Below, one piece after another: positions 1-56,221 of a DNA stretch of 56,221 nt (position 1 is the first letter of the stretch; the number at the start of each line of letters is the position of its first letter). The notes below the pieces were generated by a model that ran no database searches, was not told the DNA's origin, and saw only the letters and a program-made list of their open reading frames with translations. Source of the DNA: Oscillospiraceae bacterium (GTDB lineage Bacteria > Bacillota > Clostridia > UBA1381 > UBA9506); contig SVKI01000008.1 of the NCBI GenBank assembly GCA_015068555.1, positions 1-56,221 of the forward strand, in the 5' to 3' direction. Position numbers and translations under genes: made by a program.

Positions 1-314
1 ACAACAACCTTGGTAATGTCGCTTGAAGCTTCGCCGTTTTTCTCTAAGTTAACGGCGCCCTCCAATGTATCACTTGTCAGGGTTGCCGCAACGGTTTCAC
101 CCGTCACAATATCATCATTTGCATCATATGCTACAACCTTAATGCTGTAGGCCGAATCTCCGGCAATAAAGCCGTCTGCCTTAACCGAAAAAACAGGACC
201 ATCTTGCCTGAAGGTGATTAAATCCCATTGATCGGCACTTTCGGCACCGGCTGTCATTGGTAAAACAGAAAGAAGCATCAGCACGCTGAGTACCAAAGAC
301 AATATCTTTTTCAT
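1..314 (-). CDS. Secreted repeat-domain protein, N-terminal part (runs off window)
   Basis: The gene starts at an ATG at 314 after a good ribosome binding site (AAGGAG) and runs off the left edge, so about 104 codons are visible. The product begins with a signal peptide (MKKILSLVLSVLMLL, ending near AGAES). It then enters a domain with RQDGPVFSVKADGF, which matches the domain repeated four times in the large protein at 4423-8187. Its stop-side neighbour at 372-4091 lies 57 bases upstream on the same strand, so the two are probably co-transcribed. The product is presumably exported and surface-associated or released. No catalytic motif is visible in this part and the function is unknown. Confidence 0.85.
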   Translation of the reverse strand, partial: MKKILSLVLSVLMLLSVLPMTAGAESADQWDLITFRQDGPVFSVKADGFIAGDSAYSIKVVAYDANDDIVTGETVAATLTSDTLEGAVNLEKNGEASSDITKVV

Positions 315-371
315 AGATTATATTCTCCTTTCCAAAGGATTTTGCCCTGTAAGGACATAGAATTGTTATCG

Positions 372-3300
372 TTATTTAATCAAAACAGGAACATTGAGAT
401 TCCAGATACCAAAATAACCTGTCTGGCCGATGGGTTCATCCACCAGCGTATCAATCACAATAGCACCATTTAACGAAACAGTGATACGGTTTAAACCGTT
501 GTGATTGGTTGTGGTAATTTCCACATCATTAAACTGGCCATACTCGAAACCGCATTCATACACATAGCTGTGTAATTCTTCGTTACCGCCCTTAATCTTG
601 TAAAGAGCCAGGTCCTGATTTCTCAGTTCGAGCATGTAACAGGTATTTTTATCGTAATACGATTCAATATCCAAATCTTCACAGGTCTGTGCGCCGAAGA
701 TAATTTTATAGCCATTGGCCAAGTCCATACGCTGGGCGCTCATGGAGAAGGAAATATTGTTATCCACCAGTTTTTTATACATAGAAGGCAGATAATAGGG
801 GTCAAGCGTGATATGACCGGCATCATTTCTATACTGATTATTGATGTTACCGGCCGTCCAGTCAGCAGGATCAATGGAAATTCTGCCGGCTGTGCCTTGT
901 TCTGTGCTTTCTACGAACTCAACCGCCCAGGAAGCATACTGACCTGTTTTGCTGTTCTTGAGCGGAACAATGGCCTTGCTGTCAACAACAGAAATCTTAG
1001 AAAGGTCAACCGCAATCTCGGTATTGGGGCCTACGATGTAATGAATTTCTCTCTCCCCTGCCTTCACGCCGAAGGGCATGTAAACAGTCACCTTTTTGTT
1101 TGCAAGGTCAACCTTCGAGGTACCGTTTTCGATATTTGCATCCACAAGCTGCGGAATGCGATTGGTGTTCCAGAGCTTGTTATAAGCGATTTCCAGTTCT
1201 CTGGCTGCTGCGCCCTTGTCGCCGCGGGATTCGGGGTTCTTTGCCTTGATGGCTTCAACTTCCTTGACAAAGGCATCAATATCGGCCTGTAAGTAAGCCG
1301 GTGCCTTGGCTTCATTAGCAAACGCTTCACAATATTTGATCATTTCCTCATAAGAAGGATGAATCAGCGTTTTATAGGCTACATCAATAGCCTCTTTCAG
1401 CAGTTCCTGGTTCGTTCTGTGACCCATAGACAGGTCATTCACACGGGTCGGATAATTTGTTAAGGTATGAATAGCATGCTCTAAGTCAATCTTAGATTGC
1501 ATTTTAAAGTTCCAGGGCAATGTGCCAAAAGTACCGTTATTTAAAATATGCTGTGCCGTCTCTATCTCAAGTTCACGACCATAACCGGCTCTCATGCCGT
1601 ACTGGCCACGTGCGAACTCAGCTTCCATAGCATCAGGACCAATTAAAATGGTGTTCTGCGCATTTTTTTCGGGAACACGATCTAAAATCCAGAGCCATTC
1701 ATCCTCAATACCGGCATTGGCAATGATACGACTTACTTCTTCCGGTGGATCAGAATAAACAAACTGAATCGGGTCATCCATATCGAAGTAATCTTTATTT
1801 TCTCTGTAGTATTTCTCCGGATTGGGCACGAAGGCACTGCCATCCTGCACCAGCTGATTCCAGCTTCTATACATGTTATCTGCTGTGTAGAAGTTCTTCA
1901 CGGTGATGTAACCGGTGGAGTTGTTCTGTGCAATAACGTTACGCGTATTGAGTGCTACGTTGTCATACACATCGATACCCTGGTTACCGGAGTCCATGTA
2001 CAGCGCACAGCCCCAGCCGGATGTTGCGTTCGAGAAGTAGTTGCCGCGAATCTGGCTACGCTTGGTGCTGTTGTTCTGGTTACCGAAGATATACAGGCAG
2101 CCACCGTCGTTGGCAGACTTTGTAATATCGTCAAAGTGGTTATATAACACTTCGTTGCCGCCTGCGATATCGTTATTGGTATGCCACCAACCCCAACCGA
2201 TGCTGACGCCGGTGTACGGTACGTCATGGAAGGTGTTGTGGATAATCTTATAGTCTCTCGTATACATTAAGAAGATGGGAACAGCAACCCAGTTCTGCTG
2301 ACCCACGCGGGTAAAGTAGCAGTTTTGAATCAGGTTATCACGGCAAGTACCTTCATTGCCCTGCGGCATTACATCATAGCTCCATGCAAAGCAGCCGCTT
2401 AAGGCAAAGGGCTCAAGCTCTGTTTTGATAAAGCGGATATAGCGCCATGCTTCATCGCTTTCTACATCTACCTTGCCTCTGTAATCAGAAGGTCCTTCAA
2501 TGGTTGCAACGGTTTCATAGGTTTTAAAGCTTCTGTCGTTAGAAACCTGAATGGCAAAGTTGCTTCTCTGCACGTCGGTTGCTTTTGAAGGGAAGGTATA
2601 TTCAATGCTTTCAAGCTTGGCTTTAGAAAGCATTTCTATCACGACCCATTGGTATTCTTCATCAGAAGTGCGCGGATTGGAATACCAGCCGTCACCGCCT
2701 TTTGTTTTAGAAGAGTCGGAACGGAATACGCTGATCTGGTCACGGGCATAACCCGTGCCGCCAAGCACATAAGATGTAAAGAAGGAACCGCCAAAGGCTG
2801 CATCAGCCGGTCCGTCGGTGGGTGTATAGTCGGAACGGTTCGTGTCCTGCGTAATGGAGCCGCCCATGATACCGTGGCCGCCCAAATCGGCAAACACGCT
2901 GCCGACGATTTCGCAGTTTTCAACGCCCCACTTCATGTAGATACCGGCCGCATCAAGACCGTAGAACACGCAGGAGTTAAAGTCTACTTCATTACACCAT
3001 TCCATATTAATGGCAAATTTAGAAGTACCTTCGGTTGCTTCCTGCAGGTAGTGGAAGTCACCCTGACCGCTGGCAGAGTCACTGGTCTGGAACTGATTGC
3101 TCGTGCCGTGGGCAAAGGTAATATTTTCAAACCTGATGTTTGTCAGCTTATTATCTCTGTTTCCGCCGTGGATATGCATAATCTGCTCTAAAACAGGCAC
3201 TAAAACCTCAGCATTGTTCATATCCTGGCCCTCTTCGGGGATGTAGGATAAGCGCTTGGTTTTACGGTTAAAGTAAAATTCGCCGGGTGTGTCTAACAGC

Positions 3301-4091
3301 TCATATGCATTTTCTACAACAAAACCGCGATACGGCATCCACTGGTCGTTGCCGGTCAGTCTGTATTCATTCCAGTAATCGCCCAGTTCCACAATAACCT
3401 CAGATTCCGGAGAACCGGGATTCGGATATATATCTGTTACATGGAACATGGCGGTACGGAAAATCATTGTCGAATGAAGTTCAACATCTTCGGGGTTTTC
3501 ATACACGCCGATTTCATCCTTAGAGGCATAAAAACCCTTATAAACCGTGTCTTTCTCTCCCAAAATAGGGTGCACATAGTTTTCCTTCACGGTGTATTCA
3601 CCAAAGCCGATAGACTTTTTAGAAGCCTTAGCACGAATCGCCTTTTTGCCGTTGACAAAAATGCTTCTGGCAAAGTCAATATCCTCTGCCTGGGTGTGCC
3701 AAATGCCGTTTTCGCCCTCTACCCAGGTGCCCTTTACTTCTTTAGCACCGGAGATGATGGGCATGTTATTGGGGTCGGTTGCACGCCAGATAACATCATA
3801 GCCGTTGGAGCCGGAATCGGCCTGTTTAAAATCAAGCTGCTCAGTCAGTTCATAACGGCCGGGCATGAGGTTCACTGCGATGTTACCCTGCATGTTCTGA
3901 TTGTATTTTCTAACCTCTTCCTGCGCACGGAGAATGGTTTTAAAAGGAGCGCTTTGCGTGCCGGCTGCATCATCGCTGCCTGACGGGCTCACATAAAAGC
4001 TCATCCACGCCTCTTCTGCTACTGCCGAAACAGGCAAAAGCGAAAGAATCATCAGAAGGGTCAGAACGAGTCCTAAAATTCTTTTTTTCAT
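372..4091 (-). CDS. Secreted right-handed beta-helix protein with inserted discoidin-like domain (GH141-like)
   Basis: Protein of 1239 residues. I chose the ATG at 4091 because it follows AGGAAAGG and opens a signal peptide (MKKRILGLVLTLLMIL, cleavage near residue 25). Residues 30-450 and 575-770 look like a right-handed parallel beta-helix, opening with FYVSPSGSDDAAGT and LMPGRYELTEQLDF as in secreted glycan-acting beta-helix enzymes such as GH141. Residues about 450-575 form a separate F5/8-type-C (discoidin, CBM32-like) domain inserted into the helix. The last 140 residues resemble a LamG or concanavalin-type fold. It is likely an extracellular enzyme or binding protein for a complex polysaccharide, in the same strand block as the ABC importer. 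The exact substrate and catalytic residues are not identifiable by eye. Confidence 0.75.
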   Translation of the reverse strand: MKKRILGLVLTLLMILSLLPVSAVAEEAWMSFYVSPSGSDDAAGTQSAPFKTILRAQEEVRKYNQNMQGNIAVNLMPGRYELTEQLDFKQADSGSNGYDVIWRATDPNNMPIISGAKEVKGTWVEGENGIWHTQAEDIDFARSIFVNGKKAIRAKASKKSIGFGEYTVKENYVHPILGEKDTVYKGFYASKDEIGVYENPEDVELHSTMIFRTAMFHVTDIYPNPGSPESEVIVELGDYWNEYRLTGNDQWMPYRGFVVENAYELLDTPGEFYFNRKTKRLSYIPEEGQDMNNAEVLVPVLEQIMHIHGGNRDNKLTNIRFENITFAHGTSNQFQTSDSASGQGDFHYLQEATEGTSKFAINMEWCNEVDFNSCVFYGLDAAGIYMKWGVENCEIVGSVFADLGGHGIMGGSITQDTNRSDYTPTDGPADAAFGGSFFTSYVLGGTGYARDQISVFRSDSSKTKGGDGWYSNPRTSDEEYQWVVIEMLSKAKLESIEYTFPSKATDVQRSNFAIQVSNDRSFKTYETVATIEGPSDYRGKVDVESDEAWRYIRFIKTELEPFALSGCFAWSYDVMPQGNEGTCRDNLIQNCYFTRVGQQNWVAVPIFLMYTRDYKIIHNTFHDVPYTGVSIGWGWWHTNNDIAGGNEVLYNHFDDITKSANDGGCLYIFGNQNNSTKRSQIRGNYFSNATSGWGCALYMDSGNQGIDVYDNVALNTRNVIAQNNSTGYITVKNFYTADNMYRSWNQLVQDGSAFVPNPEKYYRENKDYFDMDDPIQFVYSDPPEEVSRIIANAGIEDEWLWILDRVPEKNAQNTILIGPDAMEAEFARGQYGMRAGYGRELEIETAQHILNNGTFGTLPWNFKMQSKIDLEHAIHTLTNYPTRVNDLSMGHRTNQELLKEAIDVAYKTLIHPSYEEMIKYCEAFANEAKAPAYLQADIDAFVKEVEAIKAKNPESRGDKGAAARELEIAYNKLWNTNRIPQLVDANIENGTSKVDLANKKVTVYMPFGVKAGEREIHYIVGPNTEIAVDLSKISVVDSKAIVPLKNSKTGQYASWAVEFVESTEQGTAGRISIDPADWTAGNINNQYRNDAGHITLDPYYLPSMYKKLVDNNISFSMSAQRMDLANGYKIIFGAQTCEDLDIESYYDKNTCYMLELRNQDLALYKIKGGNEELHSYVYECGFEYGQFNDVEITTTNHNGLNRITVSLNGAIVIDTLVDEPIGQTGYFGIWNLNVPVLIK

Positions 4092-4208
4092 GGTTATATC
4101 ATCCTTTCCTAAGGAATCTTGTCCCAAATCCATTGAGACAATAACTTCAAGGCTTCCCCTTGAGGGGAATCCTCTAAACGGGGTCCCCGCAAAGCAACGC
4201 TTTGCATC

Positions 4209-4270
4209 GTAGGGGCGGATGCCCTCATCGTCCCGTTATTCTGCGGGCGGATGTAGGCATCCGCCCCTAC
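4209..4270. repeat. Dispersed inverted repeat, GTAGGGG type
   Basis: Arms of 15 bases (GTAGGGGCGGATGCC and its complement) lie at 4209-4223 and 4256-4270. Related elements with ATTGTAGGGG/CCCCTACAAT-type ends occur at 8255, 38921 and 56160. The rest of the 4092-4422 gap holds a perfect GCGCGCATGCGCGC palindrome at 4311-4324 and fragments resembling a second dispersed motif (AAGGCTTCCCCTTGAGGGGAA at 4149-4169 in part). No gene is visible there. Confidence 0.6.
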
Positions 4271-4372
4271 AAATTGTCCACTCAACCTCCCGCAAGGGGA
4301 ACCTTTTAAAGCGCGCATGCGCGCACCTTCTGTCTCATGTACCCTTTGGGTAAAAAGGGATGTCCTTCATAG

Positions 4373-4408
4373 TTTCATTAAGGGAGGAAGTCCCCTCCCT
4401 TAATGAAA
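4373..4408. terminator. Hairpin after the large repeat-protein gene
   Basis: TTTCATTAAGGGAGG is complementary to CCTCCCTTAATGAAA across a 6-base loop, just beyond the stop of the gene ending at 4423. No strong U-run follows on the minus strand, so it may stabilise a mRNA end rather than terminate transcription. Confidence 0.4.
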
Positions 4409-4422
4409 TCGTTTGTGATTGA

Positions 4423-7400
4423 TTATTTGTTAGAAGCAACAGTCTGAGTTTCGGTTACTTTTTGGTAAGCATGGATTTCGGTAGCACCGATACCATAGGA
4501 ACCTTTTTTGGACTGTACCATAACATACTGATAATTGTTATCAGAGTTTACATCTGCCACATTTCTACCTGTTACTGCCGGTGGTGTAGCACCGCCACTC
4601 AAGCTCATAATGCATTTGGTATCTGTGGTATTAACATCTACTGCAAATGCATCATATAAAGCTTGTGCATCAGCATCTGTCTTCGTTGTATCATCTTTAA
4701 TAGCTTTTGCTTCTGCCGCAATGTCGCGTGTTGTCACATAAACCGGAGCACCGTTACCGGAAGCCAGATTAGACCAAACAACAACACGGTCAATTTTCAT
4801 AGCACTACCTAAGTTGACGCCAACAAAACCTGTGGTATTATAATTATTTCCGGAAGGTGTTCTGTTGCTATCATTAATATTTCTATCAAATAAGGTTACG
4901 CAGTTACTATGAGACCAGAAATTGATTTTTGAACCGGTACCTATCGTGTCCTGAGCAGAATAATTCATAACAAAGTAAATTCCATAATCACTTACAGATG
5001 GTGTGATAGGTTTGTAAAAACCATTTGTTAAAGCATAGTATGTCGGGTTCTCAGCACCATCACTTACCTTATCTGCTGTTACAGCAAATGTCTTCTTATC
5101 TACTATAACTTCATCGTTATTATCCATAACCGCTACAACAACCTTTGTGATAGAAAGGTCTGCTTCACCATATTCTTCAAAGTCAACACTTGCAGCAAGC
5201 GCGCCGTTTGCAAATGCCTTCTTCGCTGTTTTGGTTGCAACAGGCTGATTATCAGCATTATAAGCCGTAGCTACAAAGCTCAGATTTTCGTTGTTGGTTG
5301 TAAAGCCTTCAGCAGCAACACTGAACACAGGACCATTCTGGCTATAGGTTACAGAATCCCATGTAGCCTTTGTTGCATAAGCTTTAACCACCTTCTCATC
5401 CTGTACCTTTACATAACCCTGCAGTTCAGCCACAGAACCGCCGGTTTCCTTAGCTTTGTACTTAGCTACAATATATGTATAATCATAGTAGTCAGAAAGC
5501 GAGAAGGTGCGGAAGGTAGCAGTGGAACCATATTTACCAAGATACTGAACATCGGCTGTTTTTGTTTCTGGCGTGAAGGAGTTGTAAAGACTTTCTCTTG
5601 CATCATCTGCTACATTTGCCGTGTCAAGATTGGTTACATAGAATTCCACATTGGTCATATAGGCTTTGCTCATCCATACCATAACCTTATCAATATGACC
5701 TTTAGCAGCTAAAGGCGTCACGGCAAAACCGGTAATACCCCGGTTATTACCAAAACCGCTTTCTGTCGTAAGGTTATTATCAAAACTGTTTTTGCTAGTA
5801 GCTCCTACATATTTAGTTTCAAAACCATGAACCTCTGAACCTGTACCTCTATTGGAGTTGTAGTATACATAAAAACCATTATCGGCATAATCTACCGGTT
5901 CATAGAAGCCATTGACAGCAATCTCGGTTGCTTCCCCGTTAACTACTGTGTTCGGTGTTACGGTAAAGGTGCTTTCGGGCAGCAGAACGGTTGCACCATC
6001 TGCTGTAGTTGCCTTTACTTTTACAGAGGCAATGGTTACATCAGCTTCTGTTTCACCCGGTTCAAAGTCAGCACTTGCTCTTAAGGTTGTTGCAACATTC
6101 GGCATTACGGTGATAACATCACTTGCTGCAGTTGCCACCTCAGCACCTGCGCTATTGTAAGCCGTTGCAACCAGTTTTACGCTGTTGCCGTTGGTTTTGA
6201 ATTCGGCTGCTTCAACGCTGAATACAGGGCCATCCTGGCTATATACCAGGCCGGTATATTCTGCAGTTGCCTTAAAGGCAGATACAACTTTTGTAGCTTT
6301 AACTTTTTGATAGGGCTGGATATCAAATAATTTATAAACATCTCGTTGACTGCTTCCTGCACCCTCATCAATGATATCGGCAATTATATATTGGTAAGTT
6401 CCTCCGTCTGCCTCAAACATCATACGTCTCAAGGAATCATTACCTGTAGTAATACCGCCCTCATTCCTGTTGCCCAGGTAATAAACATTGTCTGTGTTCT
6501 TTTTGTCAAACTCGGCAATATAATCTGCACTCGTATAATCTCCGCGTTTTGACAGATAGTATTTCATTCCTGAATAACTGGTATATGCAACCACACGGTC
6601 AACAACAACCGGCGTATTCAGTTTAATAACGTAGTGTACTCTTCTGGGCGTTGTGCCAGTATTGCCGCAAGGATAACCGGAGTTCTGCGAACCGGTCGTC
6701 AAATTATGGTCAAAAATACCTTCCTCAACACCGTCTGTATTGGCACCGGAATAGTTTGTTGCGTGGTTATCCCAGAAGGGTCTTTTTACGACACCATCTT
6801 TAAACACAACTGTTCCGTCAACTGCCGGTTTATAAAAGCCATTGGTAAAGTTATTGTATACCCCGTCTTCGCTAATGCTCTGCGGTTCTACATCAAAGAT
6901 TGCACCTTCAAGCACGGTGCCGCCTAAAGCGTCGGTTACCTTCACTTCAACGCTTGCAATGTTGATATTAGCTTCGGCGCCGTTTTCTTCAAAGGTAACG
7001 CTTTCAGAAAGCGTCATTTCTTCGCCGGCTGTTACGGCGATGGGGTCGCTGCTTACTTCTGCCAGTTTAGCACCTTCGGCATCATAAGCGGTTGCAACCA
7101 GCTTCACGGTGTCTACATTGGTTGTAAATTCAAATGCTTCAACACTGAATGCAGGACCGTCCTGATAATAGGTCAGGCCATTATATTCTGCATTTGCTGT
7201 AAATGCATCAATAATATCCTGTGCCTTAACCTTTTTGTAAGCCTGCAGTTCATATGTCTGACCGCTGATATTTTCTCTATTATCCTTTTTGGTTGCCAAA
7301 TACTGATAAGCGTTTGCGCTGTTAACATCCATCACAGTTCTTGCATCATCATCGGTAACAAATCTTGCCTCAGATGCCAAGGTGCCTAAATAGTAATAGT

Positions 7401-8187
7401 TAGCAGACGCAGCATCGGTAGCCATGCCATCCCAAACAGCTTTAATGTCGCTTGGTGTTGATGTGCTCTTTAATTCAGCGTCTAAGTTTACTAAATAATA
7501 TTCTGTACCTGTTTGTCTTGGAACCGGATGTGACTGAGGATCGTCATAAGTCCAGGTAACAACACGGTCAATCTCAGAAGCGGCACTAAGCTTAACAAAA
7601 TCCATTCTGGAGTAAGTCTGAATGCCGTTAAAACCGATACCTGTTGTTAAAACGTTGTCATAACCTGTGCCTTGGGCATCCGAGATGTTTCTATAGCTGT
7701 AATCCTCATTTGTTCCATCCCCAAGATAAAAACAATATGCATAGTCATCCGTTGCCGCAATTGCTTCATAAAAACCATTGGTCATTGCATAAGTTTCTTC
7801 ACCGGCAACTGCGGTGGGTGCAGTAATGGTAAAGTTACCATTTTCCACAATCGGCTTCATGCCGTCCCAAACCATAGTTTTAACGGAAGCAATGTTTACA
7901 TTAGCTTCTGTGTTACCGGGTTCTAAGTCTGCTTCACCCACGAGTTTGCCGTCTCGAACGGCTGTGGGATTGCTGTCGACTGCAAGCAGTCTGCCGTCTT
8001 TGTCGTAGGCTGCAGCATAGAAGGTATAGTTGCCGCTACCTACATATTCTGTTGCTTCAACACTGAAAACAGGACCGTCTTGATAATAAACGAAGCTGTT
8101 CCAGCTGTCAGCCGTTGCACCGACTGTCATGGGCACAAGACTCATAACAAGCAGCACGCCAAGGAGTAAGGACATAAACTTTTTCAT
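4423..8187 (-). CDS. Large secreted protein with four tandem Ig-like plus discoidin-like units
   Basis: Protein of 1254 residues with a signal peptide (MKKFMSLLLGVLLVMSLVPM, cleavage near residue 24). Four tandem units of about 300 residues follow. Each opens with a variant of YYQDGPVFSVEA (residues about 34, 341, 649 and 948), has an Ig- or CARDB-like stretch ending around NIASVKV, then NGFYEP and a region with D-NLTTG and VDRVVVW that resembles an F5/8-type-C domain. There are no anchoring motif, dockerin or catalytic residues that I can recognise. It lies between a solute-binding protein gene and a beta-helix gene on the same strand, so a role in binding or presenting polysaccharide at the surface is plausible but inferred. 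The partial gene at 1-314 is a paralogue. Confidence 0.8.
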   Translation of the reverse strand: MKKFMSLLLGVLLVMSLVPMTVGATADSWNSFVYYQDGPVFSVEATEYVGSGNYTFYAAAYDKDGRLLAVDSNPTAVRDGKLVGEADLEPGNTEANVNIASVKTMVWDGMKPIVENGNFTITAPTAVAGEETYAMTNGFYEAIAATDDYAYCFYLGDGTNEDYSYRNISDAQGTGYDNVLTTGIGFNGIQTYSRMDFVKLSAASEIDRVVTWTYDDPQSHPVPRQTGTEYYLVNLDAELKSTSTPSDIKAVWDGMATDAASANYYYLGTLASEARFVTDDDARTVMDVNSANAYQYLATKKDNRENISGQTYELQAYKKVKAQDIIDAFTANAEYNGLTYYQDGPAFSVEAFEFTTNVDTVKLVATAYDAEGAKLAEVSSDPIAVTAGEEMTLSESVTFEENGAEANINIASVEVKVTDALGGTVLEGAIFDVEPQSISEDGVYNNFTNGFYKPAVDGTVVFKDGVVKRPFWDNHATNYSGANTDGVEEGIFDHNLTTGSQNSGYPCGNTGTTPRRVHYVIKLNTPVVVDRVVAYTSYSGMKYYLSKRGDYTSADYIAEFDKKNTDNVYYLGNRNEGGITTGNDSLRRMMFEADGGTYQYIIADIIDEGAGSSQRDVYKLFDIQPYQKVKATKVVSAFKATAEYTGLVYSQDGPVFSVEAAEFKTNGNSVKLVATAYNSAGAEVATAASDVITVMPNVATTLRASADFEPGETEADVTIASVKVKATTADGATVLLPESTFTVTPNTVVNGEATEIAVNGFYEPVDYADNGFYVYYNSNRGTGSEVHGFETKYVGATSKNSFDNNLTTESGFGNNRGITGFAVTPLAAKGHIDKVMVWMSKAYMTNVEFYVTNLDTANVADDARESLYNSFTPETKTADVQYLGKYGSTATFRTFSLSDYYDYTYIVAKYKAKETGGSVAELQGYVKVQDEKVVKAYATKATWDSVTYSQNGPVFSVAAEGFTTNNENLSFVATAYNADNQPVATKTAKKAFANGALAASVDFEEYGEADLSITKVVVAVMDNNDEVIVDKKTFAVTADKVSDGAENPTYYALTNGFYKPITPSVSDYGIYFVMNYSAQDTIGTGSKINFWSHSNCVTLFDRNINDSNRTPSGNNYNTTGFVGVNLGSAMKIDRVVVWSNLASGNGAPVYVTTRDIAAEAKAIKDDTTKTDADAQALYDAFAVDVNTTDTKCIMSLSGGATPPAVTGRNVADVNSDNNYQYVMVQSKKGSYGIGATEIHAYQKVTETQTVASNK

Positions 8188-8254
8188 GTTATTTTTCTCC
8201 TTTTCTCTTTTTTGTTCTTTATTGTTTAGGAAATTCTTCCTAATATATTTTGAT

Positions 8255-8315
8255 ATTGTAGGGGCGATTCATGAATCGCCCGCATTTCGGGGCATTCGTG
8301 AATGCCCCCTACAAT
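8255..8315. repeat. Dispersed inverted repeat with ATTGTAGGGG ends
   Basis: The ends ATTGTAGGGG and CCCCTACAAT are exact complements. Inside, each half carries its own small palindrome (GGCGATTCATGAATCGCC and GGGGCATTCGTGAATGCCCC). It lies between the solute-binding protein gene and the repeat-protein gene. The size and ends look MITE-like, with no coding capacity. Confidence 0.65.
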
Positions 8316-8358
8316 TCCGCCGTTCACGCCTCGCTTAGAGGGAGCCTCTATTTATTTC

Positions 8359-9807
8359 TTACTTATTTGTTGCGAGCCATGCCTTGAGCTGTTCATTTAA
8401 GTTAGCGATCAGTTCGTCAACGCCTGCAACCTTGAGCTTTTCAATCATTCTGGGATAGTCAACCTCAGGATCAACGATACCCAGTTCCATACCACCGAAT
8501 TCAGACAGAACTGCGCTGCAGTTTGCCATCTGCAGTTTGATGGGTTCCTGGTCAACAGCAAAACCTAAAATCGGGCTGCGGAATGCTGCATCATTAACAG
8601 CTTTTGTCTGTTCAAACACATCTGCATCCTGACCGGGCAGGGTAAAGCCGTTAAAGGTGTTACCAATGGCCCATGCAGGCTGGGTGTAAGAATTGTCGGT
8701 TGATTTTTCAATGCTGTTTTCACCGGTCTTGGTGTAATGTACACCTTCAAAACCATAGGTCAAGGTTCTGTAAATATCTTTATCGGTATTTAAAAGTTCG
8801 ATGAACTTAATAGATTCAACCGGATAACGGGAATCAGAGTTGATAGCTGCCATGGTGGATACTAAGCTATAGCTTGAAACCAGACCTTCAGTTTTGGTAG
8901 AAAATGTCATGTCAACATTGTAATTACCTTTAATGGTACCTTCTGAACCTGGTGCACAGGTGTTTAAAAAGTGAAGCCATGGCATAATTTCATTTTCGGG
9001 TCTGGTATACTTAGTAATATCATCAACGCTAACTTCCATCGGCTGAGTCAAGCCTTCTACCACCCAACGACGACGCAGATTCAGGTGGTCAAGATATTCC
9101 TGTGATTCATACTGGTTGATAACTTCAAGGTTACCGCTCTTATAACGGATAACGCCGGGCATACCGGAACCGATTAACTGTTCAAAGCCATAAGCCTGCG
9201 GGCCGTCACCTGCCCAGGTGTGCGGCAGGTAGCCATAAGAACCTGTTTTTTCTTTAATGGCTTTAAAGTAGCTTTCGTAATCTTCTAAGCTCTTGTAGGG
9301 ATTGGTTGATAAATCGATGCCCATCAGCTTGATGTTTTGAGTCGGAATTAAGTATCCCGGGCCACGGGCAAAAATCTGCTGATTGGGAACGCCGTAAATC
9401 TTGCCGTTAATTCTGGCACCATCCCAGATTTCGTCACTAAACACCGCTTTTAAAGCAGGTGTTTCGTCCAGCAAATCGTCAAGGGCAAGCAGGTTGCCGT
9501 TTGCTACGTTTTTGTAAATATTGTTTACAACGCTCGAGGTATACACAATGTCGTAATCCTCACCGCTGGCCTGAATAACGGGCATTTTTCCGTCGTAGTC
9601 TTCAAGCGCGATGATGTCAACAGAGATACCAATCTTTTCTTGAGCCATGTCGCTGACCTTCTGGAACACTTCAGCGCTATCGGGCTCTTTGTTGATGCGG
9701 GCATACCAAATCAGGTGAGCTTCACCGTCGTTTGCTTTGCCGCCGCAACCGGCTAAAACACCCAGTGCCATAACCAGCGCAAGCAGTAATGCGAGTTTCT
9801 TTTTCAT
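8359..9807 (-). CDS. ABC sugar transporter solute-binding lipoprotein (DUF3502 type)
   Basis: Protein of 482 residues with a lipoprotein signal: MKKKLALLLALVMALGVLAG followed by Cys21. The body has the usual architecture of large extracellular binding proteins for complex oligosaccharides (LipO/YtcQ-like). The C-terminal 120 residues, from GFAVDQEPIK to the end, match the DUF3502 pattern. AGGAGG precedes the ATG. It is encoded downstream of two permease genes on the same strand. The 258-base gap before it contains overlapping palindromes, which may raise expression of the binding protein relative to the permeases. It would capture the oligosaccharide released by the secreted proteins of the locus; the ligand is unknown. 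Confidence 0.9.
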   Translation of the reverse strand: MKKKLALLLALVMALGVLAGCGGKANDGEAHLIWYARINKEPDSAEVFQKVSDMAQEKIGISVDIIALEDYDGKMPVIQASGEDYDIVYTSSVVNNIYKNVANGNLLALDDLLDETPALKAVFSDEIWDGARINGKIYGVPNQQIFARGPGYLIPTQNIKLMGIDLSTNPYKSLEDYESYFKAIKEKTGSYGYLPHTWAGDGPQAYGFEQLIGSGMPGVIRYKSGNLEVINQYESQEYLDHLNLRRRWVVEGLTQPMEVSVDDITKYTRPENEIMPWLHFLNTCAPGSEGTIKGNYNVDMTFSTKTEGLVSSYSLVSTMAAINSDSRYPVESIKFIELLNTDKDIYRTLTYGFEGVHYTKTGENSIEKSTDNSYTQPAWAIGNTFNGFTLPGQDADVFEQTKAVNDAAFRSPILGFAVDQEPIKLQMANCSAVLSEFGGMELGIVDPEVDYPRMIEKLKVAGVDELIANLNEQLKAWLATNK

Positions 9808-9990
9808 GTTTGTTTCCTCCTTTAAATTATGTTTAAAATGTATACTCTTTTAAGATGCCGAAGCATAAAAAGCAAATGTATAAGATGGAAGTTTTTTAGA
9901 AAATATTTTTATGCTTACCTTCCTCTTTTTTCTCTTTTATCTATGAGTTTCTACCTATTATATATACACCATAACTAAGCAACCACATTC

Positions 9991-10033
9991 TTGTTGTATG
10001 GGTACCCATACAACAAAGGCCTAGGCCTTTGTT
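9991..10033 (-). other. Two overlapping perfect palindromes between permease and binding-protein genes
   Basis: A 26-base palindrome (9991-10016, centred on GGGTACCC) and a 22-base palindrome (10012-10033, centred on GGCCTAGGCC) overlap by AACAA. In the minus-strand mRNA the two hairpins cannot both form fully. A similar arrangement with a different sequence occurs at 42695-42740. Possible roles are an intercistronic processing or stability signal, or a two-state switch. The rest of 9808-10065 is AT-rich with a possible -10 (TATAAT, near 9957) but no convincing -35. Confidence 0.7.
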
Positions 10034-10065
10034 AAAAATGGAATTTTACAATCTAATGCTTTCCA

Positions 10066-10938
10066 TCAGCCCTTAACGCCGCCAACGGTGATACCCTTTG
10101 AAAAATACTTCTGGAAGAAGGGGAACACAACAAGTGTAGGTCCGGCTGCCACAACACAGAGTGCCATACGAAGGTTTTCATTCGGCAGTTTTTCTTGCGT
10201 TGTCATCATGCCACCATACTCTTTAGCAAGGTTTACCTTGTTCATAACGCGGTACAGCATGTACTGCAGGGTGGTCATGTTACCATGGTCGATGTAAAGC
10301 ATTGCTTGATACCAGTCATTCCAGAATGCAAGCACCTGGAACAGCGCTACTGTTACGATACCAACCTTGGCAAGCGGGAAGACAATCGTAAAGAAGATTC
10401 TGAACTCGCTGGCGCCTTCAAGGTTAGCCGCTTCAATCAATGACATCGGGATACTCGCAATAAACATACGAAGCAGCATCGTGTTCCAACCGCTTATTAA
10501 AATTGGAAGAATCAGCGCCAACACGTTATCCTTCAAACCTAAATATTTAGTTACCAAAATATAGGAAGGAACCAGACCGCCGGAGAACAACATCGTGAAA
10601 TATACAAAGAACGAAAGCGCGTTCTTCAGTTTAAAGTCCTGACGGGCTAAAGGATAGGCCATCATCGACATGATAACCGTACTGGAAATCGTACCAACAA
10701 CTGTTACGAAAATGGTTGTTGTGTATGCCGAGATAACCTCGGTCGGATTTCTGAATATATACTTGTAGGCTTCCAGACTCCACTGGCTCGGGATTAAACC
10801 GTAACCGTTTGCCTGGATGCCTGCTTCACTTGTCAGTGAAACGGAAAGAATCATAATAAAGGGTAACAAGCACATAAGTGATAAAATAATGAGTACCAAA
10901 TGTACAGAACCCTTAACAAATATATTGGAATGTTTCAT
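10066..10938 (-). CDS. ABC sugar transporter permease, YtcP/LplC type
   Basis: Protein of 290 residues with about six membrane spans, the first at residues 12-33. The cytoplasmic coupling loop reads EAANLEGASEFRIFF, the EAA motif of MalG-type permeases. The C-terminus FFQKYFSKGITVGGVKG is typical of the family. AAGGAGGG precedes the ATG. It lies 14 bases after the partner permease gene and upstream of the binding-protein gene. No ABC ATPase gene is present, as is common for this importer class, which usually shares an MsmX-type ATPase encoded elsewhere. It imports oligosaccharides through the inner membrane. Confidence 0.93.
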   Translation of the reverse strand: MKHSNIFVKGSVHLVLIILSLMCLLPFIMILSVSLTSEAGIQANGYGLIPSQWSLEAYKYIFRNPTEVISAYTTTIFVTVVGTISSTVIMSMMAYPLARQDFKLKNALSFFVYFTMLFSGGLVPSYILVTKYLGLKDNVLALILPILISGWNTMLLRMFIASIPMSLIEAANLEGASEFRIFFTIVFPLAKVGIVTVALFQVLAFWNDWYQAMLYIDHGNMTTLQYMLYRVMNKVNLAKEYGGMMTTQEKLPNENLRMALCVVAAGPTLVVFPFFQKYFSKGITVGGVKG

Positions 10939-10952
10939 CTTGCTTACCCTCC

Positions 10953-11906
10953 TTAGAACAGTGATGACTCATCGTCAATCTTTTTCACAATTGCGTTACA
11001 GGATACAACCATGATTAAGCCCACAACAGACTGGAAGAAGCTGGCTGCTGCTGAGCTTGACATATCGCCTGCACCACGAAGTGCACGGTAGATGTATGTA
11101 TCCAATACGTCGGTTACAGCATACAGCGCACCACTGTTGTTCGGAACGTAGTAGAACAGACCGAAGTCAGCACGCATGATGCTGCCGACAGACATGAGCG
11201 ACATGATGATGATCGTTGATTTTAAGAGCGGTAAGGTAATGTGCCAGATTTTGCCAAAGGTGGTCGCGCCATCAATTTCGGCCGATTCAAAAATCTGTGT
11301 ATCAATACCCATGATTGTACCATAATAAATCAACGACGTGTAACCCATCGTTTTCCAAATACTAAAGGCTGGAATAATGAAACGCCAATATTTCGGTGTT
11401 AAGAACCAGGAGATGTTCTCTCCGCCAAGGGCAACTACAATTTGGTTCATTAAGCCATATTCATAATGGAAGAGAATGATGCTCATGTAACCAACTACAA
11501 CCCATGAAATGAATCGGGGCAAGAACAACATCGTCTGGTATGTTTTTAAGTATATTCTCTTTTCTACCAGGTCCATTAAGATGGCAATTGCTACTGATAC
11601 AGCTGCCACCAGGAAGATGGACAGGAAGTTGTAGAAAATGGTGTTGAACACCAGACGGCCGGCATCGTTGGAGGAGAACAGGAACTTGAAGTTTTCTAAA
11701 CCTACCCATTTACTGCCCCACATGCCCTGCTTCGGTTTATAGTCTTTAAACGCAATGACTGTTCCCACCATCGGGAAGTAACAGAAGACCAAAAACCAAA
11801 TCATGCCCGGAATTGCAAGAACAATAAGCTGCATGCTCTTACGCATTTCCAAACTGCTGCGACTTTTGTTTTTTACTTGTTTTGCTACTTTTGTTGAAGT
11901 TTCCAT
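10953..11906 (-). CDS. ABC sugar transporter permease, LplB type
   Basis: Protein of 317 residues with six predicted membrane spans; the first is near residues 28-48 (IVLAIPGMIWFLVFCYFPM). The EAA loop reads ESAEIDGATTFGKIWHITL. The ATG at 11906 is preferred over the adjacent GTG at 11909, because GAGAGGG lies about 8 bases upstream of it. It forms the MalF-type half of the importer with the permease encoded immediately downstream. It follows the aldolase gene on the same strand by about 80 bases, so it probably belongs to the operon headed by the AraC-type regulator. Confidence 0.93.
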   Translation of the reverse strand: METSTKVAKQVKNKSRSSLEMRKSMQLIVLAIPGMIWFLVFCYFPMVGTVIAFKDYKPKQGMWGSKWVGLENFKFLFSSNDAGRLVFNTIFYNFLSIFLVAAVSVAIAILMDLVEKRIYLKTYQTMLFLPRFISWVVVGYMSIILFHYEYGLMNQIVVALGGENISWFLTPKYWRFIIPAFSIWKTMGYTSLIYYGTIMGIDTQIFESAEIDGATTFGKIWHITLPLLKSTIIIMSLMSVGSIMRADFGLFYYVPNNSGALYAVTDVLDTYIYRALRGAGDMSSSAAASFFQSVVGLIMVVSCNAIVKKIDDESSLF

Positions 11907-11984
11907 CACTTCATCCCTCTCTCTTTCATTATAAGCGCTCTCAGGTTTTTATGTAAACACGAAATATTTTCCATTTCTTTTGGT

Positions 11985-12635
11985 TTATTTAATTACCGCT
12001 ACATAACGCTTTGCCAGTTCGCGAATGCCGTCGTAATCTTCTGCTTCTAAGAGCTTTTTATCAACGATGTTTGCGCCAACACCAAATCCTGCAGCACCGG
12101 CTTTAATATAATCCGGCATGTTGCCATCATGGATGCCGCCAACAGCTGTTAACTTAATATGTGAAAGCGGTGCTTTTACTGCCTTGACATAACCGGGGCC
12201 CAAATCGCCTGCTGGGAACAGTTTTACAAAAGTGGCGCCCAACTCATGTGCTTGTTGAATCTCTGTCGGTGTTACAGCGCCGGGCATAGATACCATGCCG
12301 AGCTTTCTTGTTAGGGCAATAACCTCAGCATTGGTATTCGGGGAAATGATGAAGCGTCCGCCTGCCTGATGTGTAAGTTCTACCTGTTTGGTAGAAAGAA
12401 CTGTTCCGGCACCAATGTGCATGGTGTTGCCAAAATGGTCAACCAGCATTTTGATATTGGCTGCGGTTTGCTCATCGCTTACTTTGCCTGTTGCATCAAA
12501 GGTTACTTCCAAAAGGCGGATGCCACCATCATACATTGCCTGTACAAGCGGAATTAATTTTTCTTTTTCTACGTTTCTTACAATAACGATGATTTTTTCT
12601 TCCTCGATGGATTCACAAACTTGACTGTAAAACAT
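11985..12635 (-). CDS. eda: 2-dehydro-3-deoxy-phosphogluconate/4-hydroxy-2-oxoglutarate aldolase
   Basis: Protein of about 216 residues. The ATG at 12635 is preferred because AAGGAG lies 7 bases upstream; an ATG at 12641 would overlap that site. The KDPG/KHG aldolase signatures are present: LLEVTFDATG with the catalytic Glu near residue 43, GAGTVL, and TFVKLFPAGDLGPGY with the Schiff-base Lys. The enzyme splits 2-keto-3-deoxy-6-phosphogluconate into pyruvate and glyceraldehyde 3-phosphate, the last step of hexuronate and related acid-sugar breakdown. It begins 18 bases after the AraC-fusion gene. This hints that the imported glycan contains uronic or aldonic acids, but no kinase, isomerase or dehydratase for the pathway is present here. 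Confidence 0.9.
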   Translation of the reverse strand: MFYSQVCESIEEEKIIVIVRNVEKEKLIPLVQAMYDGGIRLLEVTFDATGKVSDEQTAANIKMLVDHFGNTMHIGAGTVLSTKQVELTHQAGGRFIISPNTNAEVIALTRKLGMVSMPGAVTPTEIQQAHELGATFVKLFPAGDLGPGYVKAVKAPLSHIKLTAVGGIHDGNMPDYIKAGAAGFGVGANIVDKKLLEAEDYDGIRELAKRYVAVIK

Positions 12636-12653
12636 AATCATTCTCCTTTACTC

Positions 12654-14330
12654 TTATATCTCTGTTGTATTGTTTCTTAACAGTTTTCTGTAATCAGAAG
12701 GTAAAACGTGTTCGCTCTGCTGGAACATTTTAGAGAAATAGCTGGAATTAGCAAAGCCGCATTCCTGCGCAATCTCTGTAATAGACTTGTTTGTATTAAT
12801 CAGCAATCGTTTGGCATTGGCAAGCTTTAGTGCCCGTTTGTATTCGGTAATCGTCGTGCCGGTTGCCTTTTTGAACTGATGCATCATGTAGTATTCGCTG
12901 ACTTCCGCCTTTTGTGCGATTTCCTTCACCGACAAATCAGCATCCTTATTTTCCATGATGATTTTTTTTACAATTTCCACAATCGGGAAAGAATCCTTCT
13001 TGAGTTCTGAGACAGAACGAACCAGCGTGATCATCTCAGTTACCTTTTGCATTTTGTTGCCGGACTCTTTGTCGATGGCTTCGGCCAGGTCGTCAAACTT
13101 TTTGCTTTCCAGCTTGTGCATATTCACACAGTTGATGGAATAGTGTTCCAAGATTTTGTCCATGATATGGTCTGGATGCTCTTTGATTAAATATGCCGCC
13201 AGTTCAGTATCCGTGAACTTCTCTGTTTCGTGGAAGGGATTTTCGTGTTCCTCTGAATACTTACCCAGTTTAGAGATAATGCATCTCAGTTTGCTATCAG
13301 GACTTACTATCTTGCCGGCCATGATATCCTCTTCAGTAATCTTGGCATACAGAATTTCTCTGGCACAGGCATAGGCTTCTTCTATGGATTTTTTCAAAAC
13401 GCCTCTGTCGCAGTCATAGGTAATGTACAGATAACCATCGGGGCCAACGGCACCATCGGGATAGGACACATTTTCTCTTTCGTCAAGCAAAAGTCTGTAT
13501 TTCCATGTCTTGCCCTCATCTTCTGAGAGATATGCCGTCAGGTTGTTTCTGACTTTGGAATTGTCATGATTGACAAGTAGAACGCGACCGGAAGGAAGGC
13601 GCCTGATAAAGAAGCGGGAAGAAGGACCGCCTAAGCCACTGTCTTTACCCTTTGTCCAGGTGCGTCCGCTATCGAACGAATAGGAGACGCCAATACCGTA
13701 GTTGGTGCGAACAAACACAGCCAGTCGACCGTCATTATACTCCAGCACCATATGTTCATCAAAGGAACGGTTCTCAATGTCGGCACCACCCAATTTTTCA
13801 AAGGTTTTGCCGTTATCAATTGTTTTGTAAACAAAGGATCCTTTTTCCGTCTCCTTGGTGTCATACTCTGTACCTAAAACACGTACACCGTCATTCCATA
13901 CTGCGATGGGGAATAACCATTCACCTGTAGAAAGAACGGTTGGCTTGTTCATCATAACATCATGACCCACAAAGATAACATCACTCCAGCTGAGTTCCTC
14001 TGCATCCGGGTCATCACAAATGACAGCATATGTACCATGCATAGGAATCATTGACCAGGTAAACCATAAGCGACCTAAAGGGTCAATCCATAGGCACGGG
14101 TCAAAGCAGCGGTGGCCCGACTTATATGCCACAGCAATCGGGTCAGAAAAATGAACTCCGTCGTCCGAGCGAACAAGCATAACATAGTTATCTAATTCTT
14201 CTTTGATGCCGCCGGAATAAAAGGTTGCATAGATGCGACCTTTCGAGGTCACTTCAATGCCCGGAATTCCCTGCCATACACGATGCTCGGCTGTATATTT
14301 TGCTAGTTCTTTTTTGTCAATAATAAACAT
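12654..14330 (-). CDS. Sialidase-fold (BNR/Asp-box) domain fused to AraC-type DNA-binding domain
   Basis: Protein of 558 residues from the ATG at 14330, which follows AGAGGTG. Residues 15-345 form a six-bladed-propeller, sialidase-like domain with four Asp-box-type motifs: SDDGVHF (55-61), TIDNGKTF (170-177), SFDSGRTW (218-225) and SEDEGKTW (269-276). Residues about 450-553 are a double helix-turn-helix AraC/XylS domain (SVKEIAQKAEVSEYYMMHQF and SITEIAQECGFANSSYF). There is no signal peptide or membrane span, so it acts in the cytoplasm. The Arg of the usual sialidase RIP motif is replaced (QGIPGIEV), so sialidase activity is doubtful. It heads the sugar operon. I infer a one-component regulator in which the propeller binds a sugar acid, or an enzyme-regulator hybrid. 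No similar characterised protein comes to mind. Confidence 0.85.
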   Translation of the reverse strand: MFIIDKKELAKYTAEHRVWQGIPGIEVTSKGRIYATFYSGGIKEELDNYVMLVRSDDGVHFSDPIAVAYKSGHRCFDPCLWIDPLGRLWFTWSMIPMHGTYAVICDDPDAEELSWSDVIFVGHDVMMNKPTVLSTGEWLFPIAVWNDGVRVLGTEYDTKETEKGSFVYKTIDNGKTFEKLGGADIENRSFDEHMVLEYNDGRLAVFVRTNYGIGVSYSFDSGRTWTKGKDSGLGGPSSRFFIRRLPSGRVLLVNHDNSKVRNNLTAYLSEDEGKTWKYRLLLDERENVSYPDGAVGPDGYLYITYDCDRGVLKKSIEEAYACAREILYAKITEEDIMAGKIVSPDSKLRCIISKLGKYSEEHENPFHETEKFTDTELAAYLIKEHPDHIMDKILEHYSINCVNMHKLESKKFDDLAEAIDKESGNKMQKVTEMITLVRSVSELKKDSFPIVEIVKKIIMENKDADLSVKEIAQKAEVSEYYMMHQFKKATGTTITEYKRALKLANAKRLLINTNKSITEIAQECGFANSSYFSKMFQQSEHVLPSDYRKLLRNNTTEI

Positions 14331-14348
14331 AGTTTCACCTCTGATTCT

Positions 14349-14433
14349 ATTATACATGATTTATCTTTATACATAATACAACAAAACTGCTTTTTATAAA
14401 AAAAATTTTTGTGTATTCTATAACAAAACTGCT
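14349..14433 (-). promoter_or_regulatory. Probable promoter of the sugar operon with two direct-repeat operator half-sites
   Basis: An extended -10 (TGTATAAT on the minus strand, 14349-14356) lies 20 bases before the regulator start. Upstream of the weak -35 are two exact copies of AACAAAACTGCT (plus-strand reading) at 14380-14391 and 14422-14433. Their starts are 42 bases apart, about four helical turns. This geometry fits binding of an AraC-type activator, most simply the adjacent fusion protein. The rest of the stretch to 14726 is strongly AT-rich with no gene seen. Confidence 0.5.
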
Positions 14434-14726
14434 CTTTTTTTCCTCCTTTTCCACAATTTAAAAAAATTTTAATCTTTTTTGTGCACAATGCACAATAAAA
14501 TCTCACCCACCTCCCACAAGAAATCTCTTTTACTTATAGAAAAATATAATTTTTATTTTTAAAAAATTATATTTTTCAGAACAAATCAAAACACATTTTT
14601 TCTCTTTTTATAACAACAAACCGAACATATTTTTGTGAAATTTGACAGTTTTATTATATCAAAAAAAAAGAAATTTCTTCAATTATTTTTATCTTTTTTA
14701 CACTTTTAGGACAAAAAATTAAGCTA

Positions 14727-14764
14727 AAAAGTGCTTATGTATCCCATGGTACATAAGCACTTTT
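14727..14764. terminator. Perfect 15-bp hairpin with flanking A and T runs
   Basis: AAAAGTGCTTATGTA pairs with its exact complement across an 8-base loop (14742-14749), with a T-run shortly after. It could act in both directions. It separates the sugar locus from the spoIVB-remnant region. Confidence 0.75.
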
Positions 14765-14917
14765 CGACTGTTTTTTTTTGTGAAAAAATGTCGTTTTTAC
14801 AGGCAAAAACACATTGTTACTTCATCCCTAAACAAAAAATTTCATTTTTTTCTATCTAAAGTTCCCTCAATCAGCTTCGCCGGTTATTATCTCAAAGTGG
14901 GTTTCCCTGTTCTCGCT

Positions 14918-14958
14918 AAAAAAGAGGCTGTAGCTAAATGTGCTACAGCCTCTTTTTT
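14918..14958 (-). terminator. Hairpin terminator just downstream of spoIVB remnant A
   Basis: A 17-base arm (AAAAAAGAGGCTGTAGC) pairs perfectly across a 7-base loop. It overlaps the stop codon of the truncated spoIVB copy, just as a hairpin follows intact spoIVB at 25779-25825. This suggests that a full gene end, terminator included, is preserved here. Confidence 0.8.
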
Positions 14959-15116
14959 AGTTTGCGCCTTCCGCCCCGGCAAGTATATTCTCAATAAATA
15001 TCCCATACGTACGCGTCGAGTCATTGACAGAAACGTGCGTCACAGCCCCCACAATTCGACCATTTTGAAGTATCGGTGACCCTGACACGAGTGTTGTCAA
15101 TAGGCGGGGACAACAA
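14957..15116 (-). pseudogene. Remnant A: last 43 codons of spoIVB plus a shared flank
   Basis: Read on the minus strand, 15088-14957 gives an open 43-codon segment, [20 protein letters not shown] followed by [18 protein letters not shown] and a stop. It aligns with the C-terminus of the intact SpoIVB encoded at 25833-27095, including the catalytic Ser of SGSP. By hand about 84 of 105 aligned bases agree. At 15089-15116 it departs from spoIVB and enters a flank (GTGTTGTCAATAGGCGGGGA) that recurs in remnants B and C. There is no start codon or ribosome binding site, so it is not a functional gene. Confidence 0.85.
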
Positions 15117-15157
15117 AATTTGTTAATTTTCAAAACAAGACTAACAGGTAATTTTGT

Positions 15158-16546
15158 TCAATTAAACATCATATTCTCAACAAACAATTCCGAAAAATCA
15201 GAGTTTGATGACAGGTCGATGTACTCGGCATTGTTTATAATATGTGAAAGGTTATTGCTTTCTGTTGCATATTTAGCAGTTCCGAGAAGGCTCGAATTGT
15301 TGAGCGGGATACATTTATCCCGGAATTCTGCAGGCAAAAGACCGGTAATTACAGCGTTGTTTATATTGATTTCTGCAGAGAAACCACCTGATATATACAC
15401 ATTTTCGATATCACCAAAGCCGATATTTTTTATCTTCATAAGGGTCAATGTCGCAGAATATACTGCGGATTTTGCAAGCTGATACTGTCGTATGTCATGC
15501 TGAGTAAGGATAACTGTGGTTGCGACTTCAAATACCTCATCCTCCATAAAGCCGGTTTCGTCTATTGTTTCTGTTCTGAGAAGGTGTGCGATAACATCTA
15601 TAAGCCCAGTACCGCAGATTCCTTTTGGTTTTGCATCGGCTATGGTTTTTGCTCCGTCCGGGGAATATGCATATACTGCTCCGGGGGTTGCGCCCATACC
15701 GCAGGAGATATTTGCCCCCTCAAAGCAAGGGCCTGCAGCCGCCGCTGTGCACAGAACAGAGTCCCGCGAAAACAGTGCTATCTCTGCATTGGTGCCGAGG
15801 TCTATAAGAAGGCTGTGTTTTTCTGCCTTTTGCATATTCACAAGATTGAGTCCTGCCACAATATCCGCCCCAACAAAGGACGCTATCGACGGAAGAGAAA
15901 CCACAGTTTCAACACCGTTTATTCCAAGAGAAGAGGCATTTGCGATTTTTGATTCCAAAAAAACAGGGGTATAGGGTGCTATGCCCATAGATGAGCAGTC
16001 AACATCGAAAAATGTGTGAAGCATCGTGGTATTGCCGGAAGCATAAAGCTTTTTTGCACCGGTTGCCCCGAATTGGGAAATCAGGGAATTGATTGCAACG
16101 CAAAGGGAGCTGTTAAGATCTGTTATGCCATTTTTTATGCAGTAGTCAATCCTTGATATAACATCGGCACCAAATGCTTTTTGCGGGTTATCGCAGGTTT
16201 TGACATCGATGATATCACCCGAATCCCGGGAAACAAGTGCCAGGGCAAGGGTTGTTGAGCCGATGTCAAGAGCAAAGCATGTATTATCTGACAGAATTCC
16301 TGTGGTCTGTGCTCCGGAGAAACTGAATGTATCGCCTTTGCTTAAAAAGGAAACCTCAATATCTCCTTTTACCTTATATAGGCACGACAGTTCTTCCTTG
16401 CCGTTTACAAGCACTGTGCATTTGCCACATTTGCCCATTCTGCCACAGGGATGGTCAACATAGAACCCCTGCTCTGTTAAAACTTCTGACAAAACCGTAC
16501 CGTCAGATACCAAAAATTCTTTATTATTTAAAATAACCCTATGCAT
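15158..16546 (-). CDS. Corrinoid-protein reductive activator: [2Fe-2S] ferredoxin plus ASKHA domain (RACo/RamA-like)
   Basis: Protein of 462 residues. Residues 1-75 form a plant-type [2Fe-2S] ferredoxin with Cys34, Cys40, Cys43 and Cys55 (CX5CX2CX11C). From about residue 90 it has a DUF4445/ASKHA ATPase core (CFALDIGSTTLALAL, LLIDLGTNAEIAL, GICGTGLID, YISGGFSAEI). Such proteins use ATP to drive reduction of inactive Co(II) corrinoid to Co(I) in methyltransferase systems. It is shorter than the roughly 600-residue RACo because the middle linker domain appears reduced. The start overlaps the end of the upstream methyltransferase gene by 8 bases, so the two are translationally coupled. Confidence 0.9.
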   Translation of the reverse strand: MHRVILNNKEFLVSDGTVLSEVLTEQGFYVDHPCGRMGKCGKCTVLVNGKEELSCLYKVKGDIEVSFLSKGDTFSFSGAQTTGILSDNTCFALDIGSTTLALALVSRDSGDIIDVKTCDNPQKAFGADVISRIDYCIKNGITDLNSSLCVAINSLISQFGATGAKKLYASGNTTMLHTFFDVDCSSMGIAPYTPVFLESKIANASSLGINGVETVVSLPSIASFVGADIVAGLNLVNMQKAEKHSLLIDLGTNAEIALFSRDSVLCTAAAAGPCFEGANISCGMGATPGAVYAYSPDGAKTIADAKPKGICGTGLIDVIAHLLRTETIDETGFMEDEVFEVATTVILTQHDIRQYQLAKSAVYSATLTLMKIKNIGFGDIENVYISGGFSAEININNAVITGLLPAEFRDKCIPLNNSSLLGTAKYATESNNLSHIINNAEYIDLSSNSDFSELFVENMMFN

Positions 16547-17528
16547 AAAGCTCTTTCACCATCTCAAAATACGCATCAATATTTTCCCATTTAGATTCAG
16601 CAGGAATATCACATCCTGATGAAATCATAAAGTTCTCGTACCGGGAGTATTCGTTATACACACGGCATACCTCCGCCCTAATTTCTTCCGGAGTGGCACT
16701 TTTGAACAAAACAGGGTCTATATTGCCCATAACCACCATATCTGAGGGCAGATTTTCAAATGCTTTTTTCATGTCTACGGCATTGCCTAAATGAACGATA
16801 TCTGCTCCAAGTTCTGCTACCAAATCAAACATATCCTGTACAGAATTGCCGCAGTTGTGATAGCAGATAATGAAATCATCGTCAGCTATCTCATCAAATA
16901 TTTTTTTGACATATGGCATTGAAAATTCCTCTGCCAAAGCAGGAGAAAGAAGTCCTGCCGCAGGCTCTGCCATTATGACGCCGTCTGCTCCCACAGCCTT
17001 GAATGCTTTGACATATGAAATAAGAAACTCGGTTGTCTTTGAAAGAAGGATTTTGACATCCTCGGGACTTTCATAGCACTCCATCATCAGTTCGCTCATA
17101 TCAAAAAGCCTGCCGGCAAGAGAATAAGGACCGATAATTCCGCAGAAAACAGGACGGTCGGTTATTAATTCCTTTGCCTGTTTTACACCGTCTATATATA
17201 TTCCTGTCCGGGCATCTCCCACCTTAGGTACAGCGATGTTTACCGCATCCGAAATATCGTCAATACAGCCACTTTCGACAGTGGGAATCTCATCTTCAAA
17301 AAAACGTATTCCTGCCCCGAAGGCCTCTGCCTCCACCGACAAATCCATCATGTTAAGCGATGCACCAACAGCGCATCTTTTGCATATGGCTGCCATTGCC
17401 TCTGCCTGAGTCTGGGATGATGAAATCAGTTCGTTGACGCTGATTCCCAGCAGTTGTACCGAAGGGAAGGAAAGAATCGGTACTGTTTTATCCTTATTGG
17501 CAAGAAGTGCTTTTACTTTATTTTTCAT
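16539..17528 (-). CDS. URO-D-fold corrinoid methyltransferase (MtaA/MtbA-like)
   Basis: Protein of 329 residues from the ATG at 17528, which follows AAGGTGA; the GTG nine bases upstream lies inside that site. The uroporphyrinogen-decarboxylase fold is recognisable (MAEPAAGLLSP, YHNCGNS, GNIDPV). The zinc site of methylcobamide:thiol-type methyltransferases is present as His224-X-Cys226 and Cys306. It would move a methyl group between a corrinoid protein and an acceptor such as tetrahydrofolate or a thiol, or demethylate a substrate. It sits between the DUF2284 gene and the activator gene in a compact operon. Substrate and acceptor cannot be told from sequence. Confidence 0.88.
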   Translation of the reverse strand: MKNKVKALLANKDKTVPILSFPSVQLLGISVNELISSSQTQAEAMAAICKRCAVGASLNMMDLSVEAEAFGAGIRFFEDEIPTVESGCIDDISDAVNIAVPKVGDARTGIYIDGVKQAKELITDRPVFCGIIGPYSLAGRLFDMSELMMECYESPEDVKILLSKTTEFLISYVKAFKAVGADGVIMAEPAAGLLSPALAEEFSMPYVKKIFDEIADDDFIICYHNCGNSVQDMFDLVAELGADIVHLGNAVDMKKAFENLPSDMVVMGNIDPVLFKSATPEEIRAEVCRVYNEYSRYENFMISSGCDIPAESKWENIDAYFEMVKELYA

Positions 17529-17543
17529 TGTTATCACCTTGAA

Positions 17544-18068
17544 TTAAAATAATATTATGCAAAAATATGTTACTGTTTGCGGACCGTTGTTGTAGTTTAT
17601 ACCGATTTTTTTTGCCAGCTCCACAACATTGATACCGCAGGCTTCCACAGAAACAATTGCCTTGTCAGGAAATCGGCAGGGTGAGTTGGGATAGGTGCAT
17701 TTTTCACATAGATTGCAACCCTCGCATCCAAGAGCAAGAAAGCTGATATTATCTTTTTTCAGCTTCTGTATGATTTCGTCAAGAACCTTTCTTGTCTCGT
17801 GATGTCCTGCGGTCATACCCTCAAAGTCAAAACAATCCTCAAGATCATATTTGCAGGAGAAAACCAAAGCATTTTTGTAACTCTTTATTTTTGCTTCGAT
17901 TTCTTCCAGTTCACCTGCTCCCGGCGGACAGGTCCAGCAGGTGCCGTATTTTCCGCACTGATTTGCTTTACACATATCCACCACAGCTTTGGAAAACGGA
18001 ATTTCCTCTGATAGTATCTCCTTATACTGAAAAACCAGGGGATTGGTTAAATATTCTATTATATTCAT
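17544..18068 (-). CDS. DUF2284 cysteine-rich metal-binding protein
   Basis: Protein of 174 residues with about a dozen Cys residues, including the motifs CGKYGTCWTCPPG near residue 38 and ALGCEGCNLCEKCTYP near residue 112. This is the pattern of DUF2284 proteins, which are often encoded with corrinoid methyltransferases and may carry Fe-S clusters. The start overlaps the stop of the AraC-corrinoid gene in an ATGA, indicating coupled translation. The function is not established; a role in electron supply or in cofactor handling for the corrinoid system is an inference from the neighbours. Confidence 0.8.
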   Translation of the reverse strand: MNIIEYLTNPLVFQYKEILSEEIPFSKAVVDMCKANQCGKYGTCWTCPPGAGELEEIEAKIKSYKNALVFSCKYDLEDCFDFEGMTAGHHETRKVLDEIIQKLKKDNISFLALGCEGCNLCEKCTYPNSPCRFPDKAIVSVEACGINVVELAKKIGINYNNGPQTVTYFCIILF

Positions 18069-19591
18069 AGGCTACTGCAATGCTCAACCGCTGCATCGGC
18101 AGCACTTGCGGCATCAGGTGTATATGTATCTGCACCGATTTCACGGCAGAATCCATCTGTAACGGGTGCTCCTCCAACCATGATTTTGACTTTATCTCTG
18201 ATACCTGCAGTTTCGCTGGCTTTTACTACCTCTGCCATAACCCCCATAGTGGTTGTGAGCAGGGCGGAACAGCAGATAACTGCACATTCATTTTCTATTG
18301 CCGCCTGAACAAAGCTTTCCGGTGCAACATCGACACCGAGGTCGATAACCTCAAGGCCTTTTCCTTCCATCATCATTTTGACAATGTTTTTTCCGATGTC
18401 GTGCAAATCACCCTGAACCGTACCGATACAAACCTTTCCCTTTGACTGAACTCCGTCCTCAACAAGGAAGGGTTTCAGCAGTTCCATTCCTTGGTTCATT
18501 GCTCGTGCGGCAACCAGAACCTCAGGAACATAAACCTCGCCGTTTTTGAATTTCTCGCCAATAACACTCATTCCCGAAAGGAGTCCGTCATTCAGAATTT
18601 GAACAGCCGGCAATCCATTGTCCAGTGAACTCTGAACAAGCTCCTTTACAATTTTTGCCTTACCTTTCTGAAGGTTTTCTGAAATTTCTACAAGTATACT
18701 CATAACACTCTCTCCTTGATATATTTTTTGTGACATTTTATATTGATAGGGCGTCATACCCATAAGAGCTTTGAAGATGCGGTAAAAGGATGGTATGTCC
18801 TTCAGTCCGCATTGATTTACAATTTCCCTGTTTGTTAAATTAGTGGTTTTAAGTAATTTACATGCTCTTTCTATCCTGATATTGCGTACATAATTGGAAA
18901 AGGTTTCACCTGTTGCTTTTGCAAAAATCCTGCTTAAATATGAAGGACTTACATATAGCGACGAGGCCAGGGATACAAGAGTCATTGCATTGTCGTGACA
19001 GTTTTCTTCAATCAGCCGCTTTGCATTGAAAACTGTCATTCTGGTTTTGGCGTATTCTACCTTAACGGTATCTGCCATATCCATATACCTTCCGAGCTTT
19101 GCAAGAAGGATGGTGAGATTTGCTCCGACAACCGTCTGCCATTCCGGAGGTTTTTCGCTGATTTCGTCTGATATTTCTTTAAAAAGATTTTTGAATTCTT
19201 CTGTCATGGTTGTGTTCAGGACAGAAGCAGAAATCGGAAATGTGTCTCTGAAAACACCAAGGCAATATCTTTCACTTTCTATATCCCATAAGCTATGGTC
19301 AAGAAAAGCAGATGGCTCGAAGGACAGTGTATATATCACCGGTTTATCCTCACAGCCTATAGCATAATATGAGTGAGAAACACCGCCGCCTATAATATGT
19401 ATATCTCCCGGACAGAATTCGTCTGCTTCATTCATAATCTGGTGAATGCCACTTCCCGATACAACAAGATTTATCTCTACAAAACCGTTGCGAATGGTGT
19501 GCCCGGGATTTATATCTGGACAGTAATCCTCATCGACGCATCTTGTTTCACAGGTTATGGGACACTCTCTGAATTCGTCACTCAATTCCAT
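18065..19591 (-). CDS. AraC-type regulator fused in frame to a corrinoid-binding methyltransferase protein
   Basis: Protein of 508 residues. The N-terminus has four closely spaced Cys (10, 14, 18, 24). Residues about 25-95 look like a cupin sensor, and 190-288 is an AraC double helix-turn-helix (AMTLVSLASSLYVSPSYLSR; NREIVNQCGLKDIPSFYRIF). From Met297 a complete corrinoid protein follows: helical cap (297-385) and B12-binding Rossmann domain with DLHDIG (His397 as lower cobalt ligand), SALL (442-445) and GGAPV (473-477). Each part is of normal length for a stand-alone protein. The five-residue joint QGESV is encoded by what looks like the old ribosome binding site of the corrinoid gene. The regulator may therefore sense the cobalt or methyl state of its own enzyme system. 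Confidence 0.93.
   Translation of the reverse strand: MELSDEFRECPITCETRCVDEDYCPDINPGHTIRNGFVEINLVVSGSGIHQIMNEADEFCPGDIHIIGGGVSHSYYAIGCEDKPVIYTLSFEPSAFLDHSLWDIESERYCLGVFRDTFPISASVLNTTMTEEFKNLFKEISDEISEKPPEWQTVVGANLTILLAKLGRYMDMADTVKVEYAKTRMTVFNAKRLIEENCHDNAMTLVSLASSLYVSPSYLSRIFAKATGETFSNYVRNIRIERACKLLKTTNLTNREIVNQCGLKDIPSFYRIFKALMGMTPYQYKMSQKIYQGESVMSILVEISENLQKGKAKIVKELVQSSLDNGLPAVQILNDGLLSGMSVIGEKFKNGEVYVPEVLVAARAMNQGMELLKPFLVEDGVQSKGKVCIGTVQGDLHDIGKNIVKMMMEGKGLEVIDLGVDVAPESFVQAAIENECAVICCSALLTTTMGVMAEVVKASETAGIRDKVKIMVGGAPVTDGFCREIGADTYTPDAASAADAAVEHCSSL
18701..18717 (-). promoter_or_regulatory. Internal ribosome binding site and start codon inside the fusion gene
   Basis: On the minus strand AAGGAG (18717-18712) stands 8 bases before an in-frame ATG (18703-18701) that encodes Met297. 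Translation from here would give a free corrinoid protein of 212 residues. The site lies exactly between the two domains, so it is either still used or is the fossil of the separate gene. Confidence 0.7.
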
Positions 19592-19614
19592 CTCTCCTCT
19601 GCACAGCTTGACAA

Positions 19615-19914
19615 TTAAAGAATTTTCTTTATTTCCTCGGCATAGTATTGTACAAGCTCAAATTTTGCTCCGGGCATAAGTCTGTGGTCTGGGCAGGGAA
19701 GACATCCGCCAAGCGCAACAAGGCGTTTTAGTCTTTCTATTTCAGCATCAACTGAGGCTTTATCTTCTCTAAGCGCCATCATATCCATGCCGCCTACGCC
19801 GAGCATACCCTTTCCAAACCTATTTCTCGCTGCTTCAAACTGATCATCCCAAACACCGATGTCATGCCCCTTATCCGGCCAAGAATACTTCCTGCCGAAA
19901 CACCACTCCTTCTC
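19615..19914 (-). pseudogene. Truncated URO-D-family methyltransferase, C-terminal 99 codons
   Basis: The minus-strand frame is open from 19914 to the stop at 19615, and a stop (TAA at 19917-19915) blocks it upstream. It encodes RNRFGKGMLGVGGMDMMALR followed by LGGCLPCPDHRLMPGAKFEL, the typical C-terminus of URO-D-type catabolic methyltransferases. About two thirds of the gene is missing. It lies 23 bases upstream of the AraC-corrinoid gene and ends close to remnant B. It was probably the substrate-side methyltransferase, cut off at the island edge. Translation from the internal ATG at 19806 cannot be excluded but would give only 63 residues. Confidence 0.8.
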
Positions 19915-20010
19915 TTAGTTTACTATAAGTATAACATCTATTTTTAGAAAAATAAATATGGTATTTTTGATTTGTATAGTATTTACAGAAATAAAACCAT
20001 ATAAGATTTT

Positions 20011-20098
20011 ATGAAAACGTGTGTCATAGCTCCCACAATTCGGCCGTTTTGACGTATCGGTGAACCTAACACGAGTGATGTCAATAGCGGACAGCATT
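20011..20098 (-). pseudogene. Remnant B of the spoIVB 3' end
   Basis: The minus strand encodes [20 protein letters not shown], matching the SpoIVB segment around its catalytic Ser. The last 20 or so codons of spoIVB are missing. At its upstream side it carries the flank shared with remnants A and C (ACGAGTGATGTCAATAG, plus strand) instead of the spoIVB sequence. It is not a gene. The 252 bases to remnant C are AT-rich and show no coding or RNA feature. Confidence 0.8.
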
Positions 20099-20350
20099 TT
20101 TCATTATTTTTGAAATTTTGAAGGAAATAGGTTTGAATTTGAAGATAATAATGAGGGAAAAAGAAGGAAATCCTGACGGAAATCATAATTCTTCTTCAAA
20201 TTTTTATGTGTTATATATAATCGGGCCTCTGTTACTTTATAATTGGAGAGCCACACTTTTGTAATAAAAATCATGTGATTTTTGTTACAAAAAAAGACAG
20301 GACTTTCATCCTGCCTTAATTTGCTTATAGATAAAATTTTATTTTTGACA

Positions 20351-20451
20351 CTTGGGTCATTCACAAAAACATGTGTCACAGTTCCTACAATTCGGCCATT
20401 TTGCAAGATGGACGAACCCGACACGAGTGTCGGCAATATAGGACAACAATT
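20351..20451 (-). pseudogene. Remnant C of the spoIVB 3' end
   Basis: The minus strand encodes [20 protein letters not shown] followed by FVNDP, then diverges from spoIVB. The plus-strand flank ACACGAGTGTCGGCAATATAG matches those of remnants A and B. It lies at the left edge of the arabinose island. A longer frame through it exists, but it has no ribosome binding site and its remainder resembles nothing known to me. Confidence 0.82.
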
Positions 20452-20627
20452 TTTTGAAAATTCAGACTATAACTCAAATTCAATCTCAATGTTTACCTTT
20501 GGGATTATTTCTTTTAATTTCTTGTGATCGGTTTCTTCCTCAACAATATTTTGTCTGCTGAGTCTGTGAAAAATAATATGTTATAATCCGTTTTGATTGA
20601 ACTGTGCTTAATGTCTGCTTCTTAAAA
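20452..20627. other. AT-rich gap downstream of araD
   Basis: This stretch holds no gene or clear hairpin terminator that I can see. It is the left end of the arabinose island. Confidence 0.5.
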
Positions 20628-21317
20628 TCATTTTTGTCCGTAATAGGCATTTTTTCCGTGTTTGCGCAAATAGTGTTTATCCAATAATTCCTGTTGCATA
20701 ACCTGAATTTGGGGATATAACATCTCGGTATGAAATGCCATAAAGGCAAGCTCTTCCAACACAACTGCATTATGAACAGCATTATCAGAATCGGTTCCCC
20801 AAGAGAATGGTCCATGAGAATTAACCAAAACTCCGGGAATATCTTTTGCTGATTTACCATTGAAACATTCTATAATTACATTCCCTGTTTCAAGTTCGTA
20901 CTCCCCATTTATCTCTTGAACAGTCATTTTTCTGGTACAGGGAATTTCGCCATAAAAATAGTCACCATGAGTTGTGCCGTAAGCAGGAATCCCTCTTCCT
21001 GCCTGTGCCCAAACCGTTGCCCAACGGGAGTGCGTATGAACAATCCCACCAATATTAGGGAACGCTTTATATAACGCCAGGTGTGTAGGAGTATCAGAAG
21101 AACTCTTCCATTTTCCCTCTACAATATTCCCATCCAAGTCGACAACTACCATATCGTCGCAGGTCAAGGCACTATATTCTACACCACTTGGCTTTATAAC
21201 AACAAGATCCTTTTCCCTGTCTATACCCGATACATTTCCCCAAGTAAAAGTTACAAGATTATGCTTAACCAATCTCAAATTAGCTTGTAAAACCTGTTGT
21301 TTTAATTGTTCAAGCAT
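20628..21317 (-). CDS. araD: L-ribulose-5-phosphate 4-epimerase
   Basis: Protein of 229 residues from the ATG at 21317 ([20 protein letters not shown]), which follows GGGAG; this matches the usual AraD length. Class II aldolase-fold motifs are present: TWGNVSG for phosphate binding, [14 protein letters not shown], the zinc ligands in [14 protein letters not shown], and GTTHGDYF. The enzyme converts L-ribulose 5-phosphate to D-xylulose 5-phosphate, which enters the pentose phosphate pathway. It is the last gene of the araA-abfA-DUF6171-araD set. No ribulokinase (araB) is in the window, so that step must be encoded elsewhere. Confidence 0.95.
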
Positions 21318-21383
21318 TTTAAAAAACTCCCTTTTTGCTGAATTTATTTCAATACATAAAATAGTGAAATACCGTTTTTCCAT

Positions 21384-21635
21384 CTACCATTTTCTATCTT
21401 TGGAATCCGGACATCTTGCGTCCAAAAAGGCTGCTCTTAATTCAACATAACAGCCACATTTCAAACAAGTGCCAGAAAGAAGATGATCACAACACTTGCA
21501 AAAATTCAGCCTGCTTTCGTAAAGTGAATCGTTTGCCTTCTGGTTATGAGGAATTTTGTTTATATGCTCCTGAATGCTTTCAAGAACATCTGTCTGTGCA
21601 CTCTCATACAGCAAGCATCTTTTACATGTATTCAT
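21384..21635 (-). CDS. Small cysteine-rich DUF6171-like protein
   Basis: Protein of 83 residues from the ATG at 21635, two bases after the abfA stop; there is no independent ribosome binding site, so translation is probably coupled. It has paired Cys motifs: CKRCLL at the start, CKCCDHLLSGTCLKCGCYVE in the middle, and a C-terminal CPDSKDRKW. These suggest one or two zinc or Fe-S knuckles. It matches the pattern I associate with DUF6171, small proteins of gut Clostridia. Its position between abfA and araD is odd for a sugar operon; the function is unknown. Confidence 0.7.
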   Translation of the reverse strand: MNTCKRCLLYESAQTDVLESIQEHINKIPHNQKANDSLYESRLNFCKCCDHLLSGTCLKCGCYVELRAAFLDARCPDSKDRKW

Positions 21636-21637
21636 AA

Positions 21638-23101
21638 TTATTGAATAACAAACTTTACTACACTGCAAGGCGGAAGCATTGCCTTAAAGCCGTCTGAAGT
21701 TTTTTCAAAATCAGTAAATACCGCGGTTCCTACTGCATTTTTATTTTCAAAGGTGTTGTGTGCATCTATATTGCCTGTTAAGATTTCGGCAGTTATCAGA
21801 TTTGGGCTGAAATCTGCAATCTGACAGGCAATTTCAATTGCTTCATCGGCAGAGGTATTAACGATTGTGGAAATAATGGTTCCATCCTCGCTAACAGATG
21901 CGGATTCAATAAGTTTAGGCAGTTTTCTACCTTCAACATTAGATGTGGTTATATATGATCCAAGCAGAGTTTGCTCCTGATGCTCTTTATACATTTTGAA
22001 AACATGGTAGGTGGGTGTTAAAAGCATCTGCTCACCTTCAGTAAGTATCACTGCCTGAAGTACATTTACCATCTGAGCGATATTCGCCATTTGAACCCTG
22101 TCACAGTGTTTGTTGAATATGTTAAGAGTAAGTGCTGCAACAATAGCATCACGCATGGTATTTTGCTGATACAAAAATCCGGGATTTGTACCGGGTTCCA
22201 CTTCATACCACGTACCCCATTCGTCAACTATCATACCAATGCGCTTTTCAGGATCATAACGATTCATGATTTCGCCATGACGTGTAACGAGCTCTTCCAT
22301 TCTGTACGATTTCTCAAGAACTTCGTCATATTCTTCTTTTGTAAATCCGGTCGAAGAGTACATATTTTCCCAGTCAACCGTGTAATAATGGAGCGAAAGA
22401 CCACTCATATATGGCGTTGCTTTTTTCATAAGTGTTTCGGTCCAGTTGTAATTGAAGTTGCTTGGTCCGCAAGCAATTTTGTAAATTGGCTTGCTTTTGT
22501 CGTAGTTTCTTACATAAGTAGCGTAACGAGCATATAAATCGGCATAATAATCCGGAGTCATATTACCGCCACATCCCCAGTTTTCATTGCCTACACCAAA
22601 GAACGCCACGTTCCAAGGCTGTTCATTGCCGTTCTCTTTTCTCAGCTGTGCCATCGGGGATACCCCATCAAACGTCATATATTCTACCCATTCGCTCATT
22701 TCCTGCACGGTGCCTGAACCTACATTTCCGCTTATATAAGCGTCACAACCAAGCTGACTGCAAAGCTCAAAAAATTCGCGAGTACCAAAAGAATTATCTT
22801 CCACGACGCCGCCCCAATGGGTATTAATCATTTTTTTGCGGTTTTCCTTTGGACCAATACCATCTTTCCAGTGGTATTCATCAGCAAAACAACCACCCGG
22901 CCAACGAAGAACAGGAATTTTAATGTCTTTTAAGGCATTTACCACATCGCAACGCATACCGTTTACATTTGGAATATCTGAATCCTCTCCAACATAAATT
23001 CCTTCGTAAATGCATCTACCAAGGTGCTCACTGAAATGACCGTAAATGTTTTTATTGATCGTTCCAAGTTTCTGATTTGGATTAATTAAATATTTTTCCA
23101 T
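21638..23101 (-). CDS. abfA: Intracellular alpha-L-arabinofuranosidase, GH51
   Basis: Protein of 487 residues with no signal peptide, so it acts on imported arabino-oligosaccharides. GH51 hallmarks are clear: [21 protein letters not shown] near the N-terminus (given in part), [13 protein letters not shown], the acid/base Glu173 in GNENWG, and the nucleophile Glu294 in [11 protein letters not shown]-terminal beta-sandwich follows the barrel. It releases L-arabinose from non-reducing ends, feeding AraA encoded just upstream. The gene starts 20 bases after the araA stop and is followed at once by the DUF6171 gene. Confidence 0.96.
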
Positions 23102-23121
23102 AACTTTCTTCTTATTTTAAT

Positions 23122-24591
23122 TTATTTTAATTTCCATATTAAATCATTAACCAACAATTCCTGTTCCAAAGTCTCAACCGATGTATCTTTGGTTATATGG
23201 ACAAATTCAATATCCATCATTCTTGCCCAATCTTTCATTTGTTCCGCCGATACATCGTAGGACAGCACAGTATGATGTGCGCCGCCTGCTGTAATCCAGC
23301 ACTCCACACCGTCCGTAAGATTTGGCATAGCTCTCCACATCACACGGGCAACCGGCAATTTAGGCATAGGCATAATAGGTTTAACACAAACAATATCTTG
23401 ACATATAAGACGCAACCTTCCGCCCACATCGATGAGACTGACAACAATAGCGTTGCATTCTTTCCCCTCAAAAACCAGACGTGCAGGATCTTTTTCATTC
23501 ATCCCAATCCCAAGATGATGTATTTCAATCCTTGGTTTTGTATCAGAAGATGCAAGACTCGGGCATACCTCCAGCATATGCGCTCCCAGTGAATATTCTT
23601 GCCCCTCAACAAGATGGTATGTATAATCTTCCATAAAAGCAGATGCACCGTTGCCGTTTTCTCCCATCGCTTTCATAATGGCGGTCATCGCGGCAACCTT
23701 CCAGTCGCCCTCTCCACCATATCCATACCCTTGTGACATTAAATGTTGACTTGCAAGTCCGGGGAGTTGTTCCATACCATACAAATCCTGAAACGTATTT
23801 GAAAATGCTTTGCAATCTTCTTTGTCAAGCATCTTCTTGATTGCAATTTCTTCTCGGGCCTGATATCGTATTGCGGTAATGTTATCGGTAGCGATATCAT
23901 ATTTGGATTGATAAATCGCCATCAGTTCGTCAACTTCCTGTTCGGAAACAGCATTAATTTCTTTTACCAAGTCGCCAACCGCCCAAGTATTAACCTGCCA
24001 GCCAAGTTTGGTCTGCACTTCCACTTTATCGCCTTCGGTAACTGCCACTTCACGCATATTGTCACCAAAACGCATGACCTTCATATTTTTTGAAACCGCG
24101 ACACCGACAGCTGCTTTCATCCAGTCACCAATACGCTTATGTGTTCTTGTATCCTGCCAATAACCTGCAATAACTTTTCTGGGCATACGTAAACGTGCTG
24201 CGATAAATCCGTGTTCACGGTCACCATGTGCCGCCTGATTTAAATTCATAAAGTCCATATCAATCTCATCGTTTGGAATTTCTTTATTGTATTGCGTTGC
24301 AAAATGGCAGTATGGTTTTTGAAGATTTACGAAGCCGTTAATCCACATTTTGGAGGGGCTAAAAGTATGACACCAAGTAATGATGCCCGCACAGCTATCA
24401 TCATAATTGGCTTTCTTTACAATATCAGCAATTTCCTGATTTGTCTTTGCAACTACTTTGTATAGCAAAGGATATGGAAGCTTTTCAGACAGTTTTTCTA
24501 CCATTTCCTTTGCTCTTGTTTCAACGGTCTTTAAAACATCATCGCCATACAGAAGCTGGGACCCGACCACAAACCAAAAGTTGTATTTCAT
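23122..24591 (-). CDS. araA: L-arabinose isomerase
   Basis: Protein of 489 residues beginning MKYNFWFVVGSQLLYGDD, the normal AraA start, after GAGGTG. Typical motifs follow: WCHTFSPSKMWI, PYCHFATQYNKEIP, and the metal-ligand region GYGYGGEGDWKVAAM and SFMEDYTYH-like FMEDYTYHL. It converts L-arabinose to L-ribulose in the cytoplasm. It is first in the operon and divergent from the AraC-type regulator gene. A good promoter lies about 150 bases upstream. Confidence 0.97.
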   Translation of the reverse strand: MKYNFWFVVGSQLLYGDDVLKTVETRAKEMVEKLSEKLPYPLLYKVVAKTNQEIADIVKKANYDDSCAGIITWCHTFSPSKMWINGFVNLQKPYCHFATQYNKEIPNDEIDMDFMNLNQAAHGDREHGFIAARLRMPRKVIAGYWQDTRTHKRIGDWMKAAVGVAVSKNMKVMRFGDNMREVAVTEGDKVEVQTKLGWQVNTWAVGDLVKEINAVSEQEVDELMAIYQSKYDIATDNITAIRYQAREEIAIKKMLDKEDCKAFSNTFQDLYGMEQLPGLASQHLMSQGYGYGGEGDWKVAAMTAIMKAMGENGNGASAFMEDYTYHLVEGQEYSLGAHMLEVCPSLASSDTKPRIEIHHLGIGMNEKDPARLVFEGKECNAIVVSLIDVGGRLRLICQDIVCVKPIMPMPKLPVARVMWRAMPNLTDGVECWITAGGAHHTVLSYDVSAEQMKDWARMMDIEFVHITKDTSVETLEQELLVNDLIWKLK

Positions 24592-24743
24592 AGCATTTCA
24601 CCTCAAATGTTTTCTACTGCTGTCTTTTCGACATTAAGCAGAAGATTATATTTTTTTAAATAAGCGTTATAACTGCTTTAATTCTGGAAGAACCAAGTTC
24701 AATTCCAAGGTATGTTTTCACCGAAACTACCTCTTTTGATCAA

Positions 24744-24772
24744 ATTATATCTTTCTTAACCAACTCGGGCAA
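24744..24772 (-). promoter_or_regulatory. Promoter of the araA operon
   Basis: On the minus strand TTGCCC (24772-24767), a 17-base spacer and TATAAT (24749-24744) precede araA by about 150 bases. The 5' leader holds no clear riboswitch fold. Confidence 0.7.
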
Positions 24773-24791
24773 GAAATCTAATGTTTTAGTA

Positions 24792-24820
24792 TGGACAAAT
24801 ATTGATATATATGATATGAT
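24792..24820 (+). promoter_or_regulatory. Promoter of the arabinose regulator gene
   Basis: TGGACA (24792-24797), a 17-base spacer and TATGAT (24815-24820). It is divergent from the araA promoter, with only about 20 bases between the two -35 elements, so one operator could control both. Confidence 0.6.
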
Positions 24821-24850
24821 TAATCACAGGAAAAGGGGTGTTATGGAACT

Positions 24851-25696
24851 ATGTTGGGAAATTACGAAAGAAGACACTTCCTCAGCGGAGAAAAAATATG
24901 GCTTGGCAGATATAGAAATCTTACTAATATACTACATTGGCATTTCGAATGTGAAATTATAAGAATCGTTAAGGGTAAAGCCAAAATCAAAATTGGCGAT
25001 TTTTGTTTTGATGCTGTCAAAGATGACTGTTTTTTTTGTCGGAGCGAAGAATTACATTATATCACCTGTGAGCCTGATACACTGGTAGATATTGCTATTT
25101 TCGACGAAACTCTCGCCGCGGAGATAACGAGTAAATATACAGTTGCATCTCCAAAGCTTCCAAAAAACATTCCCATAGAAGTGCATTTTCATTATATAAA
25201 AAAAGAACTCTCTCAAAAAAGACAGTTCTACCGTGAGGCGCTTGAAAATCACGCAAGAGGTTTATTTATCGATATTTTTCGCAATTGCCAAATCGCAAAG
25301 TGCGAAGACAAAGTGAGTTTGTACAAAAATCTTATTACCAAAATCAATGATGAGTTTTCATTCATCACTTTTGAAGATGCTGTACAGTATTCCGGATACA
25401 GCTCATCGCACTTTTCAAAAGTGTTCAAAAAGCTTACCGGAATGAATTTTTCAGAATATCTGAATATCATAAAAATTGAAAACGCTATTATGCTACTTCG
25501 TGATAACAATGCTACCATGACATCCATTTCTCTAAAATGTGGGTTTTCAACTATACGAAATTTCAATCGTGTATTTAAAAAGGTTACAGGATATTCCCCA
25601 CTTTCACTTCCAAAAGATTTTATTATGGAAACAGGCTTGCACATATCAAGGACAGATCATTTTGATCCAACCGATAAAGCTTCCATACTACTATAG
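24851..25696 (+). CDS. AraC-family regulator of the arabinose cluster
   Basis: Protein of 281 residues. The N-terminal 110 residues resemble a cupin sugar-binding domain (ILHWHFECEIIRIVKGKAKI). The C-terminal 100 residues form an AraC double helix-turn-helix (TFEDAVQYSGYSSSHFSKVF and MTSISLKCGFSTIRNFNRVF). The start at 24851 lies about 11 bases from the AGGGG-type ribosome binding site. An out-of-frame ATG at 24843 is closer to that site and opens a 39-codon overlapping frame. Divergent placement from araA suggests arabinose-responsive control of the araA-abfA-araD operon. Confidence 0.9.
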   Translation: MLGNYERRHFLSGEKIWLGRYRNLTNILHWHFECEIIRIVKGKAKIKIGDFCFDAVKDDCFFCRSEELHYITCEPDTLVDIAIFDETLAAEITSKYTVASPKLPKNIPIEVHFHYIKKELSQKRQFYREALENHARGLFIDIFRNCQIAKCEDKVSLYKNLITKINDEFSFITFEDAVQYSGYSSSHFSKVFKKLTGMNFSEYLNIIKIENAIMLLRDNNATMTSISLKCGFSTIRNFNRVFKKVTGYSPLSLPKDFIMETGLHISRTDHFDPTDKASILL

Positions 25697-25778
25697 CAGC
25701 AAAAACGGAGTAAATATGATTAATGTAAATATTAGATAAGAAAAACAATTCACATTAAATAGAATTAGAGAGTAAGAA

Positions 25779-25825
25779 GAGATTACCGCAAATTGAGTAT
25801 TTAAAACTCAACTTGTGGTAATCTC
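25779..25825. terminator. Terminator between the arabinose regulator and spoIVB (convergent)
   Basis: GAGATTACCGCAAATTGAG (25779-25797) pairs with CTCAACTTGTGGTAATCTC (25807-25825), using two G-U pairs, around a 9-base loop. It can serve both convergent genes. Confidence 0.75.
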
Positions 25826-25832
25826 ATTTAGT

Positions 25833-27095
25833 TTACCTGATTTTTTCCGCTTCTGCCAGCATATTCTCAATAAATATCCCATAACCTCTTGTTGGATCAT
25901 TCACAAATACGTGTGTCACAGCTCCCACAATTTTACCATTTTGCAGGATGGGTGAACCTGACATGCCTTGCACAATTCCGCCTGTTTTTTCAAGTAACCG
26001 TTCATCCGTTACGCGAATGACCATATCCTTATGGGCATCCAGATGATAGCGCGATGTCTTTTGAATTTCGATTTGAAATTCCTCTGTTTTCTCCCCTTCA
26101 ATATTGCAAAGGATGGTAGCTTTCCCCTGCCGGACCTGGTTACCCGAAGCCACCAGACACCGTTTTTCTGCCTCGTCCCGGTGATTCAGCGTGCCGAAGA
26201 CGCCCTGTGGCGTATTTTGATGAATGACGCCCAACAGTTCTTCCTGCATATTAAAAACAGCTTTTAATTCTCCCGGCTCCCCCACTTTTCCCTTTGTGAT
26301 GCCAACAATATCGGCTCGCAACAAGCTGCCCTCTGAAACTGGCATCAAAGCGCCTGTATCCGCATCGGTAATGGCGTGACCCAAGGCGCCGAAAGCGCCG
26401 CTTTCCGGGTCAGAATAACTCAGTGTTCCAACGCCGGCGGTGCTGTCCCGCATCCAGAATCCCAATTTATACCCTTCCCCGGTTTTAATGGGAGAAACCT
26501 CCTTTTGCAATTCCCGACCGTTCCGACGGATAAGAAACTGTATCGGCTCACCCCGGCTCTCGGCAAGCAACCTTGCAAGCTGTTCTGTCTCTTTTAATGC
26601 CTCACCTTGAGCACGCAAGAAAATGTCGCCCTCACGGATATCCTCTTGCCGTGCCACATCGTAAGGTCTTCCGTTTTCGGCTTGAACGGCCTGCGTTCCG
26701 ACGCAAAGAATGCCCTCTGTAAAAATTTTAATACCCACCGTGCGACCGCCTGGTACAAGCTCGGTGGCCGGCTCCACATGAACTGCAACCGTGCGGACCG
26801 GCACAACACCAAAAAGCTTAACCGAGGTCTGGTATTCTCCACCCGATTGCAGTTCTATTGCATGATTATAGCTATCCTTTTTAAGTCTGCCGTCTTCGTG
26901 CAAAACACCTGCCTCCGACACCGTTTTCTCCAAAGAAAAAGCAGATATTTTGGCGTCTTTAAGCTGTTCCCCTTCAAATAATGTAATGGCTTTGGGATAA
27001 CAAAGCTGACAATCTAAAATTGTTCCGGCGATGACCGTCACCACAAGCAGCGAAAAAATTTTAATTCTGTCGGTGAGTTTTAACCTTTGTTCCAT
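25833..27095 (-). CDS. spoIVB: SpoIVB sporulation serine protease (S55)
   Basis: Protein of 420 residues from the ATG at 27095, with GGAG 9 bases upstream. A membrane anchor lies at residues 11-30. A PDZ domain (about 105-190) follows, then the S55 peptidase domain with the probable triad His240 (GALGHAITDADTG), Asp364 (VTDERLLEK) and Ser381 ([12 protein letters not shown]). In sporulation SpoIVB is secreted from the forespore and starts the cascade that activates sigma-K in the mother cell. It is followed by the end of the arabinose island. Its last 25-43 codons recur three times as remnants between 15 and 20.5 kb. Confidence 0.95.
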   Translation of the reverse strand: MEQRLKLTDRIKIFSLLVVTVIAGTILDCQLCYPKAITLFEGEQLKDAKISAFSLEKTVSEAGVLHEDGRLKKDSYNHAIELQSGGEYQTSVKLFGVVPVRTVAVHVEPATELVPGGRTVGIKIFTEGILCVGTQAVQAENGRPYDVARQEDIREGDIFLRAQGEALKETEQLARLLAESRGEPIQFLIRRNGRELQKEVSPIKTGEGYKLGFWMRDSTAGVGTLSYSDPESGAFGALGHAITDADTGALMPVSEGSLLRADIVGITKGKVGEPGELKAVFNMQEELLGVIHQNTPQGVFGTLNHRDEAEKRCLVASGNQVRQGKATILCNIEGEKTEEFQIEIQKTSRYHLDAHKDMVIRVTDERLLEKTGGIVQGMSGSPILQNGKIVGAVTHVFVNDPTRGYGIFIENMLAEAEKIR

Positions 27096-27187
27096 AACAT
27101 TACGCTCCGCTTTTGATTTCTGTACCATTAGATTGACCCGATGGCACACCTTTATCCGCGGACTATTTTGGCATCAGCGCCATATTA

Positions 27188-28024
27188 TTATGAAAAGTCT
27201 TCCAACGATTTGAAGCGATAGCCCTTGCTTTTTAGCTCTTTAATCACACGGTCGAGGACCTCTGCATTATCTTTTGAAACCGCATGCAATAGTAAAACGG
27301 CGCCATCATGAACACCCTTCATAATTTGCTCATAAGCATACTCTGTGCCCTTTTGCGCCTTGACATCCCAATCTTTATAAGCGAAGCTCCAAAAAACGCT
27401 TGTATAGCCCAAATCCTCGGTTATTTTGAGCGTTCGTTCCGAATACTCGCCGCGGGGCGGCCGGAAAAATTTCATATCTACACCATATTTTTCCTTGCAT
27501 AATGTCTGCAAACCCAGGATCTCTTCTTTTACCTTTTCTGTGCTTTCCACCTGCGGTAAGCTGGGATGATGCACCGTGTGATTGCCCACGATGTGCCCTT
27601 CATTAACCATGCGCCGCACAAGTGCCTCTTCCTTCTCTAAATATGGTCCTGTCACAAAGAAGGCAGCCGGCACATTATTTTCCTTTAACACATCTAAAAT
27701 TTTTTCTGTATATCCGTTTTCGTAGCCCTCATCAAAGGTCAGATATAAAGAGCGGGGCGTATCACTCATATATATACCGCTGTATGTATGTATCATCTGT
27801 TGGATAGATTCGGGAATATCCGGCGGTGCGTTCACATTCTTTTTAAATCCCCATCCATACAGTTCGTTTGCATAAGAGCTATAGGCCGGTTCAACCGATG
27901 CCATACATAGTGATGCCTGTTGCACCGGCTTCAGTGATATTTCCTTTGCAAAAGGATCCTCTGCCGCCGTACAGCCTGACAGCACAAACACGGCTAAAAG
28001 CAGCGCAAGCACAGCTTTTTGCAT
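27188..28024 (-). CDS. pdaA: PdaA-like peptidoglycan N-acetylmuramic acid deacetylase, lipoprotein
   Basis: Protein of 278 residues from the ATG at 28024 after GGAGGAGAG. It starts with a lipoprotein signal (AVLALLLAVFVLSGC). The NodB deacetylase motifs are TFDEGYENG (metal Asp), GNHTVHHPSL (two metal His), RPPRGEYSE and LLLHAVS. The TFDEGYE variant and YGWGFKKN upstream are typical of PdaA, which makes muramic delta-lactam in spore cortex. The neighbour spoIVB supports a sporulation role. The lipobox is not general in PdaA, so the exact paralogue is slightly uncertain. Confidence 0.85.
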   Translation of the reverse strand: MQKAVLALLLAVFVLSGCTAAEDPFAKEISLKPVQQASLCMASVEPAYSSYANELYGWGFKKNVNAPPDIPESIQQMIHTYSGIYMSDTPRSLYLTFDEGYENGYTEKILDVLKENNVPAAFFVTGPYLEKEEALVRRMVNEGHIVGNHTVHHPSLPQVESTEKVKEEILGLQTLCKEKYGVDMKFFRPPRGEYSERTLKITEDLGYTSVFWSFAYKDWDVKAQKGTEYAYEQIMKGVHDGAVLLLHAVSKDNAEVLDRVIKELKSKGYRFKSLEDFS

Positions 28025-28112
28025 AATCTCTCCTCCATAATTTTTGTTTTGATTTAGTGTATGCAAAATTTTTAAAAATAAAACTTTTTTTAATAAAATT
28101 GTAACAGGTTTT

Positions 28113-28121
28113 TGCTATAAT
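28113..28121 (+). promoter_or_regulatory. Extended -10 promoter of the second deacetylase gene
   Basis: TGCTATAAT at 28113-28121, with no good -35, lies about 45 bases before the gene at 28167. Confidence 0.45.
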
Positions 28122-28166
28122 CATAAATAAGAGAAGACAAGCTGCATCTTCAAGGGGGATATTTGT

Positions 28167-29069
28167 ATGAATAAACAGCACGCGTCGCGCAGAAAAAAGC
28201 GGATTGATACAAAAAAATTTTTGACAAGAACTGGCATTTTAATACTGATTATTGTACTTGTTGTGTTGGGTATCAAATGTATATTAAACGCAACGCCGTC
28301 GTATGATGATACCATCCTCGGCTCTGCATACGAAGCCCTTGAAATGCCTGTACCGACGGCAACACCAAGACCCACTCCGCCACCGGATTTTACCGTGCGC
28401 ACCTCGGAGTATCCGGCCGAATTCATCAGCATCTATAACCAGCACGATGAAAAAATCGCCTATCTCACCTTTGATGACGGACCAACTGCCAATATCACAC
28501 CGCAGATTTTAGATGTGCTGAAGGCCTATGACGTAAAGGCCAGCTTTTTTGTCCTTGGCAAAAATGTTGCAAACAATCCGGAACTTGCCAAACGCGCCGT
28601 GGATGAAGGCCACATTTTAGCCAATCATTCCTACTCTCACGATTACGCATCGCTCTATGACGGCACAGATTTCATAAAAGCCGATATCCAAAAAACAGAG
28701 CAGATTATCGTTGACACGGTCGGCGAAACCGGTTATGTTAAGGTTTTTCGTTTTCCCGGCGGCTCCTTTGAAAAAAGTAAAGACCCGCAAAAGGAGGCAC
28801 TATCCGAAATCGGCTATGTTTTCCTTGATTGGAACGCTTTAAACGGCGATGCTGAAGGCCATAATGTGTCCGTCGAAACACAGCTGAAAAAAATCAAAAG
28901 CACTACGAAAGGCACCACAAACGCCGTTATTTTAATGCACGATGCGGCGACCAAGCAGACAACGGTTGATGCACTACCCGCTATTATTGAATATCTGCAC
29001 AATGAAGGGTATGTGTTCCGAACTTTAAAAGATGCCATGCCGGCAGATGCCACAACGGCAACGGAATAG
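28167..29069 (+). CDS. Membrane-anchored polysaccharide deacetylase (NodB domain)
   Basis: Protein of 300 residues with a membrane anchor at residues 20-40 (TGILILIIVLVVLGIKCIL). A Pro/Thr-rich linker near residue 65 leads to a NodB domain: TFDDGPT (catalytic and metal Asp), ILANHSYSHD (metal His), RFPGGS and ILMHDAA. It likely acts outside the membrane on peptidoglycan GlcNAc (PgdA-like) or another N-acetylated glycan. AAGGGGG precedes the ATG. It is divergent from the pdaA-like gene and converges on groEL. The substrate is uncertain. Confidence 0.88.
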   Translation: MNKQHASRRKKRIDTKKFLTRTGILILIIVLVVLGIKCILNATPSYDDTILGSAYEALEMPVPTATPRPTPPPDFTVRTSEYPAEFISIYNQHDEKIAYLTFDDGPTANITPQILDVLKAYDVKASFFVLGKNVANNPELAKRAVDEGHILANHSYSHDYASLYDGTDFIKADIQKTEQIIVDTVGETGYVKVFRFPGGSFEKSKDPQKEALSEIGYVFLDWNALNGDAEGHNVSVETQLKKIKSTTKGTTNAVILMHDAATKQTTVDALPAIIEYLHNEGYVFRTLKDAMPADATTATE

Positions 29070-29078
29070 AGATAAATA

Positions 29079-29143
29079 ACCACCCGCTGGTGGTTTTCGT
29101 TACACAAAAAAATCCGTAACACGCAAGCGTGTTACGGATTTTT
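29079..29143. terminator. Double terminator between deacetylase and groEL
   Basis: A short hairpin (ACCACC-CGCT-GGTGGT, 29079-29094) is followed by TTTTCG. A 17-bp hairpin at 29108-29143 (AAAAATCCGTAACACGC and complement) follows, which works for both convergent genes. The link TGGTTTTCGTTACACAAAAA recurs almost exactly at 39067. Confidence 0.85.
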
Positions 29144-29154
29144 GATTATTTATC

Positions 29155-30801
<1,647 letters not shown>

Positions 30802-30805
30802 TTAA

Positions 30806-31102
<297 letters not shown>

Positions 31103-31133
31103 TTATTATGTTAAGTAAATTTTTAACAATTTG

Positions 31134-31160
31134 TTAGCACTCTTCGCCGTCGAGTGCTAA
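31134..31160 (-). promoter_or_regulatory. CIRCE operator (HrcA binding site)
   Basis: TTAGCACTC, a 9-base spacer and GAGTGCTAA form an exact CIRCE inverted repeat, 43 bases before groES. It predicts heat-shock control by HrcA, which is not encoded in this window. Confidence 0.98.
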
Positions 31161-31171
31161 TCTACCTGTAT

Positions 31172-31200
31172 ATATTACTCAATATTTCTATTTTTGGCAA
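31172..31200 (-). promoter_or_regulatory. groESL promoter
   Basis: On the minus strand TTGCCA (31200-31195), 17 bases, then TAATAT (31177-31172). The CIRCE element overlaps the expected transcription start region. Confidence 0.7.
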
Positions 31201-31287
31201 ATATTATGTGACTTTATTTTTTTAAATTATATCTCTATTTCTGTTATTTTCTTTTGTTTTCTTTCGTTTTCTTTGAATTTCTTAATA

Positions 31288-31316
31288 TTGATAAATTCCA
31301 CTTGCTCTGTTATACT
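31288..31316 (+). promoter_or_regulatory. Promoter of the flavoprotein-hflX-yigZ operon
   Basis: TTGATA (31288-31293), 17 bases, TATACT (31311-31316), about 40 bases before the ATG at 31355. Confidence 0.75.
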
Positions 31317-31354
31317 AATTAGGTAAGAAAACAAAACCGAAAAAGAGTGATAGA

Positions 31355-32587
31355 ATGGATTATGATGTAATTGTGGTTGGCGGCGGTCCCGCCGGCATGA
31401 TGGCAGCCGGAACTGCCCGTTATTACGGCGCAAAGGTGCTGCTTCTTGAGAAAAATGAAAAAACCGGCAAAAAACTGTTTATTACGGGCAAAGGGCGTTG
31501 CAATGTGACCAACGCGGCGCCGATTGACGATTTTTTTAAACAGATTCCCACCAATAGTCGCTTTCTCTACAGTGCCTTCTCTGCCTTTGATAACGAGAGC
31601 CTGCTCTCTTTATTGGAGGAGCATGGCGTGAAAACCAAAACAGAACGCGGCGGACGGGTATTTCCCGAAAGCGACAAATCCTCCGACATTATCCGTGCGC
31701 TTTCTGACTATGTCGGTAGCGATGTCATTCGCCTGCACAGCAAGGTGCAATCACTCTGTTTTCAGGATGGGCAGGCGACCGGCGTCAAGCTTATTGACGG
31801 AAGCGTGCTGAAGGCGCGCGCCGTCATCATTGCAACCGGCGGTATGAGTTATCCCCAAACAGGCTCTGACGGAGACGGCTATCGCTTTGCCAAAAGCGTA
31901 GGCCACAACATCATAACACCAAAGCCCTCGCTGGTGCCTTTGGAAACGGTGGAAACCTGGCCACGCGAAGTGATGGGATTATCATTAAAAAACGTTGCAT
32001 TAAAAGCCGTAAACAATCATGACAAGGTGCTTTACCGGGAAACAGGCGAACTTTTGTTTACGCATTTTGGTCTTTCCGGCCCTTTGGTTCTTTCAGCAAG
32101 TGCCCATCTGCGTGATTACGGCAAAGAGACCTATCGTTTAATCATCGATTTAAAACCCGGCTTAACAGAAGAACAATTAGACGCAAGAATTCTGCGCGAT
32201 TTTGCACAGCAAATCAACAAAGACTACATCAACAGTTTAGATGCCCTCTTGCCTAAAAAACTGATTCCGATTGTGGCCCGTCTCTCCGGCATTTCACTCC
32301 ATAAAAAGGTGAATGAAATCACGAAGGAGGAAAGAAGCAAGCTTGTCACGCTTTTAAAGGCGTTGACCGTAACCGTCAAAAAAGCAAGACCTATTGCCGA
32401 GGCCATCATCACGGCCGGCGGCGTACAGGTCAATGAAATTTCTCCCAAAACAATGGAATCCAAACTTATGAGGGGTTTATACTTTGCAGGCGAAGTGTTA
32501 GATCTTGACGCCTATACCGGCGGCTATAATTTGCAAATTGCATTTTCTACCGGCTATCTGGCCGGTATGCATGCCGCCATAGATTGA
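31355..32587 (+). CDS. YhiN/HI0933-family FAD-dependent oxidoreductase
   Basis: Protein of 410 residues. The N-terminus is a Rossmann FAD-binding site (DVIVVGGGPAGMMAAGTARY), followed by the family signature KKLFITGKGRCNVTN, and it ends with GEVLDLDAYTGGYNLQIAFS, typical of the HI0933/YhiN (BaiN-like) group. These are cytoplasmic flavoproteins of poorly known substrate. It is first in an operon with hflX and a YigZ-family gene. Confidence 0.92.
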   Translation: MDYDVIVVGGGPAGMMAAGTARYYGAKVLLLEKNEKTGKKLFITGKGRCNVTNAAPIDDFFKQIPTNSRFLYSAFSAFDNESLLSLLEEHGVKTKTERGGRVFPESDKSSDIIRALSDYVGSDVIRLHSKVQSLCFQDGQATGVKLIDGSVLKARAVIIATGGMSYPQTGSDGDGYRFAKSVGHNIITPKPSLVPLETVETWPREVMGLSLKNVALKAVNNHDKVLYRETGELLFTHFGLSGPLVLSASAHLRDYGKETYRLIIDLKPGLTEEQLDARILRDFAQQINKDYINSLDALLPKKLIPIVARLSGISLHKKVNEITKEERSKLVTLLKALTVTVKKARPIAEAIITAGGVQVNEISPKTMESKLMRGLYFAGEVLDLDAYTGGYNLQIAFSTGYLAGMHAAID

Positions 32588-32611
32588 TTATATTGTAAGA
32601 AAGGAACGCTT

Positions 32612-33889
32612 ATGACGCCTATTGAAACAAAACAGGAACAGGAACGGGCCATTTTAGCCGGTGTACACACCGGTAGTGGCGACCCGCTTAAGGATACAAC
32701 CGAAGAATCCATAGAAGAACTGGCAAGACTTGCCGAAACAGCCGGCGCCGAAACGGTGGGCACCCTGGTGCAAAACCGTCCGTCTCCGGAAAACGCCACC
32801 TACTTAGGCGAGGGTAAGTTAGAAGAGCTACGCATGGCATGCCAGTCTTTAGACGCTACGCTTGTGATTTTTGACAGTGAACTTTCTCCCATTCAGATTA
32901 AAAATCTGGAAAAAGAATTAGGCATCCGCGTGATTGACCGCAGTATGTTGATTTTGGATATTTTTGCCCGCCACGCCCTAAGCCGTGAGGGTAAAATACA
33001 GGTAGAGCTTGCACAGCTTAAATATATGCTCCCCCGTCTGACAGGCATCGGTACGCAATTATCTCGTCTGGGCGCCGGTATCGGAACGCGCGGTCCCGGT
33101 GAAACCCGACTGGAAACGGACAGACGCCACATCCGCCGTCGCATTCATCACCTGCAGGAAGAACTTTCTGAGGTGAAGAAGCATCGTGACCTGCTTCGTG
33201 TTGGGCGCAAAAAGGAACAGGCCGTAACCGTTGCTTTAGCCGGTTATACCAACGCCGGAAAGTCGACCCTGCTCAACATTTTAACCGGTGCCGATGTTTT
33301 GTCTGAGGATAAGCTTTTTGCCACGCTCGACCCTACCGTGCGCGGTCTTTCCTTAGAAGACGGCCGCCGCATTATGCTGGTCGATACCGTTGGCTTTATC
33401 CGCAAATTGCCCCACCATTTAATTGAGGCCTTTAAGTCCACATTAGAGGAAATCTCCTTAGCGGATGTTATCCTGCATGTGGCGGACGGCGCAAATCCTG
33501 AATGCGCAGCGCAGATTGCTGTGGTTAACAGCATTTTAGAGGAACTGGGCGCCGGTGCTAAACCGGTGATTTTGGCCATCAATAAATGCGATGCTACGCC
33601 TGACGACATTGACATTCCCATGGCGAGCGGAAAATTTGAGAAAATCGTTCGTATCAGTGCCAAAACCGGCGCACATTTAGATGAACTGTGTGCGGCCATC
33701 TCTGATGTTGCACCCGACAAAAAACAGGCTGTAACGCTGAAAATTCCCTATGCTGACGGCAGCGTACTTTCTGCCCTGCACGAAAATGTTCCTGTTTTAG
33801 AAGAAACCTATGAAGCAGACGGCACCAAAATCACCGTTATGCTAAACGCCAGGGAATACCAAACCTATAAACAGTATACAACCGAATAA
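32612..33889 (+). CDS. hflX: GTPase HflX
   Basis: Protein of 425 residues. The N-terminal HflX domain (TVGTLVQNRPSPENATYLGE) is followed by a coiled-coil linker and RGPGETRLETDRR. The GTPase core has GYTNAGKSTL (G1), DPTVR (G2), DTVGFI (G3) and NKCD (G4). HflX binds the 50S ribosome and splits stalled ribosomes under stress. AGAAAGGAA precedes the ATG. It follows the flavoprotein gene by 24 bases. Confidence 0.96.
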   Translation: MTPIETKQEQERAILAGVHTGSGDPLKDTTEESIEELARLAETAGAETVGTLVQNRPSPENATYLGEGKLEELRMACQSLDATLVIFDSELSPIQIKNLEKELGIRVIDRSMLILDIFARHALSREGKIQVELAQLKYMLPRLTGIGTQLSRLGAGIGTRGPGETRLETDRRHIRRRIHHLQEELSEVKKHRDLLRVGRKKEQAVTVALAGYTNAGKSTLLNILTGADVLSEDKLFATLDPTVRGLSLEDGRRIMLVDTVGFIRKLPHHLIEAFKSTLEEISLADVILHVADGANPECAAQIAVVNSILEELGAGAKPVILAINKCDATPDDIDIPMASGKFEKIVRISAKTGAHLDELCAAISDVAPDKKQAVTLKIPYADGSVLSALHENVPVLEETYEADGTKITVMLNAREYQTYKQYTTE

Positions 33890-33912
33890 CTCCAACCGAA
33901 AGGAAAACATCC

Positions 33913-34542
33913 ATGGATAAAGATTACAAAACTGTAAGGTGTGCCGCCAGGGCTGAGATGATTGAAAAAAAATCCCGCTTCATCGCTACCGTGCGTCCGG
34001 TCACCGCAGAAGAAGAAGCGCTTGCACTCATCGCTGAAATGAAGAAAGAATTTTCTGATGCGTCACACAATGTATATGCCTATGTTGTGCGCGAAAATAA
34101 TATTGCCCGCTTTTCCGATGACGGTGAACCGGGCGGTACAGCCGGTATGCCGGTTATGGAAGTGATCAAGCAGGAAAATTTGACCGATGTAGCTGTCGTG
34201 GTGACTCGTTACTTTGGTGGTACCTTACTGGGCGCCGGCGGTCTTGTGCGTGCCTATTCCAAAACGGCTAAGCTCGGCATTGATGCCGCGCACATTGCCA
34301 CCATGACCTACGGAACGGAACTTGAGATTACCGTCAGCTATGATTTGTATGGCAAATTGCAATACCTTTTGGAACAGGAAGGAATCAAAGCAGAACAGAT
34401 TGACTTCGGTGAAAATGTAGCCATGTACACCTTTGTACCGGAAGATAAAAAAGAGTCGCTTCAAAAAAACATCACCGAATCTACGAATGGCAAAGCAGAA
34501 TTTTCAGAGCTCGGAACGGAATATCGCTTAATTGATAACTGA
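33913..34542 (+). CDS. YigZ/IMPACT-family protein
   Basis: Protein of 209 residues with the UPF0029/IMPACT signature: KKSRFIATV, DASHNVYAYVV, FSDDGEPGGTAGMPV and VVVTRYFGGTLLGAGGLVRAYS. The C-terminal DUF1949 domain covers about residues 135-200. The cytoplasmic function is unresolved; a link to translation or stress is suggested for the eukaryotic relatives. It is the last gene of the operon and is followed by a strong terminator. Confidence 0.93.
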   Translation: MDKDYKTVRCAARAEMIEKKSRFIATVRPVTAEEEALALIAEMKKEFSDASHNVYAYVVRENNIARFSDDGEPGGTAGMPVMEVIKQENLTDVAVVVTRYFGGTLLGAGGLVRAYSKTAKLGIDAAHIATMTYGTELEITVSYDLYGKLQYLLEQEGIKAEQIDFGENVAMYTFVPEDKKESLQKNITESTNGKAEFSELGTEYRLIDN

Positions 34543-34554
34543 AAGATATAAAGA

Positions 34555-34597
34555 AAAGAGCTGCGGCAAAATGAATTTCATTTTGCCGCAGCTCTTT
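34555..34597. terminator. Long bidirectional terminator hairpin
   Basis: Arms of 21 bases (AAAGAGCTGCGGCAAAATGAA and complement) with T-runs on both strands. It ends the yigZ operon on the plus strand and could end the RNA transcribed leftward from 34857. Confidence 0.92.
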
Positions 34598-34857
34598 AAG
34601 GTTGTACGAAAAATAATGTAGATTGGACAAACTGAGTAGAGAAAGCCTGATATAGGCCTTCTCTGGTTGCCCAATGGCGGACATAGGTACGTCAAACGAC
34701 GAATTTCTTCCGTTTTAACACCTTGTGTGGTGTACACGTTTTTCTAAGGCCCTTTTCTTAAAAAAAACAATACCGACGTTGCTTTGGCGACAACATCGGC
34801 ACGGTTCATGGTACTATATGAAAGGGGGGGTGACGAAACTAATAAAGAATTTTTCTC
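34598..34857 (-). ncRNA. Probable structured noncoding RNA (raiA-type suspected)
   Basis: A strong minus-strand promoter (34864-34892) faces this 260-base stretch, which has no credible gene. About 60 bases in lies a hairpin, CCGATGTTG/CAACGTCGG, followed by eight U (34760-34799), a possible early terminator. Further on, the RNA can fold a long arm, TTGGGCAA...AGAGAAGGCC paired with GGCTTTCTCT...TTGTCCAA (34633-34680), and it carries unpaired conserved-looking blocks such as GACGTACCTATGTCCGCC. The long terminator at 34555-34597 would end it. The layout reminds me of the large clostridial raiA RNA; 6S RNA is a weaker alternative. The class is unconfirmed. Confidence 0.55.
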
Positions 34858-34863
34858 GATTTA

Positions 34864-34892
34864 ATTATACACTAACTGACCCCGTTTGTAAA
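34864..34892 (-). promoter_or_regulatory. Strong promoter facing the candidate RNA
   Basis: On the minus strand TTTACA (34892-34887), a 17-base spacer and TATAAT (34869-34864). The expected start is near 34857. No gene with a ribosome binding site follows. Confidence 0.75.
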
Positions 34893-35083
34893 TACTTTTA
34901 TATAAAAAACACAAATTACAGTCGTTTGATTGTAGATGGATGACAGGAGTCCTTACACAACACATAAACGCCTGATTTTCTTAAATAATTATTGAAAAAA
35001 AAGGAAAAAATATCTTGGAATCTTTCCCTGTTTGTGGTAAGATAAAGCTTAGTAATTGTTTTGCAGAAAAGAGGCTAATTAAA

Positions 35084-36370
35084 ATGAAAAAACTGTGTGT
35101 ATCCTGGGCGCTCCTTATGGTAATGCTCTTCTCTTCTTTGCCCATCAGCGCTGTAGAAGATAGAGAGCAAATCATAGTGCCCGAAATATCGATTGAAAAG
35201 ACGGAAGAAGCTTTGCCGGAAAAGCCGGAAACAGAGAGTCCGGCAGAAGCCATCGTCACCGCACCGACAGAAAATGAGGCAGACGATGAATCTCCTGATA
35301 TTCCGATAGAACCCTCTCCATCACCGGAAGCTGTCGCACCGCTTCCGCAGGCAGAAGATGTAACCGTTACGATTGTTTCCTGCCCGGAAAAAGTATACCT
35401 GAAAAACGCATATTCCGTCACCGTATCCATTGCCTACACCGGCGAACCCGCCCTTTGCGGTGCTGTGTGGATGTTCGATCATAAGCCCATCCCCGGCTTT
35501 TCAAACGAAAGCTTTGTGCTCACAGACGGAAAAACCTCTACACTAAATTGGAATGTTCCGGAAGACTGGTATAAGTTAGGTGCCGTAAAGGTCAGCTTCA
35601 TGCTCTATGTAAAGGATAAGGAATTACACACCGTACATCGTAATATAACCGTCATTGACGCCGAGAGTGAAGACGCGTACCTGCAGCAAAAAGCCGCTCA
35701 GGAAAGCGATATATTAAGCATCGTAAAGCCCGTCAAGGTAGAAGCAACGGTTAGATATGATACATCGCTGTACAGCGACGTTATGCTGAAAAACCGGATT
35801 GGTACTGTAAAAGGCGGCACAGCTTGCCAAGTTCTCAACAGTAAATCCGGCTATTCCAATCAGATTTTAACAGATAGCGGAACACGCGGATGGGTTAGTC
35901 TCTCATCACTGTCTGTATCGCAAAAAAATTATACAAAAGAGACAGATCTCACCAACAGACAAAAAGACCAGTTTGTCAACGCGAAAGGATATAAAAGCAA
36001 AACCGATTATCTTATTTGGGTACATCTGGAAACACAGACAGTTAATGTCTACCTGCGCAAAGGTGGCCTCTGGCACATTGAAAAAGTGATGCCCTGTGCC
36101 TCAGGCAAAAATGTAACACCCACCATCAACGGCGTTTTTGCCTATGATTATCTGGTAAAGCGCTGGCCTTATGAACATTACTATGTGGGCCCTGTTATGG
36201 TGTTCCACGGCAATTATGCCATCCACTCGGTTTTAATGCGCTACGATGGCACCGTGTATGACGGCACCGTTGGTCGCCCCGCATCAAACGGCTGCGTGCG
36301 TGTGTTGCAGCCCGACATGCAGTGGCTTGTCGATTATGTTCCCGTAGGTACAACCGTTGTAGTATATTGA
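35084..36370 (+). CDS. Secreted L,D-transpeptidase (YkuD) with SH3-like domain
   Basis: Protein of 428 residues from the ATG at 35084 (MKKLCVSWALLMVMLFSSLP), after GAGG. A signal peptide is followed by a Glu/Pro-rich linker (residues 30-95), an Ig-like stretch (95-195), an SH3-like domain (215-280) and a YkuD catalytic domain (about 305-428). Its active-site motif is HSVLM...SNGCVRV with His and Cys in place. It forms 3-3 crosslinks in peptidoglycan or attaches proteins to it, outside the membrane. It stands alone and has its own terminator; spore-wall roles are known for relatives but not shown here. Confidence 0.92.
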   Translation: MKKLCVSWALLMVMLFSSLPISAVEDREQIIVPEISIEKTEEALPEKPETESPAEAIVTAPTENEADDESPDIPIEPSPSPEAVAPLPQAEDVTVTIVSCPEKVYLKNAYSVTVSIAYTGEPALCGAVWMFDHKPIPGFSNESFVLTDGKTSTLNWNVPEDWYKLGAVKVSFMLYVKDKELHTVHRNITVIDAESEDAYLQQKAAQESDILSIVKPVKVEATVRYDTSLYSDVMLKNRIGTVKGGTACQVLNSKSGYSNQILTDSGTRGWVSLSSLSVSQKNYTKETDLTNRQKDQFVNAKGYKSKTDYLIWVHLETQTVNVYLRKGGLWHIEKVMPCASGKNVTPTINGVFAYDYLVKRWPYEHYYVGPVMVFHGNYAIHSVLMRYDGTVYDGTVGRPASNGCVRVLQPDMQWLVDYVPVGTTVVVY

Positions 36371-36380
36371 CGCATGTTGT

Positions 36381-36418
36381 CTGCAAGCTGCCAATCATTT
36401 GGTGGCTTGCAGTTTTTT
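36381..36418 (+). terminator. Terminator of the L,D-transpeptidase gene
   Basis: CTGCAAGC (36381-36388) pairs with GCTTGCAG (36405-36412), with an inner CCA/TGG pairing, followed by six T. Confidence 0.85.
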
Positions 36419-36464
36419 ATACATCAGCAGTAAGAAAAAATTTTTAATTTTTTAAAAAAAGTTG

Positions 36465-36493
36465 TTGACAAACCTCTTTTTATCTGCTATACT
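36465..36493 (+). promoter_or_regulatory. tRNA-Glu promoter
   Basis: TTGACA (36465-36470), 17 bases, TATACT (36488-36493): near-consensus, about 40 bases before the tRNA. Confidence 0.88.
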
Positions 36494-36533
36494 AATAAAG
36501 TCGCAGATGAGCGGCAGAAAATTATATCATTAA

Positions 36534-36608
36534 GGCCCGTTGGTCAAGCGGTTAAGACACCGCCCTTTCACGGCGGTAACACGAGTTCGATTCTCGTACG
36601 GGTCACCA
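36534..36608 (+). tRNA. tRNA-Glu (anticodon TTC)
   Basis: The acceptor arms GGCCCGT and ACGGGTC pair with one G-U, and the CCA end is encoded. The anticodon loop CTTTCAC gives TTC. The T-arm GAGTTCGATTCTC is canonical. It has its own promoter and terminator. Confidence 0.98.
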
Positions 36609-36609
36609 G

Positions 36610-36637
36610 AAAGACATCCTATATGGATGTCTTTTTT
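36610..36637 (+). terminator. Terminator after tRNA-Glu
   Basis: AAAGACATCC, loop TATAT, GGATGTCTTT, then further T. Confidence 0.9.
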
Positions 36638-36657
36638 CATACCTGCCCAAGGCATAC

Positions 36658-36691
36658 AAAAAGAGCTGTGATTTATATCACAGCTCTTTTT
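36658..36691. terminator. Terminator of the stalk-domain gene
   Basis: AAAAAGAGCTGTGA pairs with its exact complement across a 6-base loop, with T-runs in both directions; it lies 15 bases from the stop at 36707. Confidence 0.88.
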
Positions 36692-36706
36692 GTATTTAAT
36701 TCATTC

Positions 36707-37711
36707 TTATTCGTTAACGATAACCACGGAAGCATCGCCTGTGAGCAGTTCAAAAAAGTCTACAGACACATAGGTTACACCGTCAATCAAAGCGGGAGCC
36801 TTCGCTAAGGTTAAGGCTGCGCGCTCTTTACCGGTAACCTGTTCGCTGTCTAACACAATGGTCAGAGCGTTAGATTCATTTTCTACCAAAACGCTTCTTG
36901 CTTCGCCGTTCCAGATAACTTCGTATCCCAATTTTTCGCTGATAGCTCGAATCGGCAGCATTTTTGTTCCTTCGCTTTCCTTCACTTCGCCGGCAAAGAG
37001 TTCACCCTGTACATACACGCCGGGCAGAAGTTCTTCCTGCTCTTCTACAACAACTTCTTCGGGCAGCAGCATCACTTTGGTGGGAGCAGCCTGTGCAGGC
37101 AGACTCATGGTCATCACTTCGCTCCAAGCTAAAATCTTTCTGCCTGCTTTAATGTCGGCAGCGGTTACAATATTTCTGGTGCGATAGGGAACGATTTCAG
37201 CCTCAGCACCAACAAAGAAGATGAAGTTGCCATCAGCCGTGGAAACCTCCAGACCGTTTTCACCCTCTGCTACAGAAGCAACGGTGCCATATAACGGAGC
37301 CACAGCAGTTTCTTCATTCACAATCACAATCACTTCTGCTGCGCTCTGAGGCGGAATGCTGAAGGTGCTTGCCAGGCCATGATAGCCTCTGATTTTTGTG
37401 CCTACTGTCAGTTCTTCAAAAGAAGCCGGTGTGCCGTCTGCTAAAATGATAACAGTTGCTTCACCGAGGTTTAAGCGCTGTGCTTCTTCTGCTTCGCCAA
37501 TCACAATGTACTGGCCCATTTCATCAGAAACAGCTTCGGTAATCACACCATCGCAGGTTGCATGTGTTGCTGCCGTTCCAAGAACAACTTCTTCCTGTTC
37601 TGCAATCAGCATCGGTGTATCTGCGGCGATTTCAGAGGCGCTTACACCGCCTGCCATCAAGCTGGCTGCCAAAAGTGCGGTTACAAATAAAATTCCTTTT
37701 TTGTTTTTCAT
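36707..37711 (-). CDS. Secreted copper-amine-oxidase-N-like stalk-domain protein
   Basis: Protein of 334 residues with a signal peptide (MKNKKGILFVTALLAASLMA). The middle 40-220 region looks like two beta-rich units (LADGTPASFEELTVGTKIRG). The C-terminal 110 residues, from LPGVYVQGELF through MLPIRAISEKLGYEVIWNGE to the end, form a copper amine oxidase N-terminal-like domain. In Clostridia this domain occurs in cell-wall-associated proteins and has no oxidase activity by itself. GGAG precedes the ATG. The gene is monocistronic; the function is unknown. Confidence 0.85.
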   Translation of the reverse strand: MKNKKGILFVTALLAASLMAGGVSASEIAADTPMLIAEQEEVVLGTAATHATCDGVITEAVSDEMGQYIVIGEAEEAQRLNLGEATVIILADGTPASFEELTVGTKIRGYHGLASTFSIPPQSAAEVIVIVNEETAVAPLYGTVASVAEGENGLEVSTADGNFIFFVGAEAEIVPYRTRNIVTAADIKAGRKILAWSEVMTMSLPAQAAPTKVMLLPEEVVVEEQEELLPGVYVQGELFAGEVKESEGTKMLPIRAISEKLGYEVIWNGEARSVLVENESNALTIVLDSEQVTGKERAALTLAKAPALIDGVTYVSVDFFELLTGDASVVIVNE

Positions 37712-37916
37712 TATGTACTCTCCTTTTTATTCGGTTTTTCACCGTTTTATTGTGAACACAACAAGGTTCTCCGAAATTCTCAACCTTTAGTTTGTTAGAA
37801 ATTCGCGAGGTTCTTATTTTGTTTTACACTTCTTTAGACGCAATGCTTTAAAAAAAGTTCCACATATTTTTAAATTTTTTTAAAAAAATATAATTATCCC
37901 GGATTTTTATCGAATC

Positions 37917-37923
37917 CATACTA
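37917..37923 (+). promoter_or_regulatory. Possible forespore sigma-factor -10 for gpr
   Basis: CATACTA matches the -10 consensus of sigma-F/sigma-G promoters and lies 20 bases before the gpr start. The -35 is not clear. Forespore expression of gpr is expected from other spore formers. Confidence 0.4.
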
Positions 37924-37943
37924 TAAAGAAAAGGATGTTTTTC

Positions 37944-38882
37944 ATGTTTTCAATCCGTACCGATTTGGCCATTGAAGCCCACGAAATGCTCACCGAATCC
38001 ACCTCCGACATACAGGGTGTTGCCTGTGATACGTCCAGACATAATAACATAGCTGTCACCCGCGTCACAGTATCAACCGAAGAAGCGGCCAAAGCGCTTG
38101 GAAAACCAGTCGGCCGGTATATCACCTTGGAATTTAATGAATTAAATCTCGCTGATGCCGAATATCACGCATACATTTGCAAACAATTAGCCAATGAACT
38201 AAATGGCCTGCTGCCTAAGAAAGAGAAACAACTGATTCTTGTTGTAGGCTTAGGCAACCACAACATCACACCTGATGCCTTGGGACCACTGGTTGTTTCC
38301 AAAGTATTGGTCACGCGCCATTTAATGCATCAGCCTCCCTTTACTGCTGAAAAAGGCATTGGTCCCGTCAGCGCCATTGCACCCGGCGTTTTAGGGCTCA
38401 CCGGTATGGAAACGGCCGAAATCGTGCAAGGCATCTCCGGCACCGTTAAACCCGATGCCGTGATTGTGATTGATGCCCTGGCCGCCCGGAATTTAAATCG
38501 CCTAAACACAACCATTCAACTCTGCGATACAGGCATCAGTCCCGGTGCCGGAGTCGGAAACAAAAGAAAAGAACTGAATCAGAAAACGCTGGGCATTCCC
38601 GTGATTGCCGTTGGTGTTCCAACCGTGATTGACGCAGCAACCCTGACAGCGGATGTCATGCACGCCATGACTCTTTCATCAGGTGCCGACGAAGAAAACG
38701 AACGCAGCAAAATGCTTGCCGCCCTGCATCATCTGCTGCCGGAAGACATCAGCCGATGCATGGTGACACCGAAGGATATTGACCTGACAATAGAAACGGT
38801 TTCAAAAATTGTTGCAGGCGGCATAAACCTTGCTCTGCACAAGGGTCTCACTTTAGAAGACGTCAATGCCTATACCTCATAA
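37944..38882 (+). CDS. gpr: Germination protease GPR
   Basis: Protein of 312 residues from the ATG at 37944, 8 bases after AAGGA; an ATG at 37935 overlaps that site. It has the family N-terminus (FSIRTDLAIEAHEM) and the core motifs VGLGNHNITPDALGPLVV and VIVIDALAARNLNRLNTTIQ, followed by TGISPGAGVGNKRKEL. GPR is an atypical aspartic protease made as a zymogen in the forespore; it degrades small acid-soluble spore proteins at germination. It marks the organism as a spore former. Confidence 0.96.
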   Translation: MFSIRTDLAIEAHEMLTESTSDIQGVACDTSRHNNIAVTRVTVSTEEAAKALGKPVGRYITLEFNELNLADAEYHAYICKQLANELNGLLPKKEKQLILVVGLGNHNITPDALGPLVVSKVLVTRHLMHQPPFTAEKGIGPVSAIAPGVLGLTGMETAEIVQGISGTVKPDAVIVIDALAARNLNRLNTTIQLCDTGISPGAGVGNKRKELNQKTLGIPVIAVGVPTVIDAATLTADVMHAMTLSSGADEENERSKMLAALHHLLPEDISRCMVTPKDIDLTIETVSKIVAGGINLALHKGLTLEDVNAYTS

Positions 38883-38920
38883 AACGTCCGTAAAACAACC
38901 CTTTTGCTCTTTTGACGGGT

Positions 38921-38997
38921 GATTGTAGGGTTTGGCGCTTTCCGACAAACCGTTATTGTACATTTGCGGCACATCCTAAAGGCTGTGCCCTACAATC
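38921..38997. repeat. Dispersed inverted repeat with GATTGTAGGG ends
   Basis: The ends GATTGTAGGG and CCCTACAATC are exact complements, 77 bases apart in total. The interior differs from the copies at 4209 and 8255, including TTTGGCGC and GCGGCACA instead of the GGCGGAT core. It is noncoding and lies just after gpr. Confidence 0.6.
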
Positions 38998-39049
38998 CAC
39001 CCCATCCACAAAGGGAAGGCTTTATTATGTAAGCTAAAAGCTCTTTGGA

Positions 39050-39116
39050 ACCACGCAGACTTAGCGTGGTTTTCGTTATACAAAAAGGCAGACAAAGCAA
39101 GCTTTGTCTGCCTTTT
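39050..39116. terminator. Double terminator after the dockerin-like gene
   Basis: A 7-bp hairpin (ACCACGC/GCGTGGT, 39050-39070) is followed by TTTTCG. A 16-bp hairpin at 39083-39116 (AAAAGGCAGACAAAGC and complement) follows. It serves the convergent gpr and dockerin-like genes. Confidence 0.82.
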
Positions 39117-39132
39117 ATCATTTTATGACTGA

Positions 39133-42100
39133 TTATTTATTCCAGGAAACGAGCACATAAGCTACGTCTTTAGAATCTACAACGCCGTCACGGTTTAAGT
39201 CATATTCAACATATTTCCAAGCGTTTTCGGTATTGCCTGCTTTTTCAGCAAAGTGAGAAACCACAGCAGAAAGGTCATAAATGTTGATGTGATTATCTGC
39301 CAGGATATCACCTGCTAAGAAGGTTGTGAAGGTACTGTATTCACCCTTCTCTACATCGGTTGCCTTGTCCATCACGTTGTTCCAGAAGTACAGCTCTTTA
39401 TGATCGTTCATATTCACAGCATAACGAGCTGTTCTGTAACCCTTACCGGAAACGGTTACGGTGTAGGTGTTGTTAAGAACCAGTTTATCTTCAACTGTCA
39501 CAACATAAGAACCGTCTGCCAGCATTTTGCCACCTAATTCATAGGGGATGGTCTTGTTCACGCCGTCAATATTGCCGGAAATTTCAACCTTCATTTCCTG
39601 ATATGCTTTCGCCTGGTCTACAACTTCATTCGGGAAGTCAACTTTAATAGTAAGAGTTTTTGTCGGGACTTTGATGGTTGCAGAGATGGAGCCAACCATA
39701 TCTTCGCCAACCGGTACGGGAGGATTGATAACAAGACCTGCAGCCGGTGTGAAGCCATCAACAATGCTGTTCTTGATTTCGGTTGCATATACGGCATTGG
39801 TTGTTACACTATCATCTGTTTTCAGCGTGTATGTGCCGTAACCGTTGATGGTAATGGTACCAATCGGAATAGCAGCGCCGGATTCCTGATACTTTTTGTA
39901 ACCATCATAGTTGAACATAAATCTGTCGCCCTTCTGTGTCAGGCTAACGCCTTCGGCAGGCTCAACAGCATAGTCCATAGCACCGCCGGTTACAGCCTGG
40001 GTGCCGTCAAAAGCAAAGGTCAGGTCAGCAGATGCAAGTTCGTGAATGATTTCTTTTGCGGCAACATCGTTCACGCCGGCAAGAATGATTTGATACTTAT
40101 CTTTACCTTCCAGGTTGTCTTCGCCATTTGCGTCTACGTCAACTTTTTTGTACTGAACATAAATCTTGCTTGCCTCGGTGTTAATAACACCTTCAGAAGC
40201 ATCGTTAAACAATTCTGTGTCGGCTTCAACTGCTTCAAGGGTGGAACTTTTATCAACCGTAATTAGGCCTGCTGTGTATTTATCAGGATTGGGTTCGGGA
40301 CCATTGGGGCCATAGTAATGTCTTACCTTTTCAGCATAGACATAGGAGCCTTCTGTTACGGCAATCGTGCCATTTTCGGTAATCGAGCCAAATTGTCTTG
40401 TGTAGCCAGTTGTGTTTTTGAGGACACAGGGTTTTGCTGCCCAAAGAATCATGTTGCCGGCAACATCCCCTTCGCCAAGGTCAGCAAAGCCATCAAATGT
40501 ACAATTTTCAAATGTTGCACCGGCTCTGTAAACAAAGTTTCCGTAAGCAGCTTCAATTTCACAATCTTTTAAGAATACGCTACCATCGCCATTCGCACAG
40601 ATGTAAGAATACTGAATATCATCAAAGTCAATAACGCAGTTTTCAAAATATGCTGTAGCAGTCGGATGAACCAGATCTATCCAATAAAACATACCTGTGC
40701 TGTCATCTCTTTCTTTGATAAGAAGAGTCATATCTTCAAATTTTACGCTTTGATTATTACTGATATTGAGCATAGTACTGCCTTGAGCAGCACTTGTGAA
40801 GTCCATAGTACCGTTTTTAAAGGTAAGGTTTTTAGCCGCTACACCCGGCATGGAACTTACTGCAACCTCGTTACCCATTAAATCGATAACGTCATCTTTT
40901 ACTGCAGCTGTGATAGCTTCTGAGAGGGTTTCGTAGTATTTTGTATTTCCCTCGGCATCTGTTATGAAAGCAACTTTGTTCACGCAAACTCCATCAACAA
41001 TAGCAGTTCCGTTTCCGTTGGTGCTGCTTTTAAAGATAGCAATGGGTTCTCCGCTTTCGGTTGTACAATCGTTAAAGTATGCCATATATTTTGGTGAATA
41101 GCCTACAAATATAGATCTTTCAAGGTCAAAATGGCATTCATTGAATGTTAACCCGTTTGCGGTTCCCCAAGAGTTGAATGCATAGCCTTTAAACTGCGTA
41201 CCTTCACAGGTAACAGTATTATACGTCGCACAAAGAGCCACAACACCATTGAGAATCTTACAATTTCTCATAACAAGATTTGAGTTATTTGCCTCATCTG
41301 CATGGAATGCATAAACCTCATTTGAGGCACCCTTTGGATTAAAGACACATTCATCAAATGTAACATCGCCGGTAGGATAGCACCACTGGAATGCACTACC
41401 TTCTGAATTAAATACGCATTTTACGAACGTACCGCTATTTCCATACATTTGTTGTGATTTGGGTTCATAGTTAAAGGTAATTCCTTCAATGCGCTGTTTT
41501 TTACCTCGAAAGAAAGGTGTTGCGTTGATAACAACTTCGCCCTGTGCTACAATTTCAATGTCACTTTCGTCAATGACAAAATCGCCACCATAATTATATT
41601 CACCTGCAAAGATAACCATACTATCGCCATCATCTAAGTCATTGATAGCAGCCTGCAGGCTTTCATACGGCACGCCATTAGTTGAAGCTACAGGTGTATA
41701 GATGTTTTCGCTCGGGATAGGAAGGCTTACATTTGTTCCGCTATTCACATAATCATCCGTATTCATTGTGTTGCCAACCATGGCAATTTCTGCATTTTTA
41801 ATGCTTTCATTAAGTTGCCAGAATGCGGGAGTGTTATTATTGGAAACATTGTTTGCAATCATGATAGCAGCATTTGCATAGTTACCGCCTGCAGCAAACT
41901 GAATGAGACCACGCATGTTGTCGCCGCTCTCAACTGCATCATTGAATTTATTACCTTCTATCGAAATCTGTGTTACATCGCCATCGGCTGCAAGCATAAT
42001 TGCACTTCTGCAGTTATTGAAAACATTGTTTGTAACAATGGCTTTTTCGCTTCTAACCCAATGAAGCGCATATGCATCTACATTAGCAAAGGTACAACCA

Positions 42101-42609
42101 TCTACATATGTTTCACTTGCATCCCAGGGAGAAACAAGAACTTTATCAAATGTACAATTGGTAAAAGTGAGTTTACCTGTATTGAGTATTTGTAATTCCG
42201 CCTGTTTCTGTGCGACTGCCGTATAAGAATTTGCCCAAGCAGTATTAGCACAATATACGCCATCAGCGGGAACAAAAACGAAATTAACGTTAGAGATTTC
42301 AACATCTCCTAAGCTACTTAAAATCTGATACTGCAAATTATTGTTGTTTACTCTGTGAGGCGTGTTTCCCGTTGCAGGAGCATCGTTTGCGGGGCAGGCA
42401 TGTCCTGATATATTATTGCGACAGCCACTCTCCGGGGACCATTTAACGGTAATATTTTTACCGTCATATACACCGTTTCCACTTTCTACAAGTGCGAGGA
42501 AAGCATCCATATCAATTTCTGTTACAGCGCCACCTTCAGCAAACACGCTAAAGCTCATTGTGCCCAGTACCATTAAGGCACAAACCAGTAATGATAAAAT
42601 TTTCTTCAT
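39133..42609 (-). CDS. Secreted beta-helix protein with C-terminal dockerin-like domain
   Basis: Protein of 1158 residues with a signal peptide (MKKILSLLVCALMVLGTMSF). Residues 40-800 are rich in short N-x-F/V repeats typical of right-handed beta-helix folds (IEGNKFND, FTNCTFDKV, FENCTFDGF). Beta-sandwich regions follow (about 830-1090). The last 60 residues contain a dockerin-like pair: a degenerate first half (AGDILADNHINIYDLSAVV) and a full second EF-hand-like repeat (DLNRDGVVDSKDVAYVL). A catalytic site is not identifiable. It may be an adhesin or a pectin-type enzyme. No cohesin protein is in the window. It has its own promoter and a structured leader. Confidence 0.82.
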   Translation of the reverse strand: MKKILSLLVCALMVLGTMSFSVFAEGGAVTEIDMDAFLALVESGNGVYDGKNITVKWSPESGCRNNISGHACPANDAPATGNTPHRVNNNNLQYQILSSLGDVEISNVNFVFVPADGVYCANTAWANSYTAVAQKQAELQILNTGKLTFTNCTFDKVLVSPWDASETYVDGCTFANVDAYALHWVRSEKAIVTNNVFNNCRSAIMLAADGDVTQISIEGNKFNDAVESGDNMRGLIQFAAGGNYANAAIMIANNVSNNNTPAFWQLNESIKNAEIAMVGNTMNTDDYVNSGTNVSLPIPSENIYTPVASTNGVPYESLQAAINDLDDGDSMVIFAGEYNYGGDFVIDESDIEIVAQGEVVINATPFFRGKKQRIEGITFNYEPKSQQMYGNSGTFVKCVFNSEGSAFQWCYPTGDVTFDECVFNPKGASNEVYAFHADEANNSNLVMRNCKILNGVVALCATYNTVTCEGTQFKGYAFNSWGTANGLTFNECHFDLERSIFVGYSPKYMAYFNDCTTESGEPIAIFKSSTNGNGTAIVDGVCVNKVAFITDAEGNTKYYETLSEAITAAVKDDVIDLMGNEVAVSSMPGVAAKNLTFKNGTMDFTSAAQGSTMLNISNNQSVKFEDMTLLIKERDDSTGMFYWIDLVHPTATAYFENCVIDFDDIQYSYICANGDGSVFLKDCEIEAAYGNFVYRAGATFENCTFDGFADLGEGDVAGNMILWAAKPCVLKNTTGYTRQFGSITENGTIAVTEGSYVYAEKVRHYYGPNGPEPNPDKYTAGLITVDKSSTLEAVEADTELFNDASEGVINTEASKIYVQYKKVDVDANGEDNLEGKDKYQIILAGVNDVAAKEIIHELASADLTFAFDGTQAVTGGAMDYAVEPAEGVSLTQKGDRFMFNYDGYKKYQESGAAIPIGTITINGYGTYTLKTDDSVTTNAVYATEIKNSIVDGFTPAAGLVINPPVPVGEDMVGSISATIKVPTKTLTIKVDFPNEVVDQAKAYQEMKVEISGNIDGVNKTIPYELGGKMLADGSYVVTVEDKLVLNNTYTVTVSGKGYRTARYAVNMNDHKELYFWNNVMDKATDVEKGEYSTFTTFLAGDILADNHINIYDLSAVVSHFAEKAGNTENAWKYVEYDLNRDGVVDSKDVAYVLVSWNK

Positions 42610-42694
42610 CTTTTACTTCCTTTCTTAATATAAAAATGTATATGTAAACACCTCTGCAAGCAGAGATAGTAATTCTCAAAACGATCACTAAAGA

Positions 42695-42740
42695 CCTTTG
42701 TAGTATGTAGGTATACATACTACAAAGGGGTACCCCTTTG
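42695..42740 (-). other. Overlapping palindromes in the leader of the dockerin-like gene
   Basis: A 15-bp-arm hairpin (42695-42728, CCTTTGTAGTATGTA with a GGTA loop) and a perfect 18-base palindrome (42723-42740, CAAAGGGGTACCCCTTTG) share CAAAGG. They lie directly after the predicted transcription start, so alternative 5' hairpins could form. The arrangement copies that at 9991-10033. Confidence 0.7.
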
Positions 42741-42756
42741 TCATTTACCGTATCAT

Positions 42757-42785
42757 TATATAATTAGCTGACAGGAAAGATGCAA
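42757..42785 (-). promoter_or_regulatory. Promoter of the dockerin-like gene
   Basis: On the minus strand TTGCAT (42785-42780), 17 bases, TATATA (42762-42757); a start near 42750 would give a leader of about 140 bases. Confidence 0.55.
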
Positions 42786-42841
42786 TTCATTCTACCAGGA
42801 GTAAAAATGCTTGCTTGCAAGGGCATTTTTACGACGCCGTC

Positions 42842-42925
42842 AATTGGCATACGCAGGCTGAAAGACTGCAAGCGAGTTGTAAACTCGCAGGAGTTTTGCA
42901 AAGCAAAACTCCATATATGCCAATT
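42842..42925. repeat. Cloverleaf-like inverted-repeat element
   Basis: An outer perfect 10-bp stem (AATTGGCATA at 42842-42851, complement at 42916-42925) encloses hairpins: GCGAGTT/AACTCGC (42872-42888), GGAGTTTTGC/GCAAAACTCC (42890-42912) and a weaker GCAG/CTGC. The segment from 42786 to 43080 contains further small hairpins (for example TTCTATA/TATAGAA and AACCCAT/ATGGGTT) but no gene. It is not a tRNA, as there is no T-arm or anticodon arm. Confidence 0.55.
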
Positions 42926-43093
42926 ATAGCACGACTGTTCTATAAAGTCAATATAGAACGCGACTGTTTTTTCGACAAGACGAGCGTTTTAAATTGGCCT
43001 GCCAACCTTGTAATGATTATTTGCAACCCATGAATGGGTTATCTTTTTGCAGCCTTCCCCTCAAGGGTAATGCTTTAATACGCAAGGGCAAAC

Positions 43094-43119
43094 AAAAAAA
43101 AGACGCTATTAAAGCGTCT
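43094..43119 (-). terminator. rnpB terminator
   Basis: On the minus strand AGACGCT/AGCGTCT with a 5-base loop is followed by a run of T (43100-43094). Confidence 0.9.
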
Positions 43120-43127
43120 CTTTTGGC

Positions 43128-43473
43128 ATAAGCAATCCTGTAAGCCGAGTTTTGTATTTGATGATCATCTATCTAGACCGAATATTACTACCCGGTTCAA
43201 GCCACCGCCAAGCAAAGGCATGCCGGGCAAGCTTAGCCTATGCGAGCCAATACGGTGTTGCTTCGGATGGGGTTTACAGAGCCGTTACGTCTCCGCAACG
43301 CTGGTGAGCTCTTACCTCACCTTTCCACCATCACCGGTTTAAAACCGGCAGTCTATTTCTGTTGCACTATCCTTAGAGTCGCCTCCACCGGGAGTTACCC
43401 GGCACCCTGCCCTGCGAAGCTCGGACTTTCCTCGTTGATGCATAGCATCCCCGCGACCATCTGGATTACTTAC
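43128..43473 (-). ncRNA. rnpB: RNase P RNA, bacterial type A
   Basis: The conserved blocks are present in order on the minus strand: GAGGAAAGTCCGAGC near the 5' side, CAGGGTGCCGGGTAACTCCC, GGAAAGGTGAGG, GAGCTCACCAGC, and ATAGATGATC with ACTCGGCTTACAGG near the 3' end. The P1 helix pairs AAGTAATCC with GGATTGCTT. It is the catalytic RNA that removes tRNA 5' leaders. Ends are set from P1, the promoter and the terminator, to within a few bases. Confidence 0.96.
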
Positions 43474-43479
43474 CCCGTC

Positions 43480-43508
43480 AGTATAACACAGCGTCCTTTT
43501 TTTGTCAA
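43480..43508 (-). promoter_or_regulatory. rnpB promoter
   Basis: On the minus strand TTGACA (43508-43503), 17 bases, TATACT (43485-43480): near-consensus. It overlaps the space right at the end of the NUDIX gene. Confidence 0.88.
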
Positions 43509-43512
43509 GAAC

Positions 43513-44052
43513 TCAGCTGCGTTTCATAAATTCGTTGGCTTTTAAAATACCAATCACGGTTTTACCGTCTTGCAGCTCGTTATGCATAACCATATCCATC
43601 AATGTATCCATCGGGATTTTTTCCACTTCTAAAAATTCATCGGGATCAAGATGCGCATCGCCGACTGAAAGTTCCCGTGCCAGGTAGATATGAATCCATT
43701 CACGGCAAAAGCCGGGAGAAACCATGAACTTGCCAAGATAATCATACTTTTGGGCTGAAAGACCGGTTTCCTCTTCAAGTTCACGCACGCAACACGCAAA
43801 TGGATCTTCACCAGCATCTAATTTGCCGGCCGGAATCTCCATAATCACCTCACCGAAGGGATAGCGGAACTGACGCACCATGTATACTTCTCCGTCATCA
43901 TTCACAGCTACAACCGCTACACCGCCCGGGTGCTCAACCACCTCACGCGTGGCTTCGCTGCCGTTTGGCAAAGACACGGTATCACGACGTAACGTGATAA
44001 TTTTTCCCTTAAAGATTTCTTCCTGGCTGATTGTTTTTTCAATTAAATCCAT
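43513..44052 (-). CDS. NUDIX hydrolase, ADP-ribose pyrophosphatase type
   Basis: Protein of 179 residues with the NUDIX box GKLDAGEDPFACCVRELEEE followed by TGL (GX5EX7REUXEEXGU). The upstream RQFRYPFGEVIMEIPAG is typical of ADP-sugar pyrophosphatases (NudF-like). It hydrolyses ADP-ribose to AMP and ribose 5-phosphate, as a housekeeping activity. The start overlaps the end of trmD by 14 bases, and its AAGGAGG lies inside trmD, so the genes are coupled. Confidence 0.93.
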   Translation of the reverse strand: MDLIEKTISQEEIFKGKIITLRRDTVSLPNGSEATREVVEHPGGVAVVAVNDDGEVYMVRQFRYPFGEVIMEIPAGKLDAGEDPFACCVRELEEETGLSAQKYDYLGKFMVSPGFCREWIHIYLARELSVGDAHLDPDEFLEVEKIPMDTLMDMVMHNELQDGKTVIGILKANEFMKRS

Positions 44053-44788
44053 CGTTATCCTCCTTCATCAGCGATTCCACCCAATCATATTCTGCTTCTG
44101 TAAGCTCTGCCTCAAGCAAAAGCTCGGGGCGCTTTTTTAGCGTTCGCAAAATAGATTGCTCTCTTCTCCACTTTTCGATTTTTTCGTGATGTCCCGAAAG
44201 CAAAACCTCGGGTACCTCTTTCCCCATAAAAACAGGCGGGCGTGTGTACTGGGGATATTCTAAAAGTCCATTATATAAAGATTCTTCACTATAGGCTTCC
44301 TCAGAAGGCAATACACCCGGCACTAATCTTGCCACAGCATCAATCACCGCCATAGCTGCAATTTCGCCTCCGGTCAGCACATAATCGCCGATTGAAAGTT
44401 CTTCAACCTCAAGCGCTTCTAAAACTCGTTCATCCACACCCTCATAGTGACCGCACAAAAATACTAAATGTTCCTCTGTGGAAAGTTCTTTGGCGATTGC
44501 CTGATTAAAAACTCTACCCTGGGGCGAAAGATAAATCACGCGGGGTTTTGCAGAGGCATCCTTTGTCACTTCACAAAATGCCCTGTAAATAGGCTCTGCC
44601 TGCATCACCATGCCCATACCGCCGCCATAGGGGGAATCATCGATACGGTTATGTTTATTTTCAGCAAAATCTCTTATATTGGTGTATCTGATATCTAAAA
44701 TTTCATTCTTGACCGCACGACCAATGATGCTTTCTTCCAAAACGGATTGCAACATTTGCGGAAACAGCGTGAGACAATCAATTCTCAT
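44039..44788 (-). CDS. trmD: tRNA (guanine37-N1)-methyltransferase
   Basis: Protein of 249 residues beginning MRIDCLTLFPQM, with the SPOUT knot motifs: YLSPQGRVFNQA, LCGHYEGVDERV and IGDYVLTGGEIAAM. It methylates G37 in tRNAs to prevent frameshifting, using S-adenosylmethionine. It follows rimM by 27 bases, the standard order. The usual rpsP and KH-protein genes upstream are absent; clpX lies there instead. Confidence 0.98.
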   Translation of the reverse strand: MRIDCLTLFPQMLQSVLEESIIGRAVKNEILDIRYTNIRDFAENKHNRIDDSPYGGGMGMVMQAEPIYRAFCEVTKDASAKPRVIYLSPQGRVFNQAIAKELSTEEHLVFLCGHYEGVDERVLEALEVEELSIGDYVLTGGEIAAMAVIDAVARLVPGVLPSEEAYSEESLYNGLLEYPQYTRPPVFMGKEVPEVLLSGHHEKIEKWRREQSILRTLKKRPELLLEAELTEAEYDWVESLMKEDNDGFN

Positions 44789-44815
44789 GACAAGCTCCTT
44801 CTATGTACAATAACT

Positions 44816-45316
44816 TTATTCCAGCATGCCCTCAATCAGCGTTACATACATGATTTTTTCATCCATATCAATGTCGTTGACAAACTGTGAAACCGCCGGA
44901 ATGAGAGCCTTTCTGCCATCCGGCGTTGTCACTTCATACACATCATGGGCACCTGTGCGAAGCACATCGCTGACAGTGCCAATCACACCCTCATCCTCCG
45001 TGCTGACTGTGAGGCCGATGATATCTTCAATATAGAATTCACCTTCCGGCAAATCTTCGCTTTTTTCGACAAATAGGGTGCGACCTCGGTAGGTTTCTGC
45101 CGTTGACATATCATCTATACCACGCACCTTGATAATAGCGCAGTTTTTATGAATGCGCACGCGTTCTGCGTAAAGGGGTATATAACCGGACTTGTCCTTG
45201 AGGTAAAAAGTATCCACCTCGGTGAGTTCTTCCACATAATCAATAGCAGGGTTCAGCTTAATCTCACCGCGAACACCGTGTGTGTTTACAATTTTTCCAA
45301 CTTCAATACATTCCAT
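44816..45316 (-). CDS. rimM: Ribosome maturation factor RimM
   Basis: Protein of 166 residues with the N-terminal motif GKIVNTHGVRGEIKL and a C-terminal PRC-barrel containing FYIEDIIGLTV and ALIPAVSQFVNDIDM. It assists 16S rRNA processing in the 30S head. GGGGAGG precedes the ATG. It is first in the rimM-trmD-NUDIX operon. Confidence 0.97.
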   Translation of the reverse strand: MECIEVGKIVNTHGVRGEIKLNPAIDYVEELTEVDTFYLKDKSGYIPLYAERVRIHKNCAIIKVRGIDDMSTAETYRGRTLFVEKSEDLPEGEFYIEDIIGLTVSTEDEGVIGTVSDVLRTGAHDVYEVTTPDGRKALIPAVSQFVNDIDMDEKIMYVTLIEGMLE

Positions 45317-45337
45317 TTACAAAACCTCCCCGATATG

Positions 45338-45367
45338 AAATAAGGCGGCTATCTGCCGCCTTATTTT
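45338..45367. terminator. Terminator of clpX
   Basis: AAATAAGGCGGC pairs with its complement across a 5-base loop and overlaps the clpX stop codon by two bases; short T-runs lie on both sides. Confidence 0.75.
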
Positions 45368-46637
45368 ATGATACTGATTCATTTAACATAGCTTGCTTTC
45401 TCTGCTTTTCCTTGTAAAGCAAATCAGGCTTCTTTTTATCTGTCACGCAACCTTCGGTTACAATGCATTTTGCTACATTTTCTTCCGAAGGCAAGGAATA
45501 CATAATATCAAGCAAGGTTTCTTCCATAATGGAACGCAAGCCGCGCGCGCCCGTTTTCCTGTCTAATGCACGCTGAGCAATGGCACTGATGGCGGCATCC
45601 TCAACCTCAAGCTTCACGCCGTCAAGTTCAAACAGTTTTTTATACTGTTTAAGCAGTGCGTTCTTCGGTTCTTTGATGATACTGATCAGTGCATCCTGAT
45701 CAAGCATATCAAGGGTTGTAACAACCGGTAAACGACCGATTAATTCGGGAATCAAACCAAACTTTAACAAATCCTGCGGCTCTAACATAGAAAGGATTTT
45801 ACTTGCATCACGACTATTTTTAGAAATCACCTCTCCGCCAAAGCCAAGGGTTTTGTTGCCCGTGCGGCGCTCTATGATTTTTTCTATGCCTTCAAAAGCA
45901 CCACCACATATAAATAAGATGTTAGTCGTGTCAATTTGTAAAAATTCCTGATGCGGATGCTTACGACCGCCTGTAGGCGGAACAGAAGCAACCGTACCTT
46001 CTAAAATTTTTAAAAGAGCCTGCTGAACACCTTCGCCGCTGACGTCACGCGTAATGGATGTGTTTTCGGATTTACGTGTGATTTTATCAATTTCATCAAT
46101 ATAGATAATACCACGCTGCGCTTCTTCAATAGAGCCATCTGCCGCCTGAATGAGCTTTAACAAAATGTTTTCAACATCTTCGCCCACATAACCGGCTTCG
46201 GTTAAGGTGGTAGCATCAGCAATAGCAAAGGGAACGTTCAGAATTTTAGCCAGAGTTTGTGCCAGCAGAGTTTTGCCGGAACCGGTTGGACCCAAAAGCA
46301 AGATATTAGACTTTTGAATATCCACCTCTCCGGTCTGCTCTTTACTTTCAATACGTTTATAGTGATTATATACCGCAACGGCCAAAGCCTTCTTGGCACT
46401 TTCCTGACCGATGACATATTGATCCAGCTGTTCTTTTATTTCTTTGGGCTTAGGAAGTCCTGACAGGTTAATGTCTAAATCGGCATAATCAAAATGATTG
46501 CCCATGTAACGATTGCACATAGCAATACATTCGTTACAAATATTCGCATTCGGCCCTTGAAAGAGCTTTAAAACCTGGCTTTCATTGGAACCGCAAAAAC
46601 TACAGTGCAGTTCTTTAGAATTGCCTTTATTAGCCAA
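45366..46637 (-). CDS. clpX: ClpX ATPase subunit of ClpXP protease
   Basis: Protein of 423 residues. I chose TTG at 46637 ([16 protein letters not shown]) because AGAGG lies 8 bases upstream; the GTG nine bases earlier sits inside that site. It has the N-terminal zinc finger (CSFCG...CNECIAMC), Walker A GPTGSGKT, Walker [11 protein letters not shown], pore loops and the sensor-2 region (RGLRSIMEE). It unfolds tagged substrates and feeds them to ClpP. It follows clpP in the tig-clpP-clpX cluster. Confidence 0.97.
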
Positions 46638-46690
46638 AATATGCACCTCTTTTATTATGATGTGTCGACACAGGTTTGTGTCTTAACATG

Positions 46691-47272
46691 TTACCGAGAT
46701 GTAATAACCCGGTCAATCAATCCGTAGTCGGCTGCTTCATCAGCCGTCATGAAGTTATCGCGTTCTGTGTCGCGTTCAATCACCTCTAAGGGTTTACCGG
46801 TACGCTCACTTAAAATCTGATTGAGAGTCGCCTTGATTTTAATGATGCGGTCGGCATGAATTTTAATATCTGTTGCCTGACCCTGCATACCGCCTAAAGG
46901 CTGATGAATCATAATTTCACTGTTGGGAAGGGCAAATCGTTTACCCGGGGCACCTGCCGCCAATAAAAATGCCCCCATACTGGCAGCCATACCGACACAA
47001 ATGGTAGACACATCGCATTTTATGTATTGCATTGTGTCATAAATAGCCATGCCACTGGTGATAGAACCACCGGGACTGTTAATGTAAAACTGAATGTCTT
47101 TATCCGGGTCTTCACCTTCTAAAAAGAGCATTTGTGCGACAACCAAACTGGCCGTTACATCATTGACTTCTTCTGAGAGAAAAATGATGCGGTCTTTTAA
47201 CAGTCTGGAAAAGATATCGTAAGAACGCTCGCCTCTGTTGGTCTGTTCAACGACAACAGGTACTAAACTCAT
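46691..47272 (-). CDS. clpP: ClpP protease subunit
   Basis: Protein of 193 residues beginning [20 protein letters not shown]. The catalytic Ser98 is in GMAASMGAF and His123 in MIHQPLGG; the Asp lies in ERDTERDNF. It forms the 14-mer serine protease with ClpX. Its ATG overlaps the tig stop (TAATG), so translation is coupled. Confidence 0.98.
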
Positions 47273-48789
47273 TATTCTACCTCCGGTTTATCCTCTTTCA
47301 CTGCTTTTTTGGTTTCTGTTTTCTTCTTTGCAGGCGCTTTCTCTGCTTTTTCAGCTGTAGCCTTGGTTGTTTTGGTTGTTGATTTTGCTGCAGTTGATTT
47401 GGTTGTTTTAGCAGTTGTTGATTTAGCCGCAGTTGACTTGGTTGTTTTGGTTGCTGCAGGCTTTTCATCTGCTGCAGCCTTAGTGGTTGATTTAGCACGC
47501 GGTTTAGACCATTTAGCGTTTTCAACCAAGAGAACTACTGCCTTTTCCATCTTCATGTCTTCTTTGATGTTGGCAACATCCTGTTCCTGCAGATTGGCTT
47601 TTAACTTATCTGCTTCCATGTGATACATTTCAGCCATTTCAACCACTTTAGCATCCACTGCTTCATCGGTGATTTCAAATGCTTCTGCCTTTACAATAGC
47701 CTCTAAAATCAGGTTTGCTTTAACCTGCTTTAAAGCATTGGGACGCATCATGGTTTTGAACTGATCCAGATTGCTGCCCATAAAAGACAGGTACTGATCA
47801 AAGCTCATACCCTGTTGTGCCATACGCATGTTGTTTTCACGGATGATGTTTTCGATGCGGGTATCAACCATGCATTCGGGCACGTCGATTTTAGTGCTGT
47901 CAACCAGCTTATCAATCACAGCATTTTCCTTTTCCTGCAGTGTGGTTTTTGCTGCCTGCTCTTCTAATTTTGCCCGGATATCTGCTTTTAATGCATCCAA
48001 TGTATCAAATTCGCTTACATCTTTTGCAAATTCATCATCCAGTTCGGGCATCTCTTTATATTGTATGCTGTTAACCTTCACTTTGAACACTGCCGGCTTA
48101 CCCTTTAAATCTTCAGCATGATATTCTTCGGGGAAGCTTACATTCACATCAAATTCTTCGCCGATGTTTTTGCCCACGATCTGTTCCTCAAAGCCGGGGA
48201 TAAACTGGCCGGAACCGATTGTCAGGTCATAATTTTCGCCCTTGCCGCCGGGGAATGCAACACCATCTACAAAGCCTTCAAAGTTGATGTTTGCAATGTC
48301 ACCTTCTTTTACGGCACGGTCTTCAATCGTTACAAGGCGTGCATTTCTTTCCTGCTTCTGCGCAAGCTCTTTATCTACATCTTCATCACTTACGGTGTGA
48401 TTGATTTCATCTAATTTAATGCCTTTGTATTCGCCCAGCTCAAATTCCGGCTTTACGGTTACGCTGATAGTCATAACCAGGTCTTTGTCGCTGCCGATTT
48501 CTTTTACATCCAGCTTCGGTACATCCACCGGCTCAATGGCAAGCTCTTTAATAGCTGCTTCATATTCTGCCGGAAAAACCATATCTATTGCATCATCATA
48601 AAACACAGCTTCGCCATATGCTTTTTCAATCAGCTTTCTGGGAGCCTTACCCTTTCTGAATCCGGGCAGGGTAATCTTCTTAACATTTTTCTTAAAAGAT
48701 TGATCCATTGCTGCCTTGAAGGCTTCTGCGCTTACCGTCATGGTAAACTCTACTGTGTTTTTTTCTTTTTTGTCTAATACACTACTCAT
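47272..48789 (-). CDS. tig: Trigger factor with unusual Lys/Ala/Thr-rich tail
   Basis: Protein of 505 residues from the ATG at 48789, which follows AGGAGG. Ribosome-binding signature [17 protein letters not shown] is near residue 45. The PPIase (FKBP) domain covers about 150-240 and the chaperone arms follow. A typical trigger factor ends near residue 430; here about 77 residues follow, almost only K, A, T, S and E, with repeated units such as [11 protein letters not shown] and [15 protein letters not shown]. The tail resembles histone-H1-like nucleic-acid-binding tails. It is first in the tig-clpP-clpX operon, with a leader of about 120 bases. Confidence 0.96.
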
Positions 48790-48918
48790 TTCTTTCGTCC
48801 TCCTACTTTTCCTCTCTTGGCTTTTCAGCCAGCGCCGGCCATGTTTTCGGCCGTTATTTACGACACCGCAACACACGCGGCACTGTGAAAAATCTTCATA
48901 ATTTTCCACTATCTTGGA

Positions 48919-48948
48919 ATTATATCACAAAATACAATGTTTTTTCAA
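48919..48948 (-). promoter_or_regulatory. tig promoter
   Basis: On the minus strand TTGAAA (48948-48943), 18 bases, TATAAT (48924-48919). The 120-base leader contains GGCC- and TGGCTGAAAAGCCA-type hairpins and is in frame with tig from a GTG at 48909, but the internal AGGAGG and ATG fit better. Confidence 0.75.
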
Positions 48949-48993
48949 TAGCAAAAACAAATTATTTTGAAAAAAACGTCTTTTTTGTTAATA

Positions 48994-50439
48994 TTATCCG
49001 TTTTTCAGCACGCTGATGGCACTTGTAATGGTTTTTTCGTATGCTTCCAGGCCATATCTATCCACTTCGTTTTTATCTTTTGCACCATGTGTTAAGCATC
49101 CGGCACCGCCGATACAACCGCCTGTACACGCCATACCTTCAATGAAGTTGGCATCTAACAGCTTTTTGCTCTTCTTTAACAGTGCCACACGGCAAGCTTC
49201 TATACCGTCGCAGGAAACAGGCTTTAGTTCAAAATCTGCCAAGCCTTGCTCCTTAAGTCCCTGAGCCACAGCATCAGAAAGTCCGCCGCAACGAGCAAAA
49301 ATCCGGCCAAAGTATGAAGCGTTATCAAGAACACCCTCAGAAAGCTCGGAAATATCAATTTCGCGACTGTCAAACAACGCCTGCAGCTCTTCAAAAGTTA
49401 GCGCCACATCTACATAAGGTGCAACACTGTCAAGCTGAACCTCCGCTTTTTTAGCCGTACATGGCCCGATAAACACAATTTTTGCATTTTCATCGGTATC
49501 TTTTATGTATTTTGAGATCATCGCCATAGGCGATAAATTGTGCGATACAAAGGGAAGTAAATCAGGAAAATTCTGCTTAATAAATGTCACAAAGGCCGGG
49601 CAACACGAACTGGTTAGGAAGCCTTTTTCTGCCAGTTCTTTTGATTCTGCCGCAGCCACCATATCGGCACCCAGTGCTGCTTCTACAACCGTATGGAATC
49701 CCAGGGCCTTAATACCTGTTACCACCTGTCCTAATTTTGCATAGGTAAACTGACTGGATATCGTTGGTGCCACAACGGCGTAAACCTTCATTGCCTGATT
49801 CTTCTCTGCCTCTTTGAGCAGCGAAATAGCATCTAAAATAAATGATTTATCCGAGATTGCACCAAAAGGACATTGATACACACAGGCACCACAAGCAATA
49901 CACTTATCGTTATTAATATAAGCCGCCTTATTTTCATCCATAGAGATAGCCTTCACCTTACAGGCATTCTGACAGGGGCGTTTGTGGTCTGTAATAGCGC
50001 TGAACGGACACACCTTGGCACAAGCGCCACACTCTTTACATTTACTTTTATCAATATGCGCCTTTTGGTGACTGTCAAAGGTGATGGCACCAAACTTACA
50101 AACATCCTCGCAGCGATGCGCCAGACATCCGCGACAGGCATCTGTTACCTCAAAGCCACCCATGGGGCATTCATCACAGGCAATGGTAATCACCTCTATA
50201 ACATTCGGGTTTTCCTTATCCCCACCTGTTGCAAGCTTTACGCGTTTGGATAAAATAGCGCGTTCTTTGTACACGCAACAACGCATCGTTGCCTGAGGAC
50301 CCGGCACAATTTTTTCAGGGATATCGGTGATTTCCTCCATCAGCCTGTCTTCCCAGGCAAGCTTTGCCACCTCACGCAAAACTTTATACTTTAAATGTTG
50401 TATTTTTGTATCAAATTTTCTTGTTTTTGTTTTTTCCAT
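48994..50439 (-). CDS. [FeFe]-hydrogenase-type protein with ferredoxin domains
   Basis: Protein of 481 residues from the ATG at 50439 after GGTGGAAG. It carries multiple 4Fe-4S Cys motifs at about residues 100-215 (CDECPMGG, CRGCLAHRCEDVC, CKECGACAKVC, CIACGACVYQC). An H-cluster domain follows with TSSCCPAF, FIGPCTAKKAE and MACTGGCIGGAGC. The four H-cluster Cys are present, in the short monomeric form seen in group B hydrogenases. It may make or sense H2 with ferredoxin. It is last in a four-gene operon with a second hydrogenase-like PAS protein and a phosphatase. Confidence 0.9.
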   Translation of the reverse strand: MEKTKTRKFDTKIQHLKYKVLREVAKLAWEDRLMEEITDIPEKIVPGPQATMRCCVYKERAILSKRVKLATGGDKENPNVIEVITIACDECPMGGFEVTDACRGCLAHRCEDVCKFGAITFDSHQKAHIDKSKCKECGACAKVCPFSAITDHKRPCQNACKVKAISMDENKAAYINNDKCIACGACVYQCPFGAISDKSFILDAISLLKEAEKNQAMKVYAVVAPTISSQFTYAKLGQVVTGIKALGFHTVVEAALGADMVAAAESKELAEKGFLTSSCCPAFVTFIKQNFPDLLPFVSHNLSPMAMISKYIKDTDENAKIVFIGPCTAKKAEVQLDSVAPYVDVALTFEELQALFDSREIDISELSEGVLDNASYFGRIFARCGGLSDAVAQGLKEQGLADFELKPVSCDGIEACRVALLKKSKKLLDANFIEGMACTGGCIGGAGCLTHGAKDKNEVDRYGLEAYEKTITSAISVLKNG

Positions 50440-50450
50440 ATTCTTCCACC

Positions 50451-51620
50451 TTAAAAATAACTGACTATAATTCGTTTTCCCATTTTCTGCAAACATTCTG
50501 AAAGCTCTTTAACGAGATTCATCTTAATATTAAAGTTGATAGGCAAATCCGGATTCTGATGCGCCGGATTGATAGCGCGCCCCACATAGAAATTAATATC
50601 GGTTGCCTCTTCAAATAAGAGCCTTGCAATCCGCGAGGCACCGTCACGACCGTTTGCCCAGTGAGTATATTCCTTATTTTCAGAAACAAAGTCTTTGGCG
50701 TACTCTAAGACTTTATTCACCGTAATCACGCCCTCTGTCACCAGATCAACACCTTCAATTTCCGCAATGGGCGGTATATCGGGCGATTCAAACTTAAGGC
50801 TGGGACGCAGTTCTTTGCCTAAATATTTGGCTGCAATGGTGGAGGTTGTACCACCACAAATAATATGTTTACCCGCCTTAGAAAAGAAAAGCGACATCAT
50901 TCTGTTGCAATCATCTCTGTTAGATGGCGGACCAAATAAAATGTTCATCGGATTGCGCTTACGAATACGCACCACACAAACCGTTGCATCGTCACCCGGC
51001 TCACTGCCATAGAGCTTATCGCATTCATCAATCAAAATAGTTGCCAAAGTTTTGGCATTATACCCGGCCGGCTCAAGTGCCTCAACAAAATTGATGATGT
51101 CTGACCGTTTCCAGCCGAAGTTATAAGCCCGTCCGATGCCGGCATGAGAGCAACCGTCACTCATCGCCACAAACAAATCGTTCTCATGCAGACGGATTTT
51201 AGACTTAATAATTTTTTTATCACCAACCGTTAGTTCTTCCTTTGGATAATCGTAATTCACACCGTCGCGCAGGATGAACACCTGCGGATTATCAAACTGA
51301 ATAATCTCCACAAATTCATTATCCACAATGTGCAAAATGGTAAAGGTCGAATACGCCACACCGCGCACAGAGCAAACCGGCAAAGTCGCTGCCACGGTTG
51401 ATACACAATCTTCAATGGATAGGCCGGCCGCCATGAGCGTGGAAATAATTTTTGAAGTCAAGGTGGAGAGAATGCTCGCCTTCACACCACTCCCCAAACC
51501 GTCTGCCAACACCACGATGGTGGAATTTTCGTCACTGGCCACATCAATATGGTCACCGCAAAGTTCTTCGCCTACATGATTGATGCTTCTGTAGCCAATA
51601 TCAGCACATAAATCATTCAT
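50451..51620 (-). CDS. SpoIIE-type PP2C serine/threonine phosphatase
   Basis: Protein of 389 residues from the ATG at 51620. It has a PP2C-SpoIIE fold: VVLADGLGSGVKAS (metal Asp), FVAMSDGCSHAG, and GDDATVCVVRI near the end of the domain (about residue 225). The C-terminal 160 residues (KHIICGGTTSTIAAKYLG) form an additional domain of unknown role. It overlaps the hydrogenase-like PAS gene by 8 bases. The operon suggests that the phosphatase relays a redox or H2 signal to a partner-switching system, which is an inference. Confidence 0.87.
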   Translation of the reverse strand: MNDLCADIGYRSINHVGEELCGDHIDVASDENSTIVVLADGLGSGVKASILSTLTSKIISTLMAAGLSIEDCVSTVAATLPVCSVRGVAYSTFTILHIVDNEFVEIIQFDNPQVFILRDGVNYDYPKEELTVGDKKIIKSKIRLHENDLFVAMSDGCSHAGIGRAYNFGWKRSDIINFVEALEPAGYNAKTLATILIDECDKLYGSEPGDDATVCVVRIRKRNPMNILFGPPSNRDDCNRMMSLFFSKAGKHIICGGTTSTIAAKYLGKELRPSLKFESPDIPPIAEIEGVDLVTEGVITVNKVLEYAKDFVSENKEYTHWANGRDGASRIARLLFEEATDINFYVGRAINPAHQNPDLPINFNIKMNLVKELSECLQKMGKRIIVSYF

Positions 51621-53292
51621 TGGCAATCGTCTCCTTAAGTTTTGTCAGGGCAATTTTGGTTTCTGCCGCGGTTTCGCCCAATAAAGAGGCAATTTCCTGA
51701 ACGATGCGCATCTGACGATCAACCACCTTATCCGCCACATCAATGGTTTGTGCGCTGATATTTTCCTTCTTCTTGCGGCTATTTTCTTCTTCAGTTACAT
51801 CACGCAACATACAAATCATAACATGATAGTCTTTATCCGGAATAATGGTTTGTTCCATATATCTGTCATACTCTGCCATATAAACCCTTTTAGCCGATTG
51901 GCGTTCGCCGCTTGACAGCACATGAACAAAATCTACCGGATCCATGATTCTGACCACAGGCTCACCTAAAACATCAGTTACATCGCGCAGATTAAGCAGG
52001 CGTTTGGCAGAATTGTTAATCAGCTGCACCTCAAGCTGCTCGTTAACAACAATAATACCGTTGGGTGTGTTATTCACAATGTTATCAGAAAAACTCTCGG
52101 CTTTATCCTTTAAAAATGGCAGGCACATAGAAATCTCAGCCTTACCCTGATAAATAGCAATCGCCTTCTCACGACAGGTATCGTAGCCACAGGAACCGCA
52201 GTTGAGTTCGTCTTCCGGTTTGGTTTTACCCATGTTCTTCAAAACAGCACGGATTTCTTCTTCGCCCGGCCTGTGTAACTTTTTCAGTATCGGTTCAATA
52301 TTTTTATAAAGCGCAAGCTTTTCCGGCTGGTCGACAACAAAATCGTCTTCGCCGGCATAGTCTGAAACCATGGACTGCTCTTTTAGATGAGAGTAACTCT
52401 TCTTCTCCATAACCGGCCCCGAAATACAGCTGCCAACACAGGCTGACATTTCAATAAAGGCATTATGAATGCGGCCTTCTTCAATATCTTTTAAAACCGC
52501 AATGCAATTTTGTGTTCCATCTACTGCTAAATATGTATAGCCGGGAATCCGCTCTCCCATCGTTTGCAGAATGCCACCTGTTGTAGGAAATAAGCGCGCC
52601 CTGCTCTCTTTTACATCATCTATAGTCTGCTCCAGTTCAATGTGCTCTTCAGCGAGCCATGCCGTGAGTTCCTCAAAGGTTAAAACGGCATCAGTAATAC
52701 CGCTATAGTAATCAGCCTCATCTTTTTTAGCAAGGCACGGGCCGATAAACACGGTTTTTGCATTGGGGTATCTCTTTTTAATATCCATACAATGCGCCTG
52801 CATAGGCGATACTGTTCCGGCAAGATATGGCAAAACACTGGGAAAATGCTTTTGAATTAAAAGGTTCACAGAATGACAGCAGGAAGAGATCAAAACATCC
52901 CGTTTCTCCTCTTGCAGGATTCTGTTATATTCGTTCTTGACCATTGTTGCACCTTGAGCCGTTTCTTCAACATCTGCAAATCCCAGGCGTTTTAAAGCTG
53001 CACGCATGGACTCAATTCCCACACCGTAGTTAGCTATGAAGGAAGGCGCTAAGCTTGCAATAACCGGATCATCACCGGATAGAAGCACCTTTACGATCTC
53101 CGTCTCGTCAGTTATCTCCTTTGCGTTTTGCGGACAAACAACAAAACAATGGCCGCATAAGATGCACTCATTGCTTACAATATGCGCCTGGTTACCAGAA
53201 AAACGAATGGATTTAACCGGGCAATGACGAATGCATTTATAACAGTTTTTACAGTTGGATTTTTTTAATTTCAGCCATTCAGCCATACTCAT
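51613..53292 (-). CDS. Sensory [FeFe]-hydrogenase-like protein with PAS domain
   Basis: Protein of 559 residues. Domains in order: two 4Fe-4S sites (CKNCYKCIRHC at residues 14-24, CILCGHCFVVC), an H-cluster-type domain (ISSCCHSV, FIGPCLAKKDE, FIEMSACVGSCISGP), a Fe-S Fes domain (CGSCGYDTCREKA, about 365-395), and a PAS domain (about 400-510) with a C-terminal helix. The four cluster Cys are kept, but TSCCP reads SSCCH and the third motif lacks the usual GGG. This is the layout of putative sensory hydrogenases. Its ATG overlaps the stop of the ferredoxin gene (ATGA). Confidence 0.9.
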   Translation of the reverse strand: MSMAEWLKLKKSNCKNCYKCIRHCPVKSIRFSGNQAHIVSNECILCGHCFVVCPQNAKEITDETEIVKVLLSGDDPVIASLAPSFIANYGVGIESMRAALKRLGFADVEETAQGATMVKNEYNRILQEEKRDVLISSCCHSVNLLIQKHFPSVLPYLAGTVSPMQAHCMDIKKRYPNAKTVFIGPCLAKKDEADYYSGITDAVLTFEELTAWLAEEHIELEQTIDDVKESRARLFPTTGGILQTMGERIPGYTYLAVDGTQNCIAVLKDIEEGRIHNAFIEMSACVGSCISGPVMEKKSYSHLKEQSMVSDYAGEDDFVVDQPEKLALYKNIEPILKKLHRPGEEEIRAVLKNMGKTKPEDELNCGSCGYDTCREKAIAIYQGKAEISMCLPFLKDKAESFSDNIVNNTPNGIIVVNEQLEVQLINNSAKRLLNLRDVTDVLGEPVVRIMDPVDFVHVLSSGERQSAKRVYMAEYDRYMEQTIIPDKDYHVMICMLRDVTEEENSRKKKENISAQTIDVADKVVDRQMRIVQEIASLLGETAAETKIALTKLKETIANE

Positions 53293-53546
53293 ATATCTCC
53301 CTTATTGATTTTCTCCAGAATTTTTGTTTGAAAAAACGCTTCCACCGAAGCCGGCGTTACCGAATACAAGACCTCATCCACCATCACGCTAACACCTTCT
53401 GTGCATTTGCCCATGCAAAAAGTGCCGCTTAGGTCGACTTCATCCTGTACACCGTGTCTGTGAATCATGGTTTCTAAACTCTCCACAATTTGTTTTGACC
53501 CTTTAATATGACAAGAACTTCCGATGCAGACCGTAACTTTTACCAT
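53289..53546 (-). CDS. Small [2Fe-2S] thioredoxin-like ferredoxin
   Basis: Protein of 85 residues with the NuoE/HydC-type cluster motif: CIGSSC near the N-terminus and CMGKC near residue 44. It is the electron-transfer or docking partner often found with NADH-linked or sensory hydrogenases. GGAGG precedes the ATG. It is first in the operon, followed by the PAS hydrogenase, phosphatase and catalytic-type hydrogenase genes. Confidence 0.9.
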   Translation of the reverse strand: MVKVTVCIGSSCHIKGSKQIVESLETMIHRHGVQDEVDLSGTFCMGKCTEGVSVMVDEVLYSVTPASVEAFFQTKILEKINKGDI

Positions 53547-53573
53547 GTTTCTTCCTCCTAATCAGTCAACTTT

Positions 53574-54398
53574 TTACCAAGTAGAATTCTTTCCAAAGCC
53601 AAACGAAAAAACAACTTCAAATTCAGAACATTTCGTTACATCATGGGGCGTAACTAACCATCCGCCATCTCCATCTATATCAAGGCCGGATGCATAATAT
53701 GCCTGCCAGACAAGGTGTGCACACTGGGTTGAATCAACACCGGTTTCTGATTTATCTTTTTTACGGATTCCGGTACATATATTATATGGTATATTTTGTA
53801 AAGATGTTTCGGCATACTCTGCCGCCTTTTGGGCAATTTCTTTTTGTGATATCTTCGGCCGCAGAATCATCACCGTGGAATAAGATCGCCAATTGTCCAC
53901 CGTTAAAATATCTGACGGGACGCCAATCATAAATGACTCAATTGTACGACCGCTGTCATCTAAAACTAAAGCCGCATGGCCATGTCGGTATAAAAGCGTT
54001 TCGGTAGATTTTGTGATTAAAATATCCCCTGCATGCACCGGTGGAAAAACAAGCTCTCTTCTGCTGCCTTCCTCATCATGCAAAACCTCTGCTTTAGTAG
54101 TGGGAAAACACAGATATTCATCCTTAGTATGCAACGCTTCCTGCTTTTGCCGATAAAAGATTTCCAGAGCTGATTCTAAAACGCCTGCCTGCTTAAAATC
54201 GTGCACAGCAGAGGCACCCAGACCCGTCAGCCGGAAAATCAGCTCGTTTTCTGCATCCGTCCCGCAATAGGTCGCAGCATTCGGCAACACATCGGCTGAA
54301 AAAGCCGGGGTTCTTGCTGCTGGAATAGCATCTAATAAAACATAAATCACAACCACAAGAAGCACCCATATCATCACGCGCAAAAACTTTTTTAGCAT
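53574..54398 (-). CDS. Membrane-anchored permuted papain-like (YiiX/NlpC-P60-type) protein
   Basis: Protein of 274 residues with an N-terminal membrane anchor (VMIWVLLVVVIYVLLDA). The motif order fits the circularly permuted NlpC/P60-like fold: GDILITKS and YRHGHAALVLDD (His) come first, and STQCAHLVWQAY (Cys) comes later. These proteins are amidases or thiol peptidases acting on wall peptides or lipids. The domain covers about 115-265; residues 35-110 resemble nothing I know. It stands 28 bases upstream of the hydrogenase operon but is probably unrelated to it; the function is uncertain. Confidence 0.75.
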   Translation of the reverse strand: MLKKFLRVMIWVLLVVVIYVLLDAIPAARTPAFSADVLPNAATYCGTDAENELIFRLTGLGASAVHDFKQAGVLESALEIFYRQKQEALHTKDEYLCFPTTKAEVLHDEEGSRRELVFPPVHAGDILITKSTETLLYRHGHAALVLDDSGRTIESFMIGVPSDILTVDNWRSYSTVMILRPKISQKEIAQKAAEYAETSLQNIPYNICTGIRKKDKSETGVDSTQCAHLVWQAYYASGLDIDGDGGWLVTPHDVTKCSEFEVVFSFGFGKNSTW

Positions 54399-54555
54399 AT
54401 AGATAACTCCTTAAATACATATAAGAATATTGTACTAGATTCGGCCTGAAAACACAAGAGAAAAAGTATAAATTTTGTTAAAAATTTAATAATACATATA
54501 TCATGTATAAAAAAGTATTTGCATACCATTCCGGTTATAAAAAAGGAGTATTTAA

Positions 54556-54999
54556 ATGAAGATGACAAAACAGGAATATAAAAAACTGATAGAGAAAAAA
54601 ACACCCAACTCTCCCCTGCTTAAGGATGTGTGCTTAGCCTTTTTAATTGGCGGTCTCATTTGCATCATCGGTCAGCTTATCTGTGATGGTATCATGCGTT
54701 TAGGTAGCGACAAGGAAAATGCCTCTCTTTTAACCTCTGTCACCATGGTGTTCTTTGGTGCATTGCTGACAGGACTCGGTCTATATGATCGAATCGCCAA
54801 ATTTGCCGGTGCCGGCACCATTGTTCCCATTACGGGGTTTGCAAATTCCGTTGTTTCTCCTGCTATGGAGTTCAAATCAGAGGGTTTGGTACTCGGGCTT
54901 GCTGCCAAAATGTTTGTCATTGCGGGTCCCGTCATTGTATATGGCGTGCTCTCCTCTGTTGCAGCGGGAATCATCTATTACATTCTTTCCCTCTTGTAG
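54556..54999 (+). CDS. spoVAC: Stage V sporulation protein AC
   Basis: Protein of 147 residues with three to four membrane spans. It begins MKMTKQEYKKLIEKKTPNSP and contains GAGTIVPITGFANSVVSPAM and FKSEGLVLGL, the SpoVAC signature. In other spore formers it is an inner-membrane channel for dipicolinic acid, together with SpoVAD and SpoVAE. Neither follows here; a P-loop ATPase gene does. AAAGGAG precedes the ATG. Either the rest of the spoVA set is elsewhere, or this is a solitary paralogue. Confidence 0.92.
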   Translation: MKMTKQEYKKLIEKKTPNSPLLKDVCLAFLIGGLICIIGQLICDGIMRLGSDKENASLLTSVTMVFFGALLTGLGLYDRIAKFAGAGTIVPITGFANSVVSPAMEFKSEGLVLGLAAKMFVIAGPVIVYGVLSSVAAGIIYYILSLL

Positions 55000-55061
55000 A
55001 ATCATACCAAAGCGAGCTATATGCATATACTGTATGAGTAACTAAAAGGGAGTTGATTTTT

Positions 55062-56072
55062 ATGGAGCTTCATTACTTTTTGACCACAAACGGTTCGGGT
55101 GGCCACACAAGCTATATGCAGGAGGCATTAGACGGCTACCGCGACGTCATTCATCTGGAGGGATATCCGCGCGGTTTAGCTGCCAAACTCATCCGAGAAT
55201 GCTATGCCGAAGCAAAGAAGCAAGACGTAGACATAGAAATGATTCACAACACGTTAGATAATAGTCCTGAGGGAATTCTGTTGCCGCAAAACCAGACTGC
55301 ACTCATTAACACACCCTTATATGATGCCGATTTATCTCTGTCTGCGTTGATGATCAACGAGCGCATCAACACCTATCAAAAACATATGCAAAAGGCATGG
55401 AAGCATTTTAAAGAAGCTTTGGCCGTTCATGATGAGTGGGAAAAAATTTATAAAGACGCAACCGATTATGTGCTTTTAAATCAGTTTACAAGCGAAAAAA
55501 TTAATCAAATCTTGCAAGACGAAAAACGAAACGAGACCGGAACACTTTGTCACCGTTTTTTTGGTTCTGCAACTGTAAACGGTTCTGTTGATTATATTGA
55601 AGTGTTGTCAGCAGGCTTAAAGCGCTACTTTATAAAAGGAAGACCCGGCACAGGTAAATCAACCTTTATGAAGGAATTGGCAAAAAAGGCAAAAGAACGC
55701 GGATTTATTGTGGAATGCTATCACTGCGCTTTTGATCCTGTCAGTTATGACATGGTGGCCATCCGCGATTTAAACCTCTGTTTATTTGATGCAACGCCTC
55801 CACATGAATATTCTCCGACAGAAAGCACAGACGAAGTGATTGACTTATATCAAGCTGCCGTAGCACCTGATACCGATACGCGGTTTTCTAAGGAGCTTTC
55901 CTCTGTTTCCATGGAATATAAAAACGAAATTAACGCGGCTGTTAAGCATCTGATGCTCGCAAACGAAGCCGCCCTTTCAGCCGACGAAGAAAACGAGAGA
56001 AAAATTGACCACGACCGCGTTATGATTGCACTGCAAACCATCATGTCGCGTCTTTTTATCAGTCAAAATTAA
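55062..56072 (+). CDS. P-loop ATPase of unknown function (sporulation-neighbourhood type)
   Basis: Protein of 336 residues from the ATG at 55062, which follows AGGGAG. Walker A is GRPGTGKST at residues 193-201. An N-terminal segment, HYFLTTNGSGGHTSY, looks like a degenerate first NTPase half, as in two-lobed ATPases of Firmicutes that lack a name. There is no membrane span. It follows spoVAC by 62 bases and may be co-expressed. A link with germination or spore transport is only inferred. Confidence 0.7.
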   Translation: MELHYFLTTNGSGGHTSYMQEALDGYRDVIHLEGYPRGLAAKLIRECYAEAKKQDVDIEMIHNTLDNSPEGILLPQNQTALINTPLYDADLSLSALMINERINTYQKHMQKAWKHFKEALAVHDEWEKIYKDATDYVLLNQFTSEKINQILQDEKRNETGTLCHRFFGSATVNGSVDYIEVLSAGLKRYFIKGRPGTGKSTFMKELAKKAKERGFIVECYHCAFDPVSYDMVAIRDLNLCLFDATPPHEYSPTESTDEVIDLYQAAVAPDTDTRFSKELSSVSMEYKNEINAAVKHLMLANEAALSADEENERKIDHDRVMIALQTIMSRLFISQN

Positions 56073-56125
56073 ACATAAAAAAGCAGCTGTCGCTTATGGG
56101 GTGTACTCTAAAGGACAGTAAAATT

Positions 56126-56159
56126 AAAAGGCTGAACGATTGATTTCGTTCAGCCTTTT
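56126..56159 (+). terminator. Terminator after the ATPase gene
   Basis: AAAAGGCTGAACGA pairs with its exact complement across a 6-base loop; a T-run follows. Confidence 0.88.
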
Positions 56160-56191
56160 ATTGTAGGGGACGATGCCCACATCGTCCCGCA
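56160..56191. repeat. Dispersed ATTGTAGGGG repeat, partial
   Basis: ATTGTAGGGGACGATG is followed by a short hairpin (GGACGATG/CATCGTCC). The expected CCCCTACAAT end is not seen before the window ends, so it may continue outside or be a half-element. Confidence 0.5.
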
Positions 56192-56221
56192 AAATAATTT
56201 GTCTGAAATCGGTTTGATATG

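Follow-up and report, generated by a model that had tools for sequence, protein, structure and literature searches.

The window, a stretch of 56,221 nucleotides, carries on its reverse strand an operon whose central gene is a stop-free ORF of 508 codons (18065-19591). Translation, Pfam and a structure model identify its product as a cupin-AraC regulator joined to a corrinoid protein. Pfam and structure alignment assign residues 1-296, linker included, to the regulator half (18704..19591), the regulator proper being 1-295, and the same methods together with a cofactor motif assign residues 297-508 to the corrinoid half (18065..18703), which is also the predicted product of an internal start. 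The remaining genes of the operon lie on the same strand. The first is a remnant of a UroD methyltransferase retaining about its last 85 residues (19618..19914; the UroD match covers 18-98 of a 99-codon frame); the promoter and a sequence resembling a ribosome-binding site immediately precede it, and its shortening could reflect either a deletion or an assembly gap. Downstream of the fusion gene, and overlapping its stop, is a gene for a DUF2284 metal-binding protein (17544..18068; Pfam), followed by an MtaA/CmuA-like methyltransferase of the UroD family (16539..17537) and a RACo-like reductive activator of corrinoid proteins (15158..16546), both assigned through Pfam and profile matches. The window therefore holds one intact UroD gene and one remnant, of which an intact counterpart is found in the genome RGIG995 (L005:3759-4913), while contig 10 of the genome G421 holds three UroD genes and a RACo-like gene.

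A hint, from genomic context only, that the substrate of the operon may be linked to glycans comes from neighbouring genes: araA, a GH51 gene and an aldolase gene are also present in the window, and GH38, GH92 and glucuronate isomerase genes are found near the corresponding fusion in the genome G004. Several other features of the surroundings were recorded. A direct repeat of approximately 88 nt is present in four copies (15030-15117, 20014-20101, 20366-20453 and 25906-25993) and nowhere else in the genome; the copies at 15030 and 20014 flank the methyltransferase operon, and those at 20366 and 25906 the arabinose genes, in a cassette-like arrangement. A second fusion between an enzyme-like protein and a regulator, in which BNR (sialidase-like) repeats are followed by an AraC HTH, occupies a single ORF of 567 aa at 12654-14357 on the reverse strand. 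Two neighbouring ORFs, 1253 and 1254 aa long, lie on that strand as well (372-8187); F5/8 type C domains are present in one of them, and the other has no Pfam match.

The preliminary description of this DNA had claimed that a cupin-AraC regulator runs directly into a complete corrinoid protein with an intact cobalt ligand at His397, and on this point Pfam, motif and model agree. The double HTH of an AraC-family one-component regulator is recognised by Pfam at approximately 194-285 (HTH_18 at 208-285, 1.2e-19; HTH_AraC, 4e-15). The cupin half falls under the Pfam report threshold in the window protein, but AraC_binding exceeds its cut-off in each of the five relatives, and in the model residues 7-174 align with the regulatory domain of RhaR (5u93; Z 16.5, 148 residues aligned), indicating an N-terminal ligand domain of the cupin type. 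In the C-terminal half, B12-binding_2 (302-373) and B12-binding (386-488) are matched, corresponding to the helical cap and B12 domain of MttC/MtaC-type proteins. The motif of that type, DxHxxG-x41/42-SxL-x26/28-GG, is present as D395-x-H397-x-x-G400, S442-x-L444 and GG473-474 with gaps of 41 and 28 residues, and its residues are invariant across the five fusions that cover the corrinoid motif. A second AlphaFold2 model, made with more AraC rows in the alignment, has a mean pLDDT of 78.7 and recovers the fold of each half, with a cupin and an AraC double HTH preceding a corrinoid protein of which residues 295-506 align with MttC (7xcn) at Z 26.9. The linker at 290-296 is modelled as disordered, and as the pTM is 0.40 the orientation of the two halves is undefined. 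The corrinoid half is hence a complete protein of the methyltransferase type, that is, of the catalytic methyl-carrier type, and is predicted to bind a corrinoid and accept methyl groups from a partner methyltransferase, candidate partners being present in the operon.

A search for the same architecture elsewhere revealed five further in-frame fusions in four other genomes, giving a total of six fusions in five genomes. Identity to the window protein is 55% in G004, which belongs to the same genus as the source of the window and came from a search of relatives; 52% in RGIG995 (also G866), a cattle rectum MAG from a scan of species genomes; and 50% in G163, where the fusion is cut by a contig end, 44% on contig 10 of G421 and 36% on contig 45 of G421, these last three loci having emerged when 391 genomes of the class were searched. 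In a non-exhaustive survey of 398 genomes drawn from the phylum, with three candidates scored per genome, only the window's own fusion was found. The copy on contig 45 of G421, here G421b, runs in frame into a UroD methyltransferase, forming a triple fusion of AraC regulator, corrinoid protein and enzyme of 897 aa (L110:4686-7379, reverse strand; an 897-codon frame without a clear ATG start).

The linkers differ in sequence and vary from 12 to 26 codons (12, 26, 17, 12 and 18 at five of the junctions), yet they are always in frame and free of stops. A chance open frame is an unlikely explanation, as linkers shuffled at the same composition would all be stop-free with P of about 2e-4 if treated as independent; both this figure and the Shine-Dalgarno statistics given below count related sequences as independent. 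An assembly or sequencing error merging two separate genes in the window might be suspected, given that the genome is a 74%-complete draft in 34 contigs and that a ribosome-binding site and ATG mark the joint. However, four further genomes, each assembled independently, carry the same in-frame joint at five loci between them. The fusion is therefore not an artefact, and with six loci in five assemblies this highly improbable explanation was rejected. A stop or frameshift between the domains in other assemblies, or homologues that are always split, had been named in advance as grounds for abandoning the fusion; both were looked for, and the fusion stood. As the joint, the DNA control site and the second start are kept across several genera, the AraC-corrinoid fusion looks like a real and undescribed design of uncultured gut Clostridia rather than a sequencing error.

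The second start, which like the control site had escaped the preliminary description, is located at the junction itself. Residues 296/297, where the domains meet, coincide with a ribosome-binding site followed by a start codon (CAAGGAGAGAGTGTT-ATG), the window junction reading CAA GGA GAG AGT GTT ATG. Within the fused ORF, junction comparison and predicted pairing place a Shine-Dalgarno sequence (the AAGGAGA region) at 18710..18716 on the reverse strand, followed by the ATG of Met297 (18701..18703), the predicted start of a free corrinoid protein. The sequences preceding the ATG are AAAGGAGAG in RGIG995, AAAGGAAAG in G004, AGAGGAGAG in G163 and AAAAGGAGAG at the contig 10 locus of G421 (G421a), such that the Shine-Dalgarno sequence and in-ORF ATG are kept at five of the six junctions despite the variation in linker length. 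Predicted pairing with the anti-Shine-Dalgarno sequence at these five loci ranges from -6.5 to -9.4 kcal/mol and ranks first or second among the Met codons of each gene; -6 kcal/mol is reached by 9% of other Met codons. Because the ribosome-binding site is kept while the surrounding amino acids have varied, a free corrinoid protein of 212 aa is probably made as well, by internal initiation. No further small B12-binding_2 gene was found in the window's own genome, G004, RGIG995 or G421, others being MetH-sized or absent, and the fusion genes should therefore supply the carrier for the UroD methyltransferases, although these are draft genomes from which a separate corrinoid gene could be missing. 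Dual products would not be universal, since G421b has neither the Shine-Dalgarno sequence nor the ATG at the junction and hence should be producible only as the joined protein.

The conserved internal start and the variability of the linker would also suit a simpler arrangement, in which the genes are ordinary overlapping members of an operon: the stop codon of the regulator was lost, read-through is tolerated, and what serves the cell is the regulator half on the one hand and the carrier from the internal start on the other, the joint itself standing idle. Corrinoid genes are commonly preceded at close range by a PocR-type regulator gene, from which a single stop separates them, and at around two dozen other loci an AraC-type gene directly precedes a corrinoid gene with at least one intervening stop, those that were read being PocR-like. 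Against this stands the observation that none of the six linkers has acquired a stop or frameshift despite changes in length, that the joint has been gained or lost at least twice in the corrinoid tree, and that G421b lacks the internal start and has added a third domain. Such an idle joint is accordingly regarded as a possible but rather unlikely account.

Upstream of the operon, also on the reverse strand, is a predicted operator consisting of TATGGTTTT, 30 nt and ACCATATTT (19954..20001), which is conserved before the fusion operons of relatives and nearly unique in each genome, followed by a predicted extended -10 box, TGTTATACT (19928..19936), whose first position lies 26 nt beyond that of the right half-site, a spacing that is conserved. 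G004, RGIG995 and G163 keep the operator pair ahead of their fusion operons (the right half being ACCCTATTT in G163), and a variant precedes an unfused regulator in the genome G051. Counted from GTTTT, the right half starts 34-36 nt on (38 in the G051 variant), and a further 25-26 nt from that start a -10 box of the TGnTAwAAT type begins. When about 1 Mb of fetched loci was scanned, the composite pattern appeared at these operons and nowhere else. Across whole genomes it occurs once each in G004, G163 and RGIG995, twice in the window's own genome and once in G010, and is absent from G001, G002, G003, G005, G011, G051 and G421, the pattern being one that does not match the variant forms before the G051 and G421 genes. 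The second exact site in the window's own genome (contig 31), which is without the -10 spacing, and the G010 match, which falls inside a long ORF, were set aside. The variant TGTGGTTTTGTTYC stands before both fusion genes of G421; these two sites are its only ones in that genome, and five others searched contain no copy. Rfam detected no RNA element within 12000-26000. As both the site and its G421 variant are nearly unique per genome, it is very likely that the AraC half binds the candidate TATGGTTTT/ACCATATTT site and controls the operon it belongs to. That so specific a site accompanies a clade of regulators counts as good evidence for such binding and control, though it does not amount to proof.

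That clade comprises all six fused regulators and the unfused regulator of G051, and is separated from other cupin-AraC proteins with 99% support. The G051 regulator lies beside a UroD gene without an adjoining corrinoid gene; having this neighbour and a similar upstream site, it implies that the fusion is dispensable for regulation as such. At this locus (L183, contig 85), the UroD gene and the unfused sister regulator are bracketed by two near-identical copies of a neighbouring gene's end, resembling a cassette-like insertion. By contrast with the single regulator clade, the corrinoid halves take two places in a quick version of the corrinoid tree: those of the window, G004, RGIG995 and G163 group together, whereas the G421 pair falls beside stand-alone proteins of another family. 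To account for the supported branches, the joint must have been gained or lost two or more times, and the regulator lineage would so appear to have been joined to corrinoid genes more than once, to have exchanged its partner, or to have been split again in some copies.

Taken together, these observations make it reasonably probable that the gene encodes an autoregulatory AraC regulator fused to its own operon's methyl-carrying corrinoid protein, very likely yielding two products. The AraC half would bind the half-site pair, with the right half near -35, and would control this operon only, a step for which the sequence comparisons argue strongly. The cupin, possibly together with the tethered corrinoid domain, may then signal the presence of a methylated substrate or of usable corrinoid. 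Ribosomes would also initiate at the internal Shine-Dalgarno sequence and ATG, again a strongly indicated step, to release a free corrinoid protein that may, as the working carrier, shuttle methyl groups between the UroD methyltransferases, with the RACo-like reductase keeping it active. Since there is one reading frame on one mRNA, the levels of regulator-carrier and free carrier would be tied to one another.

Whether the joint itself carries a signal is a separate matter. DNA binding by the AraC half could respond to the tethered corrinoid, be it to its methylation or oxidation state, as the preliminary description had proposed, or simply to its being there. The enzyme's cofactor would then report to the promoter, in the manner of the self-methylation of Ada. 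In keeping with such a role, the motif is intact in every fusion covering it, the joint has been conserved or formed more than once, and G421b, having lost its internal start, is committed to the joined protein. Nevertheless, this is a tentative proposal and somewhat improbable: the linker of 12-26 residues is variable and predicted to be disordered, which argues against rigid coupling and may leave the joint unable to pass on a signal; the model leaves the halves unoriented; an internally started free carrier would bypass the tethered copy; and the cupin is available as an ordinary sensor, substrate sensing by this domain being a ready alternative, overlooked in the preliminary description, to sensing of the corrinoid state. 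An effect of the tethered cofactor's methylation or redox state in particular on DNA binding is possible, at well short of an even chance, and the data are equally compatible with a modest role for the joint, for example in coupling the levels of regulator and carrier. The fullest version, in which the catalytic corrinoid of the operon is the sensor of its regulator, methylation or redox state sets promoter activity, the internal start frees the same domain as carrier and one frame ties the amounts, is a little more doubtful still. The locus makes it testable whether the state of a corrinoid methyltransferase system is read by bacteria at its promoter itself, with the operator, the internal start and the single His ligand each separately changeable, and offers a way into how UroD/RACo methyl-group operons are controlled in gut anaerobes.

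No AraC-corrinoid fusion has been described in the full-text literature searched, which covered few subscription journals, in line with the earlier statement that no described fusion of an AraC regulator with a catalytic corrinoid protein was known. Ada and CarH are analogues and not matches. Ada is an AraC-type regulator with a methyl-accepting domain that controls its own gene, taking methyl groups irreversibly on cysteines. The fusion instead has a reversible corrinoid carrier and resembles Ada in the HTH only: the Ada model matches the window protein over this region alone, below the cut-off, and neither of the cysteine methyl-acceptor domains (phosphotriester and O6-methylguanine repair) is detected in it by Pfam. 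CarH and LitR, like the fusion, combine a DNA-binding domain with a B12-binding module; they have a MerR-type HTH, sense light through adenosylcobalamin and carry a W-x9-EH motif. The HTH here is AraC-type, and residues 297-508 contain no Trp and no W-x9-EH motif, ruling out a CarH-like photoreceptor. RhaR, AraC, ToxT and Rns share the cupin sensor and double HTH, and the predicted operator of the fusion likewise lies near -35, but these proteins end after the HTH and none has a corrinoid protein. Conversely, the corrinoid proteins of the MttC, MtaC and MtgC types (7xcn, 2i2x, 4jgi, 1y80) have the same sequence, fold and cobalamin motif, along with UroD and RACo partners, but stand alone, whereas the fusion has an AraC regulator in front and an internal start between the two.

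Joining of a corrinoid protein to another protein of the same pathway is known from CmuA, a methyltransferase-corrinoid fusion (PMC9768040); the partner is an enzyme in CmuA and a regulator here, while G421b joins regulator, carrier and enzyme. UroD methyltransferase-corrinoid fusions in the CmuA-like order were also seen in two genomes of family f5 (L116, a 596-aa frame on the reverse strand, and L117:3893-5671 on the forward strand), each adjoining a DUF2284 gene. PocR-domain sensors are found near corrinoid methyltransferase operons (PMC9768040), and AraC regulators with this domain share the gene order of the fusion, lying directly before the corrinoid gene, but have a different sensor domain and, in the loci seen, always a stop between the genes. 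The mlp clusters are a known neighbour system (PMC10418091). Finally, Cas8b/Cas11b provides a precedent for an internal in-frame start (PMC11899642), one frame yielding full-length and C-terminal products as predicted for the fusion; unlike in that system, the predicted short product here is a metabolic carrier, and the long product is the regulator of that carrier.
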